Assembly (NCBI RefSeq): GCF_035599575.1
Contig: NZ_CP141179.1
Coordinates: forward strand, 3,162,001 to 3,226,000
DNA length: 64,000 nucleotides
Direction of reading: 5' to 3'
Source of the DNA: Roseovarius sp. Pro17
GTDB lineage: Bacteria; Pseudomonadota; Alphaproteobacteria; Rhodobacterales; Rhodobacteraceae
Part shown: in pieces, positions 1 through 64,000 of the stretch
Layout: each line of letters begins with the position of its first letter
Numbering within the stretch: the first letter of the stretch is position 1
Translations under genes and position numbers: made by a program
The notes under the pieces: generated by a model
What the model was told of the DNA's origin: nothing
Databases searched by the model: none
Seen by the model: only the letters and a program-made list of their open reading frames with translations

Positions 1-209
1 TATTCGATATGCCCCCGATGCTTGGCAACGACGATGTAATGGCCTTCCTCGATCAGATCGACTGCGTTCTGCTCATCGCCGCGGCAGAAAAGACAACATA
101 CGAAGAAATTGAAAAGTGCGAGGCGACCATCGCAAGCAGGTCAAACTTCTTGGGCGTTGTCCTGAACAAATGCCGCTACCTAGACAAGGCCGAGCGGGAA
201 GGCTCCTGA
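1..209 (+). CDS. BY-type tyrosine autokinase (CpsD/Wzc-like), C-terminal fragment
   Basis: The window opens inside this gene; the frame enters at base 3 and ends with TGA at 207-209, so only the last 68 codons are seen. The first residues, FDMPPML, look like the second Walker-type (FDxPP) segment of bacterial tyrosine kinases that control polysaccharide chain length. They are followed by a hydrophobic strand (DCVLLIAA) and by FLGVVLNKC, a segment usually found just before the C-terminal tyrosine region. Only one late tyrosine (CRYLDK) is present, not the dense cluster of many family members. These kinases sit at the inner membrane with Wzz-like partners and regulate exopolysaccharide or capsule export, which fits the glycosyltransferases downstream. 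A ParA/MinD-like ATPase of another kind cannot be excluded from so short a piece. Confidence 0.68.
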   Translation, partial: FDMPPMLGNDDVMAFLDQIDCVLLIAAAEKTTYEEIEKCEATIASRSNFLGVVLNKCRYLDKAEREGS

Positions 210-273
210 TCCGCCCAGCGCGTTTTACCGAGTTCCCCGGGACACATTGCGGTTCAAATACACTCGCCGACGC

Positions 274-1821
274 TCAATCAGCTGGATCGGGGACCATCTC
301 CAACATTGGCCTGTCGGGGCTGCCGCCCATACTGTGAACCATGCTCCGACCGTCCTGTGTTCGGCCTTGAGTATCCATCTCTAGGATTTCGCCAGAGGTC
401 ATCTCCCGGCGCCAACCGGCAAGTGTTCCGCCAGCATCATAGTGCATGATATCGGACCATGGAGCTGACCAATGAAGTGTTGGATCGTAGTCCGCGCCTC
501 GATTAATCGCATCATAGTCGACGAAAAGAAGCCGCGCCTCTTCGCCTGCTTGCTTGGAATACCGTCTGATCTGATGGACCGGGAAACTGACCGACAGAAT
601 GGCTGGCGCGCTGAACTGTGCCCCGTTCCATGCGATCACGCCAATATCCACCCGCGCGCTCGTACGCGGATCTCGGGGGGCAATAGGGCGCGTGTCGTGC
701 CAGTCTATCCGGATGCGCGCCGTTCGCCCAGCCGGATCCAGCGGCGATATGGCAATTTTTGACGGGTCGCCGCGCAGCAGAACCCAGTGAAACGTCAGAT
801 CGCGGTCGGTCGGATTGCGGGTTGGATCAGTCGATAAGACTATCTCACGTGTATGCTCTAAGCTACGCCAGACGCGGGCTACGGCACTGGGCGTCGTAAA
901 AAGCTCTTCCGGCAGCCCTGCCAATCCGGCGGCTTGGGCAAAATCCTCTTTCAGGACGCGAATCTGCACCATGGGTGGGATGTCGGCGGGCAGCAGCGCC
1001 GCCGCGCGCGAAACCATCCGTTCCGGCAAAAGGTCTTCGGCATCAAAAACGGTCGGATGCGCCTTGCCAGACAAATAGGAATCGCGCCCATATATACCCT
1101 TTTGGCTGTATCTGAGGATCATCTGCAATACCGGCGCGACAAGCTTGCGCTCTTCCAGAATTGTGCGCGTCTTGGGCGGGAACGCGGCAAGCGCCATCAG
1201 AAGGGCACGCAAAAAGGGCTGATCGGAACCGGACGATCCTTGGGTGATTGTCATATACGGCCAGTTGGCGGGAAAAATATCCTTCTCATCATGATCGCGG
1301 TGCTCGGGATAAACATAGAGGTGATTGTTGCTATAGGTCCGAAAGGCGCGCGCAGGCCCCGCCTTGGTCGTCATAGCCAACCGAGGCAAACTGCGCGGCA
1401 CTTCTCCCTTTGTGATCGCCAGTGAGGCATTTCCCACAGTGATCATCGGAAACAAAATGGCGCCCCCCAACCCATGATCCAAATCGGCCTTTTGCAGTTC
1501 CGGGTCATAGGTAAGCGTGGCAAGCGTAGGGAAAAGACCGGAGGGTAGCTGCGAATGCCCTCGATCCCTGTTCTCGTAGAGGACGCCGTCCAACCCTGAA
1601 ATGCGCCCCTGTAGTTCCAGACGCCGCAACATCCCCGCTGCGGGACCGATGGCGCCCGGGCCTAAAAGGGGCTGACTGGAATTAGGAGCAGGGAGTTGAA
1701 TGGTCGGGGCGATCCAACCCATCGCTCCAAGGCTAAAAAGATCCGCGGCGCGCAATCTGACTTCGTCAGCCCCGGCCGAGACCCCGATCGTGAGCAAGAG
1801 ACAGGCAAGAAGGCAGCGCAT
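274..1821 (-). CDS. Secreted protein of unknown function (515 aa)
   Basis: I do not recognise a family. The N terminus (MRCLLACLLLTIGVSAGADE) is a clear Sec signal peptide with likely cleavage near residue 18, so the product should be periplasmic or exported. The mature part has no transmembrane segment. It is rich in Trp, Asp and Arg, with blocks such as WPYMTITQGSSGSD, FHWVLLRGDP and IRIDWHD that look like beta-sandwich or hydrolase-like strands, and a polar C terminus with a GRSMVHSMGG segment. It lies on the minus strand between a polysaccharide kinase fragment and a GT2 enzyme, so a role in the surface polysaccharide or its substrate is plausible but unproven. The start is the first Met before the signal peptide. 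Confidence 0.75.
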   Translation of the reverse strand: MRCLLACLLLTIGVSAGADEVRLRAADLFSLGAMGWIAPTIQLPAPNSSQPLLGPGAIGPAAGMLRRLELQGRISGLDGVLYENRDRGHSQLPSGLFPTLATLTYDPELQKADLDHGLGGAILFPMITVGNASLAITKGEVPRSLPRLAMTTKAGPARAFRTYSNNHLYVYPEHRDHDEKDIFPANWPYMTITQGSSGSDQPFLRALLMALAAFPPKTRTILEERKLVAPVLQMILRYSQKGIYGRDSYLSGKAHPTVFDAEDLLPERMVSRAAALLPADIPPMVQIRVLKEDFAQAAGLAGLPEELFTTPSAVARVWRSLEHTREIVLSTDPTRNPTDRDLTFHWVLLRGDPSKIAISPLDPAGRTARIRIDWHDTRPIAPRDPRTSARVDIGVIAWNGAQFSAPAILSVSFPVHQIRRYSKQAGEEARLLFVDYDAINRGADYDPTLHWSAPWSDIMHYDAGGTLAGWRREMTSGEILEMDTQGRTQDGRSMVHSMGGSPDRPMLEMVPDPAD

Positions 1822-1874
1822 GCGATGAGTATGCCAGTAAAAACGGATCAGGCCAGATCCCGGCGCGATGGGCC

Positions 1875-2105
1875 TTAAGATTTAAAAACGAACAGATCTT
1901 CGTTAATGATATCGATCCATCCACTGGGTTGCTCACTGGATTCTTTTGCCAGCTCTTTGTGCGCCAACTCGCATGTTTCCTCACGTAAAGGGCGCGAATT
2001 GTCTACCGCTTTCAAAAGATGAAACAGACCTGCTCGCGTTCCCAACATGCGATCAGGGACACGGAGGTCTGATGTTGGCGCAACAGATAAATTTTCGTGA
2101 CGCAT
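1875..2105 (-). CDS. Small hypothetical protein (76 aa)
   Basis: Not recognised. The support is translational: the start codon is preceded on the minus strand by TTGGAGGTCTTATG, a perfect GGAGG Shine-Dalgarno with a 4-5 nt spacer, one of the best in the window. The protein is charged and soluble, with no signal peptide or membrane segment (LAHKELAKESSEQPSGW; C terminus NEDLFVFKS). It lies directly upstream of and codirectional with the secreted 515-aa gene, with 53 bp between them, and may be cotranscribed. A chance ORF remains possible. Confidence 0.45.
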   Translation of the reverse strand: MRHENLSVAPTSDLRVPDRMLGTRAGLFHLLKAVDNSRPLREETCELAHKELAKESSEQPSGWIDIINEDLFVFKS

Positions 2106-2205
2106 AAGACCTCCAACTATTAGTTCACCTTACTAAGGCCAAATAAATCTGTCAAAAGAAAGACAACGGCCATCCTTTAGGATTATCGGTCAGAGATTAT
2201 GTTTT

Positions 2206-3114
2206 TCAACCCAGCAATCGCCACCATAACAGTTTCCCGGCCCCCCCAGCCATTTTCATTCGCATCTCTGCGGCGCGTTCCCGGGACATTAATTGAAAGC
2301 AGAGCATGGCAATCCCGTATAAGGAGAACTGGATCAGCCCCGCCATCATCCATAAACTCACCCGGCCCAAACCACGCACCCCGCCAGCGCCGGCTTCTAT
2401 CCGGCACCGAAGTTGCCCGTCCTTGAACTTCCGGGCAGCGATGTAAGTGTTGGTCATGCGGTCCTCGGGAACGATTTCATACACCAGCGCCCCTGCACAC
2501 CACGTCAGCCGGATACCGTGATCGTCCACTAGCTGCCGAAGCAACCAGACATCCTCACCTCCGTCATTGAACCGGGTATCAAAGGGGCTCTCGCCGCGAA
2601 AGCACGAGGATTTCTTGAACATGGAATTGCCTGATCCGAGATGGGCACGCCATTGCGAGATGTCTGCGCCTGTCTGCGCCGGAATATGGCGGCTGAACAT
2701 CCGCTCTAGAATAGCCTTGGTTTCAGGCTGCGGCGGTGTCTCGAACAGTGGATCGATCGGTCCAAAGCTCGCATCATGACCATTCAGGGCCTGCTGTCTA
2801 AACGCCTCAAGCCAGCCGTCGGCCGGCAGTTCATCATCATCAATGAAAAGAATGTATTGCCCTCGAGCGTCTGCCGTGCCGGCATTGCGCGCATTCGCGA
2901 CCCCTTTTCTGGGTTCGTGAATGTATCTGGCGATATCGGACGCCTCGGCCACGACGTGCTGCGCAGATTGATCCTGACAATTGTCGACGACCAGCACCTC
3001 GAATGCGGCCGCGTCGGGCGCGCTGGCAATCTGAGTGCGCAACGCGCTTAGCAGATTCTTGATAAGGTCGATACGGCGATAGGTCGGGATAACAATCGAT
3101 ATTAAGACCGTCAT
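2206..3114 (-). CDS. Family 2 glycosyltransferase
   Basis: 302 residues with a GT-A fold signature. The N-terminal strand ISIVIPTYRR is followed by VLVVDNCQDQS, the acceptor-positioning segment RKGVANARNAG, and the metal-binding acidic triplet in FIDDDELPADGW. The C-terminal third contains a hydrophobic stretch (LWMMAGLIQFSLYGIAMLCF) that probably tethers the enzyme to the inner membrane. Such enzymes transfer a sugar from an NDP donor to a lipid-linked or polysaccharide acceptor; donor and acceptor cannot be read from sequence. It is transcribed away from the plus-strand operon that begins at 3479, and the 364-bp gap between them probably holds divergent promoters. Confidence 0.88.
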   Translation of the reverse strand: MTVLISIVIPTYRRIDLIKNLLSALRTQIASAPDAAAFEVLVVDNCQDQSAQHVVAEASDIARYIHEPRKGVANARNAGTADARGQYILFIDDDELPADGWLEAFRQQALNGHDASFGPIDPLFETPPQPETKAILERMFSRHIPAQTGADISQWRAHLGSGNSMFKKSSCFRGESPFDTRFNDGGEDVWLLRQLVDDHGIRLTWCAGALVYEIVPEDRMTNTYIAARKFKDGQLRCRIEAGAGGVRGLGRVSLWMMAGLIQFSLYGIAMLCFQLMSRERAAEMRMKMAGGAGKLLWWRLLG

Positions 3115-3478
3115 GCAAGCTGTGCTCTCTTTATAGGACGATTCATAGGGCGGTGGCCGAATAACCTTTGATTCTGATGGAGTTTTCCTAATATGGACGT
3201 TCGCCGGGTGGCATGGTCAACTTGGCCGTTGGTCACCTGAATTTCTCCTATCCACACAGATCATCCGATCTTATCACTTCGCACAGTAAAGGTTTAGAGC
3301 ATGGCCTCAACGTCGAACAAGACAAGTGAAACTTGATGGCTCTGCGGGCGCCGTCGATCGCAGATGAGGGTTTCTGCCGCCTTGAACGCCCATGTTGCGC
3401 CGAACGGTATCGGGTAGTAACGCATCAAAGCAACCGGGTCTTCCGGAATGTGCCATTGAATAAAAGGGTCACCCCAGA
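3115..3478. other. Intergenic region between divergent polysaccharide genes
   Basis: 364 bp without a credible gene. It separates the minus-strand GT2 gene from the plus-strand HAD phosphatase and should carry promoters for both. I see no strong palindrome, terminator or repeat. The plus-strand gene has only a weak purine-rich leader (AAGGGTCACCCCAGA) ahead of its ATG. Confidence 0.5.
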
Positions 3479-3850
3479 ATGAAAAAACTGGTCATCGACA
3501 TTGACGGGACGCTCACCAACGCCGATTCGACCGACTACGAAACAGTCGGGCTCAACACGGCAGTGGCCGAGCAGTTGCGACAATACAAGAAGGACGGTTT
3601 CGAGATTGCCCTGCATACGGCGCGCAACATGCGTACACATGAAAACAACACCGGCAAAATAAACGCTAAAACACTACCTGTTCTGATGAAATGGCTTGAG
3701 CAGCATGATATCCCTTACGATGAAATCTGGGTTGGGAAACCATGGTGCGGCGCAGAAGGGTTCTATGTCGACGACAAAGCCATCCGGCCGGATGAGTTTG
3801 TCCAGATGAGCTATGATGAAATCAGGGCACTTCTCAAGCTCGGCTCCTAA
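3479..3850 (+). CDS. Small HAD-superfamily phosphatase of a capsule/polysaccharide pathway
   Basis: 123 residues. The N-terminal MKKLVIDIDGTLTN is HAD motif I with nucleophile and acid/base aspartates (D7, D9). HTARN supplies the motif II Ser/Thr, the lysine in VGKPW is motif III, and YVDDKAIRP supplies motif IV acids. There is no cap insertion, as in the small capsule-locus phosphatases that dephosphorylate an intermediate of a sugar or substituent pathway; Cj1435-type proteins of Campylobacter capsule loci are a comparable architecture from memory. The gene starts the operon running to 11756 and lies 20 bp before the sulfotransferase-like gene. The substrate is unknown; the neighbouring kinase and nucleotidyltransferases make a phosphorylated small metabolite likely. 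Confidence 0.85.
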   Translation: MKKLVIDIDGTLTNADSTDYETVGLNTAVAEQLRQYKKDGFEIALHTARNMRTHENNTGKINAKTLPVLMKWLEQHDIPYDEIWVGKPWCGAEGFYVDDKAIRPDEFVQMSYDEIRALLKLGS

Positions 3851-3870
3851 AGGCAATTTCTAAGGATCAG

Positions 3871-4599
3871 ATGGCAATGCCCCTAATTTCAGCGAACGGA
3901 CGGAGTGTTTTCTTTGCTCATATCCCCAAAACGGGCGGATCGAGCGTGGAGGAATATCTGGTCCGGCGGTTCGGTGGCCCCCTAAGCCTGATTGACCGTA
4001 ATAAGCGCGAAGGTGTCAGGGGCACGGGGCTAATAACACCCCTAACCCATGTCGCGGCCATCGATCTGAGAGAAATGTTGCCCCCAAATATCGACTTTGG
4101 CTTTACGGTCGTGCGCGATCCTATTGCCCGTATGCAGAGCGAATACCGGTATCAAACCGGTGTGTCGCGTATGAGCCGGCTCAGTTTTTCGACATGGCTG
4201 CGGATCATGATTACCGCCGTGCGAATTGAACCGCGGATATACGAGAACCACATTCGGCCCCAAGTCGACCTTATCCCCGAGAACACCGAAATCTTCCGTT
4301 TGGAAGACGGGTTTGACGGGGTTATCGAACGTCTGGACGAAGTGACGGGATCGACGGCGCCCGATCAGAATGTCAGGCATCTTTTGAAACGCGAACGCAA
4401 GGAAATCGCGCTGCATCGCCAGGATGTCGAACTGCTTGCAGCATTCTACGCGGATGATTTCGAACGCTTCGGGTACGACTTGCCCGATCCTTCGACCTAT
4501 CCGCATGATCGCTACACGTCTTTTAGAACTGCCTTTGCGGCGGTTTTCGCCCGCGCGCTGGTCATGCGGCAGCGCCATGAATGGACGAGGGGGGCCTGA
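3871..4599 (+). CDS. Sulfotransferase-like protein (Sulfotransfer_2 type)
   Basis: 242 residues. FFAHIPKTGGSSVEEYL near residues 13-29 is the 5'-phosphosulfate loop of PAPS-dependent carbohydrate sulfotransferases, and TVVRDPIARMQSEYRY near 74-89 is the 3'-phosphate-binding RDP...S segment. The length fits the compact bacterial sulfotransferase family. A Shine-Dalgarno-like AAGGAT lies 7 nt before the ATG. If active it would sulfate a hydroxyl of the polysaccharide or of a pathway intermediate, giving an anionic glycan; no cysC/cysN-like PAPS synthesis gene is in the window. Its place between a phosphatase and the kinase/nucleotidyltransferase fusion supports a tailoring role in glycan synthesis. 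Confidence 0.8.
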   Translation: MAMPLISANGRSVFFAHIPKTGGSSVEEYLVRRFGGPLSLIDRNKREGVRGTGLITPLTHVAAIDLREMLPPNIDFGFTVVRDPIARMQSEYRYQTGVSRMSRLSFSTWLRIMITAVRIEPRIYENHIRPQVDLIPENTEIFRLEDGFDGVIERLDEVTGSTAPDQNVRHLLKRERKEIALHRQDVELLAAFYADDFERFGYDLPDPSTYPHDRYTSFRTAFAAVFARALVMRQRHEWTRGA

Positions 4600-4621
4600 T
4601 GCAAACGGTCCTTTCAATACA

Positions 4622-6241
4622 ATGCTTCTGATCCTGTCCGCCAGAACCGTCGGCGAAGACATCGCCCTGCATTTCGGCAAGCTGCTGCCCAGCTTTCTGC
4701 CGATTGGCGATCAGCGCCTGTTCACCCTTCAAGGCAAAATCGCCTTTGGCGAAAGCCGCGCCATCACCGTCCCGGAAGATTTCGAAATATCACCGTTCGA
4801 TCGCCAGGTCCTATCGGATGCCGGCTTTTCCATAATTCCGCAGCCTCCCAGTCTCAGTCTGAATCAAGCGATCGATCATGCCCTCGGCCAGATCGATCTG
4901 GCCAAAGGCGAGCTTCTGCGCATTCTCTATGGGGACACGCTGGTCAACATGTCCGACCGGGACTTTATGCGTAGCGATGTCGTCGCCGTGCAGGATTCGA
5001 CGGCGAACTATCCATGGGCTTATGCACAAACGCATGAAAACGATCGGCTTGTCTTTTCGGACGATCCGCCAAAACAGCTGGAATCCCGCCGCGTCGTCTG
5101 TGGTTATTTCACGTTCTCAGACCCTGCGCTGCTCTCAGAGGCGTGTCGGGAACGCTCGATCGTGGATGCACTTAACGTCTACCATTCGCGCCAGCCCCTG
5201 ACGTGCATCGAACCCGACAACTGGTTCGATCTTGGGCATCTTCCGCTGCTTTTCAGGTCCAAGAAGAGTATTCTGGTCAAACGCGTATTCAACGATCTGA
5301 TCTACGAGGATGATCAACTGCTCAAGCAATCATCCGATACGCTGAAAATTCGCGCCGAAGCCAATTGGTATGAAAACCTTCCGACTTCCCTGCGCATGCA
5401 TGTGCCACGCTATGGCGGACGCGTCGACCGTGATCATCGCGCAGGATATCACATCGAATATCTCTATCATCCGCTTCTGAGTGATGTGGCCGCATTCGGG
5501 TCGCTGCCGTTGACGAGCTGGCTGGAAATTCTCTCGGCCAGTTTTGAGCTTATCGACAAATGCCATGTGGTGCGCCCGCCCGAAGGCTCTCCCGAGGCGG
5601 CCCCCGAGTTCGCCAATCACTTTTTTGAAAAGATGATTGTCGAAAAGACCCGCAAGAGGTTCAGCCAGTATAGCGCCGACCACGAATGGGTCGAGGATAC
5701 GTCCATCACCTTGGACGGAACAGCCTACCCCCCACTTCACGAGGTCGTAGAGACGCTGATCCAGCACGTCCCCAAGACCAAGCCCGAGCATATCCGCTTC
5801 TGGCATGGGGACCTATTTTTCGGCAACATGTTCTACGACTTCACCGCCCAACGGATATTGTCCATCGACCCACGGGGGCAGCTATCGGGGGGCGAAACCA
5901 GCCTTTTTGGGGATCTGCGCTACGATCTGGCAAAACTGGCCCATTCGATCATTGGCCAATACGACAAGATCGTGCTCGGTCGCTCCCGGCTGGTTGAGGA
6001 CACCCCAACCTCCTGGCGTCTGACGGTCGAACAGCCCGCGCATCAGCCCGAGCTGGAAAGCATCTTTGAGCGTTTCATTACCGAAACCTGCGATCTGGAC
6101 ATGACCGAGATCACTGCCATGACGGCGCTGCTCTTCTTCTCGATGCTGCCCTTGCATTCCGAGCGGCCCGATCTTCAGAAACAGTTTATTGCAACCGGCC
6201 TCAGGCTGTTTTCCCGTCTGAAGGATAGGACACACACATGA
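4622..6241 (+). CDS. Fusion of nucleotidyltransferase-like domain and APH/choline-kinase-like domain
   Basis: 540 residues from the ATG at 4622. The open frame extends upstream to 4424, but that part overlaps the sulfotransferase gene and reads as nonsense, and homology-like sequence begins at MLLILSART. Residues 1 to about 250 resemble a degenerate NTP-transferase fold: KLLPSFLPIGDQRLFTLQ imitates the usual PKxLLPVxxxPLxxxQ stretch and RILYGDTLV (D105) the GD metal site, but the N-terminal GxGTR loop is missing. Residues 260-540 carry an APH-type kinase site: HGDLFFGNMFYD (H395, catalytic-type D397, N402) and IDPRG (D416, DFG-like). This couples a small-molecule kinase to a nucleotidyltransferase, in the manner of LicA and LicC for phosphocholine. 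It overlaps the next gene by ATGA, indicating translational coupling. The substrate is unknown. Confidence 0.72.
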   Translation: MLLILSARTVGEDIALHFGKLLPSFLPIGDQRLFTLQGKIAFGESRAITVPEDFEISPFDRQVLSDAGFSIIPQPPSLSLNQAIDHALGQIDLAKGELLRILYGDTLVNMSDRDFMRSDVVAVQDSTANYPWAYAQTHENDRLVFSDDPPKQLESRRVVCGYFTFSDPALLSEACRERSIVDALNVYHSRQPLTCIEPDNWFDLGHLPLLFRSKKSILVKRVFNDLIYEDDQLLKQSSDTLKIRAEANWYENLPTSLRMHVPRYGGRVDRDHRAGYHIEYLYHPLLSDVAAFGSLPLTSWLEILSASFELIDKCHVVRPPEGSPEAAPEFANHFFEKMIVEKTRKRFSQYSADHEWVEDTSITLDGTAYPPLHEVVETLIQHVPKTKPEHIRFWHGDLFFGNMFYDFTAQRILSIDPRGQLSGGETSLFGDLRYDLAKLAHSIIGQYDKIVLGRSRLVEDTPTSWRLTVEQPAHQPELESIFERFITETCDLDMTEITAMTALLFFSMLPLHSERPDLQKQFIATGLRLFSRLKDRTHT

Positions 6242-6987
6242 TCGTTTTGCCCATGGCAGGTTTGAGTCAGCGTTTCTTCAAGGCGGGATATACCGTTCCC
6301 AAATATATGCTGGACCTGCATGGCAGAACGGTCTTTGCACATGCGCTAGACAGCTTTTCCGGCCTGTTTTCACAAGAAGAATTTCTAATCATCTGCCGCC
6401 AGATATACGACACCCCCGAGTTCATCCGAAGCGAATGCCGCAAGCTGGGCTTGCCCGAGGACAGATACCGGATCGTCGCGCTGGAAGGCGAAACTGCCGG
6501 TCAGGCCGAAACTGTCGCCACAGGATTGATCGCGGCGAACGTCGGCAAGGCAGAGCCACTGACGATCTTTAATATCGACACAATCCGGAAGGGATTTCAC
6601 CACCCTGAAGCCTTCGACGTCTCAAAAGTGGACGGCTATGTGGAGGTATTTCCGGGCGAAGGCACACACTGGTCCTTCGTGCGCCCCGACGATACGGATC
6701 CAAAGGCGTACCGCGCCGCCGAGGTGGCCGAGAAGGTCCGGATTTCCAATCTGTGTTCCACCGGGCTCTATCATTTCCGCACAGTCGGCCTGTTTCAGGA
6801 TCTCTACGCCGATATCGCCACCAGAAATCCCGCCGATCTTCAGGGCGGCGAGCGTTATATTGCGCCGCTCTATAATATTGCGATCCAGAACGGTCTCGAC
6901 ATCCGCTACAGTCTGATCTCTCCGGATGAGGTGCGTTTCTGTGGCACGCCGGAAGAATACCTTGCCCTGAAAGGCGAGAGTTTCTGA
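6238..6987 (+). CDS. Sugar/small-molecule nucleotidyltransferase
   Basis: 249 residues of the NTP_transferase fold. The start IVLPMAGLSQRFFKAGY followed by PKYML (K22) matches the glycine-rich NTP loop and the catalytic lysine of nucleotidylyltransferases; FNIDT near residue 111 is the metal-binding acidic motif. Unlike the fused domain in the preceding gene, the NTP loop and lysine are intact, so this is the better candidate for the active activating enzyme of the operon. It would join NTP and a phosphorylated sugar or polyol to give an NDP-activated donor. Its ATG overlaps the preceding TGA (ATGA), and its own TGA overlaps the next ATG (TGATG). Confidence 0.82.
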   Translation: MIVLPMAGLSQRFFKAGYTVPKYMLDLHGRTVFAHALDSFSGLFSQEEFLIICRQIYDTPEFIRSECRKLGLPEDRYRIVALEGETAGQAETVATGLIAANVGKAEPLTIFNIDTIRKGFHHPEAFDVSKVDGYVEVFPGEGTHWSFVRPDDTDPKAYRAAEVAEKVRISNLCSTGLYHFRTVGLFQDLYADIATRNPADLQGGERYIAPLYNIAIQNGLDIRYSLISPDEVRFCGTPEEYLALKGESF

Positions 6988-8783
6988 TGTCACTGCAACA
7001 GGTTGCCAGAACTCTCGCGGCCAGCCCGGAGGATCCTGCGGCCTATCTGGACGCGACGCGCGAGCTGATTGACGCCAGCGGCACATCGGCCATGACGGCT
7101 TGGGACGCTACCCAGAAAGAAGCTTGCATCGGTCAGCTTATTCGCCAGCCCCAATGTTCGCAGCGCCCTGCCATCTTTGTCCATAAAATTGCCAGCCATC
7201 TAACGTCTGGCGCACAGGATGTCGTCGCCCGTGTCATGAAAGAGGTTGGCCCGGTTTTGATCAACCTCGTCAAAGAGTTACCCAAGGACACCAATGAGGC
7301 AAAGAACGTCATCGTCTTTCTATTGACGGTCCGGGCCTTTGTTACGCCGTGGGTTTCGCAGAAAGAGATCACGAAGAGGCATCTGGAATGGTTCGAGCAG
7401 TTTGACCCCGACGATCTGGCCCTGCCCTACAGCTCCGTGTTCAACGAGATGCATTTCGGCAAAAACCGCGACGATCTGCTGACTCACTATCAGGCGTCAA
7501 CCTCTCGGATTGCTGACAGCAAGACATTGCGCCCGTATCATGTGCTGTTCCTGGAATGGCTTTCGGGCCGCAGCATTTTCACTGATCGCGACAATCAAGA
7601 CCTTGACGATTTTCTTGGCTCTCACCTGCCGGGGGGCGACATGGACATCGCGGCAGCCCGTATGCTGGTTGTTCGGCACTATCGACGGACCGGCGTGATA
7701 ACGCCTGAGCGGCTGGATCAACTGGCGTTGAACAACATCGCGGATCTCGCCGGTGATGCGTCAGATACCCGCGCAGCTCTGCCAGACGCCCGGCCCACGC
7801 GCGCTGGCACAAAGCGGCTACACACCAAAAGTTATCAGGTATTGCAGGCAGGAAAATCGCTGGCACGCAGATCATTTCCGATCCTGCCTGCTGCAAGGCG
7901 ACGACTGCGGGTCGCGGTGTGCGTCTCGGGACAGCTTCGCGGCTACGAAACGGCTTTGGCCAGTTGGCGCGCCTCTATTTTGCAGGATGTGGATGTGACC
8001 TTTTTCGTTCACAGTTGGCAAAATATCGGAATGGCGGACGCACAGCCCTTTCGATATGTCCTGCCCTTCTCCGGCCAGCACTTTGTCCACGCCTACAAAG
8101 AGCTGGCTGTGGCCGAGGGTTATGAAGCGGTCCGCGCACGCTATCCGGCCCTTTTTGCTAGACTTGCAACCAGCGCCCGCGCAGATCCAGAAGACCTCAA
8201 GGCGCTCTATGGCACCGAACATGTCGTTCTGGACGACGAAACCTCAGCTAGGTTCGCCGGATTCTCAAATCAGCAAAAGATGCATTACAAGATCCACGCT
8301 GCAGACCAGATGGCGCAGGCAGCTGGCGATTTCGACCTGCACATGCGTATCCGGCCCGATCTGGAGGTAAAGTTTACCGCCTTCAACTGGCATGATCTAC
8401 TTGAGGCTACGATGACGCGGCCGGTCCTGTTCTCTGAAAAGAAAGCAGGCCTGCATTATGGCAACCTCATGATCGGCGACCAGTTTGCCGTGGCTAGTCC
8501 ACAGACGATGAATATCTACGCCGGGACATGGACGCGCTTTCCCACATTCGCCGCCGCAGATCTGGCCCGATGTCCCAAGGACTTCACCGGGCACGTCAGT
8601 CTGGCGCTGACATGCTGGATACTAGGGCTTACCGTCGAGAAAATGCCGGTCAAATTCGGTCAACTGGTCGATGCCCAACCACTGTCATCAAAGGAAATTC
8701 TCGAGGCCTTGGGGGCGAGCGGACCGAATGACACGGCTGATCACAAGCTGCGTAACGCCATACTCAAGGATTTGTCGTCCTGA
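6987..8783 (+). CDS. Two-domain glycosyltransferase-like protein of a polysaccharide operon
   Basis: 598 residues. The N-terminal half (to about 290) is helical and unrecognised. The C-terminal half begins with a Rossmann-like strand, LRVAVCVSGQLRGYE, then VTFFVHSWQ, SNQQKMHYKIHAADQM and DLHMRIRPDLEV, where R-x-R-x-D may play the part of a GT-A DxD metal motif. Proteins with this SGQLR...HSW...RxRxD pattern occur in capsule and LPS loci and are usually called putative glycosyltransferases. There is no signal peptide or membrane segment. Overlap with the preceding gene (TGATG) shows it belongs to the same operon. Function is inferred from context; the donor sugar is unknown. Confidence 0.6.
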   Translation: MSLQQVARTLAASPEDPAAYLDATRELIDASGTSAMTAWDATQKEACIGQLIRQPQCSQRPAIFVHKIASHLTSGAQDVVARVMKEVGPVLINLVKELPKDTNEAKNVIVFLLTVRAFVTPWVSQKEITKRHLEWFEQFDPDDLALPYSSVFNEMHFGKNRDDLLTHYQASTSRIADSKTLRPYHVLFLEWLSGRSIFTDRDNQDLDDFLGSHLPGGDMDIAAARMLVVRHYRRTGVITPERLDQLALNNIADLAGDASDTRAALPDARPTRAGTKRLHTKSYQVLQAGKSLARRSFPILPAARRRLRVAVCVSGQLRGYETALASWRASILQDVDVTFFVHSWQNIGMADAQPFRYVLPFSGQHFVHAYKELAVAEGYEAVRARYPALFARLATSARADPEDLKALYGTEHVVLDDETSARFAGFSNQQKMHYKIHAADQMAQAAGDFDLHMRIRPDLEVKFTAFNWHDLLEATMTRPVLFSEKKAGLHYGNLMIGDQFAVASPQTMNIYAGTWTRFPTFAAADLARCPKDFTGHVSLALTCWILGLTVEKMPVKFGQLVDAQPLSSKEILEALGASGPNDTADHKLRNAILKDLSS

Positions 8784-8816
8784 AAAACCACCCCAAGTTG
8801 CGCTGGCACAGGCATT

Positions 8817-8860
8817 TTTCTTGAAAAAGCCAATCTAGTTTCTTGAAAAAGCCAATCTAG
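8817..8860. repeat. 22-bp perfect tandem duplication in an operon gap
   Basis: Two adjacent identical 22-base copies (8817-8838 and 8839-8860) lie in the 172-bp gap between the glycosyltransferase-like gene and the oxidoreductase gene. Each copy ends in CTAG and contains GAAAAAGCC. Two copies with no spacer point to a recent slippage duplication, not a CRISPR. The gap is the longest within this plus-strand gene run and may hold a secondary promoter for 8956-11756. Confidence 0.85.
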
Positions 8861-8955
8861 CGCCTTGATACCGCCCCGTGGACGTTGCAATGAGATAGGG
8901 GTAATCCAGCAGTCCAAATCTATCTTTTTGGACATTTACGGGGCAGTATTTTCTG

Positions 8956-10068
8956 ATGGTAAAAAATATCAGAACCGCGTTTGTCGGTTTGGGCAAGATG
9001 GGTCTGTCCCATTTTGCGATATTCAATGCACATCCTGATGTCGACGCAGTGATCTGCGATCAGGCTGGCTTCCTGCTTGACGTGTTGGGCAAGAATATCG
9101 CGACCCCGATCCACAAGGATTTCGCCAGCATGCTGGAAAATGAGCCTCTTGATGCCGTCGTGATCGCCACACCCTCAAAACTGCATGCACCCATGGTGCG
9201 CGCCGCGCTTGAGAAGGGTATTCACGTCTTCTGTGAAAAGCCTTTCTGCCTTGATTGGCAGGACAGTGTTGCGCTCGCCGATCTGGCCGAGGCGCGCGGC
9301 CTCGTTAATCAGGTCGGCTATCACTACCGTCATGTCGGCGCCTTCAGCGAAATGAAACGCATTCTTGACAGCGGTGCCTTGGGCACGGTGACGCATGTCC
9401 AGGCCGAAGCTTATGGCCCCGTCATCCTGCGCCCTGCGCGCAAGACCTGGCGGTCGAAAAAATCCGAAGGTGGGGGCTGTCTTTACGACTACGCGGCGCA
9501 TCCAATAAACTTGCTAAACTGGTTTTTTGGAACCCCTGCGCACGTCTCGGGCTCGTCCATGGTTTCGGTGTTTTCCGAAGACATCGATGATCAGGTAATG
9601 TCTGTATTGAGTTGGAAAGATGGTCCGTCCGCACTACTCTCGGTAAACTGGTGCGACGAGAGCCACCGCAAGATGGCAACCAAAATCAGTATGATAGGTA
9701 CCAATGGCCGGCTCTATGCAGATCGTCAAGAATGCCAGCTATACTTGCGCGAACCTGTCACCGCATTGCCGGAGTACGACAAGGGCTGGACCGTGAAATA
9801 CACGACCGAGCTGACTGAAGACACTTGGTTCTATCTGCGCGGCGAGGAATATTCAGCACAGGCCGATGATTTCGTCGGGGCCGTTCGCGCCGCCAAGGAT
9901 GGCACCAAAGTCCCAGTCGCCAAAAACAGCTTTCGCTCGGCTGCCGAAACGGACCAGACCATGGCCATGGTGATTGAGAACGCTGAAACTGGAAATGCCG
10001 TCGGAGAACCTAACGTTTCCAAAAAACCGGCCACGCGCAGCAAGCGCAGCTGGCTCATGCGGACCTGA
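8956..10068 (+). CDS. Gfo/Idh/MocA-family NAD(P)-dependent oxidoreductase
   Basis: 370 residues. The N-terminal IRTAFVGLGKMGLSHF is a Rossmann dinucleotide-binding loop, VVIATPSKLHAPM is the second nucleotide-contacting strand, and FCEKPFC (E94-K95-P96-F97) is the conserved catalytic-lysine motif of the family. YHYRHVG and the region near GGCLYDYAAHPINLLNWFFG match the substrate-site His region of the C-terminal alpha/beta domain. Such enzymes oxidise or reduce sugars, often NDP-sugars or polyols, in polysaccharide loci. It precedes a TIM-barrel-like protein by 15 bp and a WecG-type transferase beyond that. The last 25 residues are basic and probably disordered. Confidence 0.9.
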   Translation: MVKNIRTAFVGLGKMGLSHFAIFNAHPDVDAVICDQAGFLLDVLGKNIATPIHKDFASMLENEPLDAVVIATPSKLHAPMVRAALEKGIHVFCEKPFCLDWQDSVALADLAEARGLVNQVGYHYRHVGAFSEMKRILDSGALGTVTHVQAEAYGPVILRPARKTWRSKKSEGGGCLYDYAAHPINLLNWFFGTPAHVSGSSMVSVFSEDIDDQVMSVLSWKDGPSALLSVNWCDESHRKMATKISMIGTNGRLYADRQECQLYLREPVTALPEYDKGWTVKYTTELTEDTWFYLRGEEYSAQADDFVGAVRAAKDGTKVPVAKNSFRSAAETDQTMAMVIENAETGNAVGEPNVSKKPATRSKRSWLMRT

Positions 10069-10083
10069 AGCAGGAGACAGCTC

Positions 10084-10953
10084 ATGGACAAATTGCTATT
10101 CGGCGACAACCAGTTCTTTGGCATCAACCATATGTCCGAAGAAAAGGCCCGCGCACAGTCGATGCGGTTCCAGAAGACGGACGCCATCATGGATGTGCTC
10201 GACGTTGCATATGACGAGGGGATTCCCACCTTCATGTGCACGACCCATGACCGCATCGCCCAAGTGGCCGACCGTATTCGCGCGGCCCCGGAACGCTACC
10301 CTGACTTCACTTTTTACCCCTGCATGCCCTATGCCCATAAATATGCCAATGCCGTGACCGAATATGGCATGCTTGGCAGCTTGCGACACTTCATGCCCGA
10401 CGATGGCCTGTTCAGCACCGCCTTGACCGGTGGAAAGGCGTTGGCCACCAAGGAAATTGACGGGATCATCAAGATCCTCATCGATATGGAGATGAAGATG
10501 TTTGCCGGGCTTAAAACGCCCGTAATCTTCATGCAGAACGTGTTCACGGATCTTTTCCTTGGTATGGGGTTTACCCGCGTTTTTCGCACCTTTCACGATC
10601 ATGTCGTCGAAAAGTACAACGCCGAGCCAGCCTATATCACGATGAACATGCCGATGCTTCTCAAGGCGCTGGAATCCGAGGGTATCGAACGGCCGATCAT
10701 CTGTTCTAATATCAACAAGATAGGGTTTCGCATGTCTGGAGGCTTTGATGCGTATCTGGATGCGCTGAAATCCGGCCGTGTTCGCGCCGTGGCCATGTCG
10801 GTCTATGCGTCCGGGGCGCTGCCGCCTGACGAGGCCATTCAATGGGTGTCCGAACTGCCGGGCGTGGAATCCATCGTGTTCGGCGCGTCTAGCGCGGCCA
10901 ACATCCGCAGCACCAGGATACTAGTGGACCGTTATATGAAAGAATCCGCGTGA
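10084..10953 (+). CDS. TIM-barrel-like protein of unknown function
   Basis: 289 residues, start set by an AGGAG 8 nt before ATG. It opens with KLLFGDNQFFGINHM and shows alternating strands and helices as in an (alpha/beta)8 barrel: DEGIPTFMCTTHDR, FTFYPCMPYAHKYAN, TPVIFMQN, PIICSNINKIGFRM, VRAVAMSVYASGALPP and ESIVFGASSAANIRST. The last two strands resemble aldo/keto reductases (the family's phosphate-binding GxSS region), but the AKR catalytic Tyr-Lys pair is not evident. It is 15 bp after the oxidoreductase and its stop overlaps the next start (TGATG), so it acts in the same pathway, perhaps as an isomerase, aldolase or lyase on a sugar intermediate. I do not assign a reaction. Confidence 0.7.
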   Translation: MDKLLFGDNQFFGINHMSEEKARAQSMRFQKTDAIMDVLDVAYDEGIPTFMCTTHDRIAQVADRIRAAPERYPDFTFYPCMPYAHKYANAVTEYGMLGSLRHFMPDDGLFSTALTGGKALATKEIDGIIKILIDMEMKMFAGLKTPVIFMQNVFTDLFLGMGFTRVFRTFHDHVVEKYNAEPAYITMNMPMLLKALESEGIERPIICSNINKIGFRMSGGFDAYLDALKSGRVRAVAMSVYASGALPPDEAIQWVSELPGVESIVFGASSAANIRSTRILVDRYMKESA

Positions 10954-11756
10954 TGGCAGATGCAGGCACAGATCCACAAGACAGTCTTCATAGCAGTCAC
11001 ACCTACCCAAAGGTGAAACTGCTTAACGTCTATGTACATGACGTGACGATGGACGAGGTGGTCGAGAATTTCACCGAAGGCATGATGCTCACCTTGCATG
11101 TCGACATGATCATGAAACTGCAGCGTGACAAGGAGTTCTACGATATCTTCGATCAGTTTGATCTGATCACCTGCGACAGCCAGGTCTTGTATTTCGCCAC
11201 TAAATTCCTTGGCACGCCAGTGCAGGAACGAGTCTCGGGGTCGGATTATTTCCCGCGGTTCTACATGCACCACAAGGACAATCCTGACATCACGGTTTTC
11301 TTGTGCGGCGGCCAGCCTGGAATTGCCGAAATCGCAGCAAAGAACATCAACAAAAAGGTGGGACGCGAGATCATCGTCGGGACCGATGCGCCCTCTTTCG
11401 ATTTCGACCAAAACCAAGCTGAAACCGATCAGATGATCGACAGGATAAATGCATCAGGCGCGACCGTGCTTCTGGTCGGTCTCGGTGGCGGACGTCAGGA
11501 AAAGTTCATCATTCGCTATCGCGACCGCATGCCCAATATCAAGCTCTACCTGCCCTTGGGCGGCACCATCGATTACGAGGCGGGCACTTTTAAACGCCCC
11601 CCCGCCTGGATCACCGAAGGGGGTTTTGAGTGGCTGTACAGATTGCTCAAGGAGCCACGTCAAAGATGGCACCGCTATGTTGTTCACGAGCCACCCGTGC
11701 TGTGGCGGCTGGCAGCGCAGCGACTTGGGTTTTATCGCGATCCCTTTGCGAAATAA
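10953..11756 (+). CDS. WecG/TagA/CpsF-family glycosyltransferase (GT26)
   Basis: 267 residues from the ATG at 10953, which overlaps the preceding TGA; a GTG three bases earlier is less likely. Diagnostic segments in order: VKLLNVYVHDVTMDE, HVDMIMKL, LITCDSQVLYFATKFLG, ERVSGSDYFPRF, VFLCGGQPG and ATVLLVGLGGGRQEKFI, then LPLGGTIDYEAG and RPPAWITEGGFEWLYRLLKEP, the last being the signature C-terminal motif. These enzymes transfer ManNAcA or a related sugar to a polyprenyl-linked acceptor at the inner membrane, often as the second sugar of a repeat unit. It closes the plus-strand polysaccharide operon and converges on the T1SS genes. Confidence 0.93.
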   Translation: MADAGTDPQDSLHSSHTYPKVKLLNVYVHDVTMDEVVENFTEGMMLTLHVDMIMKLQRDKEFYDIFDQFDLITCDSQVLYFATKFLGTPVQERVSGSDYFPRFYMHHKDNPDITVFLCGGQPGIAEIAAKNINKKVGREIIVGTDAPSFDFDQNQAETDQMIDRINASGATVLLVGLGGGRQEKFIIRYRDRMPNIKLYLPLGGTIDYEAGTFKRPPAWITEGGFEWLYRLLKEPRQRWHRYVVHEPPVLWRLAAQRLGFYRDPFAK

Positions 11757-11781
11757 GGCAGTCTCGCTGCGACTGACGGTT

Positions 11782-13143
11782 CTACTGGGCGATCTTGACG
11801 ACAATCCCCTCACCCAGCGCCACGCGCAGGGTGATGAAATCCAATGCGACACTTCTCTGGATACCGGCCCGAGTCGTACGCGAGTTGGTCAAGGTTCGCT
11901 CGCGATCCAGCAGGTCGAGAACAGTTATATCGCCGCGATTTTCCAGCAGCTTGCGGGTCAGGCTGAGTGATTTGTCGTTGAGTGACACGACACGCTGTGC
12001 CGCACTCACCGCATCGAGGGATCCGCGCAGCGATGCCAGCGCCGTTTCCACCTCTTCCACGGCTGATAGAACCGCAGAGCGCCACTGCAAATATGCCTGA
12101 TTGGCCCGGGCTGCAGCGGCCTTCTCCTCCGCAGCCAGTGCTCCTTGCGAGAATACCGGAATGATCAGCCCGGCCGTCAGCGACTCGCTTCCGCCCGAAC
12201 CATCGAAGGGCGCGCGTATGAGGCCGCTGAGACTAAGGCTTGGATAGCGGTTTGCATTGGCCTCGGCCATGTCCGAAACTGCGGCAGCATATAGCCGTTC
12301 AGCTTGCTGGATGTCCGGCCTTTGACGCAATAGATCCGCCGGAACGCCGATCTCTCCCAACCCCTGCGGATGCGGCTGAGTGCCAGAATACCCCAGATTG
12401 ACGCCAAGGTCGCCGACCGGCTTGCCAAGCAGCGTCGTGATACGGTTGCGCTGCTCGATAATACTGGCCCCGAGCTGGGGCATGTCGACTTCGATCTCTG
12501 CTACCAGCGCCTTGGCGCGAACAACATCCAGCTCGGTTGCGGCTTGCAGTTCCTTCTGTTTGGTAATTTCGCGCAGTGTGGTCCGCCGAGATCCGAGGTC
12601 ACCCTTCCGCTCGGCGAGGGTTTCCTGAAAGAACCGCAGATCGACGTAAGCGCTTGCCAGTTCCAGCAGAAGAAGGCGGCGCGTATCGATCTGACCGAGC
12701 CTCTCGGCATCGAGACGAGCTTTCGCAGCAGAAACGCGTGCAGCGCGACGACCAAAGATGTCAAACAGCGCAGTAAGTTCGACCGAACCCGACTCCGAAC
12801 CGGCACTTGTGCCTGCGGCTTCGATTTCTGCGTTTCCACTCACGCTGTTCCCTGCCCGCCGTAGGTTGGACTGGGCTTCCTCGATGCGCCACTCAGCCTC
12901 GGCAAGAGACAGGTTGTCGGACAAAGCCTGATCAATCAGGCGATCAAGCGTGGGGTCCCTGAAGGATGCCCACCATTTTTCATAGCCGCCACCTTGCACA
13001 GGCACCACGACCGAATATTTATCGGTAAGTTGCATGCTTGGTGATTTATATGGAGCGACCTTATCGCATCCAGATAATATCAGGATGACCGGCAGTACCA
13101 GCCTCAACGGAATACGCCCGTATCCAGGTTCCGATAGGTTCAT
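11782..13143 (-). CDS. NodT/TolC-family outer membrane efflux lipoprotein
   Basis: 453 residues from the ATG at 13143; the frame is open to 13200, but the internal start places a lipoprotein signal correctly (LPVILILSGC, lipid-attachment Cys26). Paired OEP repeats follow: YEKWWASFRDPTLDRLIDQAL, then long heptad-like helices (EAEWRIEEAQSNLRRAG; ARLDAERLGQIDTRRLL), the linker VPADLLRQRPDIQQAERLY, and the second repeat ending LSLTRKLLENRGDITVLDLL. These trimeric tunnels cross the outer membrane and periplasm. Here it lies downstream of an HlyD-like adaptor and an ABC exporter on the same strand and is the third part of a type I secretion apparatus. A 212-bp gap from hlyD may contain a separate promoter. 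Confidence 0.9.
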   Translation of the reverse strand: MNLSEPGYGRIPLRLVLPVILILSGCDKVAPYKSPSMQLTDKYSVVVPVQGGGYEKWWASFRDPTLDRLIDQALSDNLSLAEAEWRIEEAQSNLRRAGNSVSGNAEIEAAGTSAGSESGSVELTALFDIFGRRAARVSAAKARLDAERLGQIDTRRLLLLELASAYVDLRFFQETLAERKGDLGSRRTTLREITKQKELQAATELDVVRAKALVAEIEVDMPQLGASIIEQRNRITTLLGKPVGDLGVNLGYSGTQPHPQGLGEIGVPADLLRQRPDIQQAERLYAAAVSDMAEANANRYPSLSLSGLIRAPFDGSGGSESLTAGLIIPVFSQGALAAEEKAAAARANQAYLQWRSAVLSAVEEVETALASLRGSLDAVSAAQRVVSLNDKSLSLTRKLLENRGDITVLDLLDRERTLTNSRTTRAGIQRSVALDFITLRVALGEGIVVKIAQ

Positions 13144-13355
13144 TTGTTTGCCTGCTCTGCTCGACGGGCTGCTTCCGGCGCTGTTGACCGCGCTCTGCAA
13201 CCTCTATGCTCGATTTCTTTCTAGCAAAGAATGAGTATCATTTATCGTCAGCAGCGCGCAAATCGTGAATTTACACGAAGATTGTTGCCGGTATGTGTCA
13301 TATTTGTCCCAAAATCCCAATTATTTGCACATGCGACTAGTGGTCAAAGCAATGC

Positions 13356-14663
13356 TCACTCCCGGAATGAACGATTGAAGAAATTCATCAAGGGCTGCGT
13401 CAGATACTCAAACGCGGTCCGATCACTGGTTTTGATGAACACCTCTACCGGCATGCCGGGCACCAGGGTTTGGTCTCCGAGCGCGGCGATCGCGACCTGA
13501 TACGGCAGGATTTCGGCGGAATAATAGTTCAGACCTGTGGTCTCGTCCTTGATGACATCTGCTGATATTCTAGATATCTGCCCCCTTACCTCGGGCGTAT
13601 CGCGCTGATTGAACGAAGAAAATTGCAGGATCGCCTCCTGCCCGACGTAAACCTCGTCGATATTGATGCCATTGATCTGGCTGGACACGACCAGCGGTTG
13701 ATCCTGAGGGATGACATACATCAACGGCTCGCCCGGCTGCGCCACAGACTGCACAGCGAAAACCTGCGTATTGTAGATCACGCCACCAACCGGCGCGCGC
13801 ACATTCAGACGGGAAATCGTCTCCAACAGTGAGGAGCGTTTTTCCAAGAGTTCAGCCTGACGATACTGCATATCCCTGAGTTCGGTGGCGGCCTCTTCCT
13901 GGCGCCGCGTCCTAAGCTGCAGCACTTCAATCGCATTGCCTGCGGCTTGGCCGCGCAGTTCCGCGATTTCGGCTTCCAGTCGTCCGATCTGCCCCAGAAA
14001 ATCGGCCTCTTCCCGCTGCAGATCGACGACTTGGGATCTTTGGGTCAACTGCTGCTTCAGCAGGGACTGCTGGTCGGTCAATTGTTGCTCCAACAAATCC
14101 CGCTGAGTTCTCAGGGCTTGTAGCTGGGCTTCGATCCCCTCGATCCGGTTCGTGATCTGGCGGTTCTGCTCGCCCAATAGATCAACTTCCTGAGCTAACG
14201 CGGCGCGGCGGGCGTCGAACAGCGCCACTTCTCCTTTGATGATCTGGCGAATCTCGGGACTATCGGCGGCAAGTGCCAGCAATTCTTCGTCGGGCTCCAC
14301 CGTGTCGGCATCGTCACGCTCGGCCCTGAGACGCGCCTGACGGGCCATGATTTCCTGAAGCTGTCCCTGAACGATCGTCAGTTCCGATTTCACGCGTTGT
14401 CCGTCGAGGCGGATCAGAACATCGCCCGCCTCGACGATGTCGCCATCCTTGACCAGGATTTCACCGACCATACCGCCATCAAGATGCTCGACGACCTGCC
14501 GATTGGATTCAACCTGCACCATCCCCGAGGCAACCACGGCCCCCGAGATTTCTGTACGCACGAGCCAGACCCCAAGGCCCCCGACCAGAACGAAAAGCGC
14601 AATGATCCCGGTCGCGAGCGGCAAAGTACCACGCCAGGTCTGTGCTGTTTTCTTCGGTGCCAT
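13356..14663 (-). CDS. HlyD/PrtE-family type I secretion periplasmic adaptor
   Basis: 435 residues. A single N-terminal membrane anchor (about 15-37, LATGIIALFVLVGGLGVWLV) leads to the first lipoyl half-domain (VESNRQVVEHLDGGMVGEILVKDGDIV). A long coiled coil rich in Gln, Leu and Glu spans about residues 90-280, the second lipoyl half follows (RAPVGGVIYNTQVFAV), and a C-terminal beta-barrel domain ends LVPGMPVEVFIKTSDRTAFEYLTQP, the standard end of T1SS adaptors. It bridges the ABC exporter and the outer membrane tunnel. Its ATG overlaps the stop of the ABC gene (TAATG), so the two are translationally coupled. Confidence 0.94.
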   Translation of the reverse strand: MAPKKTAQTWRGTLPLATGIIALFVLVGGLGVWLVRTEISGAVVASGMVQVESNRQVVEHLDGGMVGEILVKDGDIVEAGDVLIRLDGQRVKSELTIVQGQLQEIMARQARLRAERDDADTVEPDEELLALAADSPEIRQIIKGEVALFDARRAALAQEVDLLGEQNRQITNRIEGIEAQLQALRTQRDLLEQQLTDQQSLLKQQLTQRSQVVDLQREEADFLGQIGRLEAEIAELRGQAAGNAIEVLQLRTRRQEEAATELRDMQYRQAELLEKRSSLLETISRLNVRAPVGGVIYNTQVFAVQSVAQPGEPLMYVIPQDQPLVVSSQINGINIDEVYVGQEAILQFSSFNQRDTPEVRGQISRISADVIKDETTGLNYYSAEILPYQVAIAALGDQTLVPGMPVEVFIKTSDRTAFEYLTQPLMNFFNRSFRE

Positions 14664-16396
14664 TAGCCGGCCTTTTCAGTTGAAACCACGCGTCGCACCT
14701 TGTCGACGTTTGCTAGCATCTTGTTCATCACATCGTCCCGCGGCCCCATGGAGACGACCATCCCCTTCTCGAGGACCATAAGTGTGTCACATTCCGTGAT
14801 TGCCACCGGACGATGAGTCATGACCAGAACCGAATTCCCGGCTTTCTTAAATTCGCGCACCGCAAGATTCAACGCCTCTGTTCCATCAGAATCTAGGGCC
14901 GAGTTAGGCTCGTCCAAAACCAGAAGCACCGGGTTTCCATAGAACGCCCGAGCGAGCGCGATGCGCTGACGCTGCCCGCCGGACAGCATGCTCTCGTTTG
15001 CGTTGATATATGTGTCATACCCGTCCGGCAGCTGGGTTATCATTTCATGTGCATTCGCCCGTTTGGCGGCCTTAATCACAGCCTCCGCATCGGGAGACTG
15101 CGCCATCCGCGCGATGTTTTCACTCACCGTGCCGCTGAACAGGATTACAGTTTGCGGCAGATATCCGATATGCTTGCCCAAGTTTTCCGGGTTATACTGA
15201 TCTAGCGTGGCACCGCCCAAGCGCACCTCGCCCGATAGGGGCTGCCAGTATCCTAGAATTGTCCGGGCCAGCGTCGATTTTCCCGAGCCGCTCAGCCCTA
15301 TCACACCGACGGCCTGTCCAGGTTCGACCCGGAAATTTATGGTCCGCAATGTCGGCAGCTTGCCCCCTGGCGGGATCACCGTCACACCAGCCAAGGACAG
15401 CCGGGCCGCAGGTACCGGCAGTTCGGTCCGCCGGGCCGGAGGCGCTATCGTGGCAAGGTAGGTCGACAAGTTGCGCCACCCCGACCGGGCACGCTGCAGA
15501 ACCGGCCATTGCCCCATCGACTGTTCGATCGGCGCCAAGGCACGGCCCAGCAGAATCGTACCCGCGATCATTGATCCGGGCGTCATCTCGTTTTGTAGAA
15601 CGTAGAAGGCCCCCAGCCCAAGCATGGCCGACTGCAAAAACATGCGAAACGATTTCGTGAACGACGCAAAACTGCCGGTCCAGTCACTGGCACCGATTGA
15701 TTGCTTGAGCCCCTCGTTGCGTCGGGCGATCCAGCGTTCACGCATGACCGCGCGCATGCCCTGTGACAGCACGATTTCACCGCCGGCCCGCGCCTGATCT
15801 GCAAAGCTGTGCGCGCCCTGCTGGGTAATCTGCGCCTTGCGCACTTTCTGCATGGTCAGAACCTGATTCAACATGGCCAGCACAACCAGAAACCCACCGC
15901 CAGCGACAGCCAGCCAGCCCAGCATCGGATGGAACAGAAAGATTGCCGCGATAAAGATCGGCGTCCAGGGAATATCCATCAAGGCAAGCAAAACAGGAGA
16001 GGCGAAAAAGGTCTGCACCGCATCGAGGTCCCTCAAAACAGCCGTAGATAGCGCCTGATCCTGAGGTTTGACTGAGCGTCTGAGCGTCGCCTCGAAAACC
16101 CTGCCATCCAGGGCAGTCTGAAACCGGGCGCCGACACGCGCCATGATCCGACCGCGGGCAAAATCCAGCGCCGCCATCAGTGCGAACAGACCAGCGACCA
16201 GGATTGACAGCGCGACCAGCGTCTCGACCGAACGTGACGCCAGCACGCGGTCATAAACCTGCAGCATGTAGAGAGGTCCGGTCAGCATCAGCAAATTGAC
16301 AAAGATGCTGAAAACGAATGCCCAGAAAATAAGGCCTCCACCCTTCTTGCGGGCCTCGATCAGTTCCGCGCGTCCAAGAGAGGGTGCTGGCGTCAT
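14663..16396 (-). CDS. Type I secretion ABC transporter, permease and ATPase fused (PrtD/AprD type)
   Basis: 577 residues with no N-terminal C39 peptidase or C39-like domain, so it belongs to the PrtD/AprD branch. The membrane domain (about 20-320) begins FWAFVFSIFVNLLMLTGPLYML and keeps the conserved QVYDRVLAS. The nucleotide-binding domain has Walker A GLSGSGKST (about 367-375), Q-loop YLPQTVILF, signature LSGGQRQRIALARA, Walker B LLVLDEPNSALD and the switch His in VMTHRP. It should energise one-step export of an RTX or other glycine-rich protein, but no such substrate gene is in the window. It is divergent from the PKS gene across 395 bp. Confidence 0.93.
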   Translation of the reverse strand: MTPAPSLGRAELIEARKKGGGLIFWAFVFSIFVNLLMLTGPLYMLQVYDRVLASRSVETLVALSILVAGLFALMAALDFARGRIMARVGARFQTALDGRVFEATLRRSVKPQDQALSTAVLRDLDAVQTFFASPVLLALMDIPWTPIFIAAIFLFHPMLGWLAVAGGGFLVVLAMLNQVLTMQKVRKAQITQQGAHSFADQARAGGEIVLSQGMRAVMRERWIARRNEGLKQSIGASDWTGSFASFTKSFRMFLQSAMLGLGAFYVLQNEMTPGSMIAGTILLGRALAPIEQSMGQWPVLQRARSGWRNLSTYLATIAPPARRTELPVPAARLSLAGVTVIPPGGKLPTLRTINFRVEPGQAVGVIGLSGSGKSTLARTILGYWQPLSGEVRLGGATLDQYNPENLGKHIGYLPQTVILFSGTVSENIARMAQSPDAEAVIKAAKRANAHEMITQLPDGYDTYINANESMLSGGQRQRIALARAFYGNPVLLVLDEPNSALDSDGTEALNLAVREFKKAGNSVLVMTHRPVAITECDTLMVLEKGMVVSMGPRDDVMNKMLANVDKVRRVVSTEKAG

Positions 16397-16791
16397 AAAA
16401 AGTCGCGTCTTTCACATGTGGGGTAGGACAGCGATGACATGATGTGACACGCCTACCAAGGTTCAGTCAGGTTTTCTGGACGACGCAGCCGCACGTCCTG
16501 AATCGCTCCATACTACATACCATCCGTATAATCCATTAACACTAGGTTTACCGGTCTTGTTACAGGCCACCTTGAACCAAGCCCCACCTTCGATCACGCT
16601 AGACATGACGTAACGGTCGGGTCGATGAGTTGAAACTTTCGACGGAAGTCTGGCGTTTCTTCTGTGACGGATTTTTTGTATAAAGTAGCATCAAGGACCC
16701 TGAGCGCATTCTAAGATCAAATAATTGCCTTAAAAACACCTGAATTATTTGATGATTCAGACCTGCTGACGTAAGATTTCCCAATGCATCC
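16397..16791. promoter_or_regulatory. Divergent T1SS / PKS control region
   Basis: 395 bp between oppositely oriented operons. Three items stand out: an 11-bp perfect inverted repeat at 16716-16753; a CtrA-like TTAA-N7-TTTA at 16536-16550, one mismatch from the TTAA-N7-TTAA consensus; and a TATAAA-like hexamer around 16680. The stretch is clearly more A+T-rich than the genes on either side. No Shine-Dalgarno is visible before the PKS start. Regulatory function is inferred from position and sequence only. Confidence 0.5.
16716..16753. promoter_or_regulatory. 11-bp perfect inverted repeat before the PKS gene
   Basis: Arms ATCAAATAATT (16716-16726) and AATTATTTGAT (16743-16753) are exact reverse complements around a 16-base spacer. 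The centre is about 57 bp ahead of the PKS start codon. The even arm size and A+T content suggest a dimeric regulator's operator; it has no T-run and lies before, not after, a gene, so it is unlikely to be a terminator. Confidence 0.6.
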
Positions 16792-19700
16792 ATGGACAAT
16801 ATGAACCAGAGCAATCTCAAAAGAGAGAACGACATCGCCATTGTCGGGATGGCCGCCCACCTGCCGGGGGCGGCGTCGATCGACAGCTATTGGACCAATC
16901 TGCGGGACGGAGTGGAATCCATCCGTCAGCTGAGCGAGGAAGAGCTACTGGCAGCCGGAGAGGCGGCGCATCTTCTCAGGCGTGACGACTACGTGCCCAC
17001 TGCCGCGCCCTTGGACGGGTTCGAGACCTTTGATGCCGAATTCTTTGGCCTGTCTCCCAAAGAAGCGGCGATCATGGACCCCCAGCACCGCCAGCTTCTG
17101 GAAGTGGCCTGGGAGGCATTTGAGAACGCCGGACACACGCCCGAAGGCTTTTCAGGCCCCATCGGCGTCTACGCTGGCTGCGGCATGGGCAGTTATTTCT
17201 ATTTCAACGTCTGCTCCAACCCCGATCTTGTCGACAGTGTGGGGATGTTCCTGCTGCGCCATACCGGCAACGACAAGGATTTTCTGTCCACCCGGCTCAG
17301 TCATATTATGGACCTGACGGGGCCCAGTATCAGCATTCAGACAGCCTGCTCGACCTCGCTGGTGGCCGCGCATTACGCCTGCCAGTCACTTCTGACCGGT
17401 GAATGCGACATGGCTCTGGCAGGCGGTGTGACGATAGAACTGCCCCAAAACAGGGGATATCTCTATAAGGAAGGCGAAGTGCTGTCGCCGGATGGCCATT
17501 GCCACGCCTTCGACCACCGCGCTCAGGGCACCGTATTTGGATCGGGGGCTGGTGTCGTCGTGTTGCGCAGGCTGGCCGATGCCATTGCCGACGGCGATCA
17601 CATATGGGGCGTCATCCGCGGCACCGCGATCAATAATGACGGCGCGGCCAAAGCCGGCTATCTGGCCCCGTCGGTTGACGGTCAGGCCGCCGCCATCGCC
17701 GAAGCTCACACAATGGCCGAGGTTACGGCCGACACGATCGATTATGTTGAATGCCACGGCACTGGCACGTATCTGGGCGATCCGATTGAGATCGCGGCCC
17801 TGACCCAAGCGTTTTCGGAAACCACGCAAGAGACCGGGTACTGCCGGGTCGGGTCGGTCAAAACCAATATCGGCCATCTCGATACTGCGGCCGGTGCCGC
17901 CAGCCTTATCAAGACGGCGCTATCGCTGCATAACCGTCAGATCCCGCCGAGCTTGGGATACGAGAGGGCCAACCCGACCATCGATTTCGAAAACAGCCCG
18001 TTTCGCGTGAACGACCGCCTTGTTGATTGGATATCCCACAAAGGGCCGCGGCGGGCCGGGGTCAATTCCCTCGGAGTTGGCGGCACGAACGCCCATGCCG
18101 TGCTGGAGGAAGCCCCCGAACCCACGGCATCGGACCCGTCTGACTGGCCGTTCCAGATTCTCGTATCATCGGCACGCTCCAAAGCGGCACTTGATGCGGG
18201 TAGCCAGGCGCTGGCGGATCACTTGCGCGCCCACCCCGAACAGCCGCTGGCCGATGTGGCCTGGACGCTCAAGCAAGGACGCCGGGGTTTCGAAAAACGC
18301 CGGGTCGTTGTGGCCGAAACTCACGAGCAGGCAGCAAAGATGCTGGAGGAGAACGATCCGCGGCGGGTTTTCAGCCATTCCGTTGTGACCGAAGACCCAG
18401 AGATCGTCTTTATGTTTCCCGGTGGTGGGGCGCAATATGCCGGGATGGCCCGCGATCTCTATGAAACAGAGCCGGTCTTTGCCGAATGGATGGATCGCGG
18501 TCTCGAAATCCTTCAGCCCAAGCTTGACTACGACATCCGCGCCATCTGGCTGCCGGAAACAGGCCAGGAGGGTGCGGCTGATGCACGGCTACAGGCCCCA
18601 TCGGTGCAATTGCCGCTAATCATGATAGTCGAATACGCTTTGGCACAACTCTGGATGTTCTGGGGCGTAAAGCCGACGGCGTTCGTCGGCCATTCCATGG
18701 GCGAAAATACGGCCGCCTGCCTGGCTGGTGTCTTTTCCTTCGAAGATTGCATCGGTCTGGTGCATTTGCGCGGCAAGCTTTTTGATACGGTTCCGGCGGG
18801 CGGCATGCTCAGCGTGGCCCTCCCTGCGTCCGAGCTTCTGCCTCTGCTCGGCGAAGACCTCGACCTTGCCGCGATCAACGCGCCGGGTCTGAGCGTGGCG
18901 ACGGGCGCGCAAGCCGCACTTGATACACTGCAGGCAGAGCTGACCGCCCGCGAAGTCGACTGCCAGCGCATTCCGATCGACATCGCAGCACATTCCCGGA
19001 TGCTCGCCCCCATTCTCGAAGAGTTCGGCAATTATCTGCGCTCGATCGAATTGCACGCTCCGCAGATCCCGTTCGTCTCAAACCGGACGGGCACCTACAT
19101 CACCGCCGAGGAAACGACTGATCCCGACTATTGGGTCGGACATCTGCGCAATACGGTTCGCTTTGCCGACTGCATGACGACACTGGCCGAAACCCCGGAC
19201 CGCGTCTTCATCGAGGTTGGACCCGGCAAGGCGTTGGCCTCGTTGACGTCACAAAATGACAAAGTCACTGCAAATCAGGTCATCAGCAGCCTGCGCCATC
19301 CCCAGGACGATATCCCCGATGACGCCTATTTTCTGGCCATGCTGGGCCGGCTCTGGGCCGTTGGCGGCACGTTCGACTGGGGCCAGATTTGGGGTGAGGC
19401 ACGGCGCAACCGCGTCCCGCTGCCCACCTATGCCTTTCAGCGCGCGCCCTATTTCATCGAACCCGGCAAGGCGGCGGCTGATACCGGATCGCATTGGCTG
19501 ATGCGCAGCGAGGATCCCGCAGAATGGGGATATAGGCCCGCTTGGACCCCGCGCTATGCCGCTTGCGATGTCGACGTGACGAACGATCTGGCCGCAGCCG
19601 GGCAGGAAACCTGGCTGATCTTCGACGATGATGCCGGGTTGACTGGAATCGTCTCTGAGCGGCTGCGCGCCGCAGGACATCCCGTCATTACAGTCACCCC

Positions 19701-22700
19701 CGGTGACACCTTCGCCAGAACCGGTGACAAGAGCTATGTGATCGCCCCCGAGCGAGGACGCGAAAGCTATGATGCGCTGATCCGCGATCTGGCCGCTCGC
19801 GAGATGATTCCGACCCGGATCGTGCATGGTTGGCTGCTGACGAAGACCGAAAGCTTCCGTCCGGGCAGCAGTTTTTTCCACCGCACCCAGGAACAGGGAT
19901 TTTACAGCCTACTTTTCCTGACTCAGGCCATGGCAGACGAGGGCCTGTCCCAGCCCCTGCATGTGACAGTGCTGACGAACGGCGCGGTTCAGGTTCGCGA
20001 TGAGCCCCTGCCCTATCCCGAAAAAGCAACGGTGATGGGTCCAGCCCGGGTAATGCCCCGCGAATTTCCGGGGCGAAGCTGCTCCGTGCTGGACCTGATC
20101 CTGCCGGAAACAGGCGGAACGCGGCGCAAGGCACTGGACCCGGCGGCGATGCGGAAACTATCCGACCGTGTTCTTGAGGATCTTCTATCGCCACCCGCCT
20201 CGCTGACCGCCGCACTGCGCGGAGAAAAACGGTTTGAGCTGACCTATCGGTCGCTCCCCCTGCCCGAGCCTGAAACAGATACGGCGCCGCTGCAGGAAAA
20301 CGGCATCTACCTGATCACCGGCGGATTTGGCGGGATCGGCCTGACCATTGCCGAAATGCTGATCCGCAAGGCATCGGCCCGCATCGTGCTGCTGGCCAGA
20401 AGCGCGCTGCCGGAGCGCGACGCCTGGGCGCAGATGCTAGATCAGCTCGCCCCGCAGGACCCCGTTGCAAAACGCATCCGGGCCGTCCAGCGCCTAGAGG
20501 ACGCCGGCGGACAAGTCACCTGCATCACGGCCGACGTCAGCAATGTCGAAGATATGCGGGCCGCGCGTGACCATGTCGAACAAAGTCTGGGCACGATCAA
20601 TGGCGTTATCCACGCTGCGGGCCTGATCGACGACGCCCCCATTCTAAGCAAGACCATAACCGGGATCGAGGATGTCTTTGCATCGAAAATCCACGGCACG
20701 CAGGTTCTGGACACCGTCTTTCCGGACGGAACACTTGACTGGCTGGTCCTGTTTGCATCGACGTCCACCGCGACGGCCCCGGCTGGCCAAGTCGATTACG
20801 TGGCGGCGAACGAGTATCTCAACGCCTACGCCAAATCCCGCGCTGGCGACCAGACACTGGTGCGCGCCATTAACTGGGGGCTGTGGGCCGATGTCGGCAT
20901 GGCCGCCGACGCGATGGAAGCCCGAACAGGCAGCGTCACCCCGCCGCCAGTCAAACCCGCCGGGGTGCCCATGCTGGACGAAGCCTCATTCGATGGCATC
21001 GGGAACCAACTGTTCACTACCCAATATCAGGCAGCAGAACGCTGGTTCCTCGACGATCACCGCACCATAGCTGGCGATGCGATCATGCCGGGAACCGGCT
21101 ATCTAGAACTGGCAGCCCAAGCCTTGCACGCCCAAGGTGAAACGAGCGGTTTCGAAATCCGCGACCTTTACTTCCTGCGCCCGCTTGCCGTTCCGGATGA
21201 TCAGGACCGCGCCATTCGTGTAACTCTGCCGCGCAACGATACCGGATACGAATTCACCGTCGAAAGCGGTGACGGAACCAGCTTTGAGCAAAACGCTCAA
21301 GCCACTTTGTCATTCTTGCCTCAAACCGCCCCCGCGCCTCTCGATCTGGATGCGATCCGCGCCAGATGCACCAAATCCATAGCCAAGGCGCCCGACGGTG
21401 CCTGGCTTAGATCCCGGCAAGAGGCGCATCTGAAATTCGGGGCACGGTGGCATGTCCTGCAGTCAAGCGCCTTGGGCGACGGCGAGGGGGTCGCGCATCT
21501 GCGCCTGCCCGCAAAGGTGCAGGATGACATTCAAGACGGTTACCGCCTGCATCCCGGTCTGATGGATCTTGCTACCGGTTGGGCGATGGACCTCATCGCC
21601 GGATATGAGCCTACCCATCTGTGGGTGCCGGTTTCGTATCGGTCGGTCCGCGTCTTTCGGGCCTTGCCCGCCGAAGTCGTCAGTTGGGTCCGCAACGCCG
21701 GCGCCAACCGGGGCGATAGCGAAACGGCCAGTTTCGATATCACTATCGCGGCCCCAGACGGTAGCATCTGTGTCGACATCACCGGTTTCTCAATCCGTCG
21801 CATGGAACAGGGTGTCGCCTTCGCGGCGGGCGCTGCACAGCATGCAAAAACACCGCGCGCCGATGAGGGCCCCAGACCGTTGTCTGCGGCCGAAGAACGG
21901 CTGCAGCATAACCTGTCGCAAGGTATCCGGGCCGAGCAGGGGGCCGATCTCTTTCTCAGGGCGCTGGCTGTGCAACAGCCGCAGGTCATCGTGTCGTCCC
22001 TCGAGCTGGGCGATCTGATCCGTCAGGCGGGACCAGAGGATGCAGGCGCAGGTGGGGTCGAGCAGAAATTCGAGCGTCCCCAGCTGGACTCGGACTATGT
22101 CGCCCCTGCAAATGAAATCGAAAATCGGCTGGCCGGCTTCTGGCAAGACTTGCTTGGCGTGGACCAGATCGGGGTCGAAGACAGCTTTTTCGACTTAGGC
22201 GGACATTCCCTGATTGCCGTGCGGCTCTTTGCCCAGATCCGCAAAGCATATCAGGTTGATTTCCCGATCTCGGTGCTATTCGAGGCCCCTACCATCCGCA
22301 AATGCGCCGATCTGATCGCCGCCCAAGGCATCGCACCCGGAAGCGACGACGAAGCGGATGCGTCAACGCCCGCCGCCGCGCCCGAGCGCCGCTTCACGCA
22401 TCTTGTCCCCATGCATTCGGGGGAAGGCGGCTCGAAAACTCCATTTTTCCTGGTGGCCGGAATGTTCGGAAATGTGCTGAACCTGCGTCATCTGGCTCAT
22501 CTTCTGGGCACCGACCGTCCGTTTTACGGTCTGCAGGCCAGGGGGCTTTACGGCAATGAAGAACCGCATCACTCGATCGTCGAGGCGGCGCGCGACTATA
22601 TTGCCGAGATGCGCATGGTCCAGCCAAACGGACCTTATATGGTCGGTGGTTTTTCCGGCGGAGGTATTACCGCATACGAGATTGCCCAGCAATTGGTCGC

Positions 22701-23268
22701 AGATGGCGAAGATATCGCCGCGCTAGTCATGCTCGACACCCCGCTTCCGGTGCGTCCGCCACTGACCACCCGCGACCGAGCCATGATCCAGTGGTTGGAT
22801 CTGCGCGGCAAGGGCCTTGCCTATCCCGCCCAATGGCTGCGCAACAGGATCGCATGGGAACTAAAGAAACGCAGTCAGCCCGACGACGAAGCCGAAGTGG
22901 AAGCCGGACAGCAGTTTCACGACACTGCCATCGAAGCCGCGTTTCTGGACAGCGTGAGCTCTTATGAGGTTTCGCCCTGGGGCGGCCCACTGACCCTGTT
23001 CCGCCCCCCCATGGTCGGGAAATGGCAGGTCGCGCCTGACCGCCTCGTCAATGCGGACCGACACTATGTCATACATGACAACGACTGGGCGAAATGGGCG
23101 CCGCAAGTCGAGGTGATCGAGGTGCCCGGTGATCACGATTCCATGGTTCTCGAACCCAATGTCCGCGTTCTGGCCGCCCGAATGAAGCGCTGTATTGAGA
23201 CTGCCGAGCAGGCACGGCGGGACACTTTCGGGACGGCAAAGAACCAACTTAAAAAGGCGGCTGAATAA
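16792..23268 (+). CDS. Type I polyketide synthase, KS-AT-KR-DH-ACP-TE
   Basis: 2158 residues. KS (about 12-435) has the full triad: C186 in TACSTSLVAA, H322 in ECHGTGT and H362 in KTNIGHLDTAAG. AT (about 525-830) has S635 in GHSMGEN and the loop DIAAHS, which matches neither the malonyl HAFH nor the methylmalonyl YASH type, so the extender unit is uncertain. KR (about 1165-1380) has the GGFGGIG loop at 1177 and the Y1336 region VDYVAANEY. DH (about 1410-1670) has H1423 in HRTIAGDAIMP and D1592 in HPGLMD. ACP has S1806 in DLGGHSL. TE (about 1870-2130) has S1955 in GFSGGG and H2115 in GDHDS. There is no ER or methyltransferase. KR before DH is the reverse of the usual order. A TE implies the product is released here. 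It heads the operon to 29618. Confidence 0.95.
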   Translation: MDNMNQSNLKRENDIAIVGMAAHLPGAASIDSYWTNLRDGVESIRQLSEEELLAAGEAAHLLRRDDYVPTAAPLDGFETFDAEFFGLSPKEAAIMDPQHRQLLEVAWEAFENAGHTPEGFSGPIGVYAGCGMGSYFYFNVCSNPDLVDSVGMFLLRHTGNDKDFLSTRLSHIMDLTGPSISIQTACSTSLVAAHYACQSLLTGECDMALAGGVTIELPQNRGYLYKEGEVLSPDGHCHAFDHRAQGTVFGSGAGVVVLRRLADAIADGDHIWGVIRGTAINNDGAAKAGYLAPSVDGQAAAIAEAHTMAEVTADTIDYVECHGTGTYLGDPIEIAALTQAFSETTQETGYCRVGSVKTNIGHLDTAAGAASLIKTALSLHNRQIPPSLGYERANPTIDFENSPFRVNDRLVDWISHKGPRRAGVNSLGVGGTNAHAVLEEAPEPTASDPSDWPFQILVSSARSKAALDAGSQALADHLRAHPEQPLADVAWTLKQGRRGFEKRRVVVAETHEQAAKMLEENDPRRVFSHSVVTEDPEIVFMFPGGGAQYAGMARDLYETEPVFAEWMDRGLEILQPKLDYDIRAIWLPETGQEGAADARLQAPSVQLPLIMIVEYALAQLWMFWGVKPTAFVGHSMGENTAACLAGVFSFEDCIGLVHLRGKLFDTVPAGGMLSVALPASELLPLLGEDLDLAAINAPGLSVATGAQAALDTLQAELTAREVDCQRIPIDIAAHSRMLAPILEEFGNYLRSIELHAPQIPFVSNRTGTYITAEETTDPDYWVGHLRNTVRFADCMTTLAETPDRVFIEVGPGKALASLTSQNDKVTANQVISSLRHPQDDIPDDAYFLAMLGRLWAVGGTFDWGQIWGEARRNRVPLPTYAFQRAPYFIEPGKAAADTGSHWLMRSEDPAEWGYRPAWTPRYAACDVDVTNDLAAAGQETWLIFDDDAGLTGIVSERLRAAGHPVITVTPGDTFARTGDKSYVIAPERGRESYDALIRDLAAREMIPTRIVHGWLLTKTESFRPGSSFFHRTQEQGFYSLLFLTQAMADEGLSQPLHVTVLTNGAVQVRDEPLPYPEKATVMGPARVMPREFPGRSCSVLDLILPETGGTRRKALDPAAMRKLSDRVLEDLLSPPASLTAALRGEKRFELTYRSLPLPEPETDTAPLQENGIYLITGGFGGIGLTIAEMLIRKASARIVLLARSALPERDAWAQMLDQLAPQDPVAKRIRAVQRLEDAGGQVTCITADVSNVEDMRAARDHVEQSLGTINGVIHAAGLIDDAPILSKTITGIEDVFASKIHGTQVLDTVFPDGTLDWLVLFASTSTATAPAGQVDYVAANEYLNAYAKSRAGDQTLVRAINWGLWADVGMAADAMEARTGSVTPPPVKPAGVPMLDEASFDGIGNQLFTTQYQAAERWFLDDHRTIAGDAIMPGTGYLELAAQALHAQGETSGFEIRDLYFLRPLAVPDDQDRAIRVTLPRNDTGYEFTVESGDGTSFEQNAQATLSFLPQTAPAPLDLDAIRARCTKSIAKAPDGAWLRSRQEAHLKFGARWHVLQSSALGDGEGVAHLRLPAKVQDDIQDGYRLHPGLMDLATGWAMDLIAGYEPTHLWVPVSYRSVRVFRALPAEVVSWVRNAGANRGDSETASFDITIAAPDGSICVDITGFSIRRMEQGVAFAAGAAQHAKTPRADEGPRPLSAAEERLQHNLSQGIRAEQGADLFLRALAVQQPQVIVSSLELGDLIRQAGPEDAGAGGVEQKFERPQLDSDYVAPANEIENRLAGFWQDLLGVDQIGVEDSFFDLGGHSLIAVRLFAQIRKAYQVDFPISVLFEAPTIRKCADLIAAQGIAPGSDDEADASTPAAAPERRFTHLVPMHSGEGGSKTPFFLVAGMFGNVLNLRHLAHLLGTDRPFYGLQARGLYGNEEPHHSIVEAARDYIAEMRMVQPNGPYMVGGFSGGGITAYEIAQQLVADGEDIAALVMLDTPLPVRPPLTTRDRAMIQWLDLRGKGLAYPAQWLRNRIAWELKKRSQPDDEAEVEAGQQFHDTAIEAAFLDSVSSYEVSPWGGPLTLFRPPMVGKWQVAPDRLVNADRHYVIHDNDWAKWAPQVEVIEVPGDHDSMVLEPNVRVLAARMKRCIETAEQARRDTFGTAKNQLKKAAE

Positions 23269-23272
23269 TCCC

Positions 23273-24277
23273 ATGCCCAACCCAAACGTTCTGACCATCA
23301 TTCTGAATTACAAGACAGCGCCGATGACCCTGCGCTCGACCGAAGCGGCCTTGGCCGCAATGGACGGAATTTCCGGTGAAATCGTTATTGTCGACAACGA
23401 TTCCCAAGATGGATCATTCGAGGCTATCTCGGCCCATATCGCGAAAAGTGGGTGGGATCGTGTGAGGGTCTTACAGTCGGGCCGCAACGGCGGCTTTGGT
23501 GCTGGCAACAATGTCGGCATCCGTGCCGGGCTGGCTGACGGCTCAAGACCCGACTACGTCTATGTCCTGAATTCGGATGCCTTTCCGGCACCCGACGCGA
23601 TCGGGCACCTGCTGACCTATCTCGACGCCAATCCCGAAATCGGCTTTGCAGGCAGTTATATCCACGGCGAGGACGGCGAAACACACCTGACCACGTTCCG
23701 GTTTCCGTCGGTTTTCAGCGAGTTCGAGGGGGCGATCAAGTTCGGTCCCGTGTCCAAATTGCTCGCCGCCCATGCTGTCCCTGTGCAGACCCCGTCCCAA
23801 GATAGCTTGGTTGACTGGTTGGCTGGCGCCAGCCTGATGATGCGCCAACCTGTGCTGGATGAGATCGGCCTTTTCGACGAAACCTTCTTTCTCTATTTCG
23901 AGGAAACCGATCTGTGTCTGCGCGCGCGCCGTGCCGGATATCGCACTGCCTTTGTTCCCAAAAGCGAAGTCGCGCATATCGGTTCGGTCACAACTGGCAT
24001 GAAAGGCTGGGAAAAGGTGCCGAATTACTGGTTCGACTCGCGCTTGCATTACTTTGTCAAAAACCACGGTTCTCTCTATGCTGCGGTTGCCACGCTTGCA
24101 CATCTCGCCGGTGGCGGGCTGCACTGGCTGCGTTGCCTTGTGACCCGCAAGCCCCTAGATGTTAAGCCCAATTTCCTGGTCACCATGGCACGGCATGATT
24201 TGCGCGCCTTGAGCCGGGCCGTCTTTGTGTTCAGGCGCAGAAAAGCCGACTGCGCCAAACCCGCTATCGGAGATTAG
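23273..24277 (+). CDS. Family 2 (rhamnosyltransferase-like) glycosyltransferase in the PKS/NRPS operon
   Basis: 334 residues from the ATG at 23273; the frame is open back to 23195, but that part overlaps the PKS end. GT-A features: LTIILNYKTAPMTLRS, IVIVDNDSQDGS, the acceptor loop SGRNGGFGAGNNVGIR, YVYVLNSDAFP (metal site NSD instead of DxD), WLAGASLMMRQPV, and FFLYFEETDLCLRARRAGY, the ED motif typical of rhamnosyltransferase-like GT2 enzymes. The C terminus has a weak hydrophobic segment and a basic tail. Placement between the PKS and NRPS genes, 4 bp after one and 2 bp before the other, indicates it glycosylates the product of one or both, or joins it to a glycan. Confidence 0.9.
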   Translation: MPNPNVLTIILNYKTAPMTLRSTEAALAAMDGISGEIVIVDNDSQDGSFEAISAHIAKSGWDRVRVLQSGRNGGFGAGNNVGIRAGLADGSRPDYVYVLNSDAFPAPDAIGHLLTYLDANPEIGFAGSYIHGEDGETHLTTFRFPSVFSEFEGAIKFGPVSKLLAAHAVPVQTPSQDSLVDWLAGASLMMRQPVLDEIGLFDETFFLYFEETDLCLRARRAGYRTAFVPKSEVAHIGSVTTGMKGWEKVPNYWFDSRLHYFVKNHGSLYAAVATLAHLAGGGLHWLRCLVTRKPLDVKPNFLVTMARHDLRALSRAVFVFRRRKADCAKPAIGD

Positions 24278-24279
24278 TC

Positions 24280-27200
24280 ATGTCCATGTTCCGCTCTGTA
24301 ATCATTGGCAATGAATCCCTCGCTGTTCAATGCGGTGAAATGCTGCTGGAAGGCGGGCATGCCATTGCTGCGGTCGTCACCCGTAATCGCGATGTCCGGG
24401 ACTGGGCCAAATCCCATGATCTGCCCGTCCATGCGCCGGGCGCCGGTCTTGCCGAACGGCTTGTCGATAGCGAGTTTGACTGGCTTTTCAGCATCGCCAA
24501 TCTCGACCTCATCCCGCAGGCTGTTCTGGACATGGCCGCTAAGGGCGCGGTGAATTTTCACGACGGCCCCCTGCCTAGTTATGCGGGTCTGAACGCGCCG
24601 ATCTGGGCCCTGATCAATCAGAAACAACGGCATGGCATCACCTGGCACATGATTTCAGGGGAGATCGACAAGGGCGATATCATATCCCAGACCCAATTCG
24701 ACATCAGCGACAGGGATACCGGCCTGACCCTGAATACAAAATGCTACAGCGCAGCAATCGAAAGCTTTGGTGCGGTCATCAGTGCGCTTGCCTCAGGCGC
24801 TCCGGAACTCACACCGCAGGATCTGTCGCAGCGCAGCTACTTTGCGCGGGACGACCGACCCAAGGCCGCAGGCCGGTTGGATTTCACGCAACCCGCCGAA
24901 GCCCTGGCCGCCTTGGTCCGCGCGCTCGATCATGGGGATTACTGGAATCCGCTATGTTGCCCGAAAATCGCCGCCGCAGACCAGATATGGCTGCCCCGAA
25001 CCGCCACTATTGCGGATAAGGGCCCGGACGCCGTCCCCGGCACGGTGATCGCCGCCGATTCCGGAACCCTGACTGTGGCGACAGGAACCCGGCCCATTAT
25101 TCTGAGTGAATTCCGAGATTGTTTTGGCGCAATCGTTCGCGCCGATGCCATTGCGCGGCCCGGTGACCTGCTCCCATCGGTCACGGCGCAGGAGGCAGAA
25201 CTGATCTCCGCCGCCCTGGCCAGTGCATTGCCGGGCGAAGCGCATCGGCGCGCGCGACTGGAGACGATGATACATCCCGAATTATCGCTGATCGATCCGG
25301 GCGCAGACTCCGGGCGGGCCATTCAAAAGGCGCTGCAGCTTCGCAAAACCGCCAGCCCCGAAATTCTGCAAGCAGCGCTGGCGTTATTTGTCGCCCGTCT
25401 TGGTGAAACCGACCAGATCGACATTGCCTGGCAGTTACCGGGCGGGCCGGATACCCCGCAATCGGGCTACATCAGTGATTGGGTTCCGGTTCGGACCGAA
25501 ATCCGCCAAACTGTTGCGGCGGTCCGCGACGCCCTTGCCCGCGACATCAAAACCGCTCGCGAACTTGGCGGGTTCCCATGTGATCTGGCGGCCCGCATTC
25601 CCGACCTTCGCCAGCCTTGCATTCCTGCGGTTGGCCTATCCCAAGACATAACGCAGGGTCTGATTGAGGGGACGTCGCTGACACTTTTGATGGCCGATGG
25701 AGACGCCACGCTCGTCGCCAATAGCGGCCATGTCACCGAAGACGCGCTTGACCTGATCGCTGCCCGCCTGGAGCATCTATGCACCCTGATGAGTGATCCG
25801 GCATCGGATGATCTTGAGGCGACAGACCTGCCCATCCTGCCGGAGACCGAGCAGACTCTGGTCCTGCGCACATGGAACGACACGGTTGCCGATTATGACG
25901 AAACCGCATGTATTCACCAGCTTTTCGAAGCTCAGGTTGCCCGGACACCGGACGCGGACGCCATCGTTTTCGAGGGTGAAACTCTCACATATTCCCAACT
26001 GAATACGCGCGCCAATCAGGCCGCGCATATTCTGCGTGACATGGGGGTCGGGCCGGGAACGCTGGTCGGGATCCATACCCGCCGCTCACCTGATCTGCTA
26101 ATAGGTGCGCTGGCCATACTAAAGGCCGGCGCTGGCTATGTCCCGATGGATCCGGCCTATCCCGCCGACCGCACCGCGCTCTATATTGAGGATAGCGCCG
26201 CACCAGTCGTCATCACGCAATCCGATCTGGCGGCGGACTTGCCGCCTCACGACGCTCAGGTTCTTCTTCTCGACACCAAACAGGTGCTGCAAGAGACCCG
26301 GCAGGACAATCCTCAAAGCGATGTTACGTCAAAGGATATCGCTTACGTGATCTATACCTCGGGCTCAACCGGGCGGCCCAAGGGTGTGATGATCGAGCAC
26401 CGGAATGTATCAAACTTCTTCACCGGTATGGACGCCCGCATCCGGCATGACCCGCCGGGCATCTGGCTGGCCGTAACCAGTCTGTCCTTCGACATCTCGG
26501 TTCTGGAACTGTTCTGGACCCTGACCCGTGGCTTCAAGCTGATCCTCAGCAGCGACGAAAATCGCGCCCTTGTGGCAGGAGCATCTACACAACGGCGGGC
26601 CGTCTCAGGAAAAGGCATGGAGTTTAGCCTCTATTATTGGGGGAATGACGACAAGCCGGGGCGTGAGAAGTACCGGCTGATGCTGGAAGGCGCCAAGTTC
26701 GCCGATCAAAACGGGTTCTGCGCCGTTTGGACGCCGGAACGGCATTTCCACGCTTTCGGTGGGCCCTACCCCAACCCGTCCGTCACCGGGGCCGCCGTCG
26801 CAGCGGTCACGCGCAATATCGCTGTGCGCGCAGGCAGTTGCGTTGCCCCGCTGCACCACATCGCCCGCATTGCCGAGGAATGGTCGGTGGTCGACAACCT
26901 CACCAATGGGCGTGCAGGTCTTGCCATTGCATCTGGTTGGCAGCCGGACGATTTCCTACTGAAGCCTGAAAACACGCCTCCACAAAACAAGGAAGCGATG
27001 TTCGACGCCATCCGCGACCTGCGCAAGTTGTGGAAGGGCGAGCCGGTCGAGTTTCCCCGCCAAAACGGCGAGATGCATGCAGTGCTGACCCAGCCCAGAC
27101 CCGTCTCGGACGCGCCTGAAATTTGGGTCACGACCGCTGGTAACCCCGAAACTTGGAAGGATGCCGGCCGTCACGGCGCCCATATCCTGACCCATCTTCT

Positions 27201-28962
27201 GGGCCAGAGCGCTGACGAAGTAGCCGAAAAGATCGGTCTCTATCACGCTGAGTTGCGAAAGGCAGGCCATAATCCAGATGATTTCAAGATCACCCTGATG
27301 CTGCACACCTTCGTGGCCGAAACGCGCGAAAAGGCGCGCGATGTCGCCAGTGGGCCAATGAAGGACTACCTGCGCTCGGCCGCTGGCTTGATCAAGCAAT
27401 ACGCTTGGGCCTTTCCTGCCTTCAAAAAACCCGAGGGTGTAACCAATCCGTTCGAACTTGACCTAGGAGAGCTTGAGCCGGACGAAATGGAAGGCATCCT
27501 TGATTTCGCGTTCGAGCGGTATTTTGAGGACTCTGGGCTGTTTGGCACGATTGAGGACTGTCTCGACCGAGTCGAGCAGCTAAAGCGGATCGGCGTCAGT
27601 GAAATCGCCTGCCTAATTGAATACGGGATCCCCGTGGATGACGTTCTGGAGGGTCTGAAGCCCCTGACCGAGGTGCTGCGTCAGTCCAACACCGCAGAAA
27701 CATTGCCCGATGACGATTTTTCAATCGCTGCCCAGATCGTCCGGCACGACGTGACCCATCTGCAATGCACGCCGAGCATGGCGCAGATGTTGTTGATGAA
27801 CGACGAGGCAAGATATGCCCTCAAAAGGATAAAGCACGTGATGATCGGCGGCGAGGCGCTGTCCGGTTCTCTGGTTTCAGAGCTTGCTACTCTGACCGAC
27901 GCGCATATTGAAAACATGTACGGCCCCACAGAAACGACCATCTGGTCGACGACCGAAACCGCCATCCCCGTCGAGGGGATCGTCAATATCGGTCGGCCCA
28001 TAGCCAATACGCAGGTCTATGTGCTGGACGAAGATCTGCGCCCTGTTCCCGTCGGCCAACCCGGAGATCTTTATATCGCAGGTGCAGGGGTGGCACGCGG
28101 CTACTGGCAACGGCCCGACCTGACGGAAGAGCGTTTTGTGGACGACCCCTTTAGCGGCACTGACGCCCCTATGTACCATACCGGTGATCTGGCGCGCTGG
28201 CGCACCGATGGGCGGCTCGATTTTCTGGGCCGCGCCGATCATCAGGTCAAACTGCGCGGCTACCGGATTGAGCTGGGCGAAATCGAGAGCGTCATCGACG
28301 CCTTCCCCGGCGTGCGTCAATCGGTGGTCATGGCCCGCGAAGATACCCCGGGGCTGACCCAGCTCGTCGCCTATCTAATAACCGACGCCCCTGTCAGCGA
28401 CAGCAATTTGCGCGAACGCCTTGCGGCGAACCTGCCGGATTATATGGTGCCGACGCATTTCGTCACGCTGGACAGCTTGCCGCTGACACCGAACAAGAAG
28501 ATTGATCGCAAGGCACTGCCAGCCCCTGCGCCGCGTGTCGCCGCCGCGCAGCCCGCTGACACAGCCACAGCCACAGCCACAGCCACAGCCACAGCCACAG
28601 CCAAAGTCGCTAATGGCGGCGATACGGTGCAAAAGATTGCGGCCATATGGTCTCAGATTCTTGGTATCCCCAATATTGGCGGGCGCGATAATTTCTTTGA
28701 TCTCGGCGGGCATTCCCTTCTGGCGGTCCAGGCGCATCGCGAGATCCGCAAGCACCTTGCGGTTCCGAAGCTGAGCATTACGGACATCTTCCGCTTTCCG
28801 ACCCTCTCGGCGCTGGCCGCAACCGTCGACGAAAAAACCGGTGCCGCAGAACCTGAAACGCCGCAGAATAGCCCGGCAGCAGAAGACAAGGCCGCCAGCC
28901 GCAGCGATGCCATGTCGCGCCGCCGTGCGATGCGGGCAAGGCGCCCATCCAACACTGCATGA
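24280..28962 (+). CDS. NRPS: formyltransferase - partial C - A (interrupted by luciferase-like monooxygenase) - PCP
   Basis: 1560 residues; start supported by CGGAGA about 10 nt upstream. Residues 1-310 are a methionyl-tRNA-formyltransferase-like domain with N92, H94 and D130 at the spacing of the Fmt catalytic triad, and GPLPSYAGLNAP in place of SLLPRWRGAAP. About 340-540 resembles only the C-terminal lobe of a condensation domain; no HHxxxDG is present. A domain: A3 YTSGSTGRPKG (692-702), A4 FDISVLELFW (D738), then a luciferase-like monooxygenase from M780 to about 1140 (MEFSLYYWGNDDKPG; VWTPERHFHAFGGPYPNPS; GLAIASGWQPDDF). The A domain resumes with A5 NMYGPTETTIW (1212-1222), A7/A8 YHTGDLAR and KLRGYRIELGEIES, and A10 K1407. 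PCP has S1479 in DLGGHSLL. There is no TE. Expected: activate one amino acid, oxidise it on the carrier and possibly N-formylate it. The substrate code cannot be read reliably. Confidence 0.93.
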   Translation: MSMFRSVIIGNESLAVQCGEMLLEGGHAIAAVVTRNRDVRDWAKSHDLPVHAPGAGLAERLVDSEFDWLFSIANLDLIPQAVLDMAAKGAVNFHDGPLPSYAGLNAPIWALINQKQRHGITWHMISGEIDKGDIISQTQFDISDRDTGLTLNTKCYSAAIESFGAVISALASGAPELTPQDLSQRSYFARDDRPKAAGRLDFTQPAEALAALVRALDHGDYWNPLCCPKIAAADQIWLPRTATIADKGPDAVPGTVIAADSGTLTVATGTRPIILSEFRDCFGAIVRADAIARPGDLLPSVTAQEAELISAALASALPGEAHRRARLETMIHPELSLIDPGADSGRAIQKALQLRKTASPEILQAALALFVARLGETDQIDIAWQLPGGPDTPQSGYISDWVPVRTEIRQTVAAVRDALARDIKTARELGGFPCDLAARIPDLRQPCIPAVGLSQDITQGLIEGTSLTLLMADGDATLVANSGHVTEDALDLIAARLEHLCTLMSDPASDDLEATDLPILPETEQTLVLRTWNDTVADYDETACIHQLFEAQVARTPDADAIVFEGETLTYSQLNTRANQAAHILRDMGVGPGTLVGIHTRRSPDLLIGALAILKAGAGYVPMDPAYPADRTALYIEDSAAPVVITQSDLAADLPPHDAQVLLLDTKQVLQETRQDNPQSDVTSKDIAYVIYTSGSTGRPKGVMIEHRNVSNFFTGMDARIRHDPPGIWLAVTSLSFDISVLELFWTLTRGFKLILSSDENRALVAGASTQRRAVSGKGMEFSLYYWGNDDKPGREKYRLMLEGAKFADQNGFCAVWTPERHFHAFGGPYPNPSVTGAAVAAVTRNIAVRAGSCVAPLHHIARIAEEWSVVDNLTNGRAGLAIASGWQPDDFLLKPENTPPQNKEAMFDAIRDLRKLWKGEPVEFPRQNGEMHAVLTQPRPVSDAPEIWVTTAGNPETWKDAGRHGAHILTHLLGQSADEVAEKIGLYHAELRKAGHNPDDFKITLMLHTFVAETREKARDVASGPMKDYLRSAAGLIKQYAWAFPAFKKPEGVTNPFELDLGELEPDEMEGILDFAFERYFEDSGLFGTIEDCLDRVEQLKRIGVSEIACLIEYGIPVDDVLEGLKPLTEVLRQSNTAETLPDDDFSIAAQIVRHDVTHLQCTPSMAQMLLMNDEARYALKRIKHVMIGGEALSGSLVSELATLTDAHIENMYGPTETTIWSTTETAIPVEGIVNIGRPIANTQVYVLDEDLRPVPVGQPGDLYIAGAGVARGYWQRPDLTEERFVDDPFSGTDAPMYHTGDLARWRTDGRLDFLGRADHQVKLRGYRIELGEIESVIDAFPGVRQSVVMAREDTPGLTQLVAYLITDAPVSDSNLRERLAANLPDYMVPTHFVTLDSLPLTPNKKIDRKALPAPAPRVAAAQPADTATATATATATATAKVANGGDTVQKIAAIWSQILGIPNIGGRDNFFDLGGHSLLAVQAHREIRKHLAVPKLSITDIFRFPTLSALAATVDEKTGAAEPETPQNSPAAEDKAASRSDAMSRRRAMRARRPSNTA
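28561..28602 (+). repeat. Seven tandem ACAGCC hexamers inside the NRPS gene
   Basis: Seven perfect copies of ACAGCC encode (Thr-Ala)7 in the linker between the adenylation and carrier domains. Because the unit is six bases, gain or loss of copies keeps the frame and would only change linker length. Sequence on both sides is ordinary for the gene. Confidence 0.95.
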
Positions 28963-29618
28963 CCCGTCAGGCGGTCGTAGCTGATGCGCTGCAAAACCTT
29001 TTGGGGCCAGATTTCGGGATTGGCGTAACCGATCCCACTGAGGCCGGTGGCGGTCTGTGGCCCCAAGAGACACCGGCTATTGCCAAGGCAGTGCGCAAAC
29101 GGCGGCTTGAATTCACCGCCGGCCGCGTCGCCGCCCGGCAGGCCATGGCAGAGCTTGGCTTGCCGCCGCAGCCGGTCCTTCAGGCCCCCGATCGCGCCCC
29201 GCTCTGGCCCACGGGCATGATTGGAAGTATTGCCCATTGCGACAGGGTCTGCATTGCCGCAATTGCCCTATCGGGCACGGCCCGCAGCATCGGCATTGAC
29301 ATCGAACCGGACACCGCCCTGCCCGCTGACCTGGAACAGATCATCTGCACCCCAAACGAGCGCCGCTGGCTTGACCGCCATCCGCTGGCTGATCGCGACC
29401 GATTGGCCAAACTGATCTTTAGCTGCAAGGAAAGTGTCTACAAAGCCCAGTACCCACTAACCGGCGAGATGATCGGCTTTGAGATGGTCGAAATTCAGCC
29501 CGACTTGGCAAGACACAGTTTTCTGGCTCTGCCATCAAAAAAATCCGTTTTTGGCAGGTTGAGCGGGCAGTTTGCATTCGCAGGCGGCTTTATACTAACT
29601 TGCTACAGAATACTCTAG
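28959..29618 (+). CDS. Sfp/EntD-type 4'-phosphopantetheinyl transferase
   Basis: 219 residues. Family motifs: RRLEFTAGRVAARQAM (P1-like), WPTGMIGSIAHCDRVC (P2), IGIDIEPD with metal ligands D114 and E116, and FSCKESVYKA with E158 and K162. EntD-like features such as the HC pair are present. The enzyme transfers 4'-phosphopantetheine from CoA to the serines of the ACP (S1806 of the PKS) and PCP (S1479 of the NRPS), switching on both. The start overlaps the NRPS stop (ATGA), so it is made in step with its substrate and is the last gene of the operon. Confidence 0.94.
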   Translation: MTRQAVVADALQNLLGPDFGIGVTDPTEAGGGLWPQETPAIAKAVRKRRLEFTAGRVAARQAMAELGLPPQPVLQAPDRAPLWPTGMIGSIAHCDRVCIAAIALSGTARSIGIDIEPDTALPADLEQIICTPNERRWLDRHPLADRDRLAKLIFSCKESVYKAQYPLTGEMIGFEMVEIQPDLARHSFLALPSKKSVFGRLSGQFAFAGGFILTCYRIL

Positions 29619-29696
29619 CGGTCCGCACGCGCCCGCTCGATGCGCCGCATGTCTGATCATCCCTGCCTCGGCAACGACTTGAAACGCATTGGGCCT

Positions 29697-30827
29697 TCAG
29701 AGCTTGTCGAAGAGAAACGCCATATCGTCGACGAAACGCTTGTCTCTCACGTATTCTGCAACTCTTTGATAAGCATTTTGCGTGATATCCCGTCGCAGCC
29801 CGGCATCCGACAGGGCCATTTGAACGACATCCTCCAGATCGCTGAAATCCCATTTAATCGGAAGATACGTAACCCCGGCCTCGTAGATATCGGGCCTTGT
29901 ATCCAGATGGCTCATATCCGGCTTGATCAAAACCGATCCGGTCGCAACAGCCTCGACATCGCGCCAGCATAGCTCGCCGTAGCCAAAAGGGCTTAGACAT
30001 AGCTTTGAGTGGCGCATTTCCTGCATGTATTTCGCCCAGGAGATGGTATCTGGCGCAGAAAGCTTCAGACCGGGGATCGCGCGGACACGGTCCAACGCTT
30101 GCTGGCGCATCGCTTGGTACCAATCCGTACCGCGAATGCCAAACCGGGTCTGGATATCGATTGGACGGTCCGTGTGTGAGGGCGCATCCTTCGTGGCGAA
30201 ATCGTGCAAAAAACGAGGATCCGTGAAAAAATTCGGGCTCAGGCGCAGTTTCTCAACCATGCTTTCCGGTACGTTCCAATCGATCGGATCCGCATCAATC
30301 CCGTACAGATCGCCATAGTATTCTGTAAGATTTGTACCGCCTCGAAACGGACGCAGGAAATCCTGTTCGTCCCTGAATACAGATTTCTTGAGGTAGAAAT
30401 CGACGTTAGGTTCCAGATGGCGCGCCATCCGGATGTCACTATGAGCAAAGGTATCCATAAATGAAATTGAGGCTTGCGGGTTGGCCTGTACGAGTCGGCC
30501 AAACACGTCTTGCAGAGTATCCTCGGACACCGTGAACCACGCCTGAAGCAGCACAATATCGGCGTCATCGTGCCGCACGGCCCCGCCCGCAAGCAGTTTG
30601 GTGACCGGATAGCATCTGACCTCCAGCCCAAAGCGGGCTTTCAGCGTGTCCTGATAGTAGAGGAAAGGATAAACTTGGGTGAAACTGATGCTATTGGGCT
30701 CATAGTAGATGACCAGTTTCTTCCTCGCGCCTTTTGTAAAAGGTCGCCCAAGAAAGAGGGTCGCTGGCCGATTGACAGGACGCGCAAGCGCATATTTTCC
30801 GGCAAGAGCGTCAAGTGTTGGAAGCAT
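29697..30827 (-). CDS. Glycosyltransferase family 1-like protein
   Basis: 376 residues. The N-terminal half contains short strands (KKLVIYYEPNSISF; DADIVLLQAWFT). The C-terminal half shows a GT-B-like donor site: KLCLSPFGYGELCWRDVEAVATGSVLIKPDMSHLDTRPD, read in parts as an SPxGxG loop followed by E-x-x-A-xGxV-L-x-P, and then the segment ITQNAYQRVAEY common at the end of GT1/exostosin-like proteins. There is no signal peptide or membrane segment. It converges with the PPTase gene across 78 bp and is divergent from the SGNH lipoprotein gene, so it is outside the PKS operon but may act on the same glycan. Confidence 0.72.
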   Translation of the reverse strand: MLPTLDALAGKYALARPVNRPATLFLGRPFTKGARKKLVIYYEPNSISFTQVYPFLYYQDTLKARFGLEVRCYPVTKLLAGGAVRHDDADIVLLQAWFTVSEDTLQDVFGRLVQANPQASISFMDTFAHSDIRMARHLEPNVDFYLKKSVFRDEQDFLRPFRGGTNLTEYYGDLYGIDADPIDWNVPESMVEKLRLSPNFFTDPRFLHDFATKDAPSHTDRPIDIQTRFGIRGTDWYQAMRQQALDRVRAIPGLKLSAPDTISWAKYMQEMRHSKLCLSPFGYGELCWRDVEAVATGSVLIKPDMSHLDTRPDIYEAGVTYLPIKWDFSDLEDVVQMALSDAGLRRDITQNAYQRVAEYVRDKRFVDDMAFLFDKL

Positions 30828-30989
30828 GAGATATACTAGGGCTTTCAGATATAATGACTTGTGTAAGGTAGTGCCTTTGCCTCACCATGGCACGACGCAT
30901 GTTCCATGTGAATTGTTTACACCTCTTGAATAGAAACCAACTAGCAGAATACTGCTCATGTAAGTGAAATAATTTACCCACCCCATGCC

Positions 30990-31949
30990 ATGACCATATT
31001 CCCCCGACTTCATACCCGCCTGAAACGGCTTGCCCCGGTCGCTCTTTTGTTGCTCCTCGCCGCCTGCGGGGGCGTGGCCCGGTGCGGATCTGCCAAGCCG
31101 TTGGACAAGGCCAAGTTTGATGCCCTCTACACCGATCCGGCGCCAATACCGACCGGTTCGCAAGCTGCCTTTTACATCGGACACAGCTTGGTCGGGCGCG
31201 ACATGCCAGCCATGCTGGCACAGCTTGCCGGCAGTGGGCACGTCTATGACAGCCAGTTGGGTTGGGGCACGCCGCTTAAGGCGCACTGGGAACCGGATGA
31301 GCCCATCAACGGGTTCGAGACGGAAAACGACCATCCGCGCTATCGCGATGCCAAAGAGGCCGTTTTATCCGGCGAATATGATGCGCTGATCATGACCGAA
31401 ATGGTCGAAATACGCAGCGCGATCAAGTATTTTGACAGTGCAAAATACTTGCATGAATGGGCCAAGGCCGGATGGGATGCGAATCCGGATCTTAACGTCT
31501 ACCTCTACGAAACTTGGCATGAGTTGATCGATGAAGAGGGCTGGCTGAACCGCATTGATCGCGATCTGGATCGGTATTGGGAAACCGAGATACTTCGTCG
31601 CGCCCTATCCTATGGAGATGCAACCCGCCCGATTTATGTGATTCCCGCCGGTCAGGTCATGGCCCGCTTCGTGCGCGCGGTGGAGAGCCAGGGTGGGGTC
31701 GGGCCGGTCAAAACCCGCGAAGACCTCTTTTCCGACGACATCCACTTCAACGACCTCGGCGCGTATCTGATTGCGCTCACCCAGTATTCGGTGCTGTACC
31801 AGAAATCCCCTGTCGGCCTACCTCATACCCTGAAACGCGCTGACGGATCTGCCGCGACAGATCCGGGCGAAGAGGCCGCACGTTTGATGCAGGAAATCGT
31901 GTGGAAGGTTGTCACGACCTACCCAAAAACCGGAGTGCCGCAAGAGTGA
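30990..31949 (+). CDS. SGNH-hydrolase-like lipoprotein
   Basis: 319 residues. A lipoprotein signal peptide (LLLLLAACGG, lipid Cys26) targets it to the periplasmic membrane face. AFYIGHSLVG holds a Ser in a block I position (GHS instead of GDS), and DDIHFNDLGAYLIAL has the D-x-x-H of block V, so Ser, Asp and His are available. The intermediate Gly and Asn blocks are not obvious. SGNH-fold proteins in polysaccharide loci add or remove acetyl groups or cut glycan esters. No Shine-Dalgarno is visible; the ATG at 30990 is chosen because it gives the complete signal peptide. Confidence 0.72.
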   Translation: MTIFPRLHTRLKRLAPVALLLLLAACGGVARCGSAKPLDKAKFDALYTDPAPIPTGSQAAFYIGHSLVGRDMPAMLAQLAGSGHVYDSQLGWGTPLKAHWEPDEPINGFETENDHPRYRDAKEAVLSGEYDALIMTEMVEIRSAIKYFDSAKYLHEWAKAGWDANPDLNVYLYETWHELIDEEGWLNRIDRDLDRYWETEILRRALSYGDATRPIYVIPAGQVMARFVRAVESQGGVGPVKTREDLFSDDIHFNDLGAYLIALTQYSVLYQKSPVGLPHTLKRADGSAATDPGEEAARLMQEIVWKVVTTYPKTGVPQE

Positions 31950-32269
31950 CTGAAAGCGATTGTTACGTTATTTTCAGCTGAGATGGCTAGATTGCCATGT
32001 TTTATTGGGTTGCTGCGGCCAATGGATTCCAGTCAAAAACCATCTTGAAGCAGCCGCTGGACTACGTGGCTGAGTTATGGCCGTCCTGATGGTCATGATA
32101 GCGTCGATTGCCATGAGCGCGGCTATGCAGTTATCAGGGGCCAGAACGTCTGAAGGGTTCAGGGCAGTTGCTTTGGTGCCGCATGATCGCTTTGAACGCT
32201 ATTGTTCCGTCATTTCCGGTCGATATGCGTATTGCTGTCAAAAGGTGGAATTAAAGATAATTTCACTCT
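31950..32269. other. Intergenic region, nothing recognised
   Basis: 320 bp between the lipoprotein gene and the end of galE, which converge. A 6-bp inverted repeat (CTGAAA / TTTCAG, about 31950-31977) right after the lipoprotein stop could form a weak hairpin, without a clear T-run. An 85-codon ORF from 32077 overlaps galE and has no supporting signal. Confidence 0.4.
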
Positions 32270-33286
32270 TCAACTATCATAGCCTTTCGGATTTAGTTTC
32301 TGCCAGCGCCAGTGATCGGCAAGCATCTCGTTGAGGTCATGCTGCGCCCGCCATCCCAGTTCGCGCTCGGCACGTGCTGGATCTGCCCAGCATTGTGCTA
32401 TGTCGCCCGAACGTCGTTCCGCAAAGTTTGTTGGCAACGGCTTGCCAATGATGTTTTCTAGCTCTTGGACAATCTGAAGGACCGAATGCCCTCTGCCCGT
32501 TCCAAGATTCCAGACACGGTATCCCATATGCATCCGCAAGTAATCCACAGCCATCAAATGTCCGGCCGCTAAATCCATAACATGGATATAGTCGCGCACC
32601 CCCGTGCCATCAGGCGTGGGGTAGTCATTCCCAAACACAGACAGCGCCGCACGCTGTCCAATCGCTACTTGCGTCGCATATGGTATTAGATTCGCAGGTG
32701 TACCGCGCGGATCCTCTCCGATCTGTCCACTAATGTGCGCTCCAGCAGGATTAAAATAACGCAGTACGGCTATTGCCCAGCGTGGGTCTGATGCACAGTG
32801 ATCCTCGAGTATTTGTTCCACCATCCGTTTTGAGCGGCCATAGGGGCTGGTGGGATCGTCAATAGGACTGCTCTCGGTCAAAGGCATCTTTTCCTGCTCA
32901 CCGTAGACAGATGCGGTTGAACTAAAGACAAGCCGAAACACCCCCGCTCGTCCCATCGCCTGAGCAAGCGCGATAGTGCCACCCACATTCACATCGTAAT
33001 AGGAAAGAGGGTTTTCAACACTCTCGTTGACGGCCTTAAGACCCGCAAAGTGCAATACGGTATCGATCTTTGACTCTTGGAAGACGCGATCAAGCAGCGC
33101 CGCATCACGAATATCGCCTTGATGAAACACTACACGACATCCAGCTAGTGCTTCTACCCGGGCAATCGCCTTGGGCGAGCTATTCGAAAAGTCATCGACC
33201 ACCGTGACGCTATGCCCAGCTTCCAAGCAGCAAAGCATCACATGTGTACCGATATAACCAGCACCGCCTGTCAAAAGGATATGCAT
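32270..33286 (-). CDS. galE: UDP-glucose 4-epimerase
   Basis: 338 residues from the ATG at 33286; the frame could begin at a TTG at 33298, but GAGG within that extension lies 6 nt before the ATG and serves as its Shine-Dalgarno. Short-chain dehydrogenase features: MHILLTGGAGYIGTH (NAD loop), VVDDFSNSSP, GDIRDAALLD, VLHFAGLKAV, SSTASVYG (catalytic Ser) and SPYGRSKRMVE (YxxxK). The C-terminal substrate domain has YPTPDGTGVRDYIHVMDLA and NLGTGRGHSV, both GalE hallmarks. It interconverts UDP-Glc and UDP-Gal in the cytoplasm, supplying galactose for the polysaccharide. It is the last metabolic gene before the IS region. Confidence 0.95.
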   Translation of the reverse strand: MHILLTGGAGYIGTHVMLCCLEAGHSVTVVDDFSNSSPKAIARVEALAGCRVVFHQGDIRDAALLDRVFQESKIDTVLHFAGLKAVNESVENPLSYYDVNVGGTIALAQAMGRAGVFRLVFSSTASVYGEQEKMPLTESSPIDDPTSPYGRSKRMVEQILEDHCASDPRWAIAVLRYFNPAGAHISGQIGEDPRGTPANLIPYATQVAIGQRAALSVFGNDYPTPDGTGVRDYIHVMDLAAGHLMAVDYLRMHMGYRVWNLGTGRGHSVLQIVQELENIIGKPLPTNFAERRSGDIAQCWADPARAERELGWRAQHDLNEMLADHWRWQKLNPKGYDS

Positions 33287-33600
33287 TGAATACCTCAATA
33301 TTGTATACGTTGGCAGACGCTATATCACGGTCCACCTGCGCTGGGTGACGGAGCTGACAATAGTTTTCCGGCTCAAGCCTGAAGTCGAATTGTCCGCGAC
33401 ATGCCGTATAAGGCAGAATGCAGGCGAAAGCATCCATAATCAATCAAAACAAGGGTATAATAGTAAACCTTGGGCCCCGAAATATTGCGCAGTTGGATAG
33501 CTGGCAGTGATGCTGGACTAGGGGTTGTTGAGGTTCAGGATCTCTAAATCAGCTAACGTCTGATTCAAGGTTTCGATCAGGCGGCATGTTTGACCCGAAG
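33287..33600. other. Intergenic region upstream of galE
   Basis: About 310 bp, A+T-richer than the genes, probably holding the galE promoter on the minus strand near 33290-33450. No complete motif could be assigned. From about 33590 the sequence takes on insertion-sequence character. Confidence 0.4.
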
Positions 33601-33639
33601 AGCCCTGAGCGATGCCCTTTGAAGCATCATCGAACGTTA

Positions 33640-33765
33640 TCGCGTTGGGAAAATCTACTGATCCGGGACGGAGCCGACGTCTTCGCCGGCTGTTCGTGGA
33701 GGCGGTTTTTTGGGGTGTGGGCGCCGTGGTGCGATGGCGCGAATTGCCAGACGAGCATTCGTCTA
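33640..33765 (+). pseudogene. IS5-family transposase N-terminal fragment
   Basis: In the frame starting at 33665 the sequence reads GRSRRLRRLFVEAVFW, then GAVVRWRELPDE. This matches the N-terminal part of IS5/IS427-type transposases, which have LFVEAVLW...GAxWRDLP. It has no start in frame and stops soon after, so it is a remnant of roughly 40 codons. It abuts the decayed IS3-type element on the opposite strand, indicating nested insertions. Confidence 0.55.
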
Positions 33766-33774
33766 TTACCGGGC

Positions 33775-34799
33775 GGGCGATTGCATAGCGATCTGCCGAG
33801 AGAGCCGCAGCTTGCCATTGAAGCTTTCGGTGAAACCGTTCTGATGAGGCTTGACGGGTGCGATGAAGTGCCAGTCGAGACCCGTCTCCTGGACCCATTT
33901 GAGGGTGGCCACGCCGGGGACCTCTGTGCCGTTATTCTACACAATTGTCTTCGACATACCTCGCTCATTGATCACCTGATCAAACTCATGGGCAACGCGC
34001 TGCTCCGACAACGATGTGTCCGCGACCAGAACCAAGCTCTCAGGGGTTTGATCGTCTACGACCGCTAGGATACGAAAACGACGAACGTCCATTACCCGGC
34101 AATCGATACGCACTATCGATGAGAGCGTGTCAGTGTGTCAGACACGAAATCCAGCGGCCACTCCGCTGGTTTGGGCGGTTCAGGTAGCACCATCGGCTTC
34201 CTAGTGCCTAATGCGCGCTTTCTGCCGCCTCTGCGGCGCACTTGGAGCTTATTCTCGGTGTAGATCCTCTTCAGCTTACCATGGTTCACGTCAAATCCCT
34301 CTCGTGCAAACATCGCGCGGATAACCGATAACCAAATCACCGCCGGTCTCGGGAAACCCGTTTGATTGCATCCCGCAAGCCAGCGTTGTCGACCAGACGC
34401 GATTGATATCGCATCAAAGACCTATCGACCTGCAACATATCACACGCCAGTCGCTGACTGACCTGACAGGCTTCCATCAGGTTAACCACAACCTTCCGCT
34501 TCCCCACGGGCGCCACCACTTTTTTCGACGTCTCTCGGCATCGCGTTATCCAGCAACTGCTCAGCAAGCAGCTTCTTCAGCTTGCTATTCTTGCCTTCCA
34601 AAGCCCTCAGTCACTTTGCGTCCGACGGCTCCATCCCCCATAATTCGACTTGTATTTGCAGGACGTTGCAAAACTACCTCTCGGTCAATGAATCCCGTGC
34701 CATCGTCCTATGTCGGCGGTCTTCTCTCCAGCCTCCTGTTCCTAGATCATTGCAATGATCTGTTCGTCCGTAGATCGTGCTGTCCGTCGTCAAATAAAA
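33775..34799 (-). pseudogene. Decayed IS3-family (IS407-like) element, orfA and orfB remnants
   Basis: Reading the minus strand from 34799: TDEQIIAMI, stop, EQEAGEKTADI and, after frame changes, YGGMEPSDAK and LRALEGKNSKLKKLLAE, the orfA HTH and leucine-zipper regions. OrfB follows: KRKVVVNLMEACQVSQRLAC, then in another frame IRAMFAREGFDVNHGKLKRI and PLDFVSDTL, and finally HEFDQVINERGMSKTIV, a TAG, and NNGTEVPG. The usual SDNGTE catalytic Asp has become Asn next to an in-frame stop, and the element breaks off after [20 protein letters not shown] plus a few residues. Several frameshifts and stops make it non-functional. Confidence 0.82.
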
Positions 34800-34853
34800 T
34801 GGGACATCAGAGCGGCTTGAGCATTGGAGGCTCTGGCTCGTTCGTGTGATTGA

Positions 34854-35834
34854 TTATGCGGCTTGTTTCTGGTGTTGCAAGCGGCGCTGTCGGATTGTCT
34901 GTTTCTTGATCTTCTCCCTTTCCCTGAGAATGGCTTTATCGCGGCCGAAGTAGACGTCGGCGGGTGTGACGTTGTTCAGACTCTCGTGGTATCGTTGGTT
35001 ATTGTAATATTCGACGAAGGCCCCGATCTGCTGCTCGAGATCGCCGGGCAGGTAGTAATTCTCCAGCAGAACCCGGTTCTTCATAGTTTGGTGCCAGCGT
35101 TCGATCTTGCCTTGTGTCTGTGGGTGGAATGGCGCCCCGCGGACGTGCGTCATTTTGTGATCCTCCAGCCAATCGGCCAGATCGCCAGAGATATAGCATG
35201 AGCCGTTGTCGCTGAGCAGCCGCGGCTTGTGGCGCACGACCGCCTGGTCGCAACCCGATTCCGCCAGAGCCAACTCGATAGTGTCGGTCACATCGGCAGC
35301 ACGCATGGTGCTGCAGAGCTTCCACGCAATGATGTAGCGGCTGTAATCGTCCAGGATCGTGCTGAGGTAATACCAGCCCCACCCGATGATCTTGAAGTAG
35401 GTGAAATCGGTCTGCCACATCTGGTTGATTGCCGTGGTTTTGTCTTTAAACTCGTCGGCCGCCTTGATCACCACATGCGCGGGCGCCGTGATCAGGTCAG
35501 CTTCCTTCAGAATACGATATGCTGATGATTCAGATATAAAATACCGCTTCTCGTCGGTGTATTTCACCGCCAGCTCCCGTGTCGTCAGGGCCTCAAATTC
35601 CAGCGCGAACTCGATCAAATCATCGCGCCGATCCTGTGGAATACGGTTCCAGACAGAACCTGGACGGGGTGCGTGGTCCGCCAGGGCATCAAGGCCGCCG
35701 TCGACATAACGATCATACCAACGGTAGAAGGTCGCGCGCGGGATGCCCAGCATGTCGAGGGTCTGCCTGGCCGGTAGATGTGAGCCTTCAACCGTTCGGA
35801 TGATTTCCAGCTTCTCGGACGCGGGATACCTCAT
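34854..35834 (-). CDS. IS3-family transposase OrfB (DDE integrase)
   Basis: 326 residues. The N-terminal helix-turn-helix (LPARQTLDMLGIPRATFYRWYDRY) is followed by an rve-type core. QMWQTDFTYFKIIGWGWYYL carries the first Asp, LLSDNGSCYI the second Asp, and HPQTQGKIERWHQTMKNRVL the Glu, so the DDE triad is complete. The C-terminal YYNNQRYHESLNNVTPADVYFG is the standard end of the domain. Its ATG overlaps the orfA stop (ATGA), consistent with coupling. All motifs are intact, so it could be active. Confidence 0.93.
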   Translation of the reverse strand: MRYPASEKLEIIRTVEGSHLPARQTLDMLGIPRATFYRWYDRYVDGGLDALADHAPRPGSVWNRIPQDRRDDLIEFALEFEALTTRELAVKYTDEKRYFISESSAYRILKEADLITAPAHVVIKAADEFKDKTTAINQMWQTDFTYFKIIGWGWYYLSTILDDYSRYIIAWKLCSTMRAADVTDTIELALAESGCDQAVVRHKPRLLSDNGSCYISGDLADWLEDHKMTHVRGAPFHPQTQGKIERWHQTMKNRVLLENYYLPGDLEQQIGAFVEYYNNQRYHESLNNVTPADVYFGRDKAILREREKIKKQTIRQRRLQHQKQAA

Positions 35835-36205
35835 TTCTCTGCCTCCCCAGCCCCTGTCATGCTTTTTTTGAGCAGACGGTTCTCAAGGGTCAGGTCTGCC
35901 ACGCATTCCTTCAGGGCAAGTGACTCCGAGCGCAGATCTTTGACTTCTGGCGACGTTGCCTGCCGGGCCGTGTCGCCGGACAATCGCCGCTTGCCAGCCT
36001 CAAGGAATTCCTTCGACCAGCTGTAATATAGGCTTTCGGCGATGCCTTCACGGCGACAGAGCACCGAAATGCTCTCTTCGCCTCGCAGACCCGCCAAGAC
36101 GATGCGGATCTTCTCCTCAGCCGAATAGGTCTGACGGGTCTTGCGGCGGATGTTCTTGACCAGCTTGTCAGCTGCGTCCTTAGACGTTCCGGATTTCTTG
36201 TTCAT
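35831..36205 (-). CDS. IS3-family transposase OrfA (helix-turn-helix)
   Basis: 124 residues from the ATG at 36205, chosen because GGAG lies 7 nt upstream; the frame remains open to 36253. RQTYSAEEKIRIVLAGLRGE then VLCRREGIAESLYYSWSKEF is the typical HTH of IS3/IS911 OrfA, and the C terminus (SLALKECVADLTLENRLLKK) is the leucine-zipper region used for multimerisation. It provides end binding for the OrfB product. Confidence 0.92.
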   Translation of the reverse strand: MNKKSGTSKDAADKLVKNIRRKTRQTYSAEEKIRIVLAGLRGEESISVLCRREGIAESLYYSWSKEFLEAGKRRLSGDTARQATSPEVKDLRSESLALKECVADLTLENRLLKKSMTGAGEAEK

Positions 36206-36425
36206 CTTCACTCCATGAAGGTTACGATGAACCAGAAATCCTCCGTTGTTCAATTCCTCAAATCTGTCCCACAGGCGCTGACGTCAGACAGATCGTGCCT
36301 TCATTTGCCCGTCCTTTGCTTGGGCAGACTCTATACAAGTCTGGAGAAGTTTTAAGGGCGCAGGCTAGCGGCACGAGGAATGAGTCATAAGAGATCAACT
36401 CGCCGTCCACGAAAGCGGCGGGATC

Positions 36426-38696
36426 TCAGCCTGGATCAATGGTGCGGTCGGTCGCCTCGAGCATCCGGGAGATGTTTTCGCGCGCCCCAGCACTTTGCTC
36501 CAACAGTATTCGGTTGCGTGCCAAGGTTGCTGTCGAGTCAGCATTTCTCTCAAAACTCATGTCCCCAATCACTTCGTTCAGAACTGGGCCTGCGAAGTCC
36601 TTCGCATCACCCCATTCTTCAGCAAGCAGCGCTTCACGAAGCGCGTCATCAGTTTTGCCAAGTGAGATGTAGAGAGCATGCGCAGATCGATGCTCGCCCA
36701 ATTGGGAGTATGCATCTGCGCGCAAACCATCGGCATCCGGTCCCGATAGCCCAAGAACGTTTACCATTGCGGCGCGAGGCAACGACTGCGCCAAGTTGAT
36801 CTTGGCTCGTAAGATGCGTCGCTCCTGCAGAGCCTCTCCATCGACGGCGCCAGAGATATAAGTCAATGCTTCTTTGTAGAAGCCTAAAGAAGCTAGCCTT
36901 TCAGATATTTTGTTGGCGATCGGATTGGATATGCCAGATGAGGTCGAGGCATTCGGCAGCATAAAATGCTTGAGAAAGACAAGATCACCAGCGTTCTTGA
37001 CGGTGTAAGACGCGACAATGTCGGCGGTCCTTTCAAACGACTCGCGGTCTTCCTCGTCAACCCTTGCCTTCATCTCGTCGAATGCAGAGTCGTAGAGGCC
37101 AGCGGCAGCCAGAGCTCCGATGTATGCGCGCGCGAGGTCGGGACCTATGGCCGTATCGCGTTGCTCTTGTGCATATCCGCCAACCAGATCGACCATCTCG
37201 GCCGACACCGGATCACCAACCCACAGACGCGTGTTGATCCTGTCAATTAACGCTGTGGCAGACGAATCGCTGTTCGACTCGACGACTGCTTTCAGCTGCA
37301 TGTCGGCGGACTGAGCGCGACCCAAAGACATCTCCGTTTCGGCCCGAGCGAGCGCATGAGGTGGTGTTTGTGGGCCAACATGCCGGTCAAGTAAACGCAA
37401 TATACGCGCCGCGGCGGCACCATGGTTTCCACCGGATAGTATCCTGGCCAAGCGGGCACCAAGCAATTCTCTGAGATGATCGGGATAACGGACGAGCGCA
37501 CGTAGAATCGCATCGATATTGGGCAGTCGATCCGGGCCAATCTGACCAACCGCCAGTGTTGACCATAGCGCCGCATCGGAATCGCAGTCCATCTGCTGCG
37601 CAAAAATCGGGCTGTCTGTCCTCTCAAAATCGATCAATTGCGCCATGGTCAGAACGACGTCGCCAGCATCGCTTTCAGCATTGGTAGTTTCTAGAATCTG
37701 TATCGCTTCGACTCCGAACCCGAAAAAGGCGTACAGACGCGCCATGTCCAAAGCAGCATCAGCTCTGTATCGGTCGAATTCTTCTGTCAGCGCTCTTCTT
37801 GCGGGACCAACCTGCTCGGCAAAGGTCGCGGTCGTCCCCCAAGCGCCGACGTCCATTAGTTCGTCTGCGACGCATGGTCGACCTAAAATATTCTGCAAAT
37901 GTGGAGATTTTTCTTTCAGGAATTCTGGATTTGCACCGGTCCTAGTATCCAAATTGACCTGCATTTGCTTAGCCGCCCCACTCGCGCGCGATGCTGTTAG
38001 TGAGCCCGTTTTTTTGGCAGCCTCGTAGTCCTTACGCCTCGTGTGGATCCTAACATCGGCCTCAATCAGCCCCAAGGTCGCCGCCCGCGAGATGCTCTCT
38101 GCGATCGACCGCCGCGCTTGATCAATCTTCTGATCTTGCATCACTGTGGTCCCGCCTAATGATGGGTTAGAGTCGAGATATGCGCTAATCAGGGCCACCG
38201 CAGAGTCTTGCGATCCATAGGAAACTAGACCGCCCAGCGATTCCAGAACAGTGGTCCGCCGCGCCCGCGAATCGGCCTTATCCGTCGCAGCATCCAGCAT
38301 CGTTTCAGCATCCGGACTCTCATTGTGGCTATCCCGAACATCGATAACCAACATGGACGAACCGTGCCAAAATATGTCCAGATCGCAATTGCAGTTCATG
38401 CCCAGTCGCACTCCGGACCCATTTTCCAGAGCATCAATCGAAGCCAGACGGTCCCCCGAAATTCGATCAAAGGCTTGACTGACATCGATCAAGAGTTTGC
38501 CACTACCGAAAATAATTTCTCTACTTTTCCCCGAACCAGTGCTTTTCCAGGGCATCCGTCGCGGAAGATCGACGACCACCCTCGTGTAACCATTATGTTC
38601 TCCAGACCGCACCAGCGCCTGCTGCGCTTTCAGCTGCGGTGCGCCAAGCGCCAAAACGGCGGCAAAAGCAAAAGCGATTAGTTTCAATACCTTCAT
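36426..38696 (-). CDS. Periplasmic motility-associated protein with AMIN-like N terminus (MotC-like position)
   Basis: 756 residues. A signal peptide (LIAFAFAAVLALGAPQLKA) sends it to the periplasm. Residues 25-125 (LVRSGEHNGYTRVVVDLPRR; IIFGSGKLLIDVSQAF) look like an AMIN-type domain, as found in cell-wall-associated proteins. The remaining 600 residues are alpha-helical with TPR-like spacing, Ala/Leu/Asp-rich. The ATG overlaps the motA stop (ATGA), so it is coupled to the stator gene. In rhizobia a periplasmic MotC lies in the corresponding place and modulates the stator; shared function here is an inference, since I see no diagnostic MotC sequence. It is the last gene before the IS region. 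Confidence 0.62.
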   Translation of the reverse strand: MKVLKLIAFAFAAVLALGAPQLKAQQALVRSGEHNGYTRVVVDLPRRMPWKSTGSGKSREIIFGSGKLLIDVSQAFDRISGDRLASIDALENGSGVRLGMNCNCDLDIFWHGSSMLVIDVRDSHNESPDAETMLDAATDKADSRARRTTVLESLGGLVSYGSQDSAVALISAYLDSNPSLGGTTVMQDQKIDQARRSIAESISRAATLGLIEADVRIHTRRKDYEAAKKTGSLTASRASGAAKQMQVNLDTRTGANPEFLKEKSPHLQNILGRPCVADELMDVGAWGTTATFAEQVGPARRALTEEFDRYRADAALDMARLYAFFGFGVEAIQILETTNAESDAGDVVLTMAQLIDFERTDSPIFAQQMDCDSDAALWSTLAVGQIGPDRLPNIDAILRALVRYPDHLRELLGARLARILSGGNHGAAAARILRLLDRHVGPQTPPHALARAETEMSLGRAQSADMQLKAVVESNSDSSATALIDRINTRLWVGDPVSAEMVDLVGGYAQEQRDTAIGPDLARAYIGALAAAGLYDSAFDEMKARVDEEDRESFERTADIVASYTVKNAGDLVFLKHFMLPNASTSSGISNPIANKISERLASLGFYKEALTYISGAVDGEALQERRILRAKINLAQSLPRAAMVNVLGLSGPDADGLRADAYSQLGEHRSAHALYISLGKTDDALREALLAEEWGDAKDFAGPVLNEVIGDMSFERNADSTATLARNRILLEQSAGARENISRMLEATDRTIDPG

Positions 38697-39577
38697 GCCG
38701 CGTCCTGCTTGACCATCTTGAGAGACTCTTCCAAATCACCGAAGGTCGGTCTGCAGTGGGAAGGTGTATTTTGCCGGCCGACTTCAATGCAAATATTCGT
38801 CGCATGATTGTGAAGATTGGCGACCAGTACCTCGCGTATCAGCTGGTAAAAATGCGCATCCTCTTCAATGACAGCTTTGACCTTTGCAGCGAAGGGACCA
38901 ACCAGACCGTACGCTAGAAAAACGCCCAAAAACGTGCCCACCAATGCGCCGCCGATCATTTTACCCAGTATTTCAGGAGGCTGGTCGATTGACGCCATGG
39001 TCTTGATCACACCAAGCACGGCAGCGACGATGCCCAAGGCTGGCAAGCCGTCCGCGACAGTTTGCAGGGCGTGGCTGGAATGAAGCGCATGTTGCAGCGT
39101 TGCATCCATCCTTTTTTCCAGCACTTCCTCTACCTGATGCGGATCGTCGTAGTTCATTGAGGCCGAGCGCAACGTGTCGCTTATGAGAGCAACAGCCTCC
39201 TTGTCGGCCAAAATCCTTGGGTATTTACTGAAAATAGAGGAGTCCTCCGGCGCTTCTATATGCTCTTCAATGGCAACCGGGTTCTGCCTTCCCAAACGCA
39301 CCAGTTCGAAGAGAAGGCAAAGAAGATCGCGATAGTCGCCCTGCTTCCATTTCGCCCCCTTGAACACCTTGCCGATGTCTTTGATCGTATGTTTGACGGC
39401 GGCCATGTCGTTGCCAAGCAAGAACGCTCCAGTTGCAGCGCCACCAATCATCATCATTTCGAAGGGAAGCGACTTCATGATAATGCCAAGCTTGCCGCCC
39501 GCTGCCAAATAGCCTCCGAACACCATCACAAAGATGACCACGATACCGATAAGACCGAGCATTGTTTTCTCCGACAA
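38693..39577 (-). CDS. motA: Flagellar motor stator protein MotA
   Basis: 294 residues with four membrane segments: 6-27 (MLGLIGIVVIFVMVFGGYLA), about 34-52, about 168-192 (LPALGIVAAVLGVIKTMASI) and about 203-225 (MIGGALVGTFLGVFLAYGLVGP). The cytoplasmic loop keeps the Arg/Glu-rich portion that touches FliG (FELVRLGRQNP; LEKRMDATLQHA). With MotB it forms the proton channel that powers flagellar rotation. It is followed in coupled fashion by the 756-aa periplasmic gene and preceded by a MotE-like gene. MotB itself is far away at 55291-56124. Confidence 0.96.
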   Translation of the reverse strand: MSEKTMLGLIGIVVIFVMVFGGYLAAGGKLGIIMKSLPFEMMMIGGAATGAFLLGNDMAAVKHTIKDIGKVFKGAKWKQGDYRDLLCLLFELVRLGRQNPVAIEEHIEAPEDSSIFSKYPRILADKEAVALISDTLRSASMNYDDPHQVEEVLEKRMDATLQHALHSSHALQTVADGLPALGIVAAVLGVIKTMASIDQPPEILGKMIGGALVGTFLGVFLAYGLVGPFAAKVKAVIEEDAHFYQLIREVLVANLHNHATNICIEVGRQNTPSHCRPTFGDLEESLKMVKQDAA

Positions 39578-39633
39578 CGAATTTGGCAGCAGACTGCCCG
39601 TTTCAGGTTAAGATTGGCTGAGCATCCGGCAGA

Positions 39634-40227
39634 TCATTCTTTCGGGGCGCCAGCGTTGCGACCGGCAAGTACGACCGAGAACATGTGCGCAGCCTGTGGA
39701 CTGAGCCCCGCCATGATTCCCGCTGCTGCCTCGGGTCGCATCCGTCCAAGAAAGCCTGCCGCAAAATCGGGATTCATCTCCTCAAAAAGAGCCGCAGCCT
39801 GTTTGGGCTTCATGCTCTCGTAGACCTTCGTCAAACGTTCGACATCACTTTCGGCGGCGGTATCGGCCATCGTCAAAGTCTGGCGCAGCTCTTCTTCAGC
39901 CTCCTGCAGGCGGGCGAGCTTGCTTTCGATCTGCCGATCGGCCAGCTTTAGCGCCTGTCGACGATCTTCAATCTCGCTTTCCTCCTTCTTGATGCGCGCC
40001 TCTCGCGACTGAAAACTCTTCAGCATGTCATGCAAATCATCATCCGTGGCGCAGGCCGACGACGTATTGCCCGGCGTGCTTTCGAATGGCGCATCTGCGA
40101 CGCGCGCCCAAGCCTGACCGGCATCTCCACCAAGCCGTAGAGCCGCAGAAGCGACAAGCAATCCAGAGATCATCATCAGCCCTCCGCGTACCGTCCTTTT
40201 GCGTCTGCTCTTTCCTGTTCGACTCAT
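39634..40227 (-). CDS. MotE-like periplasmic chaperone of the motor
   Basis: 197 residues. A membrane or signal segment (GLMMISGLLVASAALRLGGD, about 16-36) precedes a long coiled coil (FQSREARIKKEESEIEDRRQ and onward, about 70-130) and a small C-terminal domain with repeated AAxxFEEMNPDFAAGFLGRM and AAAGIMAGLSPQ, an MgtE-N/MotE-type motif. In rhizobia MotE is a chaperone for periplasmic MotC, which fits the large periplasmic protein encoded two genes downstream. The start overlaps the preceding stop. Confidence 0.78.
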   Translation of the reverse strand: MSRTGKSRRKRTVRGGLMMISGLLVASAALRLGGDAGQAWARVADAPFESTPGNTSSACATDDDLHDMLKSFQSREARIKKEESEIEDRRQALKLADRQIESKLARLQEAEEELRQTLTMADTAAESDVERLTKVYESMKPKQAAALFEEMNPDFAAGFLGRMRPEAAAGIMAGLSPQAAHMFSVVLAGRNAGAPKE

Positions 40228-40589
40228 TGGGACGCTCCGGCCGAGTCATGACGGCGAAAGATCGGGCCCAGTGGCGATTTCACTTCAGGTGCCGGTTGCG
40301 CGGCCGGCGGCAGATCATGCATCGAGGCGACCATCAACTCCAGGCGTTTGGCAACGCTTTCGGCACGGTCGGTCAGGTTCTCCAGCGAGTCACCCGAGGC
40401 ACCAGCAGTTGCCTGCGCGGCCTCCAGCGCTCTGGTCAAATCATCAACCTGCACCGACAGCACGGCCACTGCCCCGCCAACTCCGGTCTCGAGATCGGTA
40501 AAACGGCTGAGACGCCGCGAAAGGATGTAGCAGTAAAAGCCTGCGCCCAGCGCGCCAGCAACCAAAAAAATATCGGCGATCAGTTCCAT
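40224..40589 (-). CDS. Membrane-anchored hypothetical protein of the flagellar operon
   Basis: 121 residues. One N-terminal membrane segment (LIADIFLVAGALGAGFYCYIL) is followed by a predicted helical, coiled-coil-prone region (LSVQVDDLTRALEAAQATAG; DRAESVAKRLELMVASM) and a Pro/Ala-rich tail. No enzyme motif is seen. It lies between fliL and the motE-like gene with overlaps on one side and 9 bp on the other, so it is part of the motor/basal-body operon. Function unknown. Confidence 0.75.
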   Translation of the reverse strand: MELIADIFLVAGALGAGFYCYILSRRLSRFTDLETGVGGAVAVLSVQVDDLTRALEAAQATAGASGDSLENLTDRAESVAKRLELMVASMHDLPPAAQPAPEVKSPLGPIFRRHDSAGASQ

Positions 40590-40598
40590 TTTTCGTCC

Positions 40599-41099
40599 TC
40601 AGTTCAATACAAATTCCATGATGAGCAAATCGTTGATCCGCCCTTCGCCCGTCACAACCTGCAAACGGCGCAGCATCTGTGCACGTAGGCGCGTCAACGC
40701 AGCCTTGTCGGTCAGGTCGCCGATTGCCAGCGCGCGCAGATATGAATTCAGCACATCGACCACACGCGGCATCAATTTCTCGACTTCCGCGAGATGATCC
40801 GGCGCGACTTCCAGCTGGGCGCGAAACCTCAGATGCTTGCCTGAGGCACCATCGCCCAGCGAGATCACCAACGGCTCTACCGGTACATATGCGATGTCGG
40901 GCATCGCACCGATCGCCGCATGATCATCGACCTTGCGGGTCGCGACCCCGGACTGCGATTCGCGGCCTAGGATCAGCCCCGACCAGACCGCGTAAAATCC
41001 GCCACCCGCCCCGGCAAGCGCCAACACCAAGCCAAGTATCAAAGGCATTTTCGAACGTTTGGCGGGTTTTTCGCCCTCGCCTGTCTTTTTATCAGCCAT
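40599..41099 (-). CDS. fliL: Flagellar basal body-associated protein FliL
   Basis: 166 residues from the ATG at 41099, supported by GAGG about 9 nt upstream; the frame is open to 41144 without a better signal. A Lys/Glu-rich cytoplasmic stretch precedes one membrane helix (PLILGLVLALAGAGGGFYAVW). The periplasmic domain has YVPVEPLVISLGDG, LRFRAQLEVAPDHLAEVEKLMPRVVDVLNSYLR and a C-terminal INDLLIMEFVLN, all typical of FliL. It surrounds and supports stator units at the basal body. It heads the minus-strand motor operon and is divergent from fliF over 122 bp that contain a CtrA-like box. Confidence 0.93.
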   Translation of the reverse strand: MADKKTGEGEKPAKRSKMPLILGLVLALAGAGGGFYAVWSGLILGRESQSGVATRKVDDHAAIGAMPDIAYVPVEPLVISLGDGASGKHLRFRAQLEVAPDHLAEVEKLMPRVVDVLNSYLRALAIGDLTDKAALTRLRAQMLRRLQVVTGEGRINDLLIMEFVLN

Positions 41100-41143
41100 G
41101 TTCCGAACCTCATTTGCGTCCGGACCAACATAGTCGGCAGGCA

Positions 41144-41158
41144 CTAACCGATTGTTAA
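41144..41158. promoter_or_regulatory. CtrA-like box between fliL and fliF
   Basis: CTAA-N7-TTAA (half-sites 41144-41147 and 41155-41158) is one mismatch from the CtrA consensus TTAA-N7-TTAA. It lies 64 bp upstream of the fliF start and 45 bp upstream of the fliL start, in the shared control region. CtrA governs flagellar genes in many alphaproteobacteria including Rhodobacterales. A second site of the same form lies upstream of flgE. Confidence 0.5.
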
Positions 41159-41221
41159 GGCTGATGGACCAATGATGACCTCACCGTCCGGCAGAACGCT
41201 GGACATGAGGAGGCAAAGAAA

Positions 41222-42841
41222 TTGCAGAATATCGCGACCCTTTGGACCGCTCTGGATCCGCGCAAACGAATCATCATTGTCCTCGCAGGCGTCGCAATCT
41301 TCGCAGCGATCGTCGGCCTATCACGCATGGCAACGACGCCCAGCCTGAACCTTCTCTACGCGGGTCTCGAAAGCGGCCCGGCCGGTGAGGTCGTGCGCGC
41401 GCTCGAACAGCGCGGTGTCAATTATGAGGTCCGAGGCGGAGCAATCTTCGTCGATTCGGCCCAACGCGACACGTTGCGTATGACCCTGGCAAGCGAGGGT
41501 TTGCCAACCAACTCCAGCCAAGGCTACGAGTTGCTCGATAGTCTCTCGGGCTTCGGCACTACGTCGCAGATGTTCGACGCAGCCTATTGGCGCGCCAAAG
41601 AAGGCGAATTAGCACGCACGATCATTGCCAATCCGTCGATCATTGCTGCGCGCGTGCACATAGCAAATACCGGTTCAAATCCATTTCAACGCGACGTGCG
41701 CCCGACGGCATCAGTCATGATCACGTCCTCTGGCGGCGAGTTGCCCGCGAAACATGCGAAAGCGCTGAAGTTTCTCGTGGCCAGCGCCGTTGCGGGGCTG
41801 ACGGCCGACGACGTGTCGGTCATAGACAGTTCAGGCGGACTCATTGGCGGCGCCGAAGAGGCGCCATCGAATGTCGGCGAGGATCGCTCTGACACGATGC
41901 GCCAGCGCGTCGAGCGCCTGCTCGAGGCGCGGGTAGGGCCTGGCAACGCAGTCGTCGAGGTCAGCGTCGATACGGTCAAGACCACTGAAATGATTCGTGA
42001 AAAAACGATCGACCCCGACAGCCGTGTTGCCATTAGCACCGACACAGAAGAGCGCACGAACTCGGCCTCAGACGAGGGCGGCGGTGACGTGACTGTGGCA
42101 TCGAATCTGCCCGATGGCGACGGCGCCGGGAGCGACAGCTCAAGTAGTCAGACAAATGAAACCCGCGAGCGCGTAAACTACGAAGTTTCGCAAACCGAGC
42201 GTGAGATCACTCAGGCCCCCGGCGCAATCAAGCGGCTCAGCGTCGCGGTTCTTGTCAACGGCACGCTGGGGCTTGATGACAGCGGCGCTCAGACGTTCCT
42301 GCCACGTCCGGAGGCCGAGATGTCGGCGCTGCGCGAGCTGGTCGCGTCCGCCGTTGGCTTTGACGAGGCGCGCGGCGACGTTATCACCCTGAAATCACTG
42401 CAATTCGAACCGCTTGCAGCACTTGGTACATCCGCCCAGCCATCATTGTTCGCATCCTTGGGTCTCGACGTCATGTCGCTAATACAGGCTGCGGTGTTAG
42501 GTCTGGTCGCGCTGATCCTCGGTCTCTTTGTCATCCGTCCGGTCTTGTCGCAATCGCAAGGCCAAGGCCCGATGGCTCTTGCCGCGCCTCGTGGCGACGG
42601 AGCGTCTGCTATCCAAGCCGCATCATCGAGCGGTACAGGGGACGCCCTAACCGGTGAAATCGACACGTCGGACATGGACGAAGCAAGCCTGCCCGTCGTG
42701 TCGGGGCGTAGCGCCATCGCCGCCAGTCATGAGGCGGGCGAAGACCCGGTCGCACGGCTTCGCGGCATGATCACCGACCGCCAAGAGGAAACCGTGGAAA
42801 TCCTGCGCTCCTGGCTTGAAGGGGAAGAGGAGAACGCATGA
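41222..42841 (+). CDS. fliF: Flagellar MS-ring protein FliF
   Basis: 539 residues. The start is a TTG at 41222: GAGGAGG lies 8 nt upstream and no in-frame ATG precedes the conserved N terminus (NIATLWTALDPRKRIIIVLAG). Membrane helix 1 is at about 18-38. The ring-building motifs follow: LYAGLESGPAGEVVRALEQRG, GELARTIIANPSIIAARVHIA and ASVMITSSGGELPAKHAKAL. The second helix is at about 420-442 (LIQAAVLGLVALILGLFVIRPV), and the C-terminal tail (DPVARLRGMITDRQEETVEILRSW) is the FliG-binding segment. It forms the base of the flagellum. The stop overlaps the next start. Confidence 0.95.
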   Translation: MQNIATLWTALDPRKRIIIVLAGVAIFAAIVGLSRMATTPSLNLLYAGLESGPAGEVVRALEQRGVNYEVRGGAIFVDSAQRDTLRMTLASEGLPTNSSQGYELLDSLSGFGTTSQMFDAAYWRAKEGELARTIIANPSIIAARVHIANTGSNPFQRDVRPTASVMITSSGGELPAKHAKALKFLVASAVAGLTADDVSVIDSSGGLIGGAEEAPSNVGEDRSDTMRQRVERLLEARVGPGNAVVEVSVDTVKTTEMIREKTIDPDSRVAISTDTEERTNSASDEGGGDVTVASNLPDGDGAGSDSSSSQTNETRERVNYEVSQTEREITQAPGAIKRLSVAVLVNGTLGLDDSGAQTFLPRPEAEMSALRELVASAVGFDEARGDVITLKSLQFEPLAALGTSAQPSLFASLGLDVMSLIQAAVLGLVALILGLFVIRPVLSQSQGQGPMALAAPRGDGASAIQAASSSGTGDALTGEIDTSDMDEASLPVVSGRSAIAASHEAGEDPVARLRGMITDRQEETVEILRSWLEGEEENA

Positions 42842-43428
42842 TGGGCATTTCACACCTACTTGAGGACTTCACCACCGAACCGGGGGCGCAGAGTATCTCG
42901 ATGAGCGATGTGTCACTCGAAGAGGAGCGGCTTGAAGCATTCGAATCCGGGTACAAGGCTGGTTGGCAGGATGCCGTCAAGGCGGCCAACGACGACGTCG
43001 ACCGCATCTCGACCGATTTCGCAGGAAACCTACAGGACATCTCATTCACCCATGCAGAAGCGCAGGCCGATCTGTTGGCTGCACTGCGCCCGTTGATGAC
43101 CGGTATGGTCAACAGCGTTCTGCCCCAACTTGCCCGCAAAACGCTAGGCGAGCGCGTCATCGAAATGCTGGCCACGATGGCAAAGGATGTCACAAGCGGC
43201 CCGATTCAGCTGATCACGGCGCCGTCAAACGCTGACACGCTCAAGACGTTGGTTGACGATCACGAGATCAAGGACGTGACGATCAGCACCGAGGTGTCAT
43301 TGGGTGATGGTCAGGTACATGTGCGCGCCGGCGGAACCGAACAGGAAATCGACCTTGATGCCGTTTTGAAACAGATCGACACGGCCGTCACCGGATTTTT
43401 CGAAGAACAAAAGAAGGATACAGCATAA
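42838..43428 (+). CDS. FliH-like flagellar export/assembly protein
   Basis: 196 residues. ESGYKAGWQDAVKAANDDVDR is the GxxxG-like region of FliH, followed by helices (FTHAEAQADLLAALRPLMTGM) and a C-terminal globular part (VHVRAGGTEQEIDLDAVLKQID) such as FliH and V-ATPase E-type proteins use to bind the FliI ATPase. The start ATG at 42838 overlaps the fliF stop (ATGATG; the second ATG at 42841 is also possible). It is cotranscribed with fliF, fliN and fliP. FliI and FliG are not in the window. Confidence 0.75.
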   Translation: MMGISHLLEDFTTEPGAQSISMSDVSLEEERLEAFESGYKAGWQDAVKAANDDVDRISTDFAGNLQDISFTHAEAQADLLAALRPLMTGMVNSVLPQLARKTLGERVIEMLATMAKDVTSGPIQLITAPSNADTLKTLVDDHEIKDVTISTEVSLGDGQVHVRAGGTEQEIDLDAVLKQIDTAVTGFFEEQKKDTA

Positions 43429-43724
43429 TGGACACGACAGTCGAAACGCCGACGCGCCACGCAGAGCCGACGAACCCGTTTTCCTCTGTACCAATCGAGA
43501 TTACGATTTCGGTCGGAAAGGCGCGCCCGTTGATCCGCGACCTGTTAAAAATGGGCAAGGACGCCGTTCTGCCGCTCGACAAGCGCGTCGATGATCCGGT
43601 GGAGCTTTATGTCGGGGACCGACTGATCGCTCGCGGCGAACTGGAAGAGATGGATGGTGAGCAGAAAGGCCAACTGGCCGTGCGTCTGACCGAAGTCGCC
43701 GATCTTCAAGACGGCTTAGCATGA
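43428..43724 (+). CDS. fliN: Flagellar motor switch protein FliN
   Basis: 98 residues, the usual length for a minimal FliN. After a 22-residue leader the SpoA/FliN domain reads VPIEITISVGKARPLIRDLLKMG, then LDKRVDDPVELYVGDRLIARGELEEMDGEQ and LAVRLTEV, with each hallmark hydrophobic-Asp/Gly position kept. It forms the base of the C-ring and takes part in direction switching and export. Start and stop both overlap the neighbours (TAATG with fliH, ATGA with fliP). Confidence 0.95.
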   Translation: MDTTVETPTRHAEPTNPFSSVPIEITISVGKARPLIRDLLKMGKDAVLPLDKRVDDPVELYVGDRLIARGELEEMDGEQKGQLAVRLTEVADLQDGLA

Positions 43725-44449
43725 TACGCCCCGCTGCCCTGATCGCAATCGCGCTGTTGGTACTGGGCGGACCAGCAGCCGCGCAGGATCTATCGCTGTC
43801 GCTAGGCGATGGTGGTTCTCTGTCGGCACGCACCTTGCAACTGCTGGCACTGATCACGGTTCTAAGTCTCGCACCCGGCCTTGCGATCATGATCACCTGC
43901 TTTCCCTTCATGGTCACGGTTCTCGGCATCCTGAGGCAAGGTATCGGCCTTCAGCAATCGCCGCCCAACATGCTGATCGTCAGCCTCGCGCTCTTCTTGA
44001 CGTATTTTGTCATGGAACCCGTCTTCATGACTGCGTGGGAGCAGGGATTGGACCCGCTGCTCAAGGAAACGATCCCGATCGAGACCGCAATTACCCGCAC
44101 GCTCGAGCCATTTCGCAGCTTCATGGCAGGTCGTCTAGACGGTGATACCTTCTCCGCCATGGCCGCGCTGCGCCCCGATGCCAGCGGTATCGCGCCGGGC
44201 CCCGATGCACCGCTGTCGGTGTTGATCCCCAGCTTTTTGCTGTCCGAGATTGCGCGCGCGTTTCAGATTGGTTTTCTGGTTTTTTTGCCATTTCTCATCA
44301 TCGACCTCGTGGTCGCTGCTATATTGATGTCGATGGGTATGATGATGGTGCCTCCGGCAATCGTGTCGCTCCCCTTCAAGTTGGCATTCTTCGTCATCGC
44401 CGATGGATGGTCGTTGATCGCCAGCAGTCTGGTCAGGGGATACTTCTAG
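43721..44449 (+). CDS. fliP: Flagellar type III export gate protein FliP
   Basis: 242 residues. A cleavable signal peptide (ALIAIALLVLGGPAAAQ) is present, as is normal for FliP. Four membrane segments follow: TLQLLALITVLSLAPGLAIMITCFPFM, PPNMLIVSLALFLTYFVM, and near the end FLVFLPFLIIDLVVAAILMSMGMMMVPP and SLPFKLAFFVIADGW. These include FliP signatures (QSPPNMLIVSLALFLT; LPFLIIDLVVAAILMSMGM). FliP forms the core of the export gate with FliQ and FliR. It is the last gene of the fliF operon and converges with glpR. Confidence 0.97.
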   Translation: MIRPAALIAIALLVLGGPAAAQDLSLSLGDGGSLSARTLQLLALITVLSLAPGLAIMITCFPFMVTVLGILRQGIGLQQSPPNMLIVSLALFLTYFVMEPVFMTAWEQGLDPLLKETIPIETAITRTLEPFRSFMAGRLDGDTFSAMAALRPDASGIAPGPDAPLSVLIPSFLLSEIARAFQIGFLVFLPFLIIDLVVAAILMSMGMMMVPPAIVSLPFKLAFFVIADGWSLIASSLVRGYF

Positions 44450-44485
44450 GCCATCCCCCTTCACCGGCTTGACGCCATGGGGATA

Positions 44486-45268
44486 CTAAGACCCGTTCGA
44501 TACGGTGCCGCCGGTGATGACGGCCGTCTGCCACGCGTCACAGCGCGCCTTTAGTTCATGATCGAGCGCCCTATCGGAAAAGAACATGTCGATCTGGGCC
44601 AGTGACGCGATGCGAGCGGGCGCTGTACGTTTGAACTTGCTATGATCAGCAACCAGCATGCGCCGCCGCGAGCGCTTGAGGATCGCCTGGCTGACCCCGA
44701 CCTCCCCGACGTCAAAATCGAGTATGTCGCCATCCAGATCAATCGCCGAGCAGCCAATCACGCCAATGTCGAATTTAAACTGGCGAATCGACGTTTTGGT
44801 GATGTCACCAATCAGCCCGCCGTCGGACTGGCGCAGCAATCCTCCCGTCACGATGACTTCGCAGTCGCGATTCTGGGCGAGGATATTGGCCACGTTCATG
44901 TTGTTGGTGACAACCAACAGGTTTCGGTGATGCATCAACTCGGCCGCGACGGCCTCGGTGCTGGTGCCAATGTTTAGGAAAATGGCGCTGGCGTCGGGAA
45001 TTTGGGCGGCGCATGCGCGGGCGATGGCACTTTTGCCCTCAGCGTTGATGCGGCGACGTTCCTCGTAGCCAATGTTGATCGTGCCGGATGGCAGGACCGC
45101 ACCGCCATGCACGCGCTCCAGCCTGCCCGCTTTGGCCAAATCAGACAGGTCGCGGCGAATAGTCTGCAATGTAACGCCAAAATGGCTGGCCAGATGTTCG
45201 ACTGTGACCTTGCCATCGCGCCGCGTCATATCGAGGATTTCAGGGTAGCGGATGGTCTGGGACATCAT
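44486..45268 (-). CDS. glpR: DeoR-family repressor of glycerol 3-phosphate genes
   Basis: 260 residues. The N-terminal winged helix (VTVEHLASHFGVTLQTIRRDL) with RVHGGAV is the DeoR hallmark. The C-terminal sugar-phosphate sensor domain has FLNIGTSTEAVAAEL, LLVVTNNMNVANIL, VIVTGGLLR and VADHSKFKRTAP. The assignment to GlpR rests on position, divergent from glpD and near glpK, and on the generally GlpR-like sequence. It should bind sites in the 258-bp gap to glpD and release them on binding glycerol 3-phosphate. It is convergent with fliP over 36 bp. Confidence 0.88.
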   Translation of the reverse strand: MMSQTIRYPEILDMTRRDGKVTVEHLASHFGVTLQTIRRDLSDLAKAGRLERVHGGAVLPSGTINIGYEERRRINAEGKSAIARACAAQIPDASAIFLNIGTSTEAVAAELMHHRNLLVVTNNMNVANILAQNRDCEVIVTGGLLRQSDGGLIGDITKTSIRQFKFDIGVIGCSAIDLDGDILDFDVGEVGVSQAILKRSRRRMLVADHSKFKRTAPARIASLAQIDMFFSDRALDHELKARCDAWQTAVITGGTVSNGS

Positions 45269-45526
45269 GAATTCCGGTCTGAGAGCAACTATGCGCGGTA
45301 ATGTGCGTTGGTATCAGATTCCAGTCTTCGCTAGGCAATTTTTTTTGCGTCCGTTGTGGCTGCAAGCCTGGCTGACCCACATCTTGCGGGTTTTACACCT
45401 TTATTTCAAATCTTTATGATACTTTCGCCCACACCATAAAGTCGCGCAAAACCGAAAGTAAAACCTGTTCTTTTCGTCATCGCTTGTTAAGTTGCCGGCA
45501 GCTACCAAGAAATTGCGAGGGATTGC
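45269..45526. promoter_or_regulatory. glpR-glpD control region with TTTCG half-sites
   Basis: 258 bp between divergent genes. ACTTTCG at 45421-45427 and CGAAAGT at 45453-45459 form a perfect 7-bp inverted repeat, and another TTTTCG lies at 45471-45476. Repeated TTTCG half-sites are typical of DeoR-family operators. The cluster ends 51 bp ahead of the glpD start. The rest is A+T-rich with a run of T around 45340. Assignment as GlpR operators is an inference. Confidence 0.4.
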
Positions 45527-47137
45527 ATGTCACATGCGGACGATATCTGCGACCTGCTGGTCATCGGCGGTGGCATCAATGGCTGCGGCGTTGCGCGCGA
45601 TGCAGCGGGCCGGGGTCTGAAGGTGACGCTGGCCGAGAAGTCCGATCTGGCGTCGGCCACGTCCTCGTCCTCGACCAAACTCTTTCACGGTGGGCTGCGG
45701 TATCTGGAATACTTCGAATTTCGCCTCGTCCGCGAAAGCCTGATCGAGCGAGAAACGCTGCTGCGCGCCATGCCGCATATCTCGTGGCCCATGCGCTTTG
45801 TGCTGCCATATCACAAGGACATGCGCTTCGAGAGCGATACGCCAACCTCGAAGCTGCTGAATTTCTTCATGCCCTGGATGCGGGGGCGGCGACCAGCATG
45901 GCTGATCCGGTTGGGTCTTTTTCTCTATGACAATCTGGGTGGTCGCAGGATTTTACCCGGTACCACGACCGTCGATCTGACCTCAGCCGCTGAGGGTCGC
46001 CCACTTCAGGACCGCTTTGCCAAGGCATATGAGTATTCCGACTGCTGGGTCGAGGATTCGCGCCTCGTCGTGCTGAACGCTCGCGACGCCGAAGCGCGCG
46101 GCGCGCGCATTTTGACCCGGACGCAAGTCATGTCGGCAGTTGAGAAAGACGGCATTTGGCATGTCACGCTCAAGGATGTCGCGTCTGGCCAAACTCGAAC
46201 TCATCGCACCGGCATGATCGTGAACGCCGGTGGCCCATGGGTGGGCGAGGTGATCCGCAACACAATTCATTCGCACAGCAACGACAGTGTGCGACTGGTA
46301 CGCGGCAGTCACATCGTAACCAAGAGACTGTTTGAGCACGACAAATGTTATTTCTTTCAAGGCACCGACGGGCGTATCATGTTCGCCATCCCATACGAGA
46401 CCGACTTCACCCTGATCGGCACGACCGATCAAGAACATTCGGACCCCGATACACCACCAGTCTGCACACCCGAAGAGCAAGTCTATATGGTCGATTTCGT
46501 GAACGCCTACCTTAAAAAGCCGATTTCGGCGAAAGACATCGTCTGGACCTATTCAGGCGTGCGTCCACTCTATGACGACGGCTCGTCCTCGGCGACGGCG
46601 GCGACTCGGGACTATACGCTGAAGGTGGATAAATCTGCGGGCGCGGCTGTCATCAACATCTTCGGCGGCAAGATCACCACCTATCGACGTCTGGCCGAAG
46701 GCGTAATGGATCTGATCGGCAATGAAATCGAGGGTATGTCCGGCGATTGGACTGCTGGCGTGCCCTTGCCCGGTGGCGATTTCGCTGTTGGCGACGTCGC
46801 GTCCAGGATTGACGATCTGCAAAGACGCTATCCGTTTTTGAGCGCTGTGTGGGCTCGCCGCCTTTTCCGCGCCTACGGCACCGACGCACAGAATATACTT
46901 GGAAAGGCAGACAACGCATCCGATTTGGGCCAGGATTTTGGTGCGACGCTAACCGCCGCCGAGGTTGATTGGCTAATGGACCGCGAATATGCGGCAAGCG
47001 CCGAGGACGTGCTGTGGCGGCGTTCGAAGCTAGGGCTGCGCATTACAGTGGAACAGGTCGAAGCCTTGGATCACTACATGAGTGCGCGTCTAGCCAAAAG
47101 AGTTGCGTCGACCACGCTCGCAAAGTCACCAGTGTGA
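45527..47137 (+). CDS. glpD: Aerobic glycerol-3-phosphate dehydrogenase
   Basis: 536 residues; GAGGG lies 7 nt before the ATG. The FAD loop DLLVIGGGINGCGVARDAAGRGL is followed by EKSDLASATSSSSTKLFHGGLRYLE, a strong GlpD signature, with VNAGGPWVGEV, IMFAIPYETDFTLIGTTD and YSGVRPLYDDG in the DAO fold, then a helical C-terminal domain (DFGATLTAAEVDWLMDREYA; DVLWRRSKLGLRI). The membrane-associated enzyme oxidises glycerol 3-phosphate to dihydroxyacetone phosphate and passes electrons to quinone. It is paired with glpK 553 bp downstream. Confidence 0.96.
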   Translation: MSHADDICDLLVIGGGINGCGVARDAAGRGLKVTLAEKSDLASATSSSSTKLFHGGLRYLEYFEFRLVRESLIERETLLRAMPHISWPMRFVLPYHKDMRFESDTPTSKLLNFFMPWMRGRRPAWLIRLGLFLYDNLGGRRILPGTTTVDLTSAAEGRPLQDRFAKAYEYSDCWVEDSRLVVLNARDAEARGARILTRTQVMSAVEKDGIWHVTLKDVASGQTRTHRTGMIVNAGGPWVGEVIRNTIHSHSNDSVRLVRGSHIVTKRLFEHDKCYFFQGTDGRIMFAIPYETDFTLIGTTDQEHSDPDTPPVCTPEEQVYMVDFVNAYLKKPISAKDIVWTYSGVRPLYDDGSSSATAATRDYTLKVDKSAGAAVINIFGGKITTYRRLAEGVMDLIGNEIEGMSGDWTAGVPLPGGDFAVGDVASRIDDLQRRYPFLSAVWARRLFRAYGTDAQNILGKADNASDLGQDFGATLTAAEVDWLMDREYAASAEDVLWRRSKLGLRITVEQVEALDHYMSARLAKRVASTTLAKSPV

Positions 47138-47690
47138 TGTAATTACCCCCAAGCTGGAGGGCGTTTCGCTGGTGCTGCCCTGCCGACGTCGCCGACCCGG
47201 CGCGCCTATCAGGAATGCAAAGCTGGCCCTGCAAAATTTGGCCTGAGCGATTCCACGCGACGCACTTACAATCTTAGCGGCCACGGGGAACTCCACCATC
47301 CCCCGACCACGTGCGTTGATTGTTTTTGGGCACTAGTTTACCTGGCTGCTCCAAGTTTGCGCAGCTGTGTTGGCCAGACACGTGCGACGCCGTGTCAGTC
47401 GCAATATCTTTGCAAGCAGACCGAGATGAGCGGGGGGGTGGAAATATATTGACGGTTGACTAAGGGAACGCGCCTGCATCAGGAGCGACACCGGCGATCA
47501 CCCGCACGGCGAGTTAGTTGCCCCCTACGGTTGCAAGAGTCGGCTCTGCCCAGGAGCGAACTCGACAGCAAGGATGAAAAACCGAAGAGTATCGGCTACG
47601 ATGAGCTAATGAGATCCTTGAGACAACAATCGACACCGGGCGCGCCACTTGCACGTCCCAAACCCCACGCAATCGCATATTCGAGACAGC
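47138..47690. other. glpD-glpK intergenic region
   Basis: 553 bp, long for a glp pair. I find no conserved gene, IS match, strong terminator or repeat; ORFs here have no Shine-Dalgarno and no recognisable sequence. A run of eight G at about 47434-47441 and an A+T-rich stretch after it are the only local features. It may hold a separate glpK promoter or be the scar of a lost gene such as a glycerol facilitator gene. Confidence 0.4.
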
Positions 47691-49190
47691 ATGACCTACA
47701 TTCTCGCGATCGACCAAGGCACCACATCCAGCCGCGCCATACTCTTTGACGAAAAGCTGCACGCTTGCGCAGTCGCCCACCAGGAATTTCCCCAACATTA
47801 CCCACAATCGGGCTGGGTCGAGCATAACGTATCCGATCTGTGGTCGACCGTCGTCGACACCTGCAGAAACGTCATCGACCGCGCGGGGATCACGCCCACC
47901 GACATTGCCGCGATTGGTATCACCAATCAACGCGAAACGACATTGGTCTGGAACCGTAGGACCGGTCATCCCATTCACAATGCCATTGTCTGGCAGGATA
48001 GGCGCACCGCCGCGATCTGCGCCTCACTGCGAGATGACGGCCTTGAGCCGATGTTCACCGAGCGCACTGGCCTGTTACTGGACCCCTATTTTTCCGGAAC
48101 CAAGCTGAAGTGGTTACTCGACAACGTCGACGGCGCGCGGGCCGCGGCCCGCGCAGGCGATCTGATGTTCGGCACCGTTGACAGCTTTCTAGTCTGGAAG
48201 ATGACCGGCGGAAAATCTCACCTCACCGACGCAACCAATGCTGCGCGTACGTTGCTCTACGACATTCACAAGGGGCGATGGAGCCGCACGATCTGCGATC
48301 TGCTAGACATTCCCATGGACTTGCTACCTGAGGTGCGTGACTGCTCGTCCGATTTCGGCACCACGCGCGATGACCTCTTTGGCCGGCCCATTCCGATTTG
48401 CGGTGTCGCGGGCGATCAGCAGGCTGCGACCATCGGGCAAGCCTGTTTTTCGGCCGGTATGCTGAAATCGACCTACGGTACAGGCTGTTTCGCACTGCTC
48501 AATACCGGCGACACGCCAGTTCGCTCGCACAACCGTTTGCTCACGACAATCGCCTATCAGCTGAACGGAAAGCCGACATATGCCCTCGAAGGGTCGATCT
48601 TTGTTGCGGGCGCCGTCGTGCAATGGCTGCGCGACGGGCTAAAGATAATCCGCTCGGCGCATGAGGCCCAACCGATGGCCGAGGCCGCCGATCCTGAACA
48701 AAACGTGATCCTGGTTCCAGCCTTCACTGGTCTTGGAGCGCCTTATTGGAACGCGGAATGTCGCGGCGCGATATTCGGTTTGTCGCGAAATTCCGGCCCA
48801 AACGAACTGGCGCGTGCCGCGCTCGAATCCGTTGGCTATCAGACGCGCGATCTGCTTGAGGCAATGCGGTTGGATTGGAACAGCGAAACTGACGGCGGCG
48901 CGGGCTGCGCTACGCTACGGGTGGATGGCGGGATGAGCGTATCCAATTGGACTATGCAATTCCTGTCTGACATCATCGACGCACCCGTCGACCGGCCCGC
49001 CACGATGGAAACCACAGCGATGGGCGTAGCCTGGCTGGCCGGTGAACGCGCGGGTCTTTACCCCGATCAGAAACGCTTTGCCCAGATGTGGGCCTTGGAC
49101 CGCAAGTTCATCCCCTTGATGTCGAACGAAACGCGCCATGCCAAATACCAGACATGGCAGCGTGCAGTCGATGCGGCCCAATCATTCTGA
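47691..49190 (+). CDS. glpK: Glycerol kinase
   Basis: 499 residues from the ATG at 47691; the frame is open to 47649, but conserved sequence begins [20 protein letters not shown], the phosphate-binding start of FGGY kinases. [87 protein letters not shown] and [14 protein letters not shown] are in order, and [20 protein letters not shown] closes the ATP site. It phosphorylates glycerol to glycerol 3-phosphate, the substrate of GlpD. Length is normal. No glpF is adjacent. Confidence 0.97.
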
Positions 49191-49524
49191 CCTGATTTGA
49201 CCCTGATCGCGGGTTAAGACAGAAGCACCGCCACATCCAATACGACAGATCAAGTCAACATCGGGCCTCGATCCCGAGACCTGTCGCCAATATAAAGCGG
49301 CACAGATCGCCACTGCGAAAAGAACTTCGCTGCTAAGCTCATCGAGCCATAGGTCATGCTTGGCCCCTCATGCACAGCTAGGATATCTGGCAAATCTCGC
49401 TTTAGTCTTTTCGGGGGACTGGAAGCGGGGTTCAACGAGAGCAGAGTAAATCCCATAGGCCCGTTTGTCGTTTCATGGGCACCCCTTTCACGTTTCGTAG
49501 ATTCAGAAAACGTAGCTCGAAGCC

Positions 49525-49640
49525 CTACGCTTTGCGGACATCCTTTAGCAGCTGGTTCTGTTGGCTGAGTTCAGCGAGCACCTTGTTAAGACGTCTGCCC
49601 TCGCCCTCAGCCGACTTCATCTGGCTGACAATGAATCCAT
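49525..49640 (-). pseudogene. IS3-family OrfA remnant
   Basis: The minus strand reads QMKSAEGEGRRLNKVLAE, then LSQQNQLLKDVRKA and a stop. This matches the leucine-zipper end of IS3/IS407-type OrfA proteins (SEARRLKxLExENxxLKKLLAExxLxxxxLKDV). The upstream helix-turn-helix is decayed to short in-frame pieces (DGFIVSQ). No OrfB follows. It is a scar of a past insertion. Confidence 0.6.
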
Positions 49641-50146
49641 CTATCACCCGACAGGTGCTACCTAGCGCGGATGCCACCATACTTTGCCCGACTAACAAAA
49701 CGACGCCGTGCTAATGCCATGGTCGCGGCGCAACTTCGAGACCAGCAGGCCGCTTGCTGCCTGCAGCCTAACACAGGGACGAAATGTCATGGGGGTCGCC
49801 GGCTCTCATTATCTTCATCAGAATTCCCTCACTCACCTTGCTGAGAAAACTCCACGCCACATTCTTCAAATTTCGGGGCAGTTGCCCTTCGTTGAACCGG
49901 AAACCACCGGGACGGACGGCGAACTTCTGTGTGTGTGCTTAACAGATATAACACCGATGGACGACCTTCCGCCGCAATGATGAACACTGGACGACAATTC
50001 CGCACCGCTCCGCGCCGCCAATGTCGAGAGCTCAAAAACGTAGCGAGGTGCCCCGTCATAAAATTGCTCAGATGACTGTCTGTATCATTGGACGCAGCAT
50101 ATAGATCCGCGACCAGTTGCAGCGACGTATCGGACCATGGCCTCGC

Positions 50147-50200
50147 TGGCCGCGATCCGATCGCTGCTTCCACTGGCCGCGATCCGATCGCTGCTTCCAC
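50147..50200. repeat. 27-bp perfect tandem duplication after flgI
   Basis: Copies 50147-50173 and 50174-50200 are identical, and TGGCC of a third copy follows at 50201. Each contains the palindrome CGATCCGATCG-like core. The duplication starts 18 bp beyond the flgI stop codon on the minus strand. Two copies with no spacer suggest a recent replication slip. Confidence 0.9.
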
Positions 50201-50218
50201 TGGCCACGAAGTTCAGCT

Positions 50219-51334
50219 TCAACGTACGACGAATTCCGCGTGAAGCGCACCTGCCGCCTTAATGCTCTTCAGAATGTCGATCATGTCCCGCGGGGCTACG
50301 CCCAGCGCATTCAATCCCGCCACCACCTCAGACAATGTCGTGCCCGGCGGAACCTCTGCCAGACCGATTCCCGGTTCTTCTTCGATCTGAGCGTTGGTGC
50401 GCGGAACGACAACTGTTTCGCCTTCCGCGAAGGGATTTGGCTGCACGGCGATCGGCGCCTCCTCGACGCGCAATGTCAAATTGCCCTGCGATACGGCGAT
50501 ACGGCTAATGCGCACGTCCTGTCCCATGACGATCGTGCCCGAGCGTTGATCGACGACGACGCGCGCTTTTCTTTCAGGTTCGACCAGCAGGTTCTCGATA
50601 CGGGCCAGCGCATGCGCTGGCGATCGCATGCCTGTACGACCAATGTCGAGACGCACAGTTCCGCTATCGAGCATAATCGCGACCGCGCGACCAAAGTTGC
50701 CGTTGATCACGCTCTCAATACGCCCGGCAGTGGTGAAGTCCGGCTCGCGCAGAGCCAGCCGCAGCTGGTCGAGAGAGCTGAGCTCAAATGCAATCTCGCG
50801 CTCCACACGTGCGCCGGCCGGGATGGTGCCGGAGGTTGGAACACCTTGGACGACTGTGGCGGCGTCACCCCTGGCCGCTGCGCCGCCCGCAATGATCGTT
50901 CCCTGCGCGACGGCGTAGATTTGTCCGTCTGCCGCATTAAGCGGCGTCATCACAAGAGTGCCGCCCAAGAGGCTGTCGGCGTCGCCGATGGCCGATACAG
51001 TCACGTCGATCTGTCCGCCGGCGCGCGCGAAGGGCGGCAAGCTGCCGGTCACCAGAACCGCCGCCACGTTCTTTGGGCGAAACTGCTCGCCGGCCACATT
51101 GACTCCCAACCGCTCAAGTATATTCGACATGATCTCTTCGGTAAATGGAGCGTTGCGTAGACCGTCGCCAGTGCCGTTCAATCCGACGACAAGGCCGTAA
51201 CCAACCAAGTCGTTGCCGCGCACACCGTCGAATTCGACCAAGTCCTTGATACGGATCTGGCTGGCCGAGACCGGTGGCGCAACGATGCAGACAGAAATGC
51301 ATGCAACGACGAGAAAGCGGATTATCTGTATCAA
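50219..51334 (-). CDS. flgI: Flagellar P-ring protein FlgI
   Basis: 371 residues, normal length. Signal peptide IRFLVVACISVCIVAPPVSA, then RIKDLVEFDGVRGNDLVGYGLVVGLNGTGD, the defining start of FlgI. It continues NVAAVLVTGSLPPFARAGGQIDVTVSAIGDA, SLLGGTLVMTPL and ends TLSEVVAGLNALGVAPRDMIDILKSIKAAGALHAE, again diagnostic. It forms the bushing in the peptidoglycan layer around the flagellar rod. It is the last gene of the flgE-flgK-flgL-flgI run and its start overlaps the flgL stop by four bases. Confidence 0.97.
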   Translation of the reverse strand: MIQIIRFLVVACISVCIVAPPVSASQIRIKDLVEFDGVRGNDLVGYGLVVGLNGTGDGLRNAPFTEEIMSNILERLGVNVAGEQFRPKNVAAVLVTGSLPPFARAGGQIDVTVSAIGDADSLLGGTLVMTPLNAADGQIYAVAQGTIIAGGAAARGDAATVVQGVPTSGTIPAGARVEREIAFELSSLDQLRLALREPDFTTAGRIESVINGNFGRAVAIMLDSGTVRLDIGRTGMRSPAHALARIENLLVEPERKARVVVDQRSGTIVMGQDVRISRIAVSQGNLTLRVEEAPIAVQPNPFAEGETVVVPRTNAQIEEEPGIGLAEVPPGTTLSEVVAGLNALGVAPRDMIDILKSIKAAGALHAEFVVR

Positions 51335-52338
51335 AGGAAATTCACCAGATTGAGGCGCGACGTGCGCGCGGTAAGGGTGTAGATCATCTCAAGCTGAAAC
51401 TGCACATCTTTCAGCGCGCTCGCCGTTTCGAACCTGTCGACCGACAGCAGCTCGCCACGCGCCATTTGCAATGAGGTACGTTCGGCCGCATTCTGCGATT
51501 GGGATTGTCCAATGCGATCGTCGGCATAACCCAGATCTGCGCGCAGATTCGTCACTTCATCTATCTGCGCACGCATTGCCCCCCCCGCCTGCCGCAAAAG
51601 CGAGCTCCGTTCCGCTCCATTCAGCGTTAGCGCATCGTCACCCGCAAGCGCGGCCATAACGACGTCTTTCATGGTGGCGCGCAGCACTGGATCGTCGGCG
51701 CGTATCGAAAGTCGGACGGATTCGCCCGCGCCAAGGCGAACAGGCGACAAATCATCCGTACCGCCGTTGTAAATAAGTGTCTCGAACCCGCCACTTGGAT
51801 CATCGAAAAATGCGTCCATAGCGCTAGTCACCGATGCCGCGTCGGTCGCACCCGATACAACCGCGCGCGCAGCATCCATCAAAGCACTGCCACCGACCAA
51901 CGGCGCGTTATTCAGAGAGGTTCCCGCAAAAATGGGCCGCCCAGCAACCTCGCTGTTCAGCGCCGAGACCATTGCGTCCAGCGAGTCGCGCGCGACGGAC
52001 GATGCAGCGTCCAGTGCAGGCCCACCATTCACGTCGCTCACAAACAACGCTAATTCGGACACATCCGTAAGACGAGATTGAACTTGCTCGAGCGCGGTCT
52101 GCATCGTCGCAGCTTGAAACGATGCTTCGGCGCCGGCGGACTTGCGCGCGTCATTGAGGGCAATCTGGTTTTCGATATCAGAAAGTTGGCCGAAACTTCC
52201 GTTCAGATGTCGTGCGACATCGGATACCTGGCCAGAAGACAGCTCCTGCGTCAAGCGGCTTAGATCGGATTGAACGCTCGCGCTTTGGCGGCGCGATGTC
52301 AAAGATTGGGCCAAATCGCCTAGTGCATGAAAGTTCAT
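51331..52338 (-). CDS. flgL: Flagellar hook-filament junction protein FlgL
   Basis: 335 residues, no signal peptide. The N-terminal helix (LAQSLTSRRQSASVQSDLSRLTQELSSG) and the C-terminal helix (FETASALKDVQFQLEMIYTLTARTSRLNLVNFL) are the coiled flagellin-like ends that pack in the filament axis. The middle includes GRPIFAGTSLNNAPL, which matches the FlgL/flagellin core (xGxxLFaGt). It is exported by the flagellar type III system. It lies 3 bp after flgK. Confidence 0.9.
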   Translation of the reverse strand: MNFHALGDLAQSLTSRRQSASVQSDLSRLTQELSSGQVSDVARHLNGSFGQLSDIENQIALNDARKSAGAEASFQAATMQTALEQVQSRLTDVSELALFVSDVNGGPALDAASSVARDSLDAMVSALNSEVAGRPIFAGTSLNNAPLVGGSALMDAARAVVSGATDAASVTSAMDAFFDDPSGGFETLIYNGGTDDLSPVRLGAGESVRLSIRADDPVLRATMKDVVMAALAGDDALTLNGAERSSLLRQAGGAMRAQIDEVTNLRADLGYADDRIGQSQSQNAAERTSLQMARGELLSVDRFETASALKDVQFQLEMIYTLTARTSRLNLVNFL

Positions 52339-52341
52339 GGG

Positions 52342-53796
52342 TCAAATCCTCAGAAGTGTTTGCATCATTTCATCGAGCGTCTGGATCATCCGGGCATTGG
52401 CGCTGTAGGCCTGCTCAATCAACAGGAGACGGGCTGTTTCCTCGTCGGAATTAACGCCGTCGGCCAGTAGCCGCTCTTCGAGGCCGGTTTGGCGGACGGC
52501 TGCGAAACTGGTGGCGCGATCCTCGGCCAGCGCAGTTTGTGCAAGCTGCGACACCATCGCGCCCAGATGCTGCGCCGTAGAACCGGACCCGCCGCCCAGA
52601 TCACCCGAAGCCATCGCCCGACTGCCCGATAATGCATCGCCCAGCGCATGAAGAAACCCGGCGTCGCCTGCGGCGCCCGGACCAGCTGTGCCCAGCCCAT
52701 CGCGCAATCTGCGCGCCTCGCCGCCCGCAGCGGGATCGACCAGCGCATTCAGCTGCATACGGCCCGCAACGCCAGTTTCATCTGCGGCATTAAAGACGCC
52801 ACCGGCATCGGTGAAGATACCGGGATCGGTCGGGCCCCTAGTCGCATCTAGGGCGGGATCCTGGAAGCGATCGATCATGTCACGCGCCAAGGCATCGACC
52901 TGCCGCTGCGCATCAACCGAAAGCGAATCGCGCACCTCGAACAGGGCCGAAAGGCGCCCCCCCGAGATCGGGCTGCGCATTCCGGCCGGCGCGATGTCCC
53001 GGCCGTCGATCTTGATCCCTGAAAGCAGACCTACATCCAGCGTCATATGTGGCGCTATGTCATTCGAGCGCGTGAACTCGAGCGTTGCGCTCGGGCCGTC
53101 AACCAGCGGTGCACCGCCCGGAGTCATCAGTGCAACGGCGCCGTCGTCACGCGGCACCTCACGCACTGGGATCATGTCGGCGACCCGATCGACGACGACT
53201 TGCCGATGATCCAAAAGGCTGGATGGATCATGACCGCGCCGTTGTGCATTCTGGATCTGAACATTCAGATCGCGAACCTGCCCAAGATCGGCATTGAGGC
53301 CGCGCACGGCGCTTTCGATCTGCTCTTCGGCGCGCATACGCTGTGACTGGATATCATCGGACACGTTATTGAACCCCGCGACAACCTCGACGGCGCGCTG
53401 TGAGACCTGTTGCAGACGGTTGTCCGCCTCCGGGCGACTGGCGGCCGTGATCAACGCCGCCTCCAGCGCCGCGATACGGGCAGACAGGGATCCGGGTTGG
53501 TCCGGCGTGCCGACCGCTCCTTGAACTTCCTTCAGGAACTGCGCGCGCGTTTCGCTATGTGCGAGCGCGCTGTCGGCCAGCCTGCGATCGGATAGCACGC
53601 CGGCGTCGACGTGACGCGTGATGCCGGTCACACGAACGCCGCCCCCGGCGCCGTAGCGATCATGAGACAGCGCGATGTCGCGGCGGCCATACCCGTCGGT
53701 CTGGATGTTGGCGAGGTTTGCCGACACGACGCCAGCAGCGCGCGCATTCGCCGAGAGGCCGCTTAGCGCGTTGGACAGTGCAGAAGTAATGCTCAT
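52342..53796 (-). CDS. flgK: Flagellar hook-associated protein FlgK
   Basis: 484 residues. The N-terminal rod motif (SALSNALSGLSANARAAGVVSANLANIQTDGYGRRDI) is in the expected ANNxANxxTxGY form. The C-terminal motif (DEETARLLLIEQAYSANARMIQTLDEMMQTLLRI) pairs with it. The mid-region has DRVADMIPVREVPRDDGAVALMTPGG. It forms the first hook-filament junction ring. It is separated from flgE by 64 bp that contain a strong G+C hairpin. Confidence 0.95.
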   Translation of the reverse strand: MSITSALSNALSGLSANARAAGVVSANLANIQTDGYGRRDIALSHDRYGAGGGVRVTGITRHVDAGVLSDRRLADSALAHSETRAQFLKEVQGAVGTPDQPGSLSARIAALEAALITAASRPEADNRLQQVSQRAVEVVAGFNNVSDDIQSQRMRAEEQIESAVRGLNADLGQVRDLNVQIQNAQRRGHDPSSLLDHRQVVVDRVADMIPVREVPRDDGAVALMTPGGAPLVDGPSATLEFTRSNDIAPHMTLDVGLLSGIKIDGRDIAPAGMRSPISGGRLSALFEVRDSLSVDAQRQVDALARDMIDRFQDPALDATRGPTDPGIFTDAGGVFNAADETGVAGRMQLNALVDPAAGGEARRLRDGLGTAGPGAAGDAGFLHALGDALSGSRAMASGDLGGGSGSTAQHLGAMVSQLAQTALAEDRATSFAAVRQTGLEERLLADGVNSDEETARLLLIEQAYSANARMIQTLDEMMQTLLRI

Positions 53797-53825
53797 TGTG
53801 ATATCCTTCGCTTAGATTTCGGCAC

Positions 53826-53844
53826 GGGCGCGCCGGGCGCGCCC
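53826..53844. other. Strong G+C hairpin between flgE and flgK
   Basis: GGGCGCGC (53826-53833) and GCGCGCCC (53837-53844) form a perfect 8-bp stem with a 3-base loop. It lies 16 bp after the flgE stop and about 30 bp before the flgK start on the minus strand. No T-run follows in the direction of transcription, so an mRNA-stabilising or partial-attenuation hairpin is more likely than a full terminator. Confidence 0.6.
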
Positions 53845-53860
53845 GCCTATCATCGTCGTA

Positions 53861-55165
53861 TTAACGCTTGATATTCGTCGTTTCTTGCAGCATCTCGTCG
53901 ACCGTCTGGATGACTTTGGCATTCGAGGAATAGGCACGCTGGGTCTGGATCATATCCGTTAACTCGCGCGCCACGTCGGTGGCGCTTTCCTCACGGGCGA
54001 AGGACACGATATCGCCCGTTGGTCCAGCGCCGGCGTCCCACAGGAAGAACGGACCACTATCAGGCGACGGCATGAAGGTTTGCTGGTCGAGAGACACCAT
54101 ACCGTTCGGATTGGGAAGATCGACCAGTGGCACCTGATAGATGATACGCGTCACCCCTGTATCAAAAGACGCATGGACAAACCCGTTTTCGTCAACCTCG
54201 GCAGATGTCATGTTGCCAACCGGCGAGCCATCCTTTGAGATCGCCAATGGCGCGAACTTGTCCCCCAGTTGAGTTAGCCCGTCCGGCGCGCCCAGCATGC
54301 CGATATTCACCTCCATAGGCCCACCTGCTACATTGACGATGAGCGAGCCGGTCGCGGCGTCGTATGCGCCGCCGGTGGCCCCGGTCGCCACATTCAGAAG
54401 AGTGCCGCCCGAAGCGCGTGAATCGTCGAAGCTCAGCGTGTACTCTCCTATTACGGCACCACCTTGAGCAGTATCGGTCAGGGTCATAGTCCACTCGTTC
54501 GAGTCCCCAGCGCCGGGAATAGTTGGCGTGAAACCGATTTCTACATTTTCCGGTTTTCCAAGATTGTCAAAATACACTACCGACAGGTTTTGGCCGGTGC
54601 CGTCCGCGCTGGCATTAGTATCGGTTGCAGGCAGGTTCAAACCCAGATTGATCGATGTCGTCGGCTCGCCGGTCAACTGATTCATGTTGATCTGGACTGG
54701 CTCCAGCCCGTCTACGGTATCACGCGGAAATTCGGGCACCGTGCCGTCGGGATTGGCTGGCCAGCCCAACAGAACCAGACCCCCTGCCGTCTTCAGAACT
54801 CCGTCTGCATCAGCACGAAACGAGCCTGTAGTCGTCAGAAGCATCTGCTGGTTACCGTTGCCAGCGCCTATCTGGCTGGACCGCGCGACCGGCAACATTC
54901 CTCGACCTCGAACGGCCAGATCCGTAGCATTCGACGTCGTGGTCAGCGAACCGCCCTGATCGATCAGTCGTTGGTTGACCGACCGTACGCCTCCGGCGGA
55001 ATAGCTGCCGCCATTTCCGCTGAGGACCATGGACTGAAAATCCGTTTCGACCCGCTTATATCCGTATGTGGCCGAATTTGCGATATTGTCCGAAATCGCG
55101 GCCAGGCGGTTTGCGTTGGCATTGAGCCCCGCCACACCCGCATTGAGCGAAGAAGAAATTGTCAT
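53861..55165 (-). CDS. flgE: Flagellar hook protein FlgE
   Basis: 434 residues from the ATG at 55165, with AAGG 9 nt upstream; the frame is open to 55186. N-terminal SSSLNAGVAGLNANANRLAAISDNIANSATYGYKR is the flagellar rod/hook motif, and the C-terminal VARELTDMIQTQRAYSSNAKVIQTVDEMLQETTNIKR is its partner. The middle has the FlgE D1 pattern GSFRADADGVLKTAGGLVLLGWPANPDG, also typical of FlgE. The protein builds the hook. A CtrA-like box lies 58-72 bp upstream. Confidence 0.96.
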   Translation of the reverse strand: MTISSSLNAGVAGLNANANRLAAISDNIANSATYGYKRVETDFQSMVLSGNGGSYSAGGVRSVNQRLIDQGGSLTTTSNATDLAVRGRGMLPVARSSQIGAGNGNQQMLLTTTGSFRADADGVLKTAGGLVLLGWPANPDGTVPEFPRDTVDGLEPVQINMNQLTGEPTTSINLGLNLPATDTNASADGTGQNLSVVYFDNLGKPENVEIGFTPTIPGAGDSNEWTMTLTDTAQGGAVIGEYTLSFDDSRASGGTLLNVATGATGGAYDAATGSLIVNVAGGPMEVNIGMLGAPDGLTQLGDKFAPLAISKDGSPVGNMTSAEVDENGFVHASFDTGVTRIIYQVPLVDLPNPNGMVSLDQQTFMPSPDSGPFFLWDAGAGPTGDIVSFAREESATDVARELTDMIQTQRAYSSNAKVIQTVDEMLQETTNIKR

Positions 55166-55222
55166 GGATACGCCTTTCTGCTGCATCGACTATCATCGAC
55201 GACCAGATATACGCGCGCTCCT

Positions 55223-55237
55223 TTAACATCCGGCTAA
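55223..55237. promoter_or_regulatory. CtrA-like box upstream of flgE
   Basis: TTAA-N7-CTAA (half-sites 55223-55226 and 55234-55237; on the minus strand TTAG-N7-TTAA) is one mismatch from the CtrA consensus. It lies 58 bp before the flgE start. The 7-base spacer on the coding strand is CCGGATG, close to the CCGATTG spacer of the fliL/fliF box. Confidence 0.5.
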
Positions 55238-55290
55238 CAGATAAAATCGTTTCGATCCCCTGCTGGTCTGCGGGGGTCCGCACAGCGATT

Positions 55291-56124
55291 TCAGATATCG
55301 CTGCGCAGAAATACCACCTCTAGCCGGTTGTTGCGGACTGCCATCGGATTTCGCACAGCCGGGTCCCGATCCGCATGGCCGGTCACGCGGGCAAAACGTG
55401 CCGACGGCAGGCCCTCCAGCATTAGCATCTCGCGCATGTGCTGGGCGCGCTGAGTTGAGATGTCCCACACCGGATTATTCTTCAGAACAATAGGCGCAGC
55501 GCGTATATGAGCCTCGACAGCTACACGATTGCGCACTAGGCCGCCCATTTCCGACAGCAGCGCAGTCAACTGAAGCAATACCTGCGTTGGCTGTGCACCA
55601 CCCTCCTCAAAGAGGGGTGCGTCTGCGATGTCAAAAATTTCGATCACCAGCCCCTCATCGGTGACGCGCGTAATGATGTGCCGCTTAAGCTTGGGCGACA
55701 CCATGCTTTCGCCGCTCCGCCCGTTCAGGGTGGCGTCCAGCTTGCGCTGCAACTCCTCCAGCGCGGCATCAGAGCCGACGCCGGTTTCGCCACGTGCGAG
55801 GCGCGATTCCGTTGCACGTCGGTTCGTCGCACCCAGACCATCCTGGGGCAGGATATCCTCCGCCATGAGGCTCTCACCGCCGAAATGGCCGTCGGCGCCG
55901 CCGGAAATTCGGCTGATCGGCACGGTTGGGCTGAAATAATCCGCCAGTCCCCTGCGTTGTTTTTCAGTCGTCGCGCTCAAAAGCCACATCAACAGAAAGA
56001 ACGCCATCATCGCCGTGACAAAGTCCGCATACGCGACCTTCCAGGCACCGCCATGATGCCCGCCGCCAGCGACGATCTTCTTTCTCTTGATGATGACTGG
56101 CGCCGCATTGCTGTGCGCGCTCAT
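55291..56124 (-). CDS. motB: Flagellar motor stator protein MotB
   Basis: 277 residues from the ATG at 56124, supported by GAGGTG 6 nt upstream. Residues KRKKIVAGGGHHGGAWKVAYADFVTAMMAFFLLMWLL comprise the plug-like N terminus and the single membrane helix with the proton-carrying Asp of YADF. The C-terminal OmpA-like domain (NPVWDISTQRAQHMREMLMLEG; FARVTGHADRDPAV) binds peptidoglycan and anchors the stator. Partner motA is at 38693-39577, so the stator pair is split about 16 kb apart. Confidence 0.95.
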   Translation of the reverse strand: MSAHSNAAPVIIKRKKIVAGGGHHGGAWKVAYADFVTAMMAFFLLMWLLSATTEKQRRGLADYFSPTVPISRISGGADGHFGGESLMAEDILPQDGLGATNRRATESRLARGETGVGSDAALEELQRKLDATLNGRSGESMVSPKLKRHIITRVTDEGLVIEIFDIADAPLFEEGGAQPTQVLLQLTALLSEMGGLVRNRVAVEAHIRAAPIVLKNNPVWDISTQRAQHMREMLMLEGLPSARFARVTGHADRDPAVRNPMAVRNNRLEVVFLRSDI

Positions 56125-56222
56125 CTCACCACCTCTTAACTCACCCAAGGCAAGAGATAGCAGTCAGGTATTACGGCGCCGTTAACACTTCAATTTGTAG
56201 GGGTTTCCGACACGACCCGGTC

Positions 56223-57857
56223 TTATCGACCGGCCATCAGCCGCAGCATCGTCACACGTGACAGATACCCAGTGACGGGAATGGCGCGCGAATCCTGATA
56301 CCAGCGAATAGCCTCGCGCGTTTGCGCGTCAAAGCGCCCATCGACAGCGCCCGGCTGCGCTCCGGCCTCGTCCAGGCGGCGCTCGATCATCAGGCGGCTG
56401 ATGCCTGAATCGGCGATCTCGCCCTCTTCGGCCTGCGCGCGGGCCATATCGTCCGACCCGCCGGGTACAGCTTGAAACGCGTCAAGCTGATTGCGGGCGC
56501 GGGCGGCATAGCGGCCCTTGGGATACGCCTCGAGGAACGAAATGTAGTGATCCGGCGTGTCGCCCGCGCGGGCCTCTCGCCAAGCGCGGCGTTCGGCATC
56601 GTCCTGTTCGGTGCGGCGATCATCTTCGATTTTCGCCAGACCCGCGCCCGCGGCCTCTGCAAACACACCATCGGGGTAGCGCCCCAGATAAGCACGCAGA
56701 CCAACCTCGCTTCCATCCTTGCCGGTTTCGGACCAGTAGGCGCGCTCCTCGCGCTCCTGCAGTTCGCGCGTCTCAGCCTCCTGAGCGGCCACCTCAGCCG
56801 CGTGCGCCTTGGCATCGGTGCGCAACGCAAACAACTGATTGCCCGTCAGATACCCCGTCTCTTCAAACCCACCCGTGCGCTGCCACGCGCCGATGGCCGC
56901 CCGGCTACCCTTGCCCAGACGTCCATCGATGCCCGAGCCATAATGGCCCAGCGCCTTGAGGTCCCTCTGGATACCCTTGCGGGCCTCGTCGCTCAGGTTC
57001 AGCTGGTCCTCAGCGGCGCGCGCCAGACGCTGCGGCTCGCCCCTGAGAATGACGATGCGCTCTTGGGCAAGTGCGCGATTGGCAGCATCAGGATAAGCGC
57101 GCAGATACATGCGGTAGGCCTCGATCGTGTCGACATCGCGGATGGCCTGCCAATATCCGGCCTGCATCATCTGTCCGTTTCCCGCTGCGGCTGCCTGCCC
57201 TAGGAAACCCAAATCCGCCGGGACATACCCCGACATTCGCACGCCGGACGGCAGACCTGCGGCCAGCGCGGCAAAGCTGGTCTCGGGTTCCAGCAGACCG
57301 CCCCTCAGAACATCGCTCAATGCGGCCGCGTCACCGACGATATAGGTCACCTCCCCGACCGACGTGATGTCGCCCAGGCCCGGCACCAGCCCCGACCCGA
57401 GCGATTTCGGCATACGCCCCGGAGCCAGCATGACGACACCGCGGCCGGACCTCTGGGCCATGTCCGACAGTGCGTTGATCGACATTCCAGTCGCGCCGAT
57501 TGTAATGCTGCTGGCGCCCACCGCGTCATTGGACAGCGACCAATTATCGCGCGTATTCCCAGCGAAGGGACCGTAGACCACAATCAGCAGTCGCTCGACC
57601 TGACCGTCGTCCAGCATCGTCTGCACCTCCTGCGCGGCACGGCGCATGGCGGCCGCGTCGCGACGGGTGGGCTGCACGACAGTAAAACCGGCCTCCTTCA
57701 ATGGCGCCTCAAAGGTGGAGGCAGACAGGCGCTCACCGCTGAGGAAAAACGGAGATTGCCCCGCGTCTCCATAGATCAGCGCGACGTTTTCGGCCCAGCC
57801 CGCGCCCGCCAAGATCACAGCCAGCGTAGCAAGTTTCAGGGTCGTGAATATCTGCAT
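56223..57857 (-). CDS. Exported protein with degenerate caspase-like domain and two peptidoglycan-binding domains
   Basis: 544 residues from the ATG at 57857, preceded by GGAGGG 8 nt upstream; an open frame to 58004 has no such support. Signal peptide LKLATLAVILAGAGWA. Residues 20-200 (NVALIYGDAG; LKEAGFTVVQPTRRDAA; LLIVVYGPFAG; GRGVVMLAPG) follow the strand order of caspase-like C14 domains but lack the catalytic His (FAG instead of GHG) and Cys, so it is probably inactive. PG_binding_1 units lie at about 290-335 (IQRDLKALGHYGSGIDGRLG) and the C terminus (LDEAGAQPGAVDGRF; IRWYQDSRAIPVTGYL). A charged Glu/Arg-rich helix lies between. It is last of an operon with an OmpA protein. Confidence 0.7.
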   Translation of the reverse strand: MQIFTTLKLATLAVILAGAGWAENVALIYGDAGQSPFFLSGERLSASTFEAPLKEAGFTVVQPTRRDAAAMRRAAQEVQTMLDDGQVERLLIVVYGPFAGNTRDNWSLSNDAVGASSITIGATGMSINALSDMAQRSGRGVVMLAPGRMPKSLGSGLVPGLGDITSVGEVTYIVGDAAALSDVLRGGLLEPETSFAALAAGLPSGVRMSGYVPADLGFLGQAAAAGNGQMMQAGYWQAIRDVDTIEAYRMYLRAYPDAANRALAQERIVILRGEPQRLARAAEDQLNLSDEARKGIQRDLKALGHYGSGIDGRLGKGSRAAIGAWQRTGGFEETGYLTGNQLFALRTDAKAHAAEVAAQEAETRELQEREERAYWSETGKDGSEVGLRAYLGRYPDGVFAEAAGAGLAKIEDDRRTEQDDAERRAWREARAGDTPDHYISFLEAYPKGRYAARARNQLDAFQAVPGGSDDMARAQAEEGEIADSGISRLMIERRLDEAGAQPGAVDGRFDAQTREAIRWYQDSRAIPVTGYLSRVTMLRLMAGR

Positions 57858-58043
57858 GTTGCAGCCCTCCAACCACGATCGGCGATGCCGTCGGGAACAC
57901 TTGTCCAACAGTTCGGACAAATTTGAAAGTCCAGCCTTGGAAAAAACCAAAAATCCGCCGACACAACGCACCGGCGGGCTTTCATCGTTTCCAGAAGTAC
58001 TCAAAGATGGTTGATCGCGCAGCGCATGGCCCGATCCGCGCGC

Positions 58044-58370
58044 TTAGTCCTGACTGAACCGTTCGATATGGGCGCGCATGTGCTCGGCCTCTTGGCGTGC
58101 CTCGCGCAGGCCGTCCATTGTTGCGGCCAGTTCGGCTTCGGTCTGGCTTAGCTGATTGGTCAGCTCGGCCTCGCGCTGCTGCAGATAGGTGATTGCCTGA
58201 TCGCGCGTTTCCTCAGCCTCGTGAAGCTCTTGAGCCATGCGATCCAACTCACCGACGTCGGAATGTGATACGCGGATAAAGCGATGCACCAGCCAGTTCG
58301 CAAACCAACCCAGTGCAAAGGCAACGAATAAAATGATCGCTGTCGCGATGATAAACTCAGTCCTGTTCAT
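58044..58370 (-). CDS. Membrane-anchored coiled-coil protein
   Basis: 108 residues from the ATG at 58370, inside the end of the upstream OmpA gene (14-bp overlap); the open frame to 58433 overlaps further and is basic nonsense. One membrane segment (FIIATAIILFVAFALGWFANWLV) is followed by a long Glu/Gln-rich coiled coil (LDRMAQELHEAEETRDQAIT; LTNQLSQTEAELAATMDGLR). No enzyme motif. Overlap with the OmpA gene suggests translational coupling and a shared envelope function. Function unknown. Confidence 0.78.
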   Translation of the reverse strand: MNRTEFIIATAIILFVAFALGWFANWLVHRFIRVSHSDVGELDRMAQELHEAEETRDQAITYLQQREAELTNQLSQTEAELAATMDGLREARQEAEHMRAHIERFSQD

Positions 58371-60270
58371 CGCCCGTGCTTTCTTCCGTCGCTTCGCCTG
58401 CCTCTTCCTGCCCCTCTTCTGCGGCGCTTTCAAGCCCCGAGTTGTCCGAGTCCGGCGTGGGCTGGGCCTCTATCAGCTTGAATTCGATACGACGGTTCGC
58501 CTCGCGGCCCTCTTCGGTGTCGTTTCCGGCAATGGGCGTGCTCTCGCCAAAACCCTTTGCGGTATAGCTCGACGTCAACACCCGGCGCGAGCGCAGCGCC
58601 TCTAGGACGGCATTTGCACGGCCCTGACTCAGCTCTTCGTTCATCTCCTCACGGCCCTGACTGTCCGTGTGGCCGCCGATCTGGATCTGAATATCGCCGC
58701 ACTTGCGGAGGATGTCTGCGATATCGTTCATAATCGCTGCGCCATTGCCGTCGATGTTAGACGAGCCGGGTTCGAAATTGATCTTGCGCTGCGATTGGAT
58801 GGCGGCGATCTGCGCAATGCATTCCTCGGGGGTGGGCAGGCCCGCAACCGGATCCAGCGCCTCCTTGTAGGTCACGTCGATATCGAATTGTGCTGCGCCG
58901 CCCAGCTTCTCCGCCAGAAGGCCTGCGATCTGCGCGCTAGCGTCCTTGCGACCGGTCTGACCGGTTACAGTCAGATTGGTGGGCGTCACCACAACGGCGC
59001 CCTGCGCCAGATATCCCAACGCCTCAAGGCCGGTCAGCACGCGCACCGGCCATTCGGCGGGCAACCCCTCGACGACGCGCGCCTTGACATAGACCGCGTC
59101 CGAGCGGAACCGCGCCTTGGCAAAGCTGTCGACCGTCTCGCGCAACCGTTGACTGCCCAGCTTGCCCCGCAGTTGCACCTGCCCCTCGGGCGACAGCGTG
59201 GCGATGAATTCGGGGGTCACCGGAGCGCCCTCGACGTCCGGTGGCGGCAACACGGCATGAAGGGCAAAGACATCGGGCAAATCGCTGTTCAGCCCGCCGA
59301 CAATATCGTCGAACTTTGATTCTGGCGTGCCTTGGGGGGCGATCAGCGCAATATCGGCGTCGGCGAAGGTCACGCTGCCGCCACCCAGATCGCCCAGCGC
59401 GGTGATCGCCCGAACGGCGGCGCGGCCCCACGCAGGCGTCGGAACGCCCAGACCGATGGTGCAGTCCGCCTCACCCTCCAGCCCCGCAGCGCGGGCGGCC
59501 TCGACAATTTCTCGCTGCGCCTCGGGCGTATCAGCCGAACAGGCATCAAAGCGTGCCACGCCATCTTCGATCAGGAAGCGCAGGGTAAAGGGCGTGATGA
59601 CAGGCCGCGGCGCCGATACGTCCACCGACACACGCAGACCGGCAGGCACTCGCCGTTGAAGGCTCTGCTCCAGCGCCAGTTTCTCTTCGGGACTGTCGGC
59701 CATTGTGATGATCGCGACGCGCCCCGAATCGACCGAAATCTTGGCGCGCGGGAGCTGCCCCAGCGCCCGTATGGCGTATCGCACGGCGGCGTCCCAGCCA
59801 CTGGCCACCGGATAATCGGCGGCCTCCAGCAAATCCGATACCTCTGCGCCGTCTGCAGCATCGGCCATATCCTCAAGGAAATCCTCACGATCCATCGACG
59901 CTGGGATCAGCCCGATCAGCGATATCCCGTGATCGTTGCGCAGGATCTCAACCGAAAAGCGGGGCGGCGCGATCTCGGCGGAATCCTCGATCAGCATCTG
60001 GTCGATCACCCGCGCCGCATCCACGATGCGCCCCGCCACTGTCAGCGCGGCAAAACGCTTGGCCTCGCTGGGCGCAACCCCGGCCAGAAAAACCTGCAAA
60101 CCGTCGGCGTCGACGTCGGTCCAGGTCATCCCTTCCTTGTCCAACTCGCTGCGCACGCTGCGGCGGGCGTTGTCCTCAATCACGCGGACCGAAAAGCCGG
60201 CAGCGACGAGGCACAGAATCGCTGCCAAGAAAAACGTTCCGGCAATCGCGAAAACAGAAGAAAGGCGCAT
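58357..60270 (-). CDS. OmpA-family envelope protein with BON-like repeats
   Basis: 637 residues. An uncleaved or signal-type N-terminal helix (VFAIAGTFFLAAILCLVAAGFSV) precedes about 400 residues of alternating helix-strand units (GLQVFLAGVAPSEAKRFAAL; QVQLRGKLGSQRLRETVDSF; LTVTGQTGRKDASAQI) resembling BON domains. The C-terminal OmpA domain reads INFEPGSSNIDGNGAAIMNDIADIL, IQIGGHTDSQGREEMNEELSQGRANAV and GFGESTPIAGNDTEEGREANRRIEF, with the Asp and Arg that hold diaminopimelate. The tail is acidic and low-complexity. It likely links inner membrane and cell wall. Confidence 0.88.
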   Translation of the reverse strand: MRLSSVFAIAGTFFLAAILCLVAAGFSVRVIEDNARRSVRSELDKEGMTWTDVDADGLQVFLAGVAPSEAKRFAALTVAGRIVDAARVIDQMLIEDSAEIAPPRFSVEILRNDHGISLIGLIPASMDREDFLEDMADAADGAEVSDLLEAADYPVASGWDAAVRYAIRALGQLPRAKISVDSGRVAIITMADSPEEKLALEQSLQRRVPAGLRVSVDVSAPRPVITPFTLRFLIEDGVARFDACSADTPEAQREIVEAARAAGLEGEADCTIGLGVPTPAWGRAAVRAITALGDLGGGSVTFADADIALIAPQGTPESKFDDIVGGLNSDLPDVFALHAVLPPPDVEGAPVTPEFIATLSPEGQVQLRGKLGSQRLRETVDSFAKARFRSDAVYVKARVVEGLPAEWPVRVLTGLEALGYLAQGAVVVTPTNLTVTGQTGRKDASAQIAGLLAEKLGGAAQFDIDVTYKEALDPVAGLPTPEECIAQIAAIQSQRKINFEPGSSNIDGNGAAIMNDIADILRKCGDIQIQIGGHTDSQGREEMNEELSQGRANAVLEALRSRRVLTSSYTAKGFGESTPIAGNDTEEGREANRRIEFKLIEAQPTPDSDNSGLESAAEEGQEEAGEATEESTGDEQD

Positions 60271-60331
60271 GAGTGGCCCAATCGTTATGAAAACCTAGGG
60301 GCGTTTTAGGCCCCTAGCCGCGGTTATTCAA

Positions 60332-61291
60332 TCACACCAAGAGGGCGATGGCAAAAAACGGCAGGGGCAGCAGGCCCGCGTCCCGGTTCGAGCGAAATAG
60401 CGTCAGCAGGCCCTTGGTGTCTTCGGTATCGAGCCGCGTCATCTGCCACAGCATGTGCAGGCCCAGCGCCCATGGACCCAGCAACGCGACCAGAACGGCG
60501 ATCCCATTGCCCCCCTTCGCCGCCAGTATCACAGCTGCGGTCATCAGCACGACAGCAGCCACCAGAAACCGGCGCAGCCAGATGGGCGAGCGGTCGCCAA
60601 ATAGACGCGCGGTGGATTTCACTCCGATCAGCGCGTCGTCTTCGGCATCCTGATGCGCATAGATCGTGTCATAGAATAGCGTCCATGCGATCCCTGCCAG
60701 ATAAAGGATCACCGCAGGCCATTCCAGCCGCCCAGTATGCGCCGTCCACGCCAGCAGCGCGCCCCAGTTGAACGCGATGCCCAGAAACACCTGCGGCCAC
60801 CACGTGAACCGCTTGGCAAAGGGATAAATCGCCACCGGCACCAGCGCGAGGATGCCGAGGGCGATCGCCATGGGTGGAAACGTCAGCAGGATCAAAAGTG
60901 CCACCAGCGTCTGCGCTACCAGCCATGCCAGTGCGCCGCGCACACTGACCTGCCCCGACGGGATAGGCCGCGAGGCTGTGCGTGCCACGCTGCCGTCGAT
61001 ATGCCGGTCGGTGATGTCGTTCCACGTGCAGCCAGCACCGCGCATCAGGAACGCGCCCAGCGCACAACCTATGAAAATCCACAGATCGAACCAGCGCGCC
61101 TGCCCGTCATGCAACATCGCCAGCAGCAAACCCCACCAGCAGGGCAGCAGCAGCAGCCATGTCCCAATGGGCCGATCCGCGCGAGACAGGCGCAGATAGG
61201 GCCGCGCCGCCGCTGGCGCGCGCCGATCCACCCAGTTTCCGGCAGCGGCATCGGCCACGGTGCCCTCTGGTCTAGGGTTGGCTGGGGTCAT
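60332..61291 (-). CDS. ubiA: 4-hydroxybenzoate polyprenyltransferase
   Basis: 319 residues from the ATG at 61291 with GAGG about 8 nt upstream; the open frame to 61750 is antisense to rsmE. The first Asp-rich motif is GCTWNDITDRHIDGSVART (NDxxDxxxD), the second YDTIYAHQDAEDD (DxxxD), and RPIPSGQVS lies between. Eight or more hydrophobic helices fit the intramembrane prenyltransferase fold. It attaches the isoprenoid chain in ubiquinone synthesis. Its start codon abuts that of rsmE on the other strand (CATATG). Confidence 0.95.
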   Translation of the reverse strand: MTPANPRPEGTVADAAAGNWVDRRAPAAARPYLRLSRADRPIGTWLLLLPCWWGLLLAMLHDGQARWFDLWIFIGCALGAFLMRGAGCTWNDITDRHIDGSVARTASRPIPSGQVSVRGALAWLVAQTLVALLILLTFPPMAIALGILALVPVAIYPFAKRFTWWPQVFLGIAFNWGALLAWTAHTGRLEWPAVILYLAGIAWTLFYDTIYAHQDAEDDALIGVKSTARLFGDRSPIWLRRFLVAAVVLMTAAVILAAKGGNGIAVLVALLGPWALGLHMLWQMTRLDTEDTKGLLTLFRSNRDAGLLPLPFFAIALLV

Positions 61292-62035
61292 ATGGTGCAC
61301 CTCATGAATACGGCCAAGATCAGATTGTATGTAGAGCAGCCATTGGGGCCGGGGCAAACGGTTCCTCTTAACCGCGATCAGGCGCATTACCTTTTTGGCG
61401 TGATGCGGCAGGGCATCGCAGCGCGGGTCGCATTGTTCAATGGCACAGATGGCGAATGGCTGTCCGAGGTGACCGAGGCAGGCAAGAAGGGTGGCACGCT
61501 GACCTGCCTGTCGCAGACAAAGCCTCTGCAAATGCCGCCCGATCTCTGGCTGCTCTTTGCGCCTATCAAAAAGGCGCGCACTGATTTCATCGTCGAAAAG
61601 GCGGCTGAGATGGGCGCCGCACGCATTTGCCCGGTGCAGACCGACTTTACCAATTCCGAGCGTATCCGGCAGGACCGCTTGCAGGCCCACGCTATTGAGG
61701 CGGCCGAGCAATGTGGTGGCACATACGTCCCTCCGGTGGACTCTCTGCACAAGCTGGGCACGCTGCTGGACGGCTGGGATCCGGCGCGCCGCATCATGTT
61801 TTGCGACGAGTCACTGGCGTCGGCGTCGGGCGCTGATCTGTTCAGCGCCGGACATTCCGGCCCATGGGCCATTCTGATCGGCCCCGAAGGTGGTTTCTCG
61901 GAGCCGGAGCGCAAGCGCCTCGCCGCGCTGCCCCACGCCTATGCCACCCGCCTTGGTCCGCGCATCCTGCGCGCCGATACTGCCGCCGTCGCAGCGCTGA
62001 CGCTGTGGCAAAGCGCCTTGGGCGACTGGGCATGA
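61292..62035 (+). CDS. rsmE: 16S rRNA m3U1498 methyltransferase
   Basis: 247 residues from the ATG at 61292, which has GGGG about 8 nt upstream; a second ATG at 61304 gives MNTAKIRLYVEQPL and is an alternative. The N-terminal PUA-like part has LNRDQAHYLFGVMRQGIAARVALFNGTDGEW. The SPOUT core has LLFAPIKKARTDFIVEKAAEMGAARICPVQTDFT, AHAIEAAEQCGGTYVPPV, WAILIGPEGGFSEPE and LGPRILRADTAAVAAL, the last two forming the trefoil-knot SAM site. The open frame upstream to 60737 is antisense to ubiA and is not coding. The stop overlaps the next start (ATGA). Confidence 0.95.
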   Translation: MVHLMNTAKIRLYVEQPLGPGQTVPLNRDQAHYLFGVMRQGIAARVALFNGTDGEWLSEVTEAGKKGGTLTCLSQTKPLQMPPDLWLLFAPIKKARTDFIVEKAAEMGAARICPVQTDFTNSERIRQDRLQAHAIEAAEQCGGTYVPPVDSLHKLGTLLDGWDPARRIMFCDESLASASGADLFSAGHSGPWAILIGPEGGFSEPERKRLAALPHAYATRLGPRILRADTAAVAALTLWQSALGDWA

Positions 62036-62562
62036 GCCGCTTTCTGCGCCCCGAGGCGGTCGCGGCGCTGCAACGCTCGCAGGGCGTTCTGGTAAGCGCG
62101 GCGGTGCTGGCATTGGGGCTATATGTGGCGCTGCGCAGCTTTGGCCTGATCTTCTGGCTGGGCGCAGTGATCGCGCTGGCCGGCGCCGTGTCGCTGATCG
62201 CCGCCGCGCAGCGGATGCGCTTTGCCGCCGGATCGGGCGGCCCCGGTGTGGTGCAGATCGACGAAGGCGCCATCGGCTATTTCGGCCCCTTGGGTGGCGG
62301 CGTGATCGCGCGCTCGGAAATGACCGCGCTCACGCTGGATCGCACAGGCAAGCCCGCGCATTGGGTTCTCAGCCAGCCGGATCAGCCCGACGTGATGATT
62401 CCGCTGACTGCCGCGGGGGCTGACGCGCTCTTTGATGTTTTCGCCGCGCTGCCCGGTATGCGCACCGAACGGATGCTGGCCGAAATGCGCCTGACGACGC
62501 CCGGCACGACCATTTTGTGGCAGCGCCCCGGCACCGTCGCGCCGCATCTGCGGCTAATGTGA
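62032..62562 (+). CDS. Small membrane protein downstream of rsmE
   Basis: 176 residues from the ATG at 62032, overlapping the rsmE stop. Two adjacent membrane segments (VLVSAAVLALGLYVALRSFG; LIFWLGAVIALAGAVSLIAAA, about 20-60) are followed by a cytoplasmic beta-rich region (VVQIDEGAIGYFGPLGGGVIARSEMTALTLDRTG; WVLSQPDQPDVMIPLTAAG) like a small PH-like domain. The residue order is seen in proteins encoded next to rsmE in Rhodobacterales, from memory. Function unknown. Confidence 0.78.
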   Translation: MSRFLRPEAVAALQRSQGVLVSAAVLALGLYVALRSFGLIFWLGAVIALAGAVSLIAAAQRMRFAAGSGGPGVVQIDEGAIGYFGPLGGGVIARSEMTALTLDRTGKPAHWVLSQPDQPDVMIPLTAAGADALFDVFAALPGMRTERMLAEMRLTTPGTTILWQRPGTVAPHLRLM

Positions 62563-62697
62563 CCGGCGCGCATTCGCTGTTCGCGGGTTGACACCCCCCT
62601 GCCCCCGCGCCACCTACTTAACGCTAACACACAGCGTTTCGACATATTGCCCTGCCAAGATCTATGTCAAAACGCCTACGACAAATGATTGTTGCGC

Positions 62698-62741
62698 GCG
62701 TTTCGAGTTCCCGTTGGGTCTCAACTGCGCACTCGAAACGC
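62698..62741 (+). promoter_or_regulatory. 11-bp inverted repeat / hairpin in the gshA leader
   Basis: GCGTTTCGAGT (62698-62708) and ACTCGAAACGC (62731-62741) are exact reverse complements. The 22-base interior has its own small stem (GTTG 62713-62716 with CAAC 62722-62725). The outer arm ends 18 bp before the gshA start, just ahead of its GGAGG. It could be an mRNA hairpin affecting translation or an operator; no known riboswitch was recognised. Confidence 0.6.
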
Positions 62742-62759
62742 TTTAGCGGAGGCCAAGCC

Positions 62760-64000
62760 ATGTCCATTCCCCAGTCCGGCGGCGGGCCGATCGAACACTA
62801 CAGCCAATTGGCCGACTACCTTGAGGACGGCAACAAGCCCAAGGAAGACTGGCGCATCGGCACCGAGCACGAGAAGTTCGGCTATTGCAAGGACACGCAT
62901 CAGCCCATCCCCTATCGCGGAGAGCGCAGCGTTCTGGCCGTTCTTGAGGGGCTGCGCGATGCCCATGGCTGGTCGCCCGTCACTGAGGATGGCAATCTGA
63001 TCGGGCTGGAAAAAGACGGCGCGAATGTCTCGCTCGAACCGGGCGGCCAGTTGGAGTTGTCAGGCGCTCCGCTGGAGACGATCCACGGCACCTGCGACGA
63101 GGTCAACGTGCATCTGCGCGAGGTCAAGGATGTGGCCGACCGTGTCGGCGTAGGCATTATCGGGCTGGGCGCGGCGCCCGAATGGAAGCATGAGGACATG
63201 CCCCTGATGCCCAAGGGCCGCTACAAGCTGATGGATGCCTACATGCAAAAGGTCGGCACGATGGGCCGGGTCATGATGCGCCGTACCTGCACGGTACAGG
63301 TCAATCTGGACTTTGCGTCCGAGGCCGACATGGTTCAAAAATTCCGCGTGGCGCTGGCGCTTCAACCGGTCGCAACCGCCCTCTTCGCCAACTCGCCATT
63401 TTTCGAGGGCAAAACGAACGGCCATAAATCGTGGCGCAGCCGCGTCTGGCGCGATCTGGACGCCGATCGCACAGGGATGCTGCCCTTCGTCTTTGAGGAC
63501 GGCATGGGGTTCGATCGATATGTCGACTACGCCCTCGATGTGCCGATGTACTTTGTTTACCGCGACGGCAAATATATCGATGCGCTGGGTATGTCCTTTC
63601 GCGACTTCATGCGCGGTGAGTTGCCCGCACTGCCGGGCGAGGTTGCGACTCTGTCGGACTGGGCCGATCACCTCACAACGACCTTCCCCGAGGCACGTAT
63701 TAAGAAATTCATGGAGATGCGCGGTGCAGATGGCGGCCCGTGGCGACGCCTGTGTGCGTTGCCCGCCTTCTGGACCGGTATCTTGTATGATCAAAGCAGC
63801 CTTGATGCCGCTTGGGATCTGGTCAAGCATTGGACGCCTGAGCAACGCGAGGCGCTGCGCGTCGCTGCCAGCGTCGATGCGCTTCAGGCCAAGGTTGATG
63901 GTATCGACATGCACGAAATCGCGCGGCAGGCGGTGGACATCTCGGGGGCTGGTCTGCGCGCCCGCGCCCGTCCCGGCGCCGAAGGCCTGATCCCCGATGA
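62760..64000 (+). CDS. gshA: Glutamate-cysteine ligase, N-terminal 413 codons (runs off the window)
   Basis: The ATG at 62760 has GGAGG 9 nt upstream and the frame stays open to the end of the window. DWRIGTEHEKFGY (metal-binding Glu of the GCS2 fold) near residue 30, VSLEPGGQLELSGAPLETIH, GLGAAPEWKHEDMPLMPKGRY, MMRRTCTVQVNLDF and FANSPFFEGKTNGHKSWRSRVW are successive marks of alphaproteobacterial/plant-type (class II) enzymes. About 413 of an expected 450-460 residues are seen. It joins glutamate and cysteine in the first step of glutathione synthesis. A strong inverted repeat precedes it. Confidence 0.96.
   Translation, partial: MSIPQSGGGPIEHYSQLADYLEDGNKPKEDWRIGTEHEKFGYCKDTHQPIPYRGERSVLAVLEGLRDAHGWSPVTEDGNLIGLEKDGANVSLEPGGQLELSGAPLETIHGTCDEVNVHLREVKDVADRVGVGIIGLGAAPEWKHEDMPLMPKGRYKLMDAYMQKVGTMGRVMMRRTCTVQVNLDFASEADMVQKFRVALALQPVATALFANSPFFEGKTNGHKSWRSRVWRDLDADRTGMLPFVFEDGMGFDRYVDYALDVPMYFVYRDGKYIDALGMSFRDFMRGELPALPGEVATLSDWADHLTTTFPEARIKKFMEMRGADGGPWRRLCALPAFWTGILYDQSSLDAAWDLVKHWTPEQREALRVAASVDALQAKVDGIDMHEIARQAVDISGAGLRARARPGAEGLIPD

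Follow-up and report, generated by a model that had tools for sequence, protein, structure and literature searches.

For myxothiazol and melithiazole, the accessible parts of two papers describe a flavin monooxygenase located between the a4 and a5 motifs of a glycine adenylation (A) domain, where it hydroxylates the glycyl alpha carbon, and a carbinolamide that then cleaves to yield a glyoxyl thioester for the thioesterase (TE) (PMC10204066; PMC11342130). Solanimycin B retains the alpha-hydroxyglycine, according to the available sections of one of them (PMC10204066). Concerning the Ox domain of PuwE, the excerpted text proposes a role in making a 3-amino-2-hydroxy acyl chain (PMC4219810). Additionally, the portion seen of a survey gives four MOX-bearing glycine A domains, every one with the specificity code DILQLGMIWK (PMC12283262). 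Formyltransferase (F) domains occur in initiation modules, acting once the carrier is loaded, and are also present in the anabaenopeptilide and kolossin A systems, as far as the accessible part of the source goes (PMC8949500).

We analyzed a 64,000-nucleotide stretch of Roseovarius sp. Pro17 (the window; contig NZ_CP141179.1, positions 3,162,001 to 3,226,000), in which a single reading frame encodes an NRPS combining a formyltransferase (Fmt), part of a condensation (C) domain, an A domain interrupted by a luciferase-like monooxygenase (LLM) and a PCP. Its features, all on the forward strand, are the following:

24280..28962, +, Fmt-(C-lobe)-A/LLM/A-PCP NRPS of 1560 aa (ORF, Pfam, NCBIfam)
24280..25176, +, formyltransferase domain, residues 1-299, with N-terminal fold, C-terminal barrel and triad N92/H94/D130
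25177..25899, +, condensation-domain remnant (C-terminal lobe), residues 300-540, without HHxxxDG; identified from sequence by profile search and hhalign
25912..26553, +, N part of the adenylation domain up to A4 (FDIS, 737-740), residues 545-758 (Pfam, NCBIfam, AF2 model, fold search)
26617..27684, +, luciferase-like FMN monooxygenase insert (TIGR04020), residues 780-1135 (Pfam, NCBIfam, PuwE Ox domain 6ket)
27715..28518, +, C part of the adenylation domain from A5 (NMYGPTETT, 1212-1220) to A10, residues 1146-1413 (NCBIfam, AF2 model, fold search)
28560..28603, +, simple repeat (CACAGC)7.3 in the A-PCP linker, encoding a Thr-Ala repeat
28630..28824, +, PCP, residues 1451-1515, with Ser1479 (Pfam PP-binding, homologue comparison)
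28903..28944, +, basic C-terminal tail SDAMSRRRAMRARR, residues 1542-1555 (alignment of relatives)

The reading frame has zero internal stops. Pfam placed Formyl_trans_N at residues 75-158, Formyl_trans_C at 195-280, AMP-binding as two stretches, Bac_luciferase at 793-1107, AMP-binding_C at 1334-1407 and PP-binding at 1451-1515, and gave no thioesterase match over the whole protein; PADLOC returned a weak oxidoreductase match and nothing else. A sequence-only reading of this DNA had already proposed Fmt, a split A domain, an LLM monooxygenase and a PCP, and both Pfam and NCBIfam agree with it, while the checked translation has N92, H94, D130, D738 and M780 where that reading had put them. The protein search produced 6392 matches at E <= 1e-50 among 7992 scored candidates. 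All of the 120 matches listed carry Formyl_trans_N, AMP-binding and Bac_luciferase, and 119 of these 120 carry PP-binding (counted by eye), the one without it being a 1023 aa protein (P0027); the PCP serine is likewise kept in 119 of the 120. A frame error joining two genes, which the earlier reading had named as a way for its claim to fail, is unlikely, because the homologues listed (120 of 6392) share the architecture, and we discard a chimeric gene on the same grounds. It is also countered by an even draw of 398 genomes from the phylum, where TIGR04020 exceeds its cut-off in 19 and the same architecture is found in 14 of these 19. One of the 14 has an in-frame stop in the gene. The basic tail is possibly a docking element.

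The formyltransferase, followed by A and PCP, gives the layout of an LgrA-type initiation module. Its N/H/D triad is identical in all 120 homologues listed (of 6392), and again in 68 of 68 proteins of related loci, although the latter were selected for containing NFHDGPLP and SFDISVLE, so that N92, H94 and D738-L742 are preset and only D130 was free to vary. In sequence and fold the domain is nearest to ArnA and the Met-tRNA formyltransferases and not to the F domain of LgrA (70.5 bits for ArnA against at most 29.6 bits for LgrA).

Between Fmt and A, residues 300-540 have no Pfam match. Compared with PDB sequences, a 35-row profile of this region found NRPS condensation domains, McyB being the best (E 2.6e-13); this match is significant only over the last approximately 65 residues of the C domain, the earlier stretch being collinear and insignificant. 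Alignment by hhalign against three condensation-domain proteins covered 219 of 241 columns (probability 97.9, E 6.3e-13), from the middle of the C domain, beyond HHxxxDG, through to its end. Fold searches covered the Fmt and A/LLM parts of the NRPS. The HHxxxDG motif was found in none of 121 homologue sequences and in none of 69 locus sequences (the query counted in both). Judged from these alignments, the 300-540 region is what remains of a condensation domain, its C-terminal lobe. Because only this lobe remains and HHxxxDG is missing throughout, Fmt can be seen to occupy the place of the catalytic N-lobe, and the catalytic condensation domain that stands ahead of A in the MtaG type is lacking in this NRPS.

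The A domain is divided as had been read from the letters, with FDIS starting at 737 and NMYGPTETT at 1212, and TIGR01733 is picked up again by NCBIfam at residue 1146. Structure prediction, which the sequence-only reading had suggested for the A core, shows the two halves forming one domain with the LLM between A4 and A5, as in MtaG-type proteins; the pTM of the AF2 model of A-LLM-A is 0.61, and the placing of the LLM against A is uncertain for that reason. With positions assigned by eye from the core motifs, the specificity code is D738 I739 L742 Q1162 M1188 G1190 M1213 I1221 W1222 plus K1407. It is present as DILQMGMIW in 112 of the 120 homologues listed (of 6392), the others having DILQLGMIW (six), DILQIGMIW (one) or a truncated form (one), and in 43 of the 68 locus proteins, where the remaining codes lie one or two residues apart and the first three letters are preset by selection. 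On these by-eye positions DILQMGMIW(K) is one residue off the glycine/MOX-type code DILQLGMIWK, and the substrate is very probably glycine.

The insert itself scores 462.8 bits with TIGR04020 (the MupA/Atu3671 FMN-dependent LLM model; cut-off 244.45) at residues 782-1132, so the LLM domain that had been predicted for 780-1140 is borne out by profile search. Its nearest solved structure is the PuwE Ox domain (6ket, 43% identity), and its blocks rank among the most conserved stretches of the NRPS. M780 had been taken as the mark of a fused free-standing gene; this is not supported. The residue borders the LLM domain, and its conservation of at least 90% across a 16-row alignment agrees with an insertion of old date. 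In a tree of the LLM (34 rows, 27 with Fmt and 7 without, after 13 rows from short loci without a determined N-terminus were dropped), all Fmt-bearing rows fall on one side of one branch. Support for that branch is poor (89/16) and the branches are long, so that a single origin of the Fmt-bearing form is possible at most.

Among the described systems, the terminal modules of myxothiazol and melithiazol, which we take to be MtaG and MelG, have in common with the window NRPS a glycine A domain into which a flavin monooxygenase is inserted between a4 and a5, as far as the sources seen describe it. They differ in three respects: Fmt and half a condensation domain precede A in the window NRPS, the TE that clears the glyoxylyl thioester is not on the NRPS (a TE is found on the PKS instead), and the window module appears to start a chain, whereas MtaG and MelG end one. 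The window Fmt matches ArnA better than it matches the linear gramicidin protein LgrA, and it has a Formyl_trans_C part; to our knowledge, LgrA has neither an LLM insert nor a C-lobe remnant. MupA, Atu3671 and PuwE share the LLM subfamily TIGR04020 with it. In the excerpts available, PuwE differs in being a PKS-aminotransferase-Ox-NRPS hybrid (PMC4219810), and SolF of solanimycin also combines a glycine A domain with a flavin monooxygenase, but there the insert falls between a8 and a9, the protein works in chain elongation, and a formyltransferase is not mentioned in the text seen (PMC10204066). Two proteins from related loci, of Streptomyces NBC_01343 (C, A, LLM, PCP, TE) and Nostoc C052 (C, A, LLM, FkbM methyltransferase, PCP), have the insert in the same part of an LLM-interrupted A domain; in contrast to the window NRPS, both have a condensation domain in full (PF00668 spanning 446 and 458 residues, respectively) and no Fmt. 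Each part is already known. The sequence-only reading knew of no characterized protein with this set of domains, and our search of the open-access literature found none either, nor any assay of such a protein. That reading did not include the condensation remnant, the Gly/MOX-type code, the kept gene order or the PKS, glycosyltransferase and polysaccharide setting.

Any rarity of the protein is contradicted by its distribution. In the family to which the window belongs, 55 of 149 sampled genomes carry the NRPS, some copies being in pieces, and together with the 6392 matches this rules out a unique protein. In the even draw of 398 phylum genomes, 16 match it at E <= 1e-200. Two of these (G437 and G478) match only from about residue 475 onward. 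The named related loci are mostly from Rhodobacterales, and the public names seen for such proteins derive mostly from their LLM domain. No functional description of the Fmt-(C-lobe)-A/LLM/A-PCP architecture was found in the open-access PMC literature, and the parts seen of PMC12376047, PMC4062626, PMC8273931 and PMC12858407 give no functional account of the operon. An unassigned hybrid PKS/NRPS cluster is reported on a plasmid of Paracoccus marcusii CP157, in the section available (PMC8273931), and may correspond to entry H17 of our list. The NRPS is a common enzyme of roseobacter-like bacteria, unstudied as far as we found.

The NRPS gene stands in a small core set consisting of PKS, glycosyltransferase, NRPS and PPTase. 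The genes concerned, with one gene of the surrounding polysaccharide locus, are the following:

10950..11756, +, WecG/TagA/CpsF glycosyltransferase of the surrounding polysaccharide locus (Pfam)
16792..23268, +, partner type I PKS, KS-AT-KR-DH-ACP-TE, 2158 aa (Pfam, related loci, motif check)
23273..24277, +, family 2 glycosyltransferase (GT2), start codon chosen by eye (Pfam, NCBIfam, related loci)
28959..29618, +, 4'-phosphopantetheinyl transferase (PPTase) (NCBIfam, Pfam, related loci)
30990..31949, +, putative lipoprotein with SGNH-hydrolase-like motifs (GHSL 64-67, D249xxH252; motif positions)

The PKS (KS-AT-KR-DH-ACP-TE by Pfam) has its main motifs in place. Within the best 80 of 575 related loci, a set biased to close relatives and with some loci stopping at contig edges, 79 contain the PKS, 77 the GT2 and 73 the PPTase; the order PKS-GT2-NRPS on a single strand is kept in 75 of the 80, with the PPTase next in 69. 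Two of the PKS matches (L036 and L056) cover only the end of the PKS, at contig edges. All 55 NRPS-bearing genomes of the family have a PKS match, which in two of them (G022 and G144) is only 43-45% identical and so no closer than the PKS matches (43-46% identity) of six family genomes without the NRPS. It is very likely that the NRPS feeds this PKS. Of the 80 relatives (best 80 of 575), 34 have a gene of the 30990 type close to the operon; its product is putatively SGNH-like on motif positions, the family receiving no support from Pfam, NCBIfam or PDB profile searches. In the window, a type I secretion set (ABC, HlyD, TolC; 11782-16396) adjoins the PKS. As it is present in none of the 80 loci (best 80 of 575), it was dropped from the system.

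Surface-polysaccharide genes surround the set. Clustering of the neighbours (single-linkage, one representative of each cluster typed by Pfam, those of Wzy_C and the CpsD-like ATPase below the Pfam cut-off) gave, for the best 80 of 575 loci, Wzz in 46, a Wzx-type flippase in 41, Wzy_C in 35, a CpsD-like ATPase in 35, WecG in 27, GT4 in 43 and two kinds of GT2 in 36 and 35. At least one Wzz-, Wzx- or Wzy-like gene occurs in 67 of these 80, and 74 are reached when CpsD-like and WecG genes are counted as well. Independently of this clustering, at least 23 of the 55 genomes have a PF02397 sugar transferase no more than 30 kb from the NRPS (counted among 150 places listed, 72 of them in these genomes), against 1.16 expected under uniform placing in 4 Mb genomes. 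In Ruegeria conchae the set is found beside rfbABCD, a sugar transferase and the exosortase XrtD; Aminobacter MSH1, Paracoccus marcusii and Shinella offer other examples of a polysaccharide setting. In the window, none of the ORFs scanned, which are part of its ORFs, is a Wzx or Wzy gene. Among the places listed, no TonB receptor lies within 30 kb of the NRPS; same-contig distances computed over nine genomes have 48.9 kb as the nearest, the remaining listed places being, as compared by eye, on other contigs. The relative in Aliiroseovarius (L010) is divergent and has another PKS/NRPS partner, standing before a large NRPS/PKS beside denitrification genes, with no annotated Wzx or Wzy gene within the stretch examined.

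Taking the computed domains, fold, glycine-type code, gene order and polysaccharide neighbourhood as a starting point, we propose, as a tentative outline to which we give somewhat less than even chances, a starter module that formylates and oxidizes glycine for a PKS, the PKS product in turn being linked to a surface polysaccharide. That weight is a judgement on the reading in outline and not a product of the odds of its steps, which are not independent; formylation, alpha-hydroxylation, the order of steps, the PKS handover and the fate of the product we infer. The NRPS would act as a chain-starting module, its A domain activating glycine and loading it on the PCP. Fmt, which takes the position of the missing catalytic C-domain lobe, would formylate the amino group from formyl-THF, and N-formylation of carrier-bound glycine is probable given the kept triad and the module layout. 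The LLM housed in the A domain would hydroxylate the glycine alpha carbon using reduced FMN and O2, and such an alpha-oxidation is reasonably likely by analogy with its relatives. The resulting acyl group would be N-formyl-alpha-hydroxyglycyl, or a glyoxylyl unit upon breakage of the carbinolamide; since formylation would serve no purpose on a nitrogen that is then lost, we favour the former. An oxidized, possibly N-formylated, carrier-bound amino acid had been predicted from the letters, and this fits, the amino acid being most likely glycine. As the module has no TE and a PKS adjoins it, the acyl group would likely be retained as a starter and passed to the KS of the PKS, which would extend it with malonyl-type unit(s), reduce and dehydrate it, its thioesterase releasing the product. 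Finally, the GT2 and the surrounding polysaccharide genes would build the product into, or attach it to, a cell-surface polysaccharide of the Wzx/Wzy type, a destination which the gene neighbourhood points to and which we consider evenly balanced.

The same module and chemistry could instead deliver a free glycosylated small molecule that is secreted (a siderophore, signal or antibiotic), the polysaccharide neighbourhood being incidental or a sugar supply only. This is possible, if rather unlikely: the PKS has its own TE, 75 of the 80 loci (best 80 of 575) have the GT2 placed between PKS and NRPS, and the Aliiroseovarius relative stands before a large NRPS/PKS away from any annotated Wzx or Wzy gene in the stretch examined. 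Relatives of the LLM serve free natural products (puwainaphycin, myxothiazol and solanimycin, from the parts of the sources seen), and the family name MupA/Atu3671 points to natural-product clusters. However, polysaccharide genes are near 74 of those 80 loci, and the places listed show no TonB receptor within 30 kb. Doubtful to a greater degree is a hadacidin-like hydroxamate, where Fmt and LLM would N-formylate and N-hydroxylate glycine to a carrier-bound N-formyl-N-hydroxyglycyl starter. Glycine with a formyl group and one oxygen gives the hydroxamate equally well, the code is of the Gly type, and the N5-formyl-N5-hydroxyornithine siderophores are likewise made by pairing a flavin monooxygenase and a formyltransferase; on the other hand, relatives with known or proposed chemistry oxidize the carbon next to the thioester and not nitrogen, in the portions of the literature available, and a nearby TonB receptor is again missing from the places listed. 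We give a similarly small chance to a sugar formyltransferase fused to an NRPS, with Fmt acting on an amino sugar of the surrounding polysaccharide and not on carrier-bound glycine. The domain is nearer to ArnA and the Met-tRNA formyltransferases than to LgrA, which makes an amino sugar a conceivable substrate; both ArnA and sugar N-formyltransferases rank with its best matches, and the genes stand in polysaccharide loci. Interrupted A domains could conceivably contain inserts that have lost activity, but an ordinary database family with a degenerate LLM or Fmt is very improbable, with the Fmt triad kept in 120 of 120 and the PCP serine in 119 of 120 matches listed (of 6392) and the LLM blocks ranking with its best-conserved stretches.

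Returning to the proposed starter module, Fmt at the condensation-lobe site looks like a natural case of an initiation module made from one for elongation or termination. In its full form, which we hold to be possible but less probable than the outline, Fmt would have replaced the catalytic half of the C domain and made a starter out of a chain-cleaving glycine module of the MtaG kind, handing a formylated carbinolamide (or, once this breaks, a carrier-bound glyoxylyl aldehyde) to the PKS, and the polyketide would be built into exopolysaccharide in about one third of the sampled genomes of the family. RkpA of Sinorhizobium is reportedly a PKS/FAS-like protein for the capsular K-antigen and would thus be alike as a type I PKS-like protein serving a surface polysaccharide; we know of no NRPS, Fmt or LLM partner of it. 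If the proposal is true, MOX chemistry would be newly used for starting a chain instead of ending it, and the product would represent a new class of assembly-line-made polysaccharide substituent. The gene context suggests that surface sugar polymers carry undescribed groups made by assembly lines, and since the gene set is common (55 of 149 genomes) and usually lies in surface-polysaccharide loci, a widespread surface chemistry may be as yet unrecognized in these bacteria.

The NRPS carries a basic tail (residues 1542-1555, e.g., DAMSRRRAMRARR) C-terminal of the PCP; this tail is found again in its relatives and is a candidate docking element for the partner type I PKS. Within the A-PCP linker of the same protein, a Thr-Ala run is encoded by a perfect repeat of a 6-bp unit, (CACAGC)7.3, located at 28560-28603 of the window. 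Alignment showed that this run is absent from P0001, the closest of the listed NRPS homologues.

Concerning the neighboring genes, the PKS adjoins a type I secretion set (ABC, HlyD and TolC/OEP) at 11782-16396 on the opposite strand, which is not kept in the 80 relatives (the best 80 of 575 related loci). At 3871-6987, the upstream polysaccharide region harbors a sulfotransferase gene along with APH-like kinase and NTP-transferase matches, both weak and below the cut-off; the polymer is possibly sulfated. An integrase/transposase (rve) gene at 34854-35834 separates the polysaccharide part from the flagellar part of the window, and at 43721-55186 a glycerol set (a glycerol-3-phosphate oxidase-like DAO and an FGGY kinase) is flanked on either side by flagellar genes (FliP, FlgI, FlgE-like).

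In other loci, large proteins of ~845 aa (L062:18403-20937 in one related locus, and similar genes) adjoin the NRPS operon. Their N-terminus is similar to the putative lipoprotein encoded at 30990 of the window, and a Pfam search with them returned no match. Finally, the Fmt-LLM-NRPS of the related locus L010 (17992-31731; Aliiroseovarius M344) is divergent, and the gene after it, 9249 bp in length, encodes a large NRPS/PKS; both are plasmid-borne and adjoin nitrous-oxide reductase genes. This Fmt-LLM-NRPS represents a second sub-family, with a partner other than the PKS of the window.
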